A stretch of 34,216 nt of DNA from a bacterium. GTDB lineage: Bacteria; Bacillota_I; Bacilli_A; RF39; UBA660. The first letter of the stretch is position 1. The number at the start of each line of letters is the position of its first letter. The stretch spans positions 1 to 34,216 of the forward strand of contig JAUNFK010000013.1 of the NCBI GenBank assembly GCA_030525085.1. The letters run 5' to 3'. The position numbers and the translations under genes are program-made. Shown here one piece after another: positions 1-34,216 of this stretch. The notes below the pieces were generated by a model. The model saw only the letters and a list, made by a program, of their open reading frames with translations. It was not told the origin of the DNA and made no database searches.

Positions 1-1661
1 TTATTAAAAGTAGTAAAAGAGATTATCCTTATGGTGATTTTGCTTCTTATATTATCGGTTATGCTAAAAAGAATGATAATGATGAGATTGAAGGCGAAAT
101 GGGAATTGAGGGTAAGTATAATAGTAGTTTAAAGGGTGTTAATGGTAAGATTACTTATCAAAAAGATGCTTATGGTTATAGAATTGCTAATACGCCTGCT
201 TATGAGGAAAAGGCTGAATCTGGGGTAGATATTTATCTTACTTTGGATAGTAATATACAGATGTATTTAGAAAATGCAATGGCTACTATTGAAAAAGATG
301 GTGTAGAGTGGGCTTCGATAACGATAGCTGATGCTAAGACAGGTGCAATAGTTGGGTCAGCAACAATACCATCATTTAATCCAAATACTCTTAATATAAC
401 AAATTATAATAGTCAGCTTACAAGTTATACTTATGAGCCAGGAAGTACAATGAAGATTTATTCGTTTATGGCAGCTATAGAAGAGGGTTTATATAAGGGT
501 GATGAAGAGTATATGTCTGGTAGTGTTGTGGTTGATGATTATAAAATTAGTGATTGGAATACTACTGGTTGGGGTAAGATTACTTATGATGTTGGTTTTA
601 CTTATTCTTCAAATGTTGCTGCTGTTAATTTAGCTCAGGCTTTAGGTAAAGAAAAGTTACTTAGTTATTATGAAAAGTTTGGTTTTGGGACTAAGACCGG
701 TATAGAGCTTCCTAATGAGCATAATGGACAAGTTGAAGCTGTATATGAGTCAGAGCTTGCTAGTATTTCTTATGGTCAAGGAATGACAACGACACCAATA
801 CAAAATATTCAAGCACTTACGAGTCTTGCTAATGGCGGAGTTGTTTTAAAACCATATATAATTCAAAAGATAGTTGATACTAATACTGGTAAAACTACTT
901 ATGAAGGAAAAAGAACCGAACTTGGTAGAGCAGTAAGTTCTAGTACAGTTAATAAAATGATAGAATTAATGGATTTGACAGTTAATGGTAGTGATGGACT
1001 TGCGACTGGTAAAAAGTATGCGACTAGTTCAGTAAGACTTATTGGTAAGACTGGTACTGCACAATATTCACTTGGTAATGGAAAATATTCTAGTGGTAAT
1101 TATAATAATATTAGATCTTTTGCGGGAATGTTTCCAAAGGATGATCCAGAGTATGTTATTTATATAAGTGCTAAGAAGTATATGGGTGGAGCTAGTGGTC
1201 TTGCTAATGTTGTTAAGTCAGTTGTTGAGTCAATTGCTAAGTATCGTAATTTAGATACAAGGGAAACTGATAAGGATAATACTAAGATTGTTACACTTAC
1301 AAATTATATAAATAAAGATGTTAATACAGTTAAAGATACGCTTACTAATAAAGGATTAGATGTAGTGGTTATTGGTGATGGTGCGTCTGTTGTTAAGCAG
1401 TATCCATTAAAAGGAGAAAATATTCTTACAGGTAATAAGGTATTTTTGGTTACGGATTATACAAATGTAGTGATGCCTAATTTAACTGGTTGGAATAGTA
1501 CGGATGTTAGAACATTTGCAAATTTGATTAATTTATCTTATACTATGAATGATTATGGAAGAGTTACAGCTCAAAGTATTGCTGAAGGAACTGTAATTGA
1601 TGCAGCGCAAAGCTTAGATGTAACTTTAGGAGGTATATATGGCAAAGAAAAAAGTGGATAA
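1..1661 (+). CDS. Penicillin-binding transpeptidase with two PASTA domains (SpoVD/PBP2 type), 5'-truncated
   Basis: This is the C-terminal part of a class B penicillin-binding protein, a membrane-anchored D,D-transpeptidase that cross-links peptidoglycan. The frame is open from base 3 to the left edge, so the start lies outside the window. The first visible residues (RDYPYGDFASYIIGY) match the end of the PBP dimerisation region. The catalytic set is complete: EPGSTMK carrying the nucleophile Ser (about residue 148 of the fragment), a YSSN motif as the SxN element, and GKTGTAQ as the KTG element. Two PASTA repeats follow, roughly the last 130 residues. Class B PBPs with C-terminal PASTA repeats include SpoVD (spore cortex) and PBP2X/PbpB (division). 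Nearby spore genes make SpoVD possible, but the sequence does not decide. The gene overlaps the next one by 23 bases, which suggests co-transcription. Confidence 0.9.
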   Translation, partial: IKSSKRDYPYGDFASYIIGYAKKNDNDEIEGEMGIEGKYNSSLKGVNGKITYQKDAYGYRIANTPAYEEKAESGVDIYLTLDSNIQMYLENAMATIEKDGVEWASITIADAKTGAIVGSATIPSFNPNTLNITNYNSQLTSYTYEPGSTMKIYSFMAAIEEGLYKGDEEYMSGSVVVDDYKISDWNTTGWGKITYDVGFTYSSNVAAVNLAQALGKEKLLSYYEKFGFGTKTGIELPNEHNGQVEAVYESELASISYGQGMTTTPIQNIQALTSLANGGVVLKPYIIQKIVDTNTGKTTYEGKRTELGRAVSSSTVNKMIELMDLTVNGSDGLATGKKYATSSVRLIGKTGTAQYSLGNGKYSSGNYNNIRSFAGMFPKDDPEYVIYISAKKYMGGASGLANVVKSVVESIAKYRNLDTRETDKDNTKIVTLTNYINKDVNTVKDTLTNKGLDVVVIGDGASVVKQYPLKGENILTGNKVFLVTDYTNVVMPNLTGWNSTDVRTFANLINLSYTMNDYGRVTAQSIAEGTVIDAAQSLDVTLGGIYGKEKSG

Positions 1662-2223
1662 AAAGGATGTAAAGAGTGAAGAAGTTATCAAAGAAGAGAA
1701 TAAAGTATTAAACTTTTTAAAAAAATTCTTTAATTCTTGGCAACCTATTTTAATAGTTTTGATACTTGTTATTGGTGGACTTTTATTATTCATTAATCAC
1801 TTAATGCATGCTACTAAAACATATATGTTTAATGGCGTAAATGATTATGTAAGAATCTTAAACGGAGTCGTTGTTATTGATGATTCACTTGCAATATTTG
1901 AAGGCAGTGATGTTGATTATATTTATGAAAAAGATATTATGGTTACTAAATATAATATTGGATATTATGTAAAAGTTAATGGTAATTATAAGCCTATATC
2001 AGTTGTTAGTGGTGATGATGAAGATAGTTTATCTTTAAGTAAGATTTTAGAAGGCGGAACAACTTTTAATGTTATTGAATCTGTTTCAAATGAGCATTAT
2101 TTTTCTAAAGAAAATGTTGAAGCTTTAGATGAAGGTCTATATTTTATTATGGAATTTACTCCTAAAAAAGGTGATTCTGTTAAGCTTGAAACTAAAATTG
2201 ATATTAGTAATATGAGTAAGTAG
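1639..2223 (+). CDS. Single-pass membrane-anchored protein of unknown function
   Basis: A 194-aa protein I do not recognise. It has a charged Lys/Glu-rich N-terminus (residues 1-32), one transmembrane helix (about 36-57, rich in I, L, V and G), then a soluble region of about 135 residues that should lie outside the cell. The start ATG is preceded by AGGAGG at good spacing and lies inside the end of the PBP gene, so the two are probably translated from one mRNA. Its position after a cell-wall transpeptidase suggests a role at the envelope, but this is inference from context only. A hairpin terminator overlaps its stop codon. Confidence 0.75.
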   Translation: MAKKKVDKKDVKSEEVIKEENKVLNFLKKFFNSWQPILIVLILVIGGLLLFINHLMHATKTYMFNGVNDYVRILNGVVVIDDSLAIFEGSDVDYIYEKDIMVTKYNIGYYVKVNGNYKPISVVSGDDEDSLSLSKILEGGTTFNVIESVSNEHYFSKENVEALDEGLYFIMEFTPKKGDSVKLETKIDISNMSK

Positions 2224-2239
2224 TAATACTTGCTTTTTT
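2216..2239 (+). terminator. Intrinsic terminator overlapping the stop codon
   Basis: A 7-bp stem (2216-2222 with 2227-2233, one G-U pair), a GTAA loop and six Ts. The stem begins in the last codons of the preceding gene and the loop contains the third base of its stop codon. Confidence 0.7.
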
Positions 2240-2274
2240 AATTTATTTCTTGTATTATTATGATAGGTGAGATT

Positions 2275-2826
2275 ATGAAAGAGCATGGTAAAGTAATCTT
2301 TTATATATTAATTGTACTTGTTGTTATTGCAGTTGGTGTTACATTTGCGTTTTTTACTAGTGAAGTAGGTAGTGGAGAAGATGATACTAGTATTACTAGT
2401 AATGCAGGCGTTATGAATATTACTTATAATGGTGGTAGTAAGATAACGGCAACTAAGCTACTTCCATCTGATACAGCGTTTGCTACTAAGGTGTTTACGG
2501 TTACAGGTACTAGTACTACTAAAGATTTAAGTATGAAATATCAAGTCAAATTAGTTGTTGATAATAATACTTTTACAAGCCCAATTAGTTATACTTTAAC
2601 GAGTGTTAATACTGGTAATAATGGTTCAGTAATTGGAACAGTTAATGAAACAAAAATTACTGGTACATCAGCTGTTCTTGGAAGTGGTTCATTTATTAAT
2701 GCTCAAAGTAGAATTCATACTTATACATTAAAACTTTATTATAAAGATACTGGCACCGATCAATCAGCTGATATGGGTGCTAATATTAAAGTACATATAG
2801 AAGTTACGGCAGTTACAGGTGCCTAA
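2275..2826 (+). CDS. TasA/camelysin-like exported protein with SipW-type signal region
   Basis: A 183-aa secreted or surface protein. The N-terminus is a hydrophobic segment (about residues 7-28) ending in GVTFAFFTSE, the pattern of signal peptides recognised by SipW-like signal peptidases, as in TasA and camelysin. The rest is Thr/Ser/Asn-rich and predicted beta-sheet, with the NITYNGGSKI motif typical after the cleavage region, and it fits a single small TasA-like beta-sandwich. The same signal pattern occurs in the proteins at 5553 and 15300. I chose ATG 2275 over ATG 2260 because AGGTGA lies five bases before 2275, while nothing useful precedes 2260. No SipW peptidase gene is in the window. 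Function as a fibre or coat component is inferred from the family only. Confidence 0.7.
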   Translation: MKEHGKVIFYILIVLVVIAVGVTFAFFTSEVGSGEDDTSITSNAGVMNITYNGGSKITATKLLPSDTAFATKVFTVTGTSTTKDLSMKYQVKLVVDNNTFTSPISYTLTSVNTGNNGSVIGTVNETKITGTSAVLGSGSFINAQSRIHTYTLKLYYKDTGTDQSADMGANIKVHIEVTAVTGA

Positions 2827-2836
2827 CTTCTTTTTT
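2811..2836 (+). terminator. Weak intrinsic terminator overlapping the gene end
   Basis: AGTTA (2811-2815) pairs with TAACT (2824-2828) across an 8-base loop, followed by C and then a run of six or more Ts. The stem is short, so this is a modest candidate. Confidence 0.45.
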
Positions 2837-2840
2837 ATTG

Positions 2841-2849
2841 CATAGATTA
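2841..2849 (+). promoter_or_regulatory. Possible sporulation-sigma -10 box upstream of spoVIF
   Basis: CATAGATTA matches the CATAnnnTA form of -10 boxes used by the mother-cell factor sigma-K. It ends 14 bases before the spoVIF start codon, so the leader would be very short. I see no convincing -35 element at the usual spacing (the nearest AC is too close), so this is tentative. Confidence 0.3.
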
Positions 2850-2863
2850 TTATAGGTGATTTT

Positions 2864-3100
2864 ATGAATGATGATCTATTTAAAAAGGTTGAGAAAAAGA
2901 CCAAGGTAAAAAAGGATGATATTATGTCGCTTGCTAAGATGGTAAATGATAATGGACTTAAAGATGAAAAAACTTTAAGACACGTTATTAGTGAACTTAG
3001 TATGATGACTGGTAAAAAAGTAGACAAGAAATTGGAAAATAAAATTATAAATGCAGTTATGGAAGATAAGGTACCAAAAACACTAGATAATATGTTTTAA
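2864..3100 (+). CDS. spoVIF: Stage VI sporulation protein F-like
   Basis: A 78-aa protein that matches my recollection of the SpoVIF/YjcC family. It begins with a Phe-Lys-x-(V/I)-Glu-Lys-Lys-Thr segment, has an acidic 'LxDEKTLRHVI' stretch in the middle, a 'GKKVDKKLENKII' stretch, and ends in a Met-Phe tail after a Leu-Asp pair. In Bacillus subtilis, SpoVIF acts late in spore coat assembly under sigma-K control. The start is set by TATAGGTGATTTTATG. It stands alone between a terminator-like hairpin and a new promoter-like box, consistent with its own late-sporulation promoter. Identification rests on short-protein similarity from memory. Confidence 0.7.
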   Translation: MNDDLFKKVEKKTKVKKDDIMSLAKMVNDNGLKDEKTLRHVISELSMMTGKKVDKKLENKIINAVMEDKVPKTLDNMF

Positions 3101-3136
3101 AAATGTTAAACTATTTATAGAGTAAAGGGTGATAAA

Positions 3137-3892
3137 ATGGCAGCAAATACTGATATGCAAAAATTAAGAGAAGATATATTAAATTATTATATGGATAAAC
3201 TTACTGAAGAAGAGCTTGCTGGTTATAGTTATTTAAGCGATGAAGAAATAATTGGGATAGTAAATAGATTGTGGAAACAGTTTTTAAGTAAAGACTTTGT
3301 TCCTGGCGGTAGTTTTAAATTTTTAGGAACTTTTGTTAGTCCTCTTGAATTACTTGAATGTGATGATATTTTAGATAGAGATGAAGGATATGTTAGACTT
3401 CTATCTAGTGATAAGCTAAATTTTGTTCTTGATGAAATGGATTTAATAACAGAAATAGATTGGTCTAAAGCTCAAAAAGTATTATTACCAATTCATTTTA
3501 AAGATAGTAGCCATTATATTAGGGGAGGTTTAAGTTTTAGAGCTTTGCTTGTAGCTAATGAGGGAGAAGGCGTTATTAGTCCTGCTGTTGATTATGCAGA
3601 AGATAATCCTTTAGGTCTTCCATTTTATAACTTAGATTTAACTGTTTATGATAAAGATAGAAAAGTAGATTATGAAAAGATTGTATTAGATGTCATTTGT
3701 TATTATATTTTACAAGAGCACCATAAGATGGATTTTGCTCTTAGAAAAGTTTTAATTAAGAAGTACCGTAAATTTATTATTAGTACTTATAGCTCGATGA
3801 GAGAGTACTGTACAAGTGATGAAATGCTTAATTTTATGTTTAAACATATAAGAGAGAAAGAAATGCCAATTGAAAAAAATCCTAAATTATGA
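3137..3892 (+). CDS. Conserved hypothetical protein
   Basis: A 251-aa soluble protein with no family I recognise. It has no signal peptide or membrane helix. The N-terminal third is helical and acidic, the middle contains a Gly/Pro-rich segment (SFKFLGTFVSPLE), and the C-terminal 80 residues are again helical and Lys-rich. AGGGTGATAAAATG fixes the start. A promoter-like extended -10 (TGTTAAACT, 3104-3112) lies just upstream. It is followed after 30 bases by a degenerate kinase-like gene, with no terminator between, so they may work together. Confidence 0.65.
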   Translation: MAANTDMQKLREDILNYYMDKLTEEELAGYSYLSDEEIIGIVNRLWKQFLSKDFVPGGSFKFLGTFVSPLELLECDDILDRDEGYVRLLSSDKLNFVLDEMDLITEIDWSKAQKVLLPIHFKDSSHYIRGGLSFRALLVANEGEGVISPAVDYAEDNPLGLPFYNLDLTVYDKDRKVDYEKIVLDVICYYILQEHHKMDFALRKVLIKKYRKFIISTYSSMREYCTSDEMLNFMFKHIREKEMPIEKNPKL

Positions 3893-3900
3893 TAGAATAG

Positions 3901-3917
3901 CCACTGCAAGTGGGGGA
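3901..3917 (+). promoter_or_regulatory. Hairpin abutting the ribosome binding site of the kinase-like gene
   Basis: CCACT (3901-3905) pairs with AGTGG (3909-3913) across a GCA loop. The right arm runs into the GGGGGA that serves as ribosome binding site for the gene starting at 3923. The hairpin could partly mask the site and lower translation. It could also be chance. Confidence 0.3.
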
Positions 3918-3922
3918 TTTAA

Positions 3923-4654
3923 ATGGCAAAACTACAAAGTGGTGTGATTTCACAGCCACAAAAAATGATTACCATACCCAATATATTTGACTTACCTAGT
4001 ATAGGTGCTGGTCATGATGGGTATGTTTTTCATTTTAATGGCAAGGCAATTAAATATTTGAAGTATACACCTAAGATTAGAGAAGAAAAGGGTCTTATGA
4101 CTCCAGAAAAATTTGATGTTCTTAGTGATTTACATTTAAGAAGAATAATTATGCCCGAAGATGCTTTTTATGATGAAAATGAAGTGTTTTCGGCTTATAC
4201 AATGCCTTATGTTCATGATTATAGTAAAGAAACTGGTGCGTTAAGTATTTCTCCAGGTGATTTTTATTATGGTGATTTTTTGGATGCTATAAACGATTTG
4301 GAACTTGATTTTGATGAACTAAGTAGAGCTGGGGTAGTTGCTAATGAGATTAACCGAGGCAGTTTTCTTTATGATTTAGAATTTTTAAAGATGTGTGATG
4401 TTGATAAATACCAAATTGGAGTAAGAAGAGCAACTGAACTAAATAGGAAAATGTTTAACTTTATAATTGCTAAAGTTATTTACTATGAGATTCTAAAAAA
4501 AGGTGCTGATAAGGATAGATTAAAGGCATTAAATAATTGGATAAAAAAATCGTGCCAAAGTTCAGCATTTGTTGACGATTTGAAAGTAAAACTTGAAAAA
4601 GATCCAACAAAGTTAATAAGTGAAGGCGTGGATAGTCTTTCAAAAACAATATAA
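3923..4654 (+). CDS. Degenerate protein-kinase-like protein (probable pseudokinase)
   Basis: A 243-aa soluble protein. Residues 28-47 look like a kinase N-lobe: a glycine-rich loop (GAGHDGYVF) followed by GKAIKYL, where Lys44 sits at the ATP-binding lysine position, and a hinge-like AYTMPYV at 91-97. Where a catalytic loop (HxDxxxxN) is expected, residues 140-151 read ANEINRGSFLYD, so the catalytic Asp would be Glu142 and the metal-binding Asn would be Ser147. CDVD at 158-161 sits where the DFD/DFG motif belongs. This suggests an ATP-binding but weakly catalytic or non-catalytic kinase fold. The assignment is by motif reading only. It is followed by a true APH-type phosphotransferase at 4673. 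The start is set by GGGGGATTTAAATG. Confidence 0.55.
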   Translation: MAKLQSGVISQPQKMITIPNIFDLPSIGAGHDGYVFHFNGKAIKYLKYTPKIREEKGLMTPEKFDVLSDLHLRRIIMPEDAFYDENEVFSAYTMPYVHDYSKETGALSISPGDFYYGDFLDAINDLELDFDELSRAGVVANEINRGSFLYDLEFLKMCDVDKYQIGVRRATELNRKMFNFIIAKVIYYEILKKGADKDRLKALNNWIKKSCQSSAFVDDLKVKLEKDPTKLISEGVDSLSKTI

Positions 4655-4657
4655 TAA

Positions 4658-4666
4658 TGTTATATT
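4658..4666 (+). promoter_or_regulatory. Extended -10 promoter giving a leaderless mRNA
   Basis: TGTTATATT forms a TGn-extended -10 box. Only six bases (4667-4672) separate it from the ATG at 4673 and no ribosome binding site precedes that ATG. The expected transcription start is at or next to the start codon. Confidence 0.45.
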
Positions 4667-4672
4667 AATAGT

Positions 4673-5476
4673 ATGAGAAAAATAGATTTTAAAAATATTA
4701 AATTAATAAGAGTTAATAAATATTACTTTTCTAAAAGTGAAACTATCGAGGCAAGTGTAGTATATAATAATAAAAAAGTGCCTGCAATTATTAAAGTTGA
4801 ACGTTTTTCAAAAAATGATTTAACTAAAGAAATAGATATTTTATCTAGATTAAATGAAGAAGATTTGATAAGAGTACCTAAAATTTATGAAACCGGTAAT
4901 ATTAACGGAAAAAATTATTATGTTTGTGAAAAAATTAAAGGTGATAATTTAAATTTTATAATTAGAAAAAATTTTTATTATAGATATAATTATTTATTTG
5001 AATATGGTAAAAGTTTAGCACTATTGCACTTGATATCATGTGATGGAATGCCTTTAGCAAAGAAAAGAAATATTAATATTATTTCTGATTCTAAGATAAA
5101 TGGGTTTATTCCATCTGAAAGAAAAAATCTTGGAAGCACTTCTTTTGTGCATGGCGATTATCATTTTGGTAATGTTTTGTGGCAGGGCAAGAAAATCAGT
5201 GGAATAATTGATTTTGAATATAGTGGTGTTGGTATTAAAGAAGAAGATATAGCATTTGCACTTGCAATAAAACCTAAGATGATTTTTATGGATAATATTT
5301 TAGATATAGAAGCATTTTTAAATGGTTATAAAAGCGTTTCTAATTATGATGGCGATGCTTTAAAGTATTATTATAAAAGGTATTTGCTTGATGAATATGG
5401 TAAAATTAATGATATAAAGTTTAAAAATAAGGTACTTAAATTGTTGAAACTAGTTGAAAATATTGACGAACTATAG
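4673..5476 (+). CDS. APH/choline-kinase-family phosphotransferase
   Basis: A 267-aa protein of the aminoglycoside/choline phosphotransferase superfamily, which transfers phosphate from ATP to small hydroxylated substrates. The catalytic loop is intact: HGDYHFGN at about residues 160-167 (catalytic Asp162, metal-binding Asn167). It is followed by GIIDFEYSG, where IDFE supplies the second metal ligand. The N-lobe contains AIIKVERF with a candidate ATP-binding Lys, and KIYETG before the hinge. The substrate cannot be told from sequence; family members include sugar, choline and antibiotic kinases, and the location beside a degenerate kinase-like gene gives no clear hint. There is no ribosome binding site before the ATG, in keeping with leaderless transcription. 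Confidence 0.8.
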   Translation: MRKIDFKNIKLIRVNKYYFSKSETIEASVVYNNKKVPAIIKVERFSKNDLTKEIDILSRLNEEDLIRVPKIYETGNINGKNYYVCEKIKGDNLNFIIRKNFYYRYNYLFEYGKSLALLHLISCDGMPLAKKRNINIISDSKINGFIPSERKNLGSTSFVHGDYHFGNVLWQGKKISGIIDFEYSGVGIKEEDIAFALAIKPKMIFMDNILDIEAFLNGYKSVSNYDGDALKYYYKRYLLDEYGKINDIKFKNKVLKLLKLVENIDEL

Positions 5477-5499
5477 AATAAAACTGAACAAATATTAAC

Positions 5500-5527
5500 T
5501 TGACACGGGGGGGGGTTGTTATATAAT
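5500..5527 (+). promoter_or_regulatory. Consensus promoter with a G9 tract in its spacer (candidate phase-variable promoter)
   Basis: TTGACA (5500-5505) and TATAAT (5522-5527) are both perfect sigma-A type boxes. They are separated by 16 bases that include nine consecutive Gs (5507-5515). Slippage by one G would give the optimal 17-base spacer; loss would give 15. It drives the surface protein gene at 5553, whose leader carries TAGGGA as ribosome binding site. Phase variation by spacer-length change is known for homopolymeric promoter tracts in other bacteria; here it is inferred. Confidence 0.8.
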
Positions 5528-5552
5528 TCTTGTAGAAAAGTAGGGATTATAT

Positions 5553-7169
5553 ATGAACCGTGAAGTGAATATAAGTAATAATAAAAAGAGACTCAAATTA
5601 TACTATGGACTGCTTATCACGGTTATATGTGTAATTGGAGTCTCTTTTGCTTGGTTTAGATTATATTTAAGTCAGAGTGAGGATAATATAATGGCGACTA
5701 AAACATGTTTTAGTACGACGCTTACGGAAGATACTTCTGAGATAAAACTTACTGATGCGTTTCCAGTTAAAGATACTGAAGGATTAAAACAAGATGCTTT
5801 TACTTTTACACTTAAAAATAACTGCTCTGGTTATGTTAAAACTTATATAACGATCAATAGTAAATATAGGTTAAATAATGACACAAATTATTTAAAAGAT
5901 GAAAATATAAAGGTTAATATTTCTTCTAATGATAAATTAGATAATTCATCTGTGATATTAAGTAGTCAAAAACTTATAGACATTGATAATGATGAACAAG
6001 GATATCTTATTATTGAAACTGGATTAAATTCAAATGAAGAAAAAAGTTATGATTTAAGAGTGTGGATGGACGGTGATACTACAATCGAGCAAGGGCTTAA
6101 TAAGAGTTGGGCTGGAAAAGTAGTGGTAGTTACTACTGCGTCATATCAGCCTTTAGGAGAAGCTATTTTAGCAAACAATACAATTAGTGAGCCTCTTACT
6201 GTTCCAGGGAAAGCGGTATCATTAGAGAATGAGGCTGTGTTAGCAACTGCAGAAGATGATTATGGAACGAGTTATTATTTTAGAGGCAATGTTCAAAATA
6301 ATTATGTTGAATTTGCAAATATGTGCTGGCGAATAGTGAGAATAACTGGGGATGGTTCGATTAAGCTTGTTTTGTATAATTATAATGCCAATGCATCAAG
6401 TAGTCCATGTAACGATGAGCAAAGTTCGGATACAGCAGCTTTTGCACGGTATGAAGAAGGACAATATACGTCTAATTTTAACTCAGCTGTGGATGACAGT
6501 GCTTATGTTGGGTTTATGTATGGAACAGTAGGTTCTTCTGATTGGACTTCTTCTCATGCCAATAAAAATAAAAGTGTAATTCTTTTAAATTTAGAATCAT
6601 GGTATAAGAAGGATCTTATTTCTTATGAAGATAAACTTTCTGATGTAATATGGTGTAATGATAAGGGGACATTTTCTGTTTTTAGTAATGGTGCTCTATG
6701 TTCTTCTGATACTGATGTTTGTTTTAATTCTTATAATCGGCTTTATGGAGGAAATAGGGAATTGTATGCTGTTCCAAATTTTATATGCCCTAATGATAAT
6801 AATGGTGGTAAGATATCTAAGTTTACTGTAGATGATACTATTAATGGTAATGGTGATTTAACTTATAAAATAGGACTGCTTACTGCAGATGAGGTGGCTT
6901 TTGCTGGATTTCGTGCTTTTGATAATTATGAAGCAAATAACTATTTAGTAGCAAATGCTAATTATTGGTGGTGGACAATGTCTCCTAGAGTTTTTGGCGG
7001 TGATAACGAGAAAAGAGCTAGAGTATGGGATGTTTCTAGTAATGATGGTAGGCTTCTTGGTAATCCTGTAAATGGTTCTTATGGACTTAGACCTTCAATT
7101 GCTTTAGTACCAGAAATAAAAGTTCTTAAAGGCACAGGAACATTTGATGATCCGTACATTGTAAATTGA
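5553..7169 (+). CDS. Large surface protein: SipW-type signal region, beta-rich N-terminal region, lectin-fold-like C-terminal domain
   Basis: A 538-aa exported protein. Residues 13-36 are a hydrophobic signal or anchor ending in GVSFAWF, like SipW-processed proteins. Residues about 40-205 are a Thr/Asn-rich beta region. The C-terminal 330 residues form a domain shared with the protein at 15300. It opens with EDDYGTSYYFRGNVQNNYV and MCWRIVRI, and closes with WWTMSP, GLRPSIAL and the terminal pattern GTGTFDDPYIV. The WxMSP and GLRP elements resemble DUF6273-like domains, which have a C-type-lectin/sulfatase-modifying fold; this link is by motif memory. Several Cys residues in the C-terminal domain could form disulfides. 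Adhesion or ligand binding at the surface is inferred. Expression is probably governed by the G9 promoter. Confidence 0.75.
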   Translation: MNREVNISNNKKRLKLYYGLLITVICVIGVSFAWFRLYLSQSEDNIMATKTCFSTTLTEDTSEIKLTDAFPVKDTEGLKQDAFTFTLKNNCSGYVKTYITINSKYRLNNDTNYLKDENIKVNISSNDKLDNSSVILSSQKLIDIDNDEQGYLIIETGLNSNEEKSYDLRVWMDGDTTIEQGLNKSWAGKVVVVTTASYQPLGEAILANNTISEPLTVPGKAVSLENEAVLATAEDDYGTSYYFRGNVQNNYVEFANMCWRIVRITGDGSIKLVLYNYNANASSSPCNDEQSSDTAAFARYEEGQYTSNFNSAVDDSAYVGFMYGTVGSSDWTSSHANKNKSVILLNLESWYKKDLISYEDKLSDVIWCNDKGTFSVFSNGALCSSDTDVCFNSYNRLYGGNRELYAVPNFICPNDNNGGKISKFTVDDTINGNGDLTYKIGLLTADEVAFAGFRAFDNYEANNYLVANANYWWWTMSPRVFGGDNEKRARVWDVSSNDGRLLGNPVNGSYGLRPSIALVPEIKVLKGTGTFDDPYIVN

Positions 7170-7184
7170 TATTATAATTTATAC

Positions 7185-7213
7185 TTGTTTATTTTATTTA
7201 AATAAGTTAAAAT
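7185..7213 (+). promoter_or_regulatory. Promoter for the anchored protein gene at 7240
   Basis: TTGTTT (7185-7190), 17-base spacer and TAAAAT (7208-7213). No terminator was seen after the upstream gene, so read-through is also possible. Confidence 0.5.
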
Positions 7214-7239
7214 AAAGTTATATAGTAGAAGGAGTGTTT

Positions 7240-8565
7240 ATGAGTAGTGAAGAGTTAAATGGGGGAATGAATAACTTTGGTACTAATGAGAAAAAGAAAA
7301 ACGGTGGTTTAGTATTTTTCATTGTATTATTAGTTATTGCTGTTTTGGGTGGTGCAGGATATTTTGGATATAAGTATTATATGTCTAATAATACACCAAG
7401 AGCTAAGTTTGTTAAGGTAATGAAGAGTTATCTAGAAAAGAATGAATATGCTAATCTTGAAAATGTTAAAAAAACATTTAAAGATGGTTATACAATGAAT
7501 TCTACAAATGCTTTTAAGTTAGATGTAGATGGAGAAAGTTTATTTTCTGGTAATTTTAAATTAAATAGTGTTAAAAATGATAAGGAAAATTATTTTGATC
7601 TTAGTTTATTAGATTCTGATGACAAAGATTTAATTAAAGCAATGGCATATTCTAAAGATGATAAAGTTTATTTAAAATTAGATGAAGTATTTGATAAATT
7701 TTATTACACTAAAATAGATACTAATGTTAATGATTATACAGATGTGTTAGAAACTTTAAAAGAAAGCTATGTAAAGATTATTAAAGATTTCTTTACTGAA
7801 GATAAGTTTACAAGTTCTAAAGAAAATGGAACTGAAAAGATTACAGTTGCTTTAACTGAAAAGGAAGCTGCTGAGTTAACTATTAAATTTTATGAAGAAG
7901 CTAAAAATAATGAAAAGCTTTTAAATTTATTTGCTAGTGAAGATTTACCTATTGATGATGTAAAAGAGTCATTAGATGAACAAATTACTGATTTAAAAGA
8001 TGAAATGAGTACTTATACTGATGATAAGGTAGTTACTTATAATATTTATATTAATAAGAATGTTTTAACAAAACAAGAATTATTAATTGAAGATATGGTT
8101 CTTACTATTACTGGTGAGGCTAGTGGAGATATTACTTTAACTAATGCTGGTAAGACTTATGTAACTGGTAAGTATGATAAGGAAAGTGTTAAGTTAAATA
8201 TTACTGATGATGATACTACTATGGATTTTACAATTAATTATAAGGAAGAATTTAAAGATAATAAGCTTACTGGTACTTATAAGGTTGTTGTTGAAGTGAC
8301 TTCTGATGGCAGCAAGGCTGTAGTAACAGTTGATAGTAGTGTTGATATTACTAAAGAAAATACTATGCCAAGTGTTGATTTAAGTAATGCTAAAGATTTT
8401 AATGATATGACTGATGAAGAAATGTCAAATATTTATACAAAGATTTATCCTTTATTAGAACCTATTATGGGTAGTTATGATAGTGATCTTTATGATGATG
8501 ATGATTATGATTATAACTGTATAGATGGCACTAATTGTGTATATCAAGAGGCTTTAGATTATTAA
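7240..8565 (+). CDS. Membrane-anchored lipoprotein-like/extracellular protein with acidic tail, function unknown
   Basis: A 441-aa protein with a short cytoplasmic tail, one transmembrane helix (about residues 24-46, rich in V, I, L, G and A) and a long, acidic, Lys/Asp/Thr-rich extracellular part. The body has repeated beta-strand patterns (lipid-like or protein-binding barrel folds such as the LolA/LppX type are possible, but not shown). The last 25 residues contain an Asp/Tyr cluster (LYDDDDYDYN) and two Cys residues six residues apart. ATG 7240 was chosen over the in-frame GTG at 7234 because AGAAGGAG ends five bases before 7240 and itself overlaps the GTG. A strong terminator follows. 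Function not recognised. Confidence 0.7.
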   Translation: MSSEELNGGMNNFGTNEKKKNGGLVFFIVLLVIAVLGGAGYFGYKYYMSNNTPRAKFVKVMKSYLEKNEYANLENVKKTFKDGYTMNSTNAFKLDVDGESLFSGNFKLNSVKNDKENYFDLSLLDSDDKDLIKAMAYSKDDKVYLKLDEVFDKFYYTKIDTNVNDYTDVLETLKESYVKIIKDFFTEDKFTSSKENGTEKITVALTEKEAAELTIKFYEEAKNNEKLLNLFASEDLPIDDVKESLDEQITDLKDEMSTYTDDKVVTYNIYINKNVLTKQELLIEDMVLTITGEASGDITLTNAGKTYVTGKYDKESVKLNITDDDTTMDFTINYKEEFKDNKLTGTYKVVVEVTSDGSKAVVTVDSSVDITKENTMPSVDLSNAKDFNDMTDEEMSNIYTKIYPLLEPIMGSYDSDLYDDDDYDYNCIDGTNCVYQEALDY

Positions 8566-8568
8566 TTG

Positions 8569-8600
8569 ACTATAGTTTTATACTATAGTTCTTTTTTTTC
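8569..8600 (+). terminator. Intrinsic terminator
   Basis: A perfect 7-bp stem, ACTATAG (8569-8575) with CTATAGT (8583-8589), a 7-base loop and a T-rich tail. It begins four bases after the stop codon. Confidence 0.85.
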
Positions 8601-8608
8601 TTTTTAAT

Positions 8609-8616
8609 CATAGGAT
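8609..8616 (+). promoter_or_regulatory. Possible sigma-E-like -10 box upstream of spoIVA
   Basis: CATAGGAT resembles the CATACAnT -10 box of the early mother-cell factor sigma-E, which controls spoIVA in Bacillus subtilis. A matching -35 box is not evident at normal spacing, so confidence is low. Confidence 0.25.
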
Positions 8617-8637
8617 TAGATTGAAAGGGAAGGCAAA

Positions 8638-10116
8638 ATGGAAAAGAAAGAGATTATAAGTAGCATCTCTACATGGGGTGGCGGTGAAATTTATCTTGGT
8701 GTTGTAGGTGCTGTTAGAACTGGTAAATCAACGTTTATAAAAAAGGTTATTGAGACACTTGTTATTCCGAATATTGAAGACGAGGCAGAAAGAAAAAGAT
8801 GTTTAGATGAGGTACCTCAGTCTGCTGGTGGAAAAACAATTATGACTACGGAGCCAAAGTTTGTTCCTAGTACGGGAGCTACAATTAAAATAGATGAGTT
8901 TGAGAGTAAGATTAAGCTTATTGATTGTGTTGGTTATGTTATTAAAACTAGTAATGGTTATGAGGATGAACTTGGTAATCCGAGACTTGTTAAAACTCCT
9001 TGGTTTACTGAGGAGATACCTTTTATTGAGGCTGCTGAGATAGGTACAGAGAAAGTTATTAAGGATCATTCTACTATTGGAATAGTTGTTACTACTGATG
9101 GCTCTATTGGGGACTTTACTAGAGGCGAGTATATGGAAGCTGAGGAAAAGGTTGTTACTGAGCTTAAGATGATTAATAAACCATTTATTATAGTACTTAA
9201 TACAACTCATCCTGATGATAATGATACGATTCGTTTAGCTAGTAATATTAGTGATAATTATGGTGTACCAGTTATGCCAATTAATGTTGATAAAATGACT
9301 GAGAAAGATATGTATGATATTTTAAAGAAGGCTTTATATGAGTTCCCAGTTGTTGATGTTGAGATAAATGTTCCTTCTTGGATTCATATTTTACCTGATT
9401 CTAACGAGATTAAAAAACATTATTTAGATAAGATTAGAGAAAGCATGATGAGTATTAGTAAGCTTAAAGATGTAGATAGAATTATAGATTTTTATAAAGA
9501 TAGTGAGTATATTTCAAAAGCTTATATTAGTAATGTAGATACTTCTAGAGGTATTGTTACTCTTAATTTAGATTCTGATGATGGATTATATGAAAGTGTT
9601 CTTAAGGATGTTTTAGGTGGAATTACGATTAATAAGAGTAGTTTACTTAAAGTGTTTATGGAGTATAGTGAGAATAAGGATGAGACTAGTAGTATCAAAA
9701 GCGCACTTAAGATGGCAAAGAGTACTGGGTATGGTATAGTTTATCCAACTCTTAATGATATGAAGTTATCTACGCCAGAGATTATTAAACAAGGTTCTCG
9801 TTATGGAGTTAAATTAAAAGCAGTTGCTTCATCAATTCACTTAATGAAAGTTGATGTTGAAAGTACGTTTGAACCAATTATTGGTACGGAGATGCAGAGT
9901 AAAGAACTTATTAATTATATTATGAAAGATTATGAAACAGATCCATCTAGTATTTGGAAAAGTGAGATATTTGGTAGAAGTTTAGATGTGATTGTTAAAG
10001 AGGGAATTCAAGCTAAGTTATCGATGATGCCAGAAGCTACAAGATATAAATTATCTAATACTGTTACTAAAATAGTAAACAAGGGTTCGAATAATTTAAT
10101 AGCAATTGTATTGTAG
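8638..10116 (+). CDS. spoIVA: Stage IV sporulation protein A, spore coat assembly ATPase
   Basis: A 492-aa protein, the same length as I recall for Bacillus subtilis SpoIVA. SpoIVA is a cytoskeletal ATPase that polymerises on the forespore surface in the mother cell and forms the base layer of the coat. The N-terminus carries the Walker A motif GAVRTGKST (residues 24-32, Lys30). Two family-typical features follow: a QSAGGKTIMTTEPKFVP segment in the nucleotide-binding domain and LIDCVGYV, which corresponds to the Walker B region. The C-terminus ends in a short hydrophobic tail. GAAAGGGAAGG precedes the ATG. The downstream neighbour is HU, the same order as spoIVA-hbs in Bacillus, which supports the call. 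Its presence implies endospore capacity. Confidence 0.96.
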   Translation: MEKKEIISSISTWGGGEIYLGVVGAVRTGKSTFIKKVIETLVIPNIEDEAERKRCLDEVPQSAGGKTIMTTEPKFVPSTGATIKIDEFESKIKLIDCVGYVIKTSNGYEDELGNPRLVKTPWFTEEIPFIEAAEIGTEKVIKDHSTIGIVVTTDGSIGDFTRGEYMEAEEKVVTELKMINKPFIIVLNTTHPDDNDTIRLASNISDNYGVPVMPINVDKMTEKDMYDILKKALYEFPVVDVEINVPSWIHILPDSNEIKKHYLDKIRESMMSISKLKDVDRIIDFYKDSEYISKAYISNVDTSRGIVTLNLDSDDGLYESVLKDVLGGITINKSSLLKVFMEYSENKDETSSIKSALKMAKSTGYGIVYPTLNDMKLSTPEIIKQGSRYGVKLKAVASSIHLMKVDVESTFEPIIGTEMQSKELINYIMKDYETDPSSIWKSEIFGRSLDVIVKEGIQAKLSMMPEATRYKLSNTVTKIVNKGSNNLIAIVL

Positions 10117-10119
10117 TGT

Positions 10120-10158
10120 AAAAAAACTAGATATTTTTAAGAAAAATCTAGTTTTTTT
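10120..10158 (+). terminator. Intrinsic terminator after spoIVA
   Basis: A long inverted repeat: an A-rich left arm with ACTAGAT (from 10120) pairs with ATCTAGT and a T-run (to 10158), with a two-base bulge. The A-rich left arm means it could also work for transcripts on the other strand. Confidence 0.85.
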
Positions 10159-10159
10159 G

Positions 10160-10188
10160 TTGATTTTTACTTATTTTTCTGGTAATTT
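10160..10188 (+). promoter_or_regulatory. Promoter for the HU gene
   Basis: TTGATT (10160-10165), 17-base spacer, TG-extended TAATTT (10183-10188). It lies just downstream of the spoIVA terminator and about 50 bases before the HU start, leaving room for a short leader with GGGAGG. Confidence 0.45.
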
Positions 10189-10236
10189 ATATTTGTAGGG
10201 TAAACACCTATAAATTAGAAATGGGAGGTAATCGTT

Positions 10237-10509
10237 ATGACAAAACAAGAATTAGTAGAATTTATTGCTAATAAGGCTAACTTAACTAAAGCTGATGCTT
10301 TACGTGCTTTAGATGCAATGACTGATGGAATTGTTGAAGGTCTTAAAAAGGAAGGAAAAGTTGCTTTAGTAGGTTTTGGTACTTTCTCAGCAAAAACTCG
10401 TGCTGCAAGAACTGGTATTAATCCATTAACTAAAGAGTCTATTAAGATTCCTGCTAAGACTGTTGCATCATTCAAAGCTGGTAGCAAGTTAAAAGACGCT
10501 TTAAACTAA
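10237..10509 (+). CDS. hup: HU family DNA-binding protein
   Basis: A 90-aa histone-like protein that binds and bends DNA as a dimer and compacts the nucleoid. The full family pattern is visible: the N-terminal MTKQELVEFIA helix, the signature VGFGTFSAKTRAARTGINP around residues 46-64 (the start of the DNA-contacting arm with its Arg residues and intercalating Pro), and the C-terminal FKAGSKLKDALN. GGGAGGTAATCGTT precedes the start. It stands alone, with a promoter upstream and a terminator downstream, and follows spoIVA as hbs does in Bacillus. Confidence 0.98.
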   Translation: MTKQELVEFIANKANLTKADALRALDAMTDGIVEGLKKEGKVALVGFGTFSAKTRAARTGINPLTKESIKIPAKTVASFKAGSKLKDALN

Positions 10510-10522
10510 TTAACGATTATGG

Positions 10523-10549
10523 AAAAGAAGTTTTATGACTTCTTTTTTT
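10523..10549 (+). terminator. Intrinsic terminator after HU
   Basis: A 9-bp stem, AAAAGAAGT (10523-10531) with ACTTCTTTT (10538-10546), a 6-base loop and a T-run. Confidence 0.9.
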
Positions 10550-10559
10550 AATGTTCTTG

Positions 10560-10568
10560 TGTTAAAAT
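10560..10568 (+). promoter_or_regulatory. Extended -10 promoter for recD2 (leaderless)
   Basis: TGTTAAAAT sits seven bases before the recD2 ATG, and there is no ribosome binding site between. The transcription start would fall on or beside the A of ATG. Confidence 0.5.
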
Positions 10569-10575
10569 TGTTTTT

Positions 10576-12765
10576 ATGAGTTATATAAAAGGTAAATATA
10601 AACAATCTATATTTGAATCTGATACTGGCTATAAAGTTGGTCTTTTTAGAGTGCTTGAAACTGATGATGAAGATGTAGGAGTTAATAAAACGATTACTTT
10701 TACTGGATATTTTGGAATGCTTAATAAAGATGATATGTATGTTTTTAATGGTAATGTTATTTATCATGATAGATATGGAATGCAGTTTAATGTAAGTACA
10801 TATGAGAAAGTTGTACCTGAAGGTAAGGATGCAATAATAGATTTTTTAACAAGTTCATTTGTTAAGGGGTGTGGCGAAGTTTTAGCTAGGAAAATATATA
10901 AAACTTTTGGGGATGAAACTCTTACTAAGATAAAGGAAAATAGAGATAATCTTTTGTTAGTTAATGGTATGAGTGAGAAAAAGTGCGATAGTATTTATAA
11001 GTCTGTAGTTAAATATTTTGAGGCTGATAAAGAAATAGTTGCTTTAAAAGAGATGGGATTTACAGTTAAAGAAACTATGGAACTTATGAATAATTATGGT
11101 AAGAGAGTTTTAGAGTTAATTGATAAAAATATTTATATGCTTAGAGATTATATTGATTTTGCTAAATTAGATAATATATTTTTAAATGGTAATGATCCAG
11201 AAGATGACAGAAGAGTAGATGCAGCAATAATAAAGGTTATGAAAGATCTTACATTTTCTTTAGGAGATGTTTATTTAGATAAGATTGAGATAGTGGAAGA
11301 GCTTGGTAGTAAATATAATATCTTTAAAAATGTAGATGCTAATTTAAAAGGGCTTGCTAAAAAAAGAGAAATAATGATTGTTAATGAAGATTATTATTTA
11401 ATGGAAGATTATTTGGATGAGTTAAATAATGGGGTATCAATTGCTCAGCTTATGAGCCTTGATAAAAAGAAGATAAATAAGTTTAATGATTTAATAAAAC
11501 TTACAGAAAATGAACTTGGAATTACATACAATAAAGAGCAAAAGGATGCGATTAAGAGTGCTCTAACAAATAATATTAGTATTATTACTGGTGGTCCTGG
11601 GACAGGTAAAACTACGATTATTAAAGGAATTATTAGACTTTATAGTATTTATAAAAAAATTAGTTATGAGAGTGTTACTAGAGAAGTATGTCTTCTTGCT
11701 CCTACAGGAAGAGCATCTAAAAGGATGAGTGAAACTTGTGGGATTGGAGCTAGTACTATTCATAGATTTTTAAAATGGGATAAGGAAAGTAATACATTTG
11801 CTGTAAATGAACTTAATAAGGTACATTATAATATGTTTATTATAGATGAAACTTCAATGCTTGATAATCATTTGTTATCTTCATTATTTAAGGGAATTGA
11901 TATAAATACAAAGATAATATTTGTTGGTGATGAGTATCAGCTTCCAAGTGTTGGACCAGGATTAATTTTGTCGGATATGATTAATGCTGGAGTTCCTCAT
12001 ATAAAGTTAGATACTATTTATAGGCAGAGTGAGAACTCTTATATACCAGTGCTTGCTAAAGATATTAAGGATGTTAATGTTACTGAGGATTATTTAGATA
12101 AAAAAGACGATTATAATTTTATATCTTGTGATTCTAAAGAGATTAAAAGTGTTTTAATACAAATAGTAGAAAAGATGCAAGAAAAGAAAATTGATTTAAG
12201 TAACTTACAAGTTTTAGCTCCTATGTATAAGGGTGAAAATGGAATTGATAATTTAAATATTGTTTTACAGGATTTGATAAATCCGAAAGATGAGAGTAAG
12301 GATGAGTTAAGAGTTGGACCAATTACATATAGAGTTGGCGATAAGATTCTTAATTTAGTAAATGATATTGATAATAATATTTATAATGGTGATATCGGGT
12401 ATATTAAGAGTATAGATGTTAATTCTAAGAAAGAACCGATAATAGTTGATTATTATAATAATGAAGTTAGTTATAAGAGAGAGAATTTTAATCAAATAAC
12501 TCATGCTTATGCGATAAGTATTCATAAGAGTCAAGGTTCTGAATTTATGCATGTTATTATGCCAATTACTAAGGGGTATTCAAGAATGCTTTATAATAAG
12601 CTTCTTTATACTGGAGTTTCTAGAGCTAAGAAAAGTTTGGTATTACTTGGTGATAAGGATGCGTTTATAAAATGTGTTGATAATAGTTATAGCTTAGTTC
12701 GTAAGACAAATTTAAAAAGTAAGATATTGAATAATTTAAAGATAAATACGCAAGATAATAAGTAG
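10576..12765 (+). CDS. recD2: RecD2-type ATP-dependent DNA helicase
   Basis: A 729-aa superfamily 1B helicase that unwinds DNA 5' to 3' and helps genome stability; RecD2 proteins act without RecBC. The layout fits RecD2: an N-terminal OB-like domain (about 1-80), helix-hairpin-helix region (about 90-190), a winged-helix-like part, then the helicase core from about residue 320. Walker A is GGPGTGKTT (339-347). Walker B is FIIDETSM. Later motifs include FVGDEYQLPSVGPG (motif III), AYAISIHKSQGSEF (motif V) and YTGVSRAKKSL (motif VI). No ribosome binding site precedes the ATG. The gene ends two bases before the ribosome binding site of the next small gene. Confidence 0.95.
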   Translation: MSYIKGKYKQSIFESDTGYKVGLFRVLETDDEDVGVNKTITFTGYFGMLNKDDMYVFNGNVIYHDRYGMQFNVSTYEKVVPEGKDAIIDFLTSSFVKGCGEVLARKIYKTFGDETLTKIKENRDNLLLVNGMSEKKCDSIYKSVVKYFEADKEIVALKEMGFTVKETMELMNNYGKRVLELIDKNIYMLRDYIDFAKLDNIFLNGNDPEDDRRVDAAIIKVMKDLTFSLGDVYLDKIEIVEELGSKYNIFKNVDANLKGLAKKREIMIVNEDYYLMEDYLDELNNGVSIAQLMSLDKKKINKFNDLIKLTENELGITYNKEQKDAIKSALTNNISIITGGPGTGKTTIIKGIIRLYSIYKKISYESVTREVCLLAPTGRASKRMSETCGIGASTIHRFLKWDKESNTFAVNELNKVHYNMFIIDETSMLDNHLLSSLFKGIDINTKIIFVGDEYQLPSVGPGLILSDMINAGVPHIKLDTIYRQSENSYIPVLAKDIKDVNVTEDYLDKKDDYNFISCDSKEIKSVLIQIVEKMQEKKIDLSNLQVLAPMYKGENGIDNLNIVLQDLINPKDESKDELRVGPITYRVGDKILNLVNDIDNNIYNGDIGYIKSIDVNSKKEPIIVDYYNNEVSYKRENFNQITHAYAISIHKSQGSEFMHVIMPITKGYSRMLYNKLLYTGVSRAKKSLVLLGDKDAFIKCVDNSYSLVRKTNLKSKILNNLKINTQDNK

Positions 12766-12777
12766 GAGAGTGTATTT

Positions 12778-12921
12778 ATGAAAGATTTTTTTAGTTTTAT
12801 GATGGGAGCTATGTTTGGTGCAGCAGTAATGTTAGGCGCTAGTGAGCTTTCTAAAAATAAAGAAGTAGTTAAAAAGAAAGTTAATGATTTAATTGATGAT
12901 ACTTCTAAATTAGTAGGTTAA
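12778..12921 (+). CDS. 47-aa small protein with a YtxH-like hydrophobic segment
   Basis: A short gene with a good ribosome binding site (TAGGAGAG) and a terminator overlapping its stop. The protein has an N-terminal hydrophobic, Gly/Ala/Met-rich segment (about residues 4-22, MMGAMFGAAVMLGA) and a Lys-rich helical tail. This resembles the N-terminus of YtxH-type general-stress proteins, which have one membrane helix followed by a charged helix. It lies 12 bases after recD2 and is probably co-transcribed with it. Function unknown. Confidence 0.7.
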   Translation: MKDFFSFMMGAMFGAAVMLGASELSKNKEVVKKKVNDLIDDTSKLVG

Positions 12922-12935
12922 GTCCTACTTTTTTT
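12912..12935 (+). terminator. Intrinsic terminator overlapping a stop codon
   Basis: AGTAGG (12912-12917) with CCTACT (12924-12929), a 6-base loop containing the stop codon, then seven Ts. Confidence 0.85.
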
Positions 12936-12969
12936 GTATAATAATTTTTTTATTATAAATAATAATAAT

Positions 12970-13944
12970 ATGAATAAGATTAAGAATTTAAAACTTTTAA
13001 AAATATTTTTATTTTTAGCAAATATCTTGTTATTGTTATTTATAATTAAAGAGTGTAAGATATTAAATTTTTGCTGCATAATTATAAGTTTAGTTAGTCC
13101 TTGTATATTTGGGTTTGTGATTGCTTGGATTATTAAGCCAGTTATGCTTTTCTTTAATAAAAAATTTAATACATACATTTCTAGTGCTCTTACTTTTTTG
13201 CTTTTGGGGTTAATTATTTTTCTTATAGGTTATTTTTTAATACCTGTGATTATTAGGGAGTTTAGTAATTTGTTTCCGAATATGGTTGTTTTATATAAAA
13301 GGTATAGTTCTAAATTTTTAAAATATATCAATATAGGGGAGATTGGTAAGAGATTTGTAAGATGCACAATAGGACTAAAGGATGTACTTATTAATTCTTT
13401 TTATGCTTTTTTTATAGCGTTTTTCTTTTTAACTAATCATGAAGATACTACGAGATTTATAAGTAAGAGAGTGCCATCTAAATTATCGTTAGAGATTACT
13501 AGTAATTTAAGAGTATTTGTTAAAGGAACTTTACTTGATACAGCGATTTTGTTTGTTATGAGTTTAATTACCTTTAGTATTACTAAGATGCCTTATGCAC
13601 TTTTGTTTGCGATTTTTACATCAATTACTAATGTTATACCATTTATTGGACCTTATATTGGCGGAGTGCCTGCAGTTTTAGTGTCGTTATCTGTAAGTTT
13701 GAAGCTGGGAATTATTGTTATGGTAGAGATAATGATATTACAGTTTATTGAATCATCATTTATTCATCCATATATTATGAGTAAAGGGCTAAAAATAAAT
13801 CCAATAATTATTCTTATTGGACTTATAGTATTTGGGTATTTCTTTGGCATAGTAGGTATGGTTATTAGTACACCACTTATAAGTGTTATAAAATCAGTAT
13901 ATGAGTATTATCAAGATGATATTAAGAAAGTTCTTCATAAATAG
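12970..13944 (+). CDS. AI-2E family transporter (permease)
   Basis: A 324-aa multi-spanning membrane protein of the AI-2E/PerM/YtvI family. Members were first linked to autoinducer-2 export; others work in ion or peptide transport or in sporulation. The family signatures are clear: NVIPFIGPYIGGVPA in the C-terminal half and HPYIMSKGLKINPIIILIG followed by a GIVGMVISTP tail. About eight hydrophobic helices can be counted. I placed the start at ATG 12970, not the in-frame TTG at 12934, which overlaps the T-tract of the upstream terminator; no ribosome binding site is visible. Its last 23 bases overlap, tail to tail, the end of the transglutaminase-like gene on the other strand. Confidence 0.88.
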   Translation: MNKIKNLKLLKIFLFLANILLLLFIIKECKILNFCCIIISLVSPCIFGFVIAWIIKPVMLFFNKKFNTYISSALTFLLLGLIIFLIGYFLIPVIIREFSNLFPNMVVLYKRYSSKFLKYINIGEIGKRFVRCTIGLKDVLINSFYAFFIAFFFLTNHEDTTRFISKRVPSKLSLEITSNLRVFVKGTLLDTAILFVMSLITFSITKMPYALLFAIFTSITNVIPFIGPYIGGVPAVLVSLSVSLKLGIIVMVEIMILQFIESSFIHPYIMSKGLKINPIIILIGLIVFGYFFGIVGMVISTPLISVIKSVYEYYQDDIKKVLHK

Positions 13945-14818
13945 TTTTATCGTATTCGTGATCAGTTATTTTATATTTTTCTAGAGAGGGAGTATCAATA
14001 AGATAAAATTTATGTAAGATAGTATCTTCGCCAGAACTACTGACTGGATCGTCCCAGGTTAAATCTAAGTGAACCCAAGCATTATCTAAGTAGACTGCAT
14101 TCCATACATGAGTGCTTGATGCTATTTTAAAGTTTGGAATGTTAAATCTATTTAAGAATAAAGCCATAGAATCAGCATAACCTCCACATACAGCAATATT
14201 ATTAATAAGTGCACCATAAGCAGTTGATGATTTTGGATCGGTTTGATTAGTGTCATATTTTGTATTATTGATAATATAATCATGAATCTTTAATATTTTG
14301 TCTTCTGCAGTCATATCTTCAGTGATGTTTTCTTTAATGATTTCATCTATTTTATTGTTGATTGTATTTATATCTTCATTTTTATATAACTTTTCTATTT
14401 CAATGTTTACTTCACCACTTTGAGAGTAGGTAACATTGATTGCTTTAAAGTTATTAAATGGACTAACAAAGTTATTAATGTGAGTAAGAGTATTTGCATC
14501 ATTGGTAATTGAGTTAACGTCATCTAGACATGATACGTATTCACTTGGACAATAAAAAGTAAATTCATCATAACCACGGTTAAGAATACTGTAAAAGATG
14601 TCTTTAATATCTTGAATGCTTAATGGGATAAATGTTTCACTTTCTTTTACAAAGTCATAACTTACTTTTTTGTAATAAGCATTTGGTTCATTTAAGATAA
14701 CTTTAGGTTCTTTACTAAAGATTCTACTTATATAATCAATTATTTTATTATAGTTAAACGCAGAGAAGGTTATTATTAAAATAACTATAAGAGTAGTTAT
14801 TATGTTTTTAGATTTCAC
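13922..14818 (-). CDS. Transglutaminase-like (papain-fold) surface protein
   Basis: A 298-aa protein with one N-terminal transmembrane helix (about residues 5-25) and an extracellular domain. The C-terminal 130 residues form a transglutaminase-like core: AVCGGYADSM supplies the catalytic Cys, STHVWNAVY the His and HLDLTWDDP the Asp. In bacteria such domains are usually cysteine proteases or amide-processing enzymes acting at the cell wall. I chose GTG 14818 because GGTGAT lies four bases before it and a TATTAT-like box lies just upstream; an in-frame ATG at 14830 precedes that site and lacks one. The gene converges on the AI-2E permease with a 23-base overlap. Confidence 0.82.
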   Translation of the reverse strand: MKSKNIITTLIVILIITFSAFNYNKIIDYISRIFSKEPKVILNEPNAYYKKVSYDFVKESETFIPLSIQDIKDIFYSILNRGYDEFTFYCPSEYVSCLDDVNSITNDANTLTHINNFVSPFNNFKAINVTYSQSGEVNIEIEKLYKNEDINTINNKIDEIIKENITEDMTAEDKILKIHDYIINNTKYDTNQTDPKSSTAYGALINNIAVCGGYADSMALFLNRFNIPNFKIASSTHVWNAVYLDNAWVHLDLTWDDPVSSSGEDTILHKFYLIDTPSLEKYKITDHEYDKTIYEELS

Positions 14819-14880
14819 TAGTATCACCATATTTATAATATCAAACTCTTAATTAAATTAAAAGTGAAAATTTTGGCAAT

Positions 14881-14905
14881 AAAAAAACTTAGATGTTAAT
14901 CCAAG
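14881..14905 (-). terminator. Intrinsic terminator of rpsT
   Basis: On the minus strand a 7-bp stem with one G-U pair (CTTGGAT with ATCTAAG), a 4-base loop and seven Ts, beginning one base after the rpsT stop. Confidence 0.85.
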
Positions 14906-14906
14906 C

Positions 14907-15170
14907 TTATATCATTTCTTTAACTTTTTTATTTAATCTTGCTTTTTGTCTATCACAAGTATTCTTTTTAATTAATCCTTTACTAGAGCATTTATCTAAA
15001 TCAGCCATAGTAGTTTTTAATTGAGCTTGAGCTGCTTCTAGATTTTTTTCTTTAACTGCTTTTTCTAGTTTTTTCATTCCGTTCTTTACTTTAGAGGTAT
15101 AAGAAGTATTACTTGCTGTTTTAATTTTGTCAGTTTTAACACTTTTTTTAGCGCTCTTAATGTTAGCCAT
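14907..15170 (-). CDS. rpsT: 30S ribosomal protein S20
   Basis: An 87-aa, Lys-rich, all-helical protein that binds 16S rRNA early in small-subunit assembly. The start MANIKSAKKSVKT and the later SKGLIKKNTCDRQKARLNKK are typical of S20. The 87-aa length is normal. A strong ribosome binding site (AAGGAAGGAGATATTT) precedes ATG, a good promoter lies upstream and a terminator follows, so it is a single-gene unit. It sits between the transglutaminase-like gene on the same strand and the surface-protein operon, which it faces away from. Confidence 0.97.
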   Translation of the reverse strand: MANIKSAKKSVKTDKIKTASNTSYTSKVKNGMKKLEKAVKEKNLEAAQAQLKTTMADLDKCSSKGLIKKNTCDRQKARLNKKVKEMI

Positions 15171-15200
15171 AAATATCTCCTTCCTTAAATTACAACACTG

Positions 15201-15229
15201 ATTTTACCAAAATATTAGATAAAATGCAA
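15201..15229 (-). promoter_or_regulatory. Promoter of rpsT
   Basis: On the minus strand TTGCAT (15224-15229), 17-base spacer, TGG-extended TAAAAT (15201-15206). It lies back to back with the promoter at 15239. Confidence 0.7.
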
Positions 15230-15238
15230 GTTAATATA

Positions 15239-15267
15239 TTGATAAATACTAAATATTTTGATATTAT
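15239..15267 (+). promoter_or_regulatory. Promoter of the second surface-protein gene
   Basis: TTGATA (15239-15244), 17-base spacer, TG-extended TATTAT (15262-15267). The spacer contains no G tract, unlike the promoter of the paralogue at 5500-5527, so this copy should be expressed without phase variation. Confidence 0.65.
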
Positions 15268-15299
15268 TTTAATAGTAATAAAGAATAAGGAGTCTTACT

Positions 15300-16844
15300 A
15301 TGTATATAAATAAACTAATTAAAAAACAGGTAATGCTTATTTTAGCTACTTTTGTTCTTGTTGGAACTCTTGCTGTAACTGCTTCTTTTGCTCTTTTTGA
15401 AGAAACAAAAAGTAATGCCACTGATCAGAAAATGGTAATAGGTGATTTAAATATTACTTTTACTGGTGGCTCTGCTATTAGTATTACGGATATTAATCCA
15501 ATGACTGATACAGTTGCGGGAAATCAAACAAATAATATATATACTTGGACTATAACAAATAGCGGTACTGTTCCTTATCAATTTAAAGTGAAAGTAGTTA
15601 ATGATTCAAACTACACAACAAATTTATTACCACATCAGTTTATTAGATATTCTCTTGATGGTGGTACTGCTAGTTCTTTAGGTTCTGGGCAAACTGATTA
15701 TGAGATTGCTAGTGGAGTAATTGATGCTGGTGCAACTAATACATATAAATTAAGATTATGGGTTGCAGATGCTTCAACTTATAAGTTACCAAATTCTGCA
15801 TTAGGGCAGGAAATACATTTAAAGATTTCTGTAGAAGGTAAAGCTGGCGACGGTTGGTTACCAAGTAATTTAAAAGATAGAATATTAGCTTCTAATGATG
15901 TTGAAACGCCACTTACTACGCCTGGCAGTGAAGTCTCTTCTGCAACCGAAGCACTTCTAGCAAGCACAGAAGATGATTATGGAACAAGTTATTATTTTAG
16001 AGGTAATGTTCAAAATAATTATGTACAGTTTGCTAACATGTGCTGGCGAATAGTAAGAATTTTAGGTGATGGTTCTATAAAATTAGTACTTCATAACAAT
16101 AACACATCAAACGTTACCAATCCATGTTCTTCAGCAAACAATAGTGATTATGCTGCATATTCTGGAAGTTCTTCTTTTAACTCAAAATATGATGATCCGG
16201 CTTATATAGGATTCATGTATGGGACTCCAGGCTCAGGTGATTATGCAAGTACACATGCTAATATAAACAAAAGCACTATCTTAACATATCTAGAAACTTG
16301 GTATAAGGATAACTTGATACTATATACCGATAAAATTGCAGATACTATATGGTGCAACGATAAAAGTACTACAAGTGGGTTGGGTTACGGAACAAATAGT
16401 TCATACTATGCAGGGTTCAATAGAATATCTAATACTAATCCTAGTTTAGTATGTCCAAACGATAACGATGGTGGAAAACTATCAAAATATACAGTAGATG
16501 ATAAAATCAATGGAAACGGTTTATTAGATTATAAAATAGGACTTTTAACTGCTGATGAAGCGGCTTTTGCAGGATTTGTATTCAATGTACCTAATGGAAA
16601 TGAAATTTATTTACGTGAAAATGCTGCGGATGGATATTTTACCATGACTCCAAGTAATTTTGAAGATGGTGAACCAGCAGATGGGAAGGGTTATACTATT
16701 ATTTGGATTACCAATTATATTCAAACTAGGCTGTACAGTATGAGTGGTGTTTATAGCAATAGAGTAAGGCCAGCAATATCACTTAAGTCAACTGTTACTG
16801 TGACTGGAACTGGGACTAGTGAAGATCCTTATGTGGTGCAATAA
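15300..16844 (+). CDS. Surface protein, paralogue of the protein at 5553 (TasA-like N-terminal, lectin-fold-like C-terminal domain)
   Basis: A 514-aa exported protein. The N-terminal hydrophobic segment (about residues 10-32) ends in TASFALFEET, and is followed by GDLNITFTGGSAI, the pattern of SipW-processed TasA-like proteins. Residues about 35-180 would be a TasA-like beta domain. The C-terminal 320 residues share the domain of the 5553 protein: EDDYGTSYYFRGNVQNNYV, MCWRIVRI, DYKIGLLTADEAAFAGF, TMTPSNF, VRPAISL and the end GTGTSEDPYVV. The N-terminal beta regions of the two paralogues differ clearly. AAGGAG sets the start. There is no terminator after the gene, so the genes from 16873 to 19392 may be in the same operon. 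An adhesin or ligand-binding role is inferred. Confidence 0.78.
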   Translation: MYINKLIKKQVMLILATFVLVGTLAVTASFALFEETKSNATDQKMVIGDLNITFTGGSAISITDINPMTDTVAGNQTNNIYTWTITNSGTVPYQFKVKVVNDSNYTTNLLPHQFIRYSLDGGTASSLGSGQTDYEIASGVIDAGATNTYKLRLWVADASTYKLPNSALGQEIHLKISVEGKAGDGWLPSNLKDRILASNDVETPLTTPGSEVSSATEALLASTEDDYGTSYYFRGNVQNNYVQFANMCWRIVRILGDGSIKLVLHNNNTSNVTNPCSSANNSDYAAYSGSSSFNSKYDDPAYIGFMYGTPGSGDYASTHANINKSTILTYLETWYKDNLILYTDKIADTIWCNDKSTTSGLGYGTNSSYYAGFNRISNTNPSLVCPNDNDGGKLSKYTVDDKINGNGLLDYKIGLLTADEAAFAGFVFNVPNGNEIYLRENAADGYFTMTPSNFEDGEPADGKGYTIIWITNYIQTRLYSMSGVYSNRVRPAISLKSTVTVTGTGTSEDPYVVQ

Positions 16845-16872
16845 TTAAAGAGAATAAAGAGGAGGAATGTTT

Positions 16873-17274
16873 ATGGATATGTTATTTGAAAGTGAGAAGC
16901 AGAAAGCTGCTACTGAGAGGTTACTTGCTACTATTAGAGTTAAAACAATTAATAGTGAAATTGATGCTTATTTAAATGAAATGCTTGGCTATGCTAAAGA
17001 AATCGATGCTATTTTAGAGAAAAATAATTTAGGTGCTAGGTATTTAGATAGAGTAAGTATGATTGATAAAATTGATAGTGTTTATTTAGATGAAGATTTG
17101 AATGATGTCGATTTTAGGGTTAAAGAAGAAATAGAAGATTTATTAAAAAGAATAAATACAAGAATTAGCTTAATTAAGTCTAATGATACTTTGGTTAAAG
17201 AAATAGAAGATAGTTATGATGTAAGTTCTGCTGATTTAGATAGTGACTTAGCTGATGCTGAGTTAAATATATGA
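16873..17274 (+). CDS. Helical hypothetical protein
   Basis: A 133-aa acidic protein predicted almost wholly alpha-helical and probably coiled-coil, with heptad-like hydrophobics from residue 5 to 105 and an Asp/Ser-rich tail. It has no signal or membrane helix. AAAGAGGAGG lies seven bases before ATG 16873; an in-frame ATG at 16867 directly abuts that site and is less likely. It lies 28 bases after the surface-protein gene and before a second, larger helical protein, so they may form a complex. Not recognised. Confidence 0.6.
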   Translation: MDMLFESEKQKAATERLLATIRVKTINSEIDAYLNEMLGYAKEIDAILEKNNLGARYLDRVSMIDKIDSVYLDEDLNDVDFRVKEEIEDLLKRINTRISLIKSNDTLVKEIEDSYDVSSADLDSDLADAELNI

Positions 17275-17294
17275 TTGTAATTAGATGCTGATTA

Positions 17295-17303
17295 TGTTAA
17301 AAT
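17295..17303 (+). promoter_or_regulatory. Extended -10 promoter before 17327
   Basis: TGTTAAAAT, 23 bases before the start of the next gene, leaving a short leader with GAGAGGGA as ribosome binding site. This could give the downstream genes a promoter independent of the surface protein. Confidence 0.4.
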
Positions 17304-17326
17304 TATTGTGAAGAGAGGGAATTAAT

Positions 17327-19114
17327 ATGGACGTAAATAAAATTAATAATCTTAATGACCAGGTACATCAAAGTAATGATTTAGATTCTGTTTTAGCTAT
17401 TAATGATTTATTAGATAAAAATGGGTTTAAAATTAAAGGTAGTCTTGGCGATTTGATGGATTACTGTAAAAACAAAGGAATCGATAAAGTTAAAGAAAAT
17501 ATAGGGTTACTTGCAAAGTATGATGAAGAGTTAAGCCAAAAGAAGAGCAAAACGGATAGTTTTTATTCTTCTATCTTTAGCTCTTCAATAACTAAATTAG
17601 GTTCCTCTAAGTCTGAACCAGGTATTTTAGATAATATTGAAAGACTTGTAAATAGTGATACAAAGTATAATATTGAAACTGATGCGAGATATCATGATGT
17701 TAATAAGCCAGACAATGGTAAAAGTATTTTTACTATGCGTGTTGAAGAATTAAAAAATAAAATGGGATTTGATAATACTTCTGAGAAACTTGCTCATGCA
17801 AAAGAGAGTTTAGAGAAGAATTATACTGCTTTTAGAAATTTAACTGCTGAGGATTTAAAGGGCCCTGTAGCTATGAAGCTTAGAGAATCTATTGATCAAA
17901 ATAGGTATTATATTAATCAGCTACAAGGTATGGAACAGAAACAAAGTTTTTCAATTGATAGTTTAGAGTCAATTGCTAAATTTGAAGCAGAAGTTTCTGG
18001 ATTATCTAGTTTTATAAACGGTTTAAAATTAACAGATGAAACAAGAAAAGCATTAATTGATGAATTTGCGAAGTTAAGAACTCAAATAAATGATTATCGT
18101 GCATATATTGTTGGATTACAAAATACACAGAGAAAGTTTGATTCTTTGTTAGGTGAAATGAAAGTTGAGAAGAGTGCTAAAGGAAATGCCAAGAAAGCAT
18201 CACCTAAACCTGCTACTCCAAAACCTAGTGGTAAGCCTGCAGGTGCTCCAGAATTTAATAATGATGAAATTATTAATGTAGGTGACACTGTTGTTTTCAA
18301 CGGAAAAGCACAAAGTATTTTAAATATAGGTGCGCCAGATGGTCTTGTTAAAGGACAAGAGTATAAGGTTGAAAAGATTGTAATCTATCAAGGATTATCT
18401 TATGTTAAACTTGAGGGGTTTGATAAGATAGTTGATATTGCTTGTTTTGATAAAGCTAAAACTAAAACTGTTACGCCTGGTGGAAAACAACCTGAACCAG
18501 CAGCTCCTGGAACTGTTAAACCCGCTCCTGAACCTCCAAAAAGTGGACCTACTCCAGAGCCTCCTAAAGGGGGACCTAGTGATGAACCTTCACATGATAA
18601 TGGTAAAAAAGGAAAACATGATTTCAAATTAAAAGGAATTAGAAAATCTTCAGCATTCCATCACGTTGCTGTAGTAGGTGGTGCGCTTTTGGGTCTTGCT
18701 GCAACAAGTTTTGCTTTTGTACCATCTTTACTAATAGCTGGTGGAGCTATAGCTACTGAATGTATTTGGTTCTGTTATAAGAGAGGTCACAAATTGCCTA
18801 ACTTAATGTCATTGAAGCAAAGATTTTCTGAGGCACTAGATAGAAGAGCGCAGGAAATGGATGATAATGAAGCAGAGGATGCACGTGCTGTTGTTGAAGA
18901 AATAGATAATGCTACAAAAAAGGTAACTTTAGATAGCATTGTTTCAGGTAAAATTACTGATGAAGAGTTAAAAGTTTTAGCTGATCGATATATTAAAGAG
19001 GGAAAAATCAAACCTGGTGATTATGATAAAGATACTCTAAAGAATATGGTATATGAAGCTATATTTGGTGATGTGAAAAGTTTATCAACACCTGGAAACT
19101 CTATGAATAAATAA
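17327..19114 (+). CDS. Large helical protein with proline-rich linkers, small beta domain and membrane segment
   Basis: A 595-aa protein not assigned to a family. Residues 1-285 are helical, mostly coiled-coil, with no signal peptide. A Pro/Lys linker follows (about 286-306), then a small beta domain (about 310-375, IINVGDTVVFNGKAQ to YVKLEGFD) of SH3-like appearance, and a longer Pro/Gly/Glu linker (about 385-427). A Lys/His-rich turn leads to a hydrophobic region (about 447-482, one or two membrane helices), then an acidic helical C-terminus (about 500-595). Because the N-terminus lacks a signal, its side of the membrane is uncertain. It lies between the helical protein and the DUF1292-like protein. 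Confidence 0.7.
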   Translation: MDVNKINNLNDQVHQSNDLDSVLAINDLLDKNGFKIKGSLGDLMDYCKNKGIDKVKENIGLLAKYDEELSQKKSKTDSFYSSIFSSSITKLGSSKSEPGILDNIERLVNSDTKYNIETDARYHDVNKPDNGKSIFTMRVEELKNKMGFDNTSEKLAHAKESLEKNYTAFRNLTAEDLKGPVAMKLRESIDQNRYYINQLQGMEQKQSFSIDSLESIAKFEAEVSGLSSFINGLKLTDETRKALIDEFAKLRTQINDYRAYIVGLQNTQRKFDSLLGEMKVEKSAKGNAKKASPKPATPKPSGKPAGAPEFNNDEIINVGDTVVFNGKAQSILNIGAPDGLVKGQEYKVEKIVIYQGLSYVKLEGFDKIVDIACFDKAKTKTVTPGGKQPEPAAPGTVKPAPEPPKSGPTPEPPKGGPSDEPSHDNGKKGKHDFKLKGIRKSSAFHHVAVVGGALLGLAATSFAFVPSLLIAGGAIATECIWFCYKRGHKLPNLMSLKQRFSEALDRRAQEMDDNEAEDARAVVEEIDNATKKVTLDSIVSGKITDEELKVLADRYIKEGKIKPGDYDKDTLKNMVYEAIFGDVKSLSTPGNSMNK

Positions 19115-19128
19115 AAAGGGAGAAAAGA

Positions 19129-19392
19129 ATGAAAGAGAATACTATTTTTGATATGGAAGATGGTCAAAGCTTCTATATTGCTGATGAAACAGTACAAAAT
19201 GGAATTAAATATTATTTAGCAAATAAGGTTGGGGAAAATGATGAACCTACTACTGAAACAATAATTCTTATGGAAACAAAAGAAGATAATGATGTATATT
19301 TTGATATAGTTAAGGATGAAGCAACTTTAAACTATTTAGGAGCAGTATTCTTAGCAAATGTTAGTAATTATTTGGATGAAGAAGAAGCTTAG
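19129..19392 (+). CDS. DUF1292-like small protein
   Basis: An 87-aa acidic protein. It begins with a short beta-strand pair (NTIFDMEDGQSFYIADE), has a second strand set (ETIILMETKEDNDVYFDIV) and ends DEATLNYLGAVFLANV with an acidic tail. This pattern resembles DUF1292 proteins, whose function is not known. AAAAGGGAGAAAAG precedes the ATG, 14 bases after the previous gene, so it ends the 15300-19392 block. Its stop codon lies inside the terminator. Confidence 0.5.
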   Translation: MKENTIFDMEDGQSFYIADETVQNGIKYYLANKVGENDEPTTETIILMETKEDNDVYFDIVKDEATLNYLGAVFLANVSNYLDEEEA

Positions 19393-19403
19393 GCTTCTTT
19401 TTT
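19382..19403 (+). terminator. Intrinsic terminator overlapping a stop codon
   Basis: AAGAAGC (19382-19388) with GCTTCTT (19393-19399), TTAG loop that contains the stop, six Ts. Confidence 0.88.
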
Positions 19404-19416
19404 ATTTATGCACAAT

Positions 19417-19441
19417 AAAAAAGGAAGAATTACATTCTTCC
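19417..19441 (-). terminator. Intrinsic terminator of trpS
   Basis: Minus strand: an 8-bp stem (19434-19441 with 19423-19430) with a 3-base loop, followed by a T-run at 19417-19422. It overlaps the trpS stop codon and faces the plus-strand terminator just to its left. Confidence 0.85.
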
Positions 19442-20419
19442 AATACCGATTTTATTTAATACTTGCTTTAGTTTTTTTGATGCGACTTCGTTAGTTTTAG
19501 CCAGTCCTTTATCTAATGTTTCATTTATTAAATTACTGTTTATTATTTCATTGTATTTTGTCTGAATAGTAGTTAGTAGTTTACATACTTCATCAGCTAC
19601 AGCCTTTTTAAATGTTCCATAGTTTGCATCAGCAAATTCTTTTTCAATTTGTTCATAATCTTTGTTAGTTAAGCTACCATAAATAGTCATTAGATTTGAA
19701 ATACCTGGTTTGTTTTCTGGATCATATTTAACTATACTTTCTGAGTCTGTTACAGCGCCCATTATTTTTTTTCTTGCTTTTTCAATGTCATCTAGTAGAA
19801 GGATACAACCTTTATCGTTATCTGCAGTTTTACTCATCTTTTTAGTTGGTTCTTGTAGATCATAGATTTTAGCGCCTTCTTTGGTAATGATTGCTTCTGG
19901 TACGACGAATGTTTCACCATATTTATTATTAAATCTTTCAGCAATGTTACGAGCTAGTTCTACATGTTGTTTTTGGTCGATTCCAACAGGAACTACGTCA
20001 GCGTCATACATAAGTATATCAGCAGCCATTAAGTCTGGATAAGTAAATAGTCCGCATGAGATAGCACTTTCATTTTTATTTTTACTTTTTTCTTTATATT
20101 GTGTCATTCTACTCATTTCACCCATGTAACTATTACATTCCATTATCCATCCTAGTAGTGGATGATATAGATTTTCAGATTGCATAAATAGTGTAGTATG
20201 TTCTGGATTTAAACCACATGCTAGATATACAGCAATAATATCTCTTGTTCTTCTTCTTAAAGTTTCTGGTTCATTATAAACAGTTAAAGCGTGAAGATCT
20301 GCGACAAAGATGTAACTTTCATAGTCTTCTTGCATTTTAACAAATTGTTTAATAGCTCCTATATAGTTTCCTAGAGTAAGTTCTCCAGTAGGTTTAATAC
20401 CTGATAATAATTTTTTCAT
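19430..20419 (-). CDS. trpS: Tryptophanyl-tRNA synthetase
   Basis: A 329-aa class I aminoacyl-tRNA synthetase that charges tRNA-Trp. The N-terminus has the family start SGIKPTGELTLGNYIGAI, with TLGNYIG in place of the HIGH motif. A KKMSKTADND segment near residue 195 is the KMSKS loop, and the length is normal for bacterial TrpRS. AAGGTGACG lies just before ATG. The upstream gap is too short for a T-box leader, so trpS is not under that common control here. It is transcribed divergently from the lipoprotein gene at 20503. Confidence 0.97.
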   Translation of the reverse strand: MKKLLSGIKPTGELTLGNYIGAIKQFVKMQEDYESYIFVADLHALTVYNEPETLRRRTRDIIAVYLACGLNPEHTTLFMQSENLYHPLLGWIMECNSYMGEMSRMTQYKEKSKNKNESAISCGLFTYPDLMAADILMYDADVVPVGIDQKQHVELARNIAERFNNKYGETFVVPEAIITKEGAKIYDLQEPTKKMSKTADNDKGCILLLDDIEKARKKIMGAVTDSESIVKYDPENKPGISNLMTIYGSLTNKDYEQIEKEFADANYGTFKKAVADEVCKLLTTIQTKYNEIINSNLINETLDKGLAKTNEVASKKLKQVLNKIGIGRM

Positions 20420-20430
20420 TTTTCGTCACC

Positions 20431-20467
20431 TTGAAATAATTTTATCACAAAAGAGTATAATTTCAAG
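20431..20467. promoter_or_regulatory. Divergent, overlapping promoters of trpS and the lipoprotein gene
   Basis: For trpS (minus): TTGAAA (20461-20466), 16-base spacer, TAAAAT (20439-20444). For the plus strand: TTGAAA (20431-20436) and TATAAT (20456-20461), with a long 19-base spacer. The two -35 boxes lie in the 8-base inverted repeat CTTGAAAT (20430-20437) / ATTTCAAG (20460-20467), so RNA polymerase cannot bind both at once. Confidence 0.55.
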
Positions 20468-20502
20468 TTTATTTTACATAATAGAGATAGAAAGAGGAAT
20501 GT

Positions 20503-21039
20503 ATGAAGAAATTAAAAGGTTTATTGGTTTTACTTATTTTACTTGTTTTAACTGGTTGTAGTATGGGAAATAGTCCTAAGAGTAAAGTAGAAGCGTTACT
20601 TATGAAATATCAAACAAATAGTAGCGATCTTAAAACTGAATTAGATGATTTTTTAGATAGTATTAATGCAGCTGATGATTATAAAGATGAATATCGTGAG
20701 GTTTATGAAAGACAATATAAAGATTTAAAGTATAAGATAAAAGATGAAAAAATTGATGGTGATAAAGCAACTGTTACTGCTGAAGTTGAAGTTTATGATT
20801 ATTATAAGACAGAAGCTGATGCGACTAGTTATATAGCAAGTAATCCAGATGAATTTAATGATAATGGTGTTTATAGTGTTTCTAAAGGATTAGAGTATAA
20901 GATTAAAGCTTATAATAATACTAAAGATAGAGTAACTTATACAATTGATTTTACTTTAACTAAGACTGATGATAAGTGGACAATTGATCCATTAACGGAA
21001 GATGAGTTAGCTAAATTACATGGAACTTATGTACATTAA
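20503..21039 (+). CDS. Lipoprotein, function unknown
   Basis: A 178-aa exported lipoprotein. A short basic start and hydrophobic stretch lead to the lipobox LTGC with Cys19, where lipid attachment and cleavage would occur. The mature part begins with a Ser/Lys-rich linker and a helical, acidic domain of about 60 residues, followed by a beta-rich region ending TYTIDFTLTKTDDKWTIDPL. This layout is like NTF2-like or DUF4878-type lipoproteins, but it is not a firm match. AGAAAGAGGAATGT precedes the ATG. It has its own promoter and a terminator overlapping the stop. Confidence 0.78.
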   Translation: MKKLKGLLVLLILLVLTGCSMGNSPKSKVEALLMKYQTNSSDLKTELDDFLDSINAADDYKDEYREVYERQYKDLKYKIKDEKIDGDKATVTAEVEVYDYYKTEADATSYIASNPDEFNDNGVYSVSKGLEYKIKAYNNTKDRVTYTIDFTLTKTDDKWTIDPLTEDELAKLHGTYVH

Positions 21040-21050
21040 GTTCTTTTTTT
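21023..21050 (+). terminator. Intrinsic terminator overlapping a stop codon
   Basis: GAACTTA (21023-21029) with TAAGTTC (21037-21043), a 7-base loop and seven Ts. The right arm begins with the TAA stop. Confidence 0.88.
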
Positions 21051-21063
21051 TATACCTGTTTTA

Positions 21064-21072
21064 TGGTATTAT
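21064..21072 (+). promoter_or_regulatory. Extended -10 promoter before 21088
   Basis: TGGTATTAT, followed after 15 bases by ATG, with GGTGAT as ribosome binding site in a leader of perhaps ten bases. Confidence 0.4.
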
Positions 21073-21087
21073 TTTGTTGGTGATTTA

Positions 21088-21513
21088 ATGAGTAATTTAT
21101 TTAATGAACTATTTAATTTTGAAGGTTATAGATATTTTTATCATGTAACTGGTCATGGGGTTGGGGAAAAGATAATGGCGCATGGACTACTTATGGCAGA
21201 AAAAGAATATTATACAACGATGATTGAAATTGAGCCTGATATGATTAGTGACCCTGAAAAATTTTTGAGTGATGAAAAGGGTAATGGAGTAATGCAAAGA
21301 GATGAAATGGTTATAATAAGAGTACCTAAAAGTAAAGGATATAATTTTGTGTCGTCTTTAAATGGAAATGATCCTGAGCTTTTTGAAAATTCAGATGATA
21401 TTTCTTTTGTACCGTGTGAATATGTTTTGGGTTATTTTGATTTGGATACTTTAGAATTTACACCAAATGATTTTGTTATTGGTGAAGATGAATGTTATTA
21501 TTTAGGGGTGTAG
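21088..21513 (+). CDS. Small protein with ADP-ribosyltransferase-like features, unconfirmed
   Basis: A 141-aa soluble protein. It opens with YFYHVTGHGVGEKIMAHGL, which has the H.T...I..GL pattern seen at the start of ADP-ribosyltransferase-fold proteins such as DarT, Tpt1/KptA and related enzymes. It then has TTMIEIE and an EMVIIRV strand, and near the end VPCEYVLGYFDL, where the Glu may match the third catalytic position of that fold. The match is to motif patterns only and it is not a proven ART. It lies 3 bases before a TtcA-like tRNA thiolase gene, which suggests translation coupling and perhaps a link to RNA metabolism. Confidence 0.5.
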   Translation: MSNLFNELFNFEGYRYFYHVTGHGVGEKIMAHGLLMAEKEYYTTMIEIEPDMISDPEKFLSDEKGNGVMQRDEMVIIRVPKSKGYNFVSSLNGNDPELFENSDDISFVPCEYVLGYFDLDTLEFTPNDFVIGEDECYYLGV

Positions 21514-21516
21514 TTT

Positions 21517-22344
21517 ATGGAAAGATATAAAGAAATAGAACGTTCTATTATAAAAAAGTATCGTAAGGAGATATGGAGTAGGTTTGTTAAAGCTGTTAAA
21601 GAATATGAACTTATTAAAGATGGCGATAAGGTAATGGTATGCATTAGCGGCGGTAAAGATTCATTCTTGCTGGCTAAATGTGTAGAAGAATTGAAAAAAC
21701 ATGGTGAGACTAAATTTGATGCCTTATATGTTTGTATGAATCCTGGATATAGTGCTAGGAATTTAGAAATGATTAAAGAAAATGCGAAAACACTTAATAT
21801 TGATCTGCAGATATTTGATAGTAATATTTTTGAAGTTGTTGATAGTGGAGTCTTTAAGAAAAGCCCTTGTTACTTCTGTGCAAGAATGAGAAGAGGGCAT
21901 TTATATAGTAAAGCACAGGAGCTTGGCTGTAATAAGATAGCTCTTGGCCATCACTTTGATGATGTTATTGAAACAACTCTTTTATCTATGTTTTATGGAT
22001 CAGAAATTAAAACAATGATGCCTAAGTTAAAGAGTGATAATTATGAAGGACTAGAACTTATTAGACCATTATTTTTAGTAAGAGAAGAAGCAGTTCTTGC
22101 TTGGAAACGTAGTAATGATTTAACATTCTTAAACTGTGCTTGTTCATTTACAGAAAAGGATTCTAGAGAGCATGTAAGTAAAAGAGCTGAAATAAAACGA
22201 CTTATTAAAGACTTAAAGAAGTTAAATCCAGATATTGATTATAATATTTTTAAAGCAATGGATAATGTTAATTTAAATTGTATATTAGGTTCTACTAAAG
22301 ATGGGAAGTATCATTCATTTTTAGATAGTTATAATAATAAGTAA
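21517..22344 (+). CDS. TtcA-family tRNA 2-thiolation enzyme (PP-loop, iron-sulfur)
   Basis: A 275-aa PP-loop ATPase. Residues 44-49 are SGGKDS, which binds ATP and adenylates the target base. CYFC at 118-121 gives Cys118 and Cys121, and LNCAC adds Cys207 and Cys209, so the ligands of a TtcA/TtuA-type [4Fe-4S] cluster are present. GHHFDDVIETTLLSM is also typical. TtcA makes 2-thiocytidine at position 32 of some tRNAs; other family members thiolate other bases, so the exact substrate is open. GGGGTGTAG gives the ribosome binding site. It is preceded at 3 bases by the small ART-like gene. A hairpin terminator overlaps its stop. Confidence 0.88.
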   Translation: MERYKEIERSIIKKYRKEIWSRFVKAVKEYELIKDGDKVMVCISGGKDSFLLAKCVEELKKHGETKFDALYVCMNPGYSARNLEMIKENAKTLNIDLQIFDSNIFEVVDSGVFKKSPCYFCARMRRGHLYSKAQELGCNKIALGHHFDDVIETTLLSMFYGSEIKTMMPKLKSDNYEGLELIRPLFLVREEAVLAWKRSNDLTFLNCACSFTEKDSREHVSKRAEIKRLIKDLKKLNPDIDYNIFKAMDNVNLNCILGSTKDGKYHSFLDSYNNK

Positions 22345-22363
22345 GACTTTAAGTCTTTTTTTT
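22343..22363 (+). terminator. Intrinsic terminator overlapping a stop codon
   Basis: AAGACT (22343-22348) with AGTCTT (22352-22357), 3-base loop, eight Ts. Confidence 0.75.
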
Positions 22364-22395
22364 ATTTTTTAGAATACTTTTTATTAGGTGATTAT

Positions 22396-23526
22396 GTGAA
22401 GAAGTTATTTCTATTTATTTGTCTAATGATGATGCCACTTATGGTTAGCGCTGAAGATTTAGAGTTAAGTGCTAAAGCGAGCATTTTAATTGAGGCATCA
22501 ACTGGTAAAGTATTAAATGAAACAAATGCTGATGAGAAATTACACCCAGCGTCTATGACTAAGGTTATGACGATGCTTCTTATTATGGAAGCGTTAGAGT
22601 CTGGTAAGATTACTTTAGATGAGAAAGTAAGTATTAGTAATAATGCAGCGTCAATGGGTGGTAGTCAAGTATTTTTAGAAGCGGGTAGTCAACTTAGTGT
22701 TAAAGAACTTTTAAAGAGTATAGAAATTGCAAGTGCTAATGATGCCGCAGTTGCTATGGCTGAACGTATTGGTGGAAGCACTGAAGGCTTTGTTAAAATG
22801 ATGAATGAAAAAGCTAAAGAATTAGGTTGCAAAAATACTAATTTTGTAAATGTTCATGGGTTAGATGATGATAACCATTTAACTACTGCAAGAGATATGA
22901 GTACGATGGCTAGAGAGCTTTTAAAACATGAAGAGATTCTTAATTATACGAGCATTTATGAAGAGTTTTTAAATAAACCTGATGGAACTAGAACATGGAT
23001 GGTCAATACTAACAAACTTATCAAATATTTTAATGGTTTAGATGGTCTTAAAACAGGCTTCACTAAAAAAGCTGGTTACTGTTTAACTGCAACTGCTAAA
23101 AGAAATGGTATGAGGTTAATAAGTGTAGTTATGAATGAAGCTACTACGGAAGCAAGAAGTAATGATACTATCAAACTTATGAATCATGGTTTTGCTAATT
23201 ATAAGATAAAAGTGATAATGGAAAAAGATAAAAATCTAGGTGAGGTTAAAGTACTAAATGGTAAAAAAGAGTATGTTAATTTAAAATTAATTAGTGATGC
23301 TACTAGTTTAGAAGAAATTAATGATGATAAGAAATATAGTTTTAATATATTAGTTGATCCAATAAAAGCCCCAGTTAAAGTAGGAGATATAATTGGCCAA
23401 ATGCAAATATTGGAAGGTGGAGTAGAAAAAGAAAGTGTACCTATAACTGTTATGGAAAGTGTTAAGAAAGCGAATATTTGGGATCTATATAAAAGAAATC
23501 TAAATAAAATATTGATAGGAGCTTAG
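22396..23526 (+). CDS. D-alanyl-D-alanine carboxypeptidase (DacF/PBP5 type)
   Basis: A 376-aa secreted peptidoglycan hydrolase that removes the terminal D-Ala of stem peptides. A signal peptide is likely cut after VSA (residues 17-19). Catalytic elements are complete: PASMTK (Ser53, Lys56), SAN (113-115) and KTG at 219-221 in GLKTGFT. The C-terminal domain of about 100 residues and the final membrane-proximal helix fit PBP5-type proteins. The start is GTG 22396, with AGGTGATTAT before it. DacF in Bacillus is forespore-specific, but DacA-type vegetative roles are equally possible; nothing visible decides. Confidence 0.92.
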   Translation: MKKLFLFICLMMMPLMVSAEDLELSAKASILIEASTGKVLNETNADEKLHPASMTKVMTMLLIMEALESGKITLDEKVSISNNAASMGGSQVFLEAGSQLSVKELLKSIEIASANDAAVAMAERIGGSTEGFVKMMNEKAKELGCKNTNFVNVHGLDDDNHLTTARDMSTMARELLKHEEILNYTSIYEEFLNKPDGTRTWMVNTNKLIKYFNGLDGLKTGFTKKAGYCLTATAKRNGMRLISVVMNEATTEARSNDTIKLMNHGFANYKIKVIMEKDKNLGEVKVLNGKKEYVNLKLISDATSLEEINDDKKYSFNILVDPIKAPVKVGDIIGQMQILEGGVEKESVPITVMESVKKANIWDLYKRNLNKILIGA

Positions 23527-23536
23527 GCTTCTTTTT
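23518..23536 (+). terminator. Intrinsic terminator overlapping a stop codon
   Basis: GGAGC (23518-23522) with GCTTC (23527-23531, one G-U pair), TTAG loop holding the stop, five Ts. Nearly the same sequence as the terminator at 19382. Confidence 0.75.
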
Positions 23537-23588
23537 AAGTTTATAAAAATGTGATATGATAAATTCGTAGAAAGTAGAAGGATAAATT

Positions 23589-24146
23589 ATGAAAAAGGTT
23601 ATAAGTTATATTTTATTATGTGGGGTTTTAGTTTTAAGTTTAACTGGTTGTGGTAAGAATAAGGTAGAGGAAGCTCAAAAGGATTTTCAAGAGTCAGTTG
23701 AAAAACATGGAACGGTAGAAAAAGTAAATGTTGAAACACTAGTTGCTAAATTTAATACAGAAGTAAAGGATAATAGTGCATTAAACTCTGCATCCACTGA
23801 TTATTTAACTGAGGATAATGGAGAATACTGGTATGGTTTAATTGATGGTATTTATTTAGTAGTTGTTCCAGAAAATTATACTGGTGATAAAACCGAAGTT
23901 GTTAATTATGCGCTTCTCTATGTAAAGAAATCTAGTAAGTATGAAAGTGATGCAGCATCATATATTAAATATTTAATTAAAGCAAATAATAGTGAGATTA
24001 CAGATTCGGAAATAGATGTATTAATTAGTGATGCTAAAGAAAAAGTTAATTCCGGAAAGACTGCAAATAATGGTAAAGGTATTAAAGTTGGCTATACAGA
24101 AAGTGATGATGTATATCAGTATCAAGTATTGAGATTATATTTATAG
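23589..24146 (+). CDS. Lipoprotein, function unknown
   Basis: A 185-aa exported lipoprotein with a lipobox LTGC (Cys21). The mature part starts with a Lys/Glu-rich helix, then a segment with several Trp, Tyr and Val residues predicted as beta-strands, and a Ser/Asp-rich helical middle. It ends in a short beta segment (YQYQVLRLYL). It follows the DacF-type gene with its own ribosome binding site (GTAGAAGGATAAATT). The next gene starts 18 bases later, with no terminator between, so they may be co-transcribed. Family not recognised. Confidence 0.75.
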   Translation: MKKVISYILLCGVLVLSLTGCGKNKVEEAQKDFQESVEKHGTVEKVNVETLVAKFNTEVKDNSALNSASTDYLTEDNGEYWYGLIDGIYLVVVPENYTGDKTEVVNYALLYVKKSSKYESDAASYIKYLIKANNSEITDSEIDVLISDAKEKVNSGKTANNGKGIKVGYTESDDVYQYQVLRLYL

Positions 24147-24164
24147 AAAATTGAGGTAATTAAG

Positions 24165-24749
24165 ATGAAAATAAAACAGCAAAAACAAATAAAGAAATTT
24201 TTAAATGAAGAGTTTGGTGCTGATAAGGGAAGTTCAATATTTGTTAAAGAGGAAGAAATACTTCATGAAATAATTAATAAGATAGAAGGTAAATCTAAAA
24301 ATCAACGAAAGACACTTACTGGAACTATTTTACCTAGAATTGCTCTTTATAAAGCTATGCAAGAATGTAATTTAGAAACTGAAGAAATTTATAAACATAT
24401 GCAAAAATATATGATGGATATTGTTGCTAAGCAAAAGCATGAATCCATGGAAAAGATGGAAAAACTACCTTGTTTTTACTTTCTTTATAGTAAAATATTT
24501 TTTAGAGTTGTCCGTAAAACTGATTTATGGGAAAGCACACAAAGAAGTGATAAAAACTCATTTGATGTAACAATGACAAAATGCCTTTGGCATACGGCAT
24601 GCGTAGAAAATGGATGCCCTGAGTTATGTCCACTATTTTGTGATGTAGATGATGTAACTTATGGTAATTTAAAAAAATTAGGTTTTTCTAGAACTAAAAC
24701 TTTAGGTTATGGTAAAGACTGTTGTGATTTCCATTTTTATAGAAAGTAA
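24165..24749 (+). CDS. L-2-amino-thiazoline-4-carboxylic acid hydrolase-like protein
   Basis: A 194-aa soluble protein. The C-terminal half matches the ATC-hydrolase-like family: DVTMTKCLWHTACVENGCPELCPLF, then CDVDDVTYG and GYGKDCCDFHFY, with at least eight Cys residues that could bind metal. In Pseudomonas a family member hydrolyses a thiazoline in L-cysteine synthesis. Most relatives in gut Firmicutes have unknown substrates and are often used only as a domain label. GAGGTAATTAAG precedes the ATG. It shares a transcript with the upstream lipoprotein, or has its own start. Confidence 0.78.
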   Translation: MKIKQQKQIKKFLNEEFGADKGSSIFVKEEEILHEIINKIEGKSKNQRKTLTGTILPRIALYKAMQECNLETEEIYKHMQKYMMDIVAKQKHESMEKMEKLPCFYFLYSKIFFRVVRKTDLWESTQRSDKNSFDVTMTKCLWHTACVENGCPELCPLFCDVDDVTYGNLKKLGFSRTKTLGYGKDCCDFHFYRK

Positions 24750-24841
24750 GTTGATGGTTTATGGATTTGATTTTTAATATAATGGGATTGTTTGACGTAA
24801 TTTGTATAGTTTCATACTTACATTTATAATGGAGACGAGTA

Positions 24842-25339
24842 ATGATAAGATTTAAATATTGTGGAACGCATTTAAAAGATGAAGAGTATATGAATCTAAT
24901 GAGCTCTAAAGGATGGCTTGCTACAAGTTTAGTTGAGGGCTTTTGGAATTTTGAAAAAGGTAAAGAAAATGAATATACTTACAGAGTTTACTACTTTAGA
25001 GGTATGACTCAAAAAGAGATTGATAAGAAGATTAATGAACTTAAAAAAGAAGATATCGAATTTGTTTATAGATATTCTTTCTGGGGTATCTTTAGATCTA
25101 AAAACAGTTTTGAATTATATAATAAAAAAGAACAGCTTGATGTATGTAATAAAATTAGAAAACCAATGATATGTGCATCAATAATATGTCCTATAGTTAT
25201 TCTAATACTAATTATATTATCACTTAAAGTAAGTAAAATATTTATAATAGTAACTTGTTTAGTAAGTATTTATTACTTAGTATGTTTATATCTATTTATA
25301 GAGTATACTAAGTTGATAAATCAGATTAAGGGTAGGTAA
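24842..25339 (+). CDS. DUF2812-like membrane protein
   Basis: A 165-aa protein. The N-terminal 90 residues form a soluble domain with the DUF2812 pattern: EEYMNLMSSKGWLATSL, then FEKGKENEYTYRVYYF. Two membrane helices follow (about 110-130 and 138-160). DUF2812 proteins are often beside PadR regulators and have an unproven role, perhaps in envelope stress; no PadR gene is seen here. GGAGACGAGTA precedes ATG. It is followed after 2 bases by a lipoprotein gene, so translation is probably coupled. Confidence 0.8.
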   Translation: MIRFKYCGTHLKDEEYMNLMSSKGWLATSLVEGFWNFEKGKENEYTYRVYYFRGMTQKEIDKKINELKKEDIEFVYRYSFWGIFRSKNSFELYNKKEQLDVCNKIRKPMICASIICPIVILILIILSLKVSKIFIIVTCLVSIYYLVCLYLFIEYTKLINQIKGR

Positions 25340-25341
25340 TT

Positions 25342-25737
25342 ATGAAAAAAATAATAATATGTATATTCTGCATTTTATGTTTATGTGGTTGTTCTAATAA
25401 CAAACAGAATACTAATAATGAGGAAAATATAGAAGAGGCAATAACTGAAAATCTAAAACAAATTGGTGAAGTATCTGATACAACTTCTTCTAATCCTTAT
25501 GATTATACAAATAATGAATATTACAAAAATATAATAAAATTAGGTAAAAAGGCAGTGCCTGTTTTAGAAGAGATGTATAAAGATAATAAATTATCTGGAG
25601 TATATGCTTATATTTCAGCTTTAGCAGTACAAGATCTTACTGGTTGTAATATATATGAAGAATATGATCTAGATTGGTCTACTGCAGAAGAGTTTTATAC
25701 TTTATGGAAAGATTATAATTGTGGTTTAAAAAATTAG
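25342..25737 (+). CDS. Small lipoprotein, function unknown
   Basis: A 131-aa lipoprotein. The signal segment ends in the lipobox LCGC with Cys17, and is followed by an Asn-rich linker and a soluble domain of about 90 residues with HEAT-like helices: NIIKLGKKAVPVLEEMY, then YAYISALAVQDLTG. It lies 2 bases after the DUF2812-like gene and 21 bases before a 68-aa two-helix membrane protein, so it belongs to a small-gene cluster. AGGTAATT serves as ribosome binding site. Function unknown. Confidence 0.75.
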   Translation: MKKIIICIFCILCLCGCSNNKQNTNNEENIEEAITENLKQIGEVSDTTSSNPYDYTNNEYYKNIIKLGKKAVPVLEEMYKDNKLSGVYAYISALAVQDLTGCNIYEEYDLDWSTAEEFYTLWKDYNCGLKN

Positions 25738-25758
25738 ATAAATAGAAAGAGGTAAATT

Positions 25759-25965
25759 ATGAAAAATTTAAAAATTGGTACATTCTTAATTATATTAGGA
25801 AATTTATTGTATGTGTGTTATACGTTCTTTTGTAAAAATGAAGCAGGTAACTTTGCTGATTTTACTAGTGGGCTTCTACTAGGACTATCAATTGGTTCTA
25901 ATCTTATTGGTATTATTTTAACAGTAACATATATATCAAAAAATAATAAAAAAGAAGATAAATAG
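25759..25965 (+). CDS. Small two-helix membrane protein
   Basis: A 68-aa protein with two predicted transmembrane helices (about 5-24 and 35-60), a short loop between them and a Lys/Asn-rich tail. AGAAAGAGGTAAATT precedes the ATG. It is one of several short membrane proteins in the accessory block and resembles no family I can name. Confidence 0.65.
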   Translation: MKNLKIGTFLIILGNLLYVCYTFFCKNEAGNFADFTSGLLLGLSIGSNLIGIILTVTYISKNNKKEDK

Positions 25966-25986
25966 TGATTTTTAAAGGAGAAATTA

Positions 25987-26640
25987 ATGCAAGAAACTTT
26001 AAATAAAATAAGAATACCTGATAAAAATTTAAAATTAAAAAATAAAATATTAAGTACATTTTTGATATTTCTATTTGGAGTGGTTTTAGGAATATTCTCA
26101 AAATGGCTAGATAATTTAAGTATAAATGATTCAATATGGTGGCAACACATATTAGGAATGTTGGATCTTAGTAATATATTTTCTTCATTTGGAATATGGC
26201 TATTGATTGCAATATCAATATCAGTATTTAGTAAAACTCCACGAAGAGCAAGTATCAACGTATTATTATTCTTTTTAGGAATGACCGTTAGTTATCATCT
26301 ATATACAATATTTTTTAGTGGATTTAATCCAATAAAGTATATGATGATATGGTATGGCTTTACTTTGATTTCTCCTTTACTTGCCTATATTTGTTGGTAT
26401 GCTAAGAGTAAAAGTAAAATATCAATGCTAATTAGTAGTTTAATCCTTTCTGTAATGTTCATATCCTCATTTAATATAGGAATATGGTATTTTGATTTAA
26501 AAAGTGTAATTGATTTATTAATTTTTATAGGAACAGTCATAGTTTTATATGTGAGCCCTAAAGATACTATTTATTGTTTATTTATATCCATTATTTTAGC
26601 GTTTGTTATTTGCGGGATTGTAACATACATTTCAATTTGA
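25987..26640 (+). CDS. Multi-spanning membrane protein, DUF6518-like
   Basis: A 217-aa integral membrane protein with about six helices. Helix 1 starts near residue 23 and is followed by GVVLGIFSKWLDNL, then IFSSFGIWLLIAISISVFS. The arrangement resembles DUF6518-type membrane proteins by general pattern; this is a weak match. AAAGGAGAAATTA precedes the ATG, 21 bases after the 68-aa gene. It lies upstream of the frameshifted small gene and a membrane-anchored HTH regulator, so it may be one of their partners. Confidence 0.65.
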   Translation: MQETLNKIRIPDKNLKLKNKILSTFLIFLFGVVLGIFSKWLDNLSINDSIWWQHILGMLDLSNIFSSFGIWLLIAISISVFSKTPRRASINVLLFFLGMTVSYHLYTIFFSGFNPIKYMMIWYGFTLISPLLAYICWYAKSKSKISMLISSLILSVMFISSFNIGIWYFDLKSVIDLLIFIGTVIVLYVSPKDTIYCLFISIILAFVICGIVTYISI

Positions 26641-26683
26641 TGATTTGTTAGAAAAATAGTAATTTGAAAGTGAGGTAAATATT

Positions 26684-26984
26684 ATGGATTGGGTAATTGG
26701 ATTGATAACAGGACTAGGTATTATATCTGGTATTCTTACTCTAATAAAAGAGATAAGAAGATGGGAATTATTCAGTTGATATTGACTATTATTGTTCCTA
26801 TTTCAATTTCATTATGGTGCTTGAAAAAAGAAGATTTCGTATTTGGAGGAACAGACTGGAATTTATGATACAAACTGCTACTATTGATAGAATGCTGGAA
26901 CCTTGGTTAATACTGGCTTTATTTATGATATTATTAATTTTAATATTTATAAATATATTCAAACTAATTAAAAAGAATAAATAA
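26684..26984 (+). pseudogene. Small membrane protein gene, probably split by two frameshifts
   Basis: Three short frames overlap in all three phases. The first, 26684-26779 (31 aa, MDWVIGLITGLG...), has GTGAGGTAAAT as ribosome binding site. The second, 26761-26868 (35 aa), begins MGIIQLILTIIVP. The third, 26865-26984 (39 aa), starts MIQTATIDRMLEP and begins inside the stop of the second (ATGA). Each carries one hydrophobic helix, and read in order they form a coherent ~100-aa, three-helix membrane protein with a loop around FVFGGTDW. Two single-base shifts would restore one frame, so decay or sequence error is more likely than three separate microproteins. The alternative of translationally coupled microproteins cannot be excluded. 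Confidence 0.5.
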
Positions 26985-26997
26985 CAAATTACAATTT
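26981..26997 (+). repeat. 17-base direct repeat, copy 1
   Basis: ATAACAAATTACAATTT overlapping the stop codon at 26982-26984. An identical copy is at 27625-27641, so the pair flanks the HTH regulator gene. Confidence 0.7.
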
Positions 26998-27040
26998 ATA
27001 AATTAATTGAAAGCTATGATATAACAGTGTTTAATAGATA

Positions 27041-27049
27041 TGTTAAAAT
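27041..27049 (+). promoter_or_regulatory. Extended -10 promoter for the HTH regulator
   Basis: TGTTAAAAT. Between it and the ATG at 27113 lies TTGTCATACAA (27074-27084), a dyad with a 3-base centre, which could be an autoregulatory operator. Confidence 0.45.
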
Positions 27050-27112
27050 GCATTGCTTGTAGCAACAGGGTATTTGTCATACAATTTATTTAATGAAAGG
27101 AAGAAATTATAA

Positions 27113-27625
27113 ATGTTAAAAGATAATTTAAAAACATTAAGAAAAAATAAAGGACTTTCTCAAGAAGAATTAAGCGTTAAATTAAATGTTGTAAGACAAA
27201 CAGTATCAAAATGCGAACAAGGATTATCTGTTCCAGATGCAGAAATGTTAATATCTATATCGGAAGTATTTGATACACCAGTTAGTACAATTCTTGGAGA
27301 GAACATTGATGAACAGGAAAAAAAAGACTTAAAGGTAATATCAGAGAAACTAGAGGTTATTAATGAACAACTATCTAAAAAACAAAAGCAAAAAAGAAAT
27401 ATATTTGTTAATACTTTAATAATAGCTGATGTTTGTTTGATTTTATTATTTATCTTATTAGCACTGTTAGGTAGTCCATATCAAAATTGGGATTATAGTA
27501 ATCCAGAATGGGCAGTTATTGGAACTATATGGCATTCATTTGAGTGGATATATTTTAAAGTAGCTCCATTTATGATTGTTGTTATAACGGTAATTGGAGT
27601 AGTATTTGTAAAAAGAAATAAATAA
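27113..27625 (+). CDS. XRE-family regulator with two membrane helices
   Basis: A 170-aa protein. Residues 1-60 form an XRE/HTH_3 DNA-binding domain (LRKNKGLSQEELSVKLN, then VVRQTVSKCEQG, where the usual Trp is Cys). A Lys/Glu-rich linker follows, then two hydrophobic segments (about 97-118 and 143-166), so it is likely a membrane-tethered transcription factor that could respond to envelope changes. AAAGGAAGAAATTATAA precedes ATG. It is flanked by the 17-base direct repeat and is related to the regulator at 28791. Confidence 0.85.
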   Translation: MLKDNLKTLRKNKGLSQEELSVKLNVVRQTVSKCEQGLSVPDAEMLISISEVFDTPVSTILGENIDEQEKKDLKVISEKLEVINEQLSKKQKQKRNIFVNTLIIADVCLILLFILLALLGSPYQNWDYSNPEWAVIGTIWHSFEWIYFKVAPFMIVVITVIGVVFVKRNK

Positions 27626-27641
27626 TAACAAATTACAATTT
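27625..27641 (+). repeat. 17-base direct repeat, copy 2
   Basis: ATAACAAATTACAATTT, starting at the last base of the HTH regulator's stop codon and identical to 26981-26997. Both follow a Lys/Asn-rich gene end, so they may have arisen together by duplication. Confidence 0.7.
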
Positions 27642-27670
27642 TTGTAGTTAAATAAAAGGGTGATGACTTT

Positions 27671-28153
27671 ATGGAAAAAACAAATGTTATGAGAATATTA
27701 GATCAAAAGAAAATAAAATATAATGAGTATTTTTATGGAAACAAAGATGCGATAAGTGGAGTAGATGTTGCAAAAGTTTTAAATGAAGACCCAAACAAAG
27801 TATTTAAAACATTAGTAACAGTAGCAAAATCTAAACAAAATTATGTATTTATGTTGCCAGTCCATAAGGAATTAGATTTAAAGAAGTGTGCTCAAAGTGT
27901 TAATGAGAAAAGTATTGAAATGATTCCTCAAAAGGAATTATTGCCATTAACTGGATATGTTCATGGAGGATGTTCGCCAATTGGACTTAAGAAACCATTT
28001 AAAGTAGTAATAGATGAATCTGCTAAGAATTTTAATAAAATAATATTTAGTGGTGGTAAGATAGGTTATCAAGTTGAAGTGGAATTAACAGATTTAGAAA
28101 AAGTTATAAATTATAAATTTGCTAATATAGTAAAGGATGATAATATTGAATAG
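27671..28153 (+). CDS. ybaK: Cys-tRNA(Pro)/Ala-tRNA(Pro) deacylase, YbaK/EbsC family
   Basis: A 160-aa editing enzyme that removes wrongly attached Cys or Ala from tRNA-Pro. It shows the YbaK pattern: VFKTLV, with the catalytic Lys at about residue 46, GYVHGGCSPIGLKK, and SGGKIGYQ near the end. The length is typical. AAAAGGGTGATGACTTT precedes ATG. Its end overlaps the start of the DUF4186-like gene by 17 bases, so they are translated together. It is the one clear housekeeping-type gene in this accessory stretch. Confidence 0.92.
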   Translation: MEKTNVMRILDQKKIKYNEYFYGNKDAISGVDVAKVLNEDPNKVFKTLVTVAKSKQNYVFMLPVHKELDLKKCAQSVNEKSIEMIPQKELLPLTGYVHGGCSPIGLKKPFKVVIDESAKNFNKIIFSGGKIGYQVEVELTDLEKVINYKFANIVKDDNIE

Positions 28154-28508
28154 GAATATTGATAGCTTACTAGACTCATTATCTAAAAGTAAGTTTAGAG
28201 GTTCATTTCATTTAAATAAAAAAATGAAAGATTATGTAAAAGAAAAAGGATTTGATAAAATAAAATCTGATGCAAGAGATTTGATAACAAAAAGACTAGC
28301 ACCAGCAAATCCAAGTAATGATGGAAAACAAACTCCAATGAGACAAGTCCATCCAGTTTTTATTGCTCAGCATGCTACTGGTTGTTGTTGTAGAGGTTGC
28401 TTAGAGAGAATCCATGGTGTAAAAAAAGGACATAAACTCTCAAATGAAGAAATAGATTATGTAGCTCAAGTACTTATGCTTTGGATTCAAAGGGAAATGG
28501 TAAAATAA
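28137..28508 (+). CDS. DUF4186 family protein
   Basis: A 123-aa protein matching DUF4186: KSKFRGSFHL at the N-terminus, LAPANPSNDGKQTPMR, then VFIAQHATGCCCRGCLERIH with four closely spaced Cys residues that probably bind metal or a cluster. The family's function is unknown. Two starts are possible: ATG 28137, which directly abuts AAAGG, and TTG 28146, which has better spacing. Since the gene overlaps the end of YbaK, coupling from that gene could serve either start; ATG is used here. Confidence 0.82.
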   Translation: MIILNRNIDSLLDSLSKSKFRGSFHLNKKMKDYVKEKGFDKIKSDARDLITKRLAPANPSNDGKQTPMRQVHPVFIAQHATGCCCRGCLERIHGVKKGHKLSNEEIDYVAQVLMLWIQREMVK

Positions 28509-28544
28509 TAGTAAAATATAATAATTATTTAGGAGGTGCAAGTA

Positions 28545-28703
28545 ATGTATAAAACTATTGTTATCGGGTTTTCGCCAACTATAAATATTATAGCTAACGA
28601 AATCGAAGAGAAATGTAATGAAATGTTAGAAGAGGGTTATGAACTTATAACAATGTCTATTACCAATAATCTTAAAGCTGTATTAGTATTTAAAAAAAAT
28701 TAA
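28545..28703 (+). CDS. DUF4177-like small protein
   Basis: A 52-aa protein with a strong ribosome binding site (AGGAGGTGCAAGTA). The pattern is a beta strand (TIVIGF), a helix (ANEIEEKCNEMLEEG), then YELITMS and a final strand AVLVFKK. This resembles the small DUF4177 fold, in which a helix lies between strands and a GW or GY element begins the second part. No function is known. It stands alone between two HTH-linked clusters. Confidence 0.6.
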   Translation: MYKTIVIGFSPTINIIANEIEEKCNEMLEEGYELITMSITNNLKAVLVFKKN

Positions 28704-28753
28704 AATGTTAAAAATAAGCGCGAAACTTCCACTTATGGTTGGTAGTATAAAAC

Positions 28754-28771
28754 TAGATAATTATCTATAAT
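28754..28771 (+). promoter_or_regulatory. Palindrome overlapping a -10 box, likely operator
   Basis: TAGATAATTATCTA (28754-28767) is a perfect 14-base palindrome. Its last two bases are the first two of TATAAT (28766-28771), 19 bases before the regulator ATG at 28791. Binding of the regulator here would block its own promoter. Confidence 0.5.
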
Positions 28772-28790
28772 TTTCCTAGAGGTGAGAGAA

Positions 28791-29141
28791 ATGGAATTAA
28801 AAGATATAATATTTCAAAAAAGAAAAGAAAAAGGTATGACCCAAGAGGAGCTTGCAGAAAAGTTAAACGTTGCAAGACAAACTATTTCTAAGTGGGAAAC
28901 TGGTGAGACTGTGCCAGACGTGAAGGGTTTAAAAAAATTAGCAGTCCTTTTGGAGTTTTCGGTTGATGAAGCTCTAGGCGTCGAAGTAGAAGATAATGAT
29001 GACAAGATAGAGTGGTTAATTATTGGTGTCTTTATTATTGGCAATGCTTTAGGTCTTATTTTTGATAATCTTATATTAGGTAGTGCATTTGCTTTGATTG
29101 GATTAGGCCTATGGTTTATAATAAAGGTGTTTAAAAGATAG
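28791..29141 (+). CDS. XRE-family regulator with membrane helices
   Basis: A 116-aa protein. Residues 1-60 are an HTH_3 domain with LNVARQTISKWETG, the standard recognition-helix region. It ends in two hydrophobic segments (about 67-84 and 88-109), so the protein is probably membrane-tethered. ATG 28791 was chosen over GTG 28782 because AGAGGTGAG lies properly before the ATG and overlaps the GTG. The next gene, 12 bases on, is a small membrane protein that probably forms an operon with it. It is a relative of the regulator at 27113, and a palindrome at its promoter suggests self-control. Confidence 0.88.
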   Translation: MELKDIIFQKRKEKGMTQEELAEKLNVARQTISKWETGETVPDVKGLKKLAVLLEFSVDEALGVEVEDNDDKIEWLIIGVFIIGNALGLIFDNLILGSAFALIGLGLWFIIKVFKR

Positions 29142-29153
29142 AAGGAGAAAAAT

Positions 29154-29330
29154 ATGAATAATTGGAAGAAATATTTAATTAGTACAGCAGCATTCTTTGT
29201 TATGTATACACTAGTAAGATATTTACTTACTAAAAATTTAGATTGGAAACTTACTATAGTAGCAACTATAATATATGGAATTCTTTATACGGGAATTGAT
29301 TTAGTTTGCAATAAGTTAAAAAATAAATAG
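29154..29330 (+). CDS. Small two-helix membrane protein
   Basis: A 58-aa protein with two hydrophobic helices (about 7-23 and 33-50) and a Lys/Asn-rich end. GAAGGAGAAAAAT precedes the ATG. It lies 12 bases after the HTH regulator and 7 before the methyltransferase, so the three are probably one operon. Function unknown. Confidence 0.68.
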   Translation: MNNWKKYLISTAAFFVMYTLVRYLLTKNLDWKLTIVATIIYGILYTGIDLVCNKLKNK

Positions 29331-29337
29331 GAGAGTT

Positions 29338-29823
29338 ATGAAAGATGATAAAGCACTTCCAATGTATGGAGTAGGACCAATATACGTGGCTATAATAATG
29401 ATTACAACAATTGTATTTTCATTCTTATCACACTTTGATTATATACCATTTTATAATATAGATGCTTTTAGAATACCTTTGTTAGTATTAGGAATTATTT
29501 TAATAGTACTATCTATTTATATGTGGTATGTATCTGTTATAAAAGATAAGGTAGACAAGTATATTTCTGAAGGTAAACTAGTAACAACAGGAATCTATAG
29601 TTATACCAGAAATCCAATATATTCTGCATTTACACTTCTTTCTATAGGAATCTTATTAATTGTAAATAATTATTACTTATTAATCTTACCATTTATATAT
29701 TGGTTATTTCTAACAATTTTAATGAAAAACACTGAAGAAAAGTGGTTAGAAGATAAGTTTGGTAAAGAATATTTAGACTATAAAGAGAAAGTAAATAGAT
29801 GCATCCCAATAAAAAGAAAATAA
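29338..29823 (+). CDS. Isoprenylcysteine carboxyl methyltransferase-family membrane protein
   Basis: A 161-aa membrane methyltransferase with about four helices. The C-terminal half has the conserved LVTTGIYSYTRNPIYSAF segment and the later NTEEKWLEDKFGKEYLDYKEKVNRCIP, which bind S-adenosylmethionine in ICMT/PEMT-like enzymes. Bacterial members methylate lipid or small substrates; the substrate here is unknown. TAGGAGAGTT precedes ATG. It follows the HTH regulator and the 58-aa membrane gene in one apparent operon and is ended by a terminator. Confidence 0.87.
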   Translation: MKDDKALPMYGVGPIYVAIIMITTIVFSFLSHFDYIPFYNIDAFRIPLLVLGIILIVLSIYMWYVSVIKDKVDKYISEGKLVTTGIYSYTRNPIYSAFTLLSIGILLIVNNYYLLILPFIYWLFLTILMKNTEEKWLEDKFGKEYLDYKEKVNRCIPIKRK

Positions 29824-29824
29824 T

Positions 29825-29848
29825 AAAGAGACTAAGTGCTCTTTTTTT
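29825..29848 (+). terminator. Intrinsic terminator
   Basis: AAAGAG (29825-29830) with CTCTTT (29839-29844), an 8-base loop and a T-run to 29848. It starts two bases after the stop codon. Confidence 0.78.
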
Positions 29849-29859
29849 GTGAGGAAATA

Positions 29860-29868
29860 TGTTAAAAT
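29860..29868 (+). promoter_or_regulatory. Extended -10 promoter before 29887
   Basis: TGTTAAAAT, 18 bases before the ATG. The leader of about 12 bases holds GGTGAT as ribosome binding site. Confidence 0.5.
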
Positions 29869-29886
29869 ATAACTAGTGGTGATATT

Positions 29887-31368
29887 ATGGAAGAATTTAA
29901 TAATTACATAAAAACTTTAACCGAAGAAGAACAAACTTTATTAAAAGATTTCTTTATATCATTTGATGAGCACTGTTTATTAAATAAACATACTAAGGAG
30001 AAACTTAAAGAGGATTTTGAAAAAGCAATTCTTTATTATCATAAACAAGGCACTGAGTTAAAAGATGCACTATCTTACTTAGATGTTAAAAACTTAGGTG
30101 GCTTTTATGCTAGACCTCCAGTATTGTGGTTTCCTTTGGATGATGCCGCTAAGATATATCCATTATCGATGGCTCATGATAGGATGGCAATGTTTAGATT
30201 ATCTGTGTATTTAAAAGAAGATGTTGTTCCAGAAATATTACAGATGGCTTTAAATTTTACTATTAAAAGATTTTCTACATTTGCTACTACTTTAAAGAAA
30301 GGTTTTTTCTGGCATTATTTGGATATAACTAAAAGAAGGTTTAAAATTGAAGTTGAGTGTGATGTGCCTTCTCAGCCAATTAAGGTATCTAGAAGTGGTT
30401 CTCAGTCATTTAGAGTAAAATATTATAAAAATAGAATTAGTGTTGAGTTTTTTCATGTCCTTACTGATGGAACAGGAGGGATGGCATTTTTGACATCTTT
30501 AACAGCAGAGTATTTAAAGCTTCTTGGAGTAAAGATACCTAAGAATGATTCAGTATTAGATATAAATGAAGAACCTTCAAAAGAAGAATATGAGAATGCT
30601 TTTAAAAGTGTTCCAGATGCTTCAAATGCTTCAGGATTCATTGATAAGATGGCGGTGCAGATGGATGGCAAGTTATCTAAAGTTAGACCTTGCAAGATAA
30701 TTCACTTTAAAATGGATTCTAGTGATTTAAAAAAGGCTTCTAAAAAATATAATGCTACAATTACATCATATTTACTTGCTCTTATGTTTGTTGCTGGTAA
30801 GAGTGCTACTGATAAATTAAGTGGTGATATAAGTATTCAAGTGCCAGTAAATATGCGTAAATATTATCCATCAAAGACTCTTCGTAACTTTTCAATGTAC
30901 TGTGGTATAAGATTAGAGTTAGATAAAATAACAAGCTTAGAAGATATAATTAGTGAGATAACTAAACAGTTAGATGAGAAAGCATCAAAGGAAGAAATGA
31001 GTAAAATGGTTACATCAGCTAAGAGGATGACTAGTATGCTTAAATTTGTGCCACTTTCTATTAAAGCTCCGATTGCTAGAATAGTGTATGGCTTTTTGGG
31101 AGATAAGATATTTTCTAATACGTTATCTAATTTAGGTGTTGTAAAACTACCAGAGGAGCTTTCTAATAAAATAGAAAGTATGGATTTTATTTTAGGTACA
31201 GCAATTACTAATAGGGCAGGATGCTCAGTAGTAACTATAAATAACATAACAACATTTTCAATTAGTAAGATGACTGTTGATCCTACCTTTGAAGAAAAGT
31301 TTTATGAGTTATTAGAAAATGATAATATAAATGTAACAGTGGAAGGAAGCGGTCTATATGAAAATTAA
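29887..31368 (+). CDS. Condensation-domain/alcohol-acetyltransferase-like enzyme
   Basis: A 493-aa soluble protein of the CoA-dependent acyltransferase fold. The HVLTDGTGG segment near residue 195 is the HxxxDG active-site motif, with the second half-domain ending around NMRKYYPSKTLRNFSMYCG, which corresponds to the conserved N-terminal-to-C-terminal bridging region. Such enzymes transfer acyl groups to alcohols or amines, and are close to NRPS condensation domains and PapA-type proteins. No thiolation domain is attached. GGTGATATT precedes ATG. Its stop overlaps the start of the next gene by 11 bases, so the two are translated together. Substrates are unknown. Confidence 0.8.
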   Translation: MEEFNNYIKTLTEEEQTLLKDFFISFDEHCLLNKHTKEKLKEDFEKAILYYHKQGTELKDALSYLDVKNLGGFYARPPVLWFPLDDAAKIYPLSMAHDRMAMFRLSVYLKEDVVPEILQMALNFTIKRFSTFATTLKKGFFWHYLDITKRRFKIEVECDVPSQPIKVSRSGSQSFRVKYYKNRISVEFFHVLTDGTGGMAFLTSLTAEYLKLLGVKIPKNDSVLDINEEPSKEEYENAFKSVPDASNASGFIDKMAVQMDGKLSKVRPCKIIHFKMDSSDLKKASKKYNATITSYLLALMFVAGKSATDKLSGDISIQVPVNMRKYYPSKTLRNFSMYCGIRLELDKITSLEDIISEITKQLDEKASKEEMSKMVTSAKRMTSMLKFVPLSIKAPIARIVYGFLGDKIFSNTLSNLGVVKLPEELSNKIESMDFILGTAITNRAGCSVVTINNITTFSISKMTVDPTFEEKFYELLENDNINVTVEGSGLYEN

Positions 31369-31933
31369 AATAACATATCCTAAGGTTTCTCCAGAAAAAG
31401 TTAAACAGCAAAGGTTAATGAATTTTATGAAGTGGCCACTACTTATTGCAGCAATCATCTGTCCAATTATCAATTTAGCAACAGGTGGCAAAGCATGGAG
31501 TTTAGTTGTATTAATGTCAATTTATATGGTTTGGGATTTAGTTATTTCAAGAGACTTAGTTGAATATAACCGAATCAGTCAGTTTGTTAAGCTTATTACT
31601 TTAACTGGGTTACTTCTTACAATTATAGATGTTTTCTTATCTCCTGGCTGGGCATTAGAAGTAGTATCTATTTTAATTTTTAGTGGACTTATTGTAACAG
31701 CTGTATTGTTTTTTACGGATTTAGAAAGACAAAAACAAAATATTTTTCCATTCTTATTTTTAATATTATTATCTATTTTTAGCTCTATTGTAGGTCTATC
31801 ATTTTATCACGAGGAAGATAGCTGGGGTCTAGCAGTAATGGGAGCTGTTGCTTTATTTTTACTTATTACACTAAGCATCACTTTAAAAGAAAATATTCTA
31901 AATGAGCTTAGAAAAGGTTTTCATACTAGTTGA
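31358..31933 (+). CDS. DUF6320-like membrane protein
   Basis: A 191-aa integral membrane protein with about five to six helices (from residue 26), a Lys-rich N-terminus and a charged C-terminus. This looks like the membrane part of DUF6320 proteins, which I recall as frequent neighbours of alcohol-acetyltransferase-like genes; the usual N-terminal zinc-ribbon is absent here. AGGAAG lies well before the ATG, inside the upstream gene. It would be the membrane partner of that enzyme, a role inferred from gene order. Confidence 0.65.
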   Translation: MKIKITYPKVSPEKVKQQRLMNFMKWPLLIAAIICPIINLATGGKAWSLVVLMSIYMVWDLVISRDLVEYNRISQFVKLITLTGLLLTIIDVFLSPGWALEVVSILIFSGLIVTAVLFFTDLERQKQNIFPFLFLILLSIFSSIVGLSFYHEEDSWGLAVMGAVALFLLITLSITLKENILNELRKGFHTS

Positions 31934-31952
31934 ATAAAGAAGGAGTAATTTT

Positions 31953-32858
31953 ATGAGAATATTAATTATTGGAGCTGGCGTGTTAGGTTCTAATCTAGCA
32001 CATTCGTTAAGAAAAGAAAATGATATAACTATTCTAGCTAAGGGTAAAACATACGAAAACTTAAAAGAAAATGGCCTTGTAATAAAACATAAGTTAGGAA
32101 AGGAAACTATAGATCACTTTAATATAATAAATAAGTTAGATGAAAATGATCTATATGATGTAATATTTGTTGTGTCAAGATATTCAGCACTTGATAGTAT
32201 AATACCAATTATTGAAAATAATAAAAGTAAGAATATTGTGTTTGTTGGAAATAATATAACTGCAGAGAAATATGCTAATATCAAAAATAAGAATGTTTTA
32301 TTTGGTTTCTTTATGGCAGCTGGTAAAAAATATGATGGTTACATAAAATCAATATGTTTAAATAAAATGCAAATTGGTAGAATAGATGGTAAAGATGATG
32401 ATAATGAGTTTATAAATTCTATATTTAAAGATTCTAAAATAAAAGTAATTATTCAAAATAAAATGAATGATTATCTTAAATCACATGCATGTGCTGTTCT
32501 TCCTTTAGTGTTTGCTAGTTATAAAGTGGGTGGCGATCTAAAACTACTAAAAAAGGATAAAGAATATTCATTATTAATTATGGATGCTATTATTGAAGGA
32601 TATAATGTTTTGAAAGATTTAGGTTATGAAATTCTTCCAGAAGGAGAGTATGAAACATGCATTAATAAGAAAGAATTATGTGCCTTTATCTATAGATTTA
32701 TGTTTTCTAATTTTATTGGGCAGATATGTATATCAGATCATGCAATGAGTGCTAAAGATGAGTTTCTTCTAATAGAGTCTGAATTTGAAAAATTAAAGAA
32801 AAAGTCTAAAGTAGAAACAAAAGTATATGATGAATTAAAAATAGAATTATTAAAATAA
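31953..32858 (+). CDS. Ketopantoate reductase-family (ApbA/PanE-like) protein
   Basis: A 301-aa NAD(P)-dependent 2-hydroxyacid-type oxidoreductase. Residues 1-12 hold the Rossmann GxGxxG-type motif (GAGVLGS). Residues 55-100 form the second part of the Rossmann domain, and the C-terminal half is helical, with a conserved KSHACAVLPL at about 177-186 where the family has its catalytic Lys. PanE itself converts ketopantoate to pantoate in CoA synthesis, but several family members act on other ketoacids, and no other pantothenate gene is nearby. AGAAGGAGTAATTTT precedes ATG. It follows the DUF6320-like gene by 19 bases. Confidence 0.8.
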   Translation: MRILIIGAGVLGSNLAHSLRKENDITILAKGKTYENLKENGLVIKHKLGKETIDHFNIINKLDENDLYDVIFVVSRYSALDSIIPIIENNKSKNIVFVGNNITAEKYANIKNKNVLFGFFMAAGKKYDGYIKSICLNKMQIGRIDGKDDDNEFINSIFKDSKIKVIIQNKMNDYLKSHACAVLPLVFASYKVGGDLKLLKKDKEYSLLIMDAIIEGYNVLKDLGYEILPEGEYETCINKKELCAFIYRFMFSNFIGQICISDHAMSAKDEFLLIESEFEKLKKKSKVETKVYDELKIELLK

Positions 32859-32906
32859 TAAAGATAATTAGCAGATCGTTTTAAGTAAAAAGTTCAAATT
32901 TTATTC

Positions 32907-32935
32907 TTGAAAAAATTTTAAAAAAATTATATAAT
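32907..32935 (+). promoter_or_regulatory. Promoter of the MATE leader
   Basis: TTGAAA (32907-32912), exactly 17 bases, TATAAT (32930-32935). The transcript would begin near 32941-32943 and run through the structured leader. Confidence 0.75.
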
Positions 32936-32938
32936 TTT

Positions 32939-33010
32939 ACTTGTTTAGACGAGTAGCTTTTAAGAAAGAGGCGTAAATCCAGTTTAGGATTTTGCCTCTT
33001 TTTTCTCGTC
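32939..33010 (+). promoter_or_regulatory. Structured attenuator leader before a MATE transporter (candidate riboswitch)
   Basis: Three mutually exclusive structures can be drawn. A terminator hairpin uses AAGAGGC (32966-32972) with GCCTCTT. An antiterminator uses GCTTTT (32956-32961) against the same AGAGGC region (32967-32972, two wobble pairs). A third helix joins GACGAG (32948-32953) to CTCGTC (33005-33010), which exists only in full-length transcripts because the right arm follows the T-run. This is the layout of a transcription-control riboswitch. Guanidine-IV (mepA motif) riboswitches are reported before MATE genes and this is a candidate, but I could not compare with the consensus from memory. 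Confidence 0.6.
32966..33004 (+). terminator. Conditional terminator in the MATE leader
   Basis: A two-tier hairpin: AAGAGGC/GCCTCTT outer stem (32966-32972, 32994-33000), AATCC/GGATT inner stem (32976-32980, 32987-32991), and a run of six Ts ending at 33004, about 25 bases before the start codon. Confidence 0.85.
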
Positions 33011-33027
33011 AAGAAAGGGATGAAAAA

Positions 33028-34216
33028 ATGAAAGAAAAAGAGCAAAATAAAATGGCAATTGCACCAATGAATAAACTTATTCTTAAAATGGGATTACCAA
33101 TGATTATATCTATGGTTTTACAAGCTTTATATAATGTCATAGATAGCATCTTTGTAGCTAATATGGGAAGTAAGGGTGCTATTGCAAATCAAGCGTTAAC
33201 TTATGCTTTCCCAATTCAAATCATGATCATAGCCATTGGAGTAGGAACTGGTGTAGGATTAAATGCTTTACTATCTAAGAGTTTAGGGGAAAATGATAAA
33301 GAGAAAGTAAATAGAATTGCTGGTAACGGAATATTTTTAAGTATTTGCATATACATTATCTTCTTGTTATTTGGCTTATTTGGATCAAGATGGTTCATTT
33401 CATTATTTACAACTGATTCTGAGATTATAAAAATGGGAACGTCTTATTTAAAAATATGTACGTGTTTATCATTAGGTTCAATTGGTTATACTGTTTATGA
33501 GAGATTTTTACAAGCAACAGGTAAAACAATGTTATCAACAATATCTCAAATATCTGGTGCAGTAGCAAATATTATTTTGGATTATATTTTTATTTATCCA
33601 CTTAATATGGGAGTAGCTGGAGCAGCATGGGCAACTATTATTGGTCAGTTTATATCATTGTTTATTGCAATGTACTTTCATTACAGAAAGAATAAAGAAA
33701 TAGATGGAAATCTAAAATATATAGTTCCAGATATGAATTTAATAAAAGGAATTTATGGTATAGGTGTATCAGCAGCCCTTATGCAAGCTTTACTTGCAGT
33801 TATGATGGCAGGCATGAATGCTATCTTAGGCTTAGCACAAGTAAACCAAACGGTTCTAATTGGTTCATTTGGTATCTATTATAAAATACAGCAAATTGCA
33901 TTATTCTCGGCATTTGGATTATCTAACACGATTATTTCAATTTTATCATTTAATTATGGTATGCAAGATAAAAAGAGAATTGATGACTGTATTAAATATG
34001 GAATAATTGATACTATCATCGTAACTTTAGTAATAAGTATTTTATTTGAAATATTTGCACGTCCTCTTACTAATTTATTTGGCCTTGCTGGTGGAACAAC
34101 GACAGAAATAATTAGTGTATGTGTAACTGCTTTAAGAATATCTAGTATTGGATTTGTATTTATGGGCATCTCTATAGCAATTCAAGGTGTATTACAATCA
34201 ATTAGATATGCTTTAA
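33028..34216 (+). CDS. MATE family efflux transporter, 3'-truncated
   Basis: The first 396 residues of a multidrug and toxic compound extrusion transporter, which exports cationic compounds using Na+ or H+ gradients. The gene runs off the right edge. It opens MKEKEQNKMAIAPMNKLI, then has the typical MGLPMIISMVLQALYNVID first helix, and SLGSIGYTVYERFLQATG at mid-protein. Eleven or so helices are visible. MepA-type transporters have the same N-terminal pattern. The start ATG 33028 is preceded by AGAAAGGGATG; an earlier ATG at 33020 runs into a stop after two further codons. A candidate riboswitch governs transcription. Confidence 0.92.
   Translation, partial: MKEKEQNKMAIAPMNKLILKMGLPMIISMVLQALYNVIDSIFVANMGSKGAIANQALTYAFPIQIMIIAIGVGTGVGLNALLSKSLGENDKEKVNRIAGNGIFLSICIYIIFLLFGLFGSRWFISLFTTDSEIIKMGTSYLKICTCLSLGSIGYTVYERFLQATGKTMLSTISQISGAVANIILDYIFIYPLNMGVAGAAWATIIGQFISLFIAMYFHYRKNKEIDGNLKYIVPDMNLIKGIYGIGVSAALMQALLAVMMAGMNAILGLAQVNQTVLIGSFGIYYKIQQIALFSAFGLSNTIISILSFNYGMQDKKRIDDCIKYGIIDTIIVTLVISILFEIFARPLTNLFGLAGGTTTEIISVCVTALRISSIGFVFMGISIAIQGVLQSIRYAL

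Follow-up and report, generated by a model that had tools for sequence, protein, structure and literature searches.

The promoter analyzed here raises two questions: (i) whether nine consecutive Gs lie between its -35 and -10 boxes by chance and (ii) what such a run does ahead of a gene for an exported protein. The promoter lies in a 34,216-nt stretch of DNA (the window) from an RF39-lineage genome (G000), a 942-kb MAG of 85% completeness. The features of the window are as follows, all on the + strand:

5488..5565, +, promoter-leader module found at seven G000 genes, AATATTAAC-TTGACAC-Gn-TTGTTATATAAT-nnnTATAGAAnGATAGGGATTATAT-ATGAACC
5500..5505, +, -35 box TTGACA (direct read and promoter scan)
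5506, +, C between the -35 box and the G9 tract (direct read)
5507..5515, +, G9 tract in the promoter spacer, the proposed slippage site
5516..5521, +, TTGTTA, the remainder of the spacer between G9 and the -10 box
5522..5527, +, -10 box TATAAT, 16 bp from the -35 box
5542..5546, +, candidate weak Shine-Dalgarno-like AGGGA, 6 nt 5' of the ATG
5553..7169, +, gene for a predicted exported protein of 538 aa
7234..8565, +, gene for a single-TM protein, 3' of the 538-aa gene
15239..15267, +, promoter of a second family member, TTGATA-17-TATTAT, without a G tract (an internal contrast)
15300..16844, +, second gene of the exported family in the window

Direct reading bears out what an earlier, sequence-only reading of this DNA had reported: TTGACA and TATAAT are full consensus and 16 bp apart, and a tenth G would indeed give a 17-bp spacer. 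They form the sole 12/12 match to a sigma-70 promoter on either strand in positions 1-20000 of the window. The upstream gene stops at 5476, 23 nt before the -35 box, and the ATG of the 538-aa gene is at 5553, 25 nt past the -10 box. The same reading had placed nine Gs at 5507-5515 and no other run longer than five, which the counts confirm. The window has a GC content of 28.8% and contains 23 G runs of length 4, three of length 5, none of length 6-8, and the single run of nine, for which the expected number is 0.0013 (second-order composition, tract excluded). The placement of the G9 tract is non-random.

G000 as a whole contains just five runs of at least seven Gs, and all of them are inside the -35/-10 spacers of window-gene paralogues; the other four are at C8:39564, C10:8989, C10:39282, and C14:5747. 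The gene family numbers about 24 members in G000. Conservation of the promoter-leader module reaches the start codon (AATATTAAC-TTGACAC-Gn-TTGTTATATAAT-nnn-TATAGAAnGATAGGGATTATAT-ATG), and the -35 of the homologous promoters is conserved as TTGACA, TAGACA, or TGGACA. Four of these promoters have an uninterrupted tract and a 16-bp spacer, which they keep despite C/T and G/A base changes; the spacer is 17 bp in the three whose tract has been interrupted (G7AGG) or lost. The sequence-only reading had described a single candidate phase-variable promoter. It was right about a non-random tract linked to an exported protein, but the true unit is a set that spans the genome and the taxonomic family.

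The pattern TTGACA-N(1-4)-G7-N(2-12)-TATA was detected in 38 of 386 genomes of the same taxonomic family, with ~184 matches (somewhat inflated by overlapping gap variants) versus one for the reversed pattern. Within 15 of these genomes, 186 of the 255 runs of at least eight Gs follow a TTGAC, with 0-5 nt plus one non-G base in between; no run did so in the reversed control. A single genome, G083, carries 40 poly-G promoters. With a slightly stricter pattern, the architecture was found in none of 146 genomes from elsewhere in the class, outside this family. The sister species G001 has at least six near-identical copies of the module, with 6-9 Gs per tract and, in six genes, conservation as far as the ATG; G003 has further poly-G modules. 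Among the matches listed in named genomes, which in part are contigs of family f1 (e.g., G245:C39, which is CANQHJ010000039), most are from uncultured Bacilli living in the guts of rabbits and ruminants; the rest come from Clostridia, Faecalibacterium, Ca. Ancillula, Treponema ruminis, and further taxa. Between genera the lead, the trail, and the -35 variants differ, and only the G run is kept. Faecalibacterium MAGs (L173, L190, L188, L213, L200, L248) have a repeated module of their own, CGGGCCTTGACACC-G8..10-TATGCTATAATGCC, whose downstream gene, where present in the sequence, encodes a lipoprotein.

The poly-G gene of the window is absent before spoIVA in sister species G001, where other genes occupy the stretch (L372, G001:C6:34000-38700). 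One encodes a small exported protein of TasA-like type and another a protein of 171 aa that resembles a ToxN-type toxin. The corresponding stretch of the window contains a kinase-like gene and the poly-G-driven gene. Because G001 carries other genes there, the slot before spoIVA is itself variable.

Spacer lengths were compared for 201 poly-G promoters with unambiguous boxes, recovered with search patterns that do not disfavor 17. Their distribution is bimodal, with 86 spacers of 15-16 bp, 59 of 19-20 bp, and 18 of 17 bp. Among ordinary, exact non-poly-G promoters at these loci, 17 bp is the most common length (16 of 30, versus 18 of 201 poly-G promoters; Fisher p 5e-8, a statistic that treats related loci as independent). 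After shuffling of lead, tract, and trail lengths, 60 +/- 6 spacers of 17-18 bp are expected; the observed 36 is below all 5000 shuffles. Spacers scatter by 1-3 bases within one genome and tend to fall on one side of the optimum, the short side in G000, G001, G083, and G362 and the long side in G061, G082, G100, and G237. The window promoter, at 16 bp with G9, is one base below 17. The avoidance of 17 bp is most naturally taken to mean that the assembled (majority) allele is mostly one with non-optimal spacing.

Tract lengths were also compared between copies. Near-identical modules within one genome differ in tract length in 11 of 32 pairs, where each pair consists of paralogues with one assembled allele each, not of cells of a population. 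Tracts of G9, G10, and G11 occur at three adjacent loci in G100, and near-identical modules in G079 have G8, G9, and G10. Flanks that are 95-96% identical surround G9 and G10 in G061, and G8 and G10 in Ca. Faecalibacterium gallistercoris. In some genomes the tract is nearly uniform, with almost all G9 in G362 and mostly G8 in G172.

Several poly-G promoters are ~100-150 nt from contig ends. A repeat of ~140 nt occurs in G061 at contig ends, ~30 nt 5' of three poly-G promoters. A partly similar segment lies ahead of a poly-G promoter in G114, and G001 and G367 share a different segment, CCCTCT..TTGTCTACTTT..AGTTTACCACT. The loci of this set of segments are L280:1-140, the ends of L281, L283, and L345, and the starts of L301 and L303. 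The repeats beside poly-G promoters may be mobile-element ends. Contig ends had been considered as proof of mixed alleles, an argument that we dropped, as a repeated upstream segment accounts for at least G061 and G172. A phage origin of the module was also rejected: viral_contigs contains no copy of the exact module, and only five of its contigs match the general pattern.

Potentially addressing the second question, we identified a strong bias in the products of poly-G promoters. Across the set, 152 of 192 distinct downstream proteins have an N-terminal hydrophobic export/TM segment, versus 229 of the 796 remaining ORFs at these loci (p 1e-37, with related loci again treated as independent); the call was made by a simple hydropathy rule. 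A SipW-type motif is present in many poly-G-driven proteins, and 8 of 84 match PF12389 (camelysin/TasA). Other Pfam domains encoded behind poly-G promoters are BspA-type LRR (4), pilin N-methylation, Big_2, and further surface-protein domains. Products without an export signal include UDP-galactopyranose mutase (twice) and an IspD-like cytidylyltransferase, and suggest that surface glycans may be switched as well as proteins. The loci of these enzymes are L299 (G314), L294 (G237), and L298 (G314). The scanned set includes two matches to RpoD-type sigma factors. Separately, L140 (G304:C15) has two poly-G promoters on one contig, ahead of genes of 444 aa and 473 aa. The RpoD-type matches are probably these two genes, which suggests a candidate repeat-controlled sigma factor.

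The protein encoded by the window gene begins with a hydrophobic segment that includes a SipW-type motif (GVSFAWF), followed by a beta-sandwich and a C-terminal domain. The predicted N-terminal export/TM segment agrees with the earlier claim of an exported product. Both the signal motif and the beta-sandwich resemble those of SipW-dependent (TasA/camelysin) secreted fiber proteins. The whole-protein model (pLDDT 86.7) has an N-terminal helix and the beta-sandwich, for which structural matches are weak and include pilus subunits, among them an archaeal bundling pilus. The fold of the C-terminal domain (window 6150-7166, model pLDDT 90.6) resembles DUF6273 C-type-lectin-like domains, and the protein has no Pfam or NCBIfam match, including TIGR04088, PF12389, and the DUF6273 profile; TIGR04088 is matched by one of 45 genus members. 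Against models of phage DUF6273 proteins the domain gave E values of 2.5e-5 to 1e-3 and TM-scores of ~0.3. It also matched an IgA peptidase of Thomasclavelia ramosa (Foldseek E 1e-5, TM ~0.34) without a sequence match, and many C-type lectins, all at E > 0.1 and below significance. As the TM-scores are low, we treat the DUF6273, IgA peptidase, and lectin resemblances as leads. An earlier guess of a lectin-like fold gains moderate support from the DUF6273/IgA-peptidase-like fold and the many weak lectin matches, and none from sequence profiles. The single-TM gene at 7234-8565 could be co-transcribed with 5553-7169, as no terminator-like site is predicted between them; weak promoter-like sites are found ahead of it, at 7166-7226.

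The position of the G9 tract, its non-randomness, its recurrence, the class of gene that follows, the avoidance of 17 bp, and the length differences between copies are all observed. On this basis we consider it likely that the tract is a contingency (phase-variation) element of the slipped-strand, transcriptional type known from porA and tp0126. We infer slippage within the population, an effect on transcription, and display at the surface. Specifically, DNA polymerase would slip in the G run, with gain or loss of single Gs, and the -35/-10 distance would change from 16 bp to 17 (optimal) or to 15 or less. The altered spacing would then raise or lower sigma-A transcription of the exported, adhesin-like protein (5553-7169). 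Because all five poly-G promoters of G000 precede one gene family, the subset on display would vary from cell to cell within a clone. Elsewhere in the taxonomic family, tens of exported proteins, some of them lipoproteins or pilins, and a few surface-glycan enzymes would be controlled by promoters built the same way. Counting against phase variation, a 16-bp spacer can be moderately active, and transcription running on from the upstream gene, which ends at 5476, could blunt the switch.

The four G000 copies that stay at 16 bp while C/T and G/A positions change, and the near-uniform tracts of G362 and G172, also fit a static, selected spacer. The G-rich segment would then be stiff and A-form-like, or a regulator site, giving constant promoter strength or co-regulation of the family, and length changes would be rare and without a switching role. 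We regard this as unlikely. Near-identical copies differ by 1-2 Gs, poly-G spacers are far broader in length than those of ordinary promoters and avoid 17 bp, and the G run alone is kept while lead, trail, and -35 vary between genera. Moreover, the three G000 homologues without an intact tract have 17 bp. It is much less probable that the promoter travels as a cassette, copied along with the family by duplication or gene conversion, and that the G tract is a neutral relic of this copying. Such copying is consistent with conservation of the module to the ATG in seven G000 and six G001 genes and with the repeated upstream segments found next to certain poly-G promoters where contigs end in G061 and G172, but a neutral G run would decay fast in 29% GC DNA, unrelated genes in other genera share the architecture with different flanks, and exported products are enriched behind these promoters. 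Poly-G artifacts do occur in two-color sequencing, but chance or a sequencing or assembly error such as poly-G misreads has a negligible probability, because so few G9 runs are expected and the reversed-pattern control is near zero, and because the placement is identical in dozens of independent MAGs, the finished Treponema ruminis genome, and an isolate assembly.

For phase variation through a promoter homopolymer, the kind of mechanism is known. In T. pallidum, a poly-G tract between the -35 and -10 of tp0126 controls transcription via spacer length, with an optimum of 17 bp; tprL tracts of 7-11 Gs are mixed within isolates, and the genome contains many poly-G loci (PMC7864442). In N. meningitidis, porA, which encodes a surface protein, has a poly-G tract between -35 and -10 that likewise controls transcription; single-base changes in it shift the spacer around 17 bp (as described in PMC7864442 and PMC3899988). 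Like porA, the promoters described here have a homopolymer of at least ~7 between the hexamers, a spacer near 17 bp, and a predicted exported product. However, porA encodes a Gram-negative outer-membrane porin from a single promoter, whereas here the module is multi-copy and occurs in a Gram-positive lineage, and switching is proven for porA but predicted from sequence here. The poly-C promoter of N. meningitidis opc stands beside porA as the closest known system. The promoters also resemble those of tp0126 and tprL in their poly-G tracts and many loci per genome; unlike those genes, which encode spirochete outer-membrane proteins, the genes here belong to no shared family with them, and length-dependent reporter activity has been shown in Treponema only. 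Mycoplasma vlp and vlhA lipoprotein promoters have poly-A in the spacer or GAA repeats upstream. They share with our system a small AT-rich genome, a multigene surface family, and repeat-length promoters, but differ in the repeat (poly-A or GAA versus poly-G) and in the proteins.

A search of the open-access literature returned no report of homopolymer phase variation in the RF39-type lineage, in keeping with the suggestion of the sequence-only reading that this may be new in a gut Firmicute. In the papers searched, its scale and its occurrence in these Bacilli appear undescribed. More broadly, the evidence is evenly balanced for the view that a family of uncultured, small-genome gut Bacilli carries a promoter poly-G "phasome" of up to ~40 promoters in a 1.2-Mb genome. 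Most of these promoters would be parked 1-3 bp off the 17-bp optimum, so that in most cells the bulk of these loci would be weakly expressed or silent, with a single slippage enough to switch on one surface protein. The presence of similar promoters in Clostridia, Faecalibacterium, and Ancillula would suggest repeated origin in gut bacteria.

Phase variation in gut Firmicutes is known mainly via DNA inversion. If our reading is true, a simple-repeat promoter switch acting on tens of surface genes per genome would be a second, sequence-readable route. Tract lengths could be read from existing deep metagenomes, so that the set of surface proteins switched on in a given host, and under a given immune or phage pressure, would become testable. 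Such a switch would also account for the retention of ~24 copies of one exported-protein family in so small a genome.
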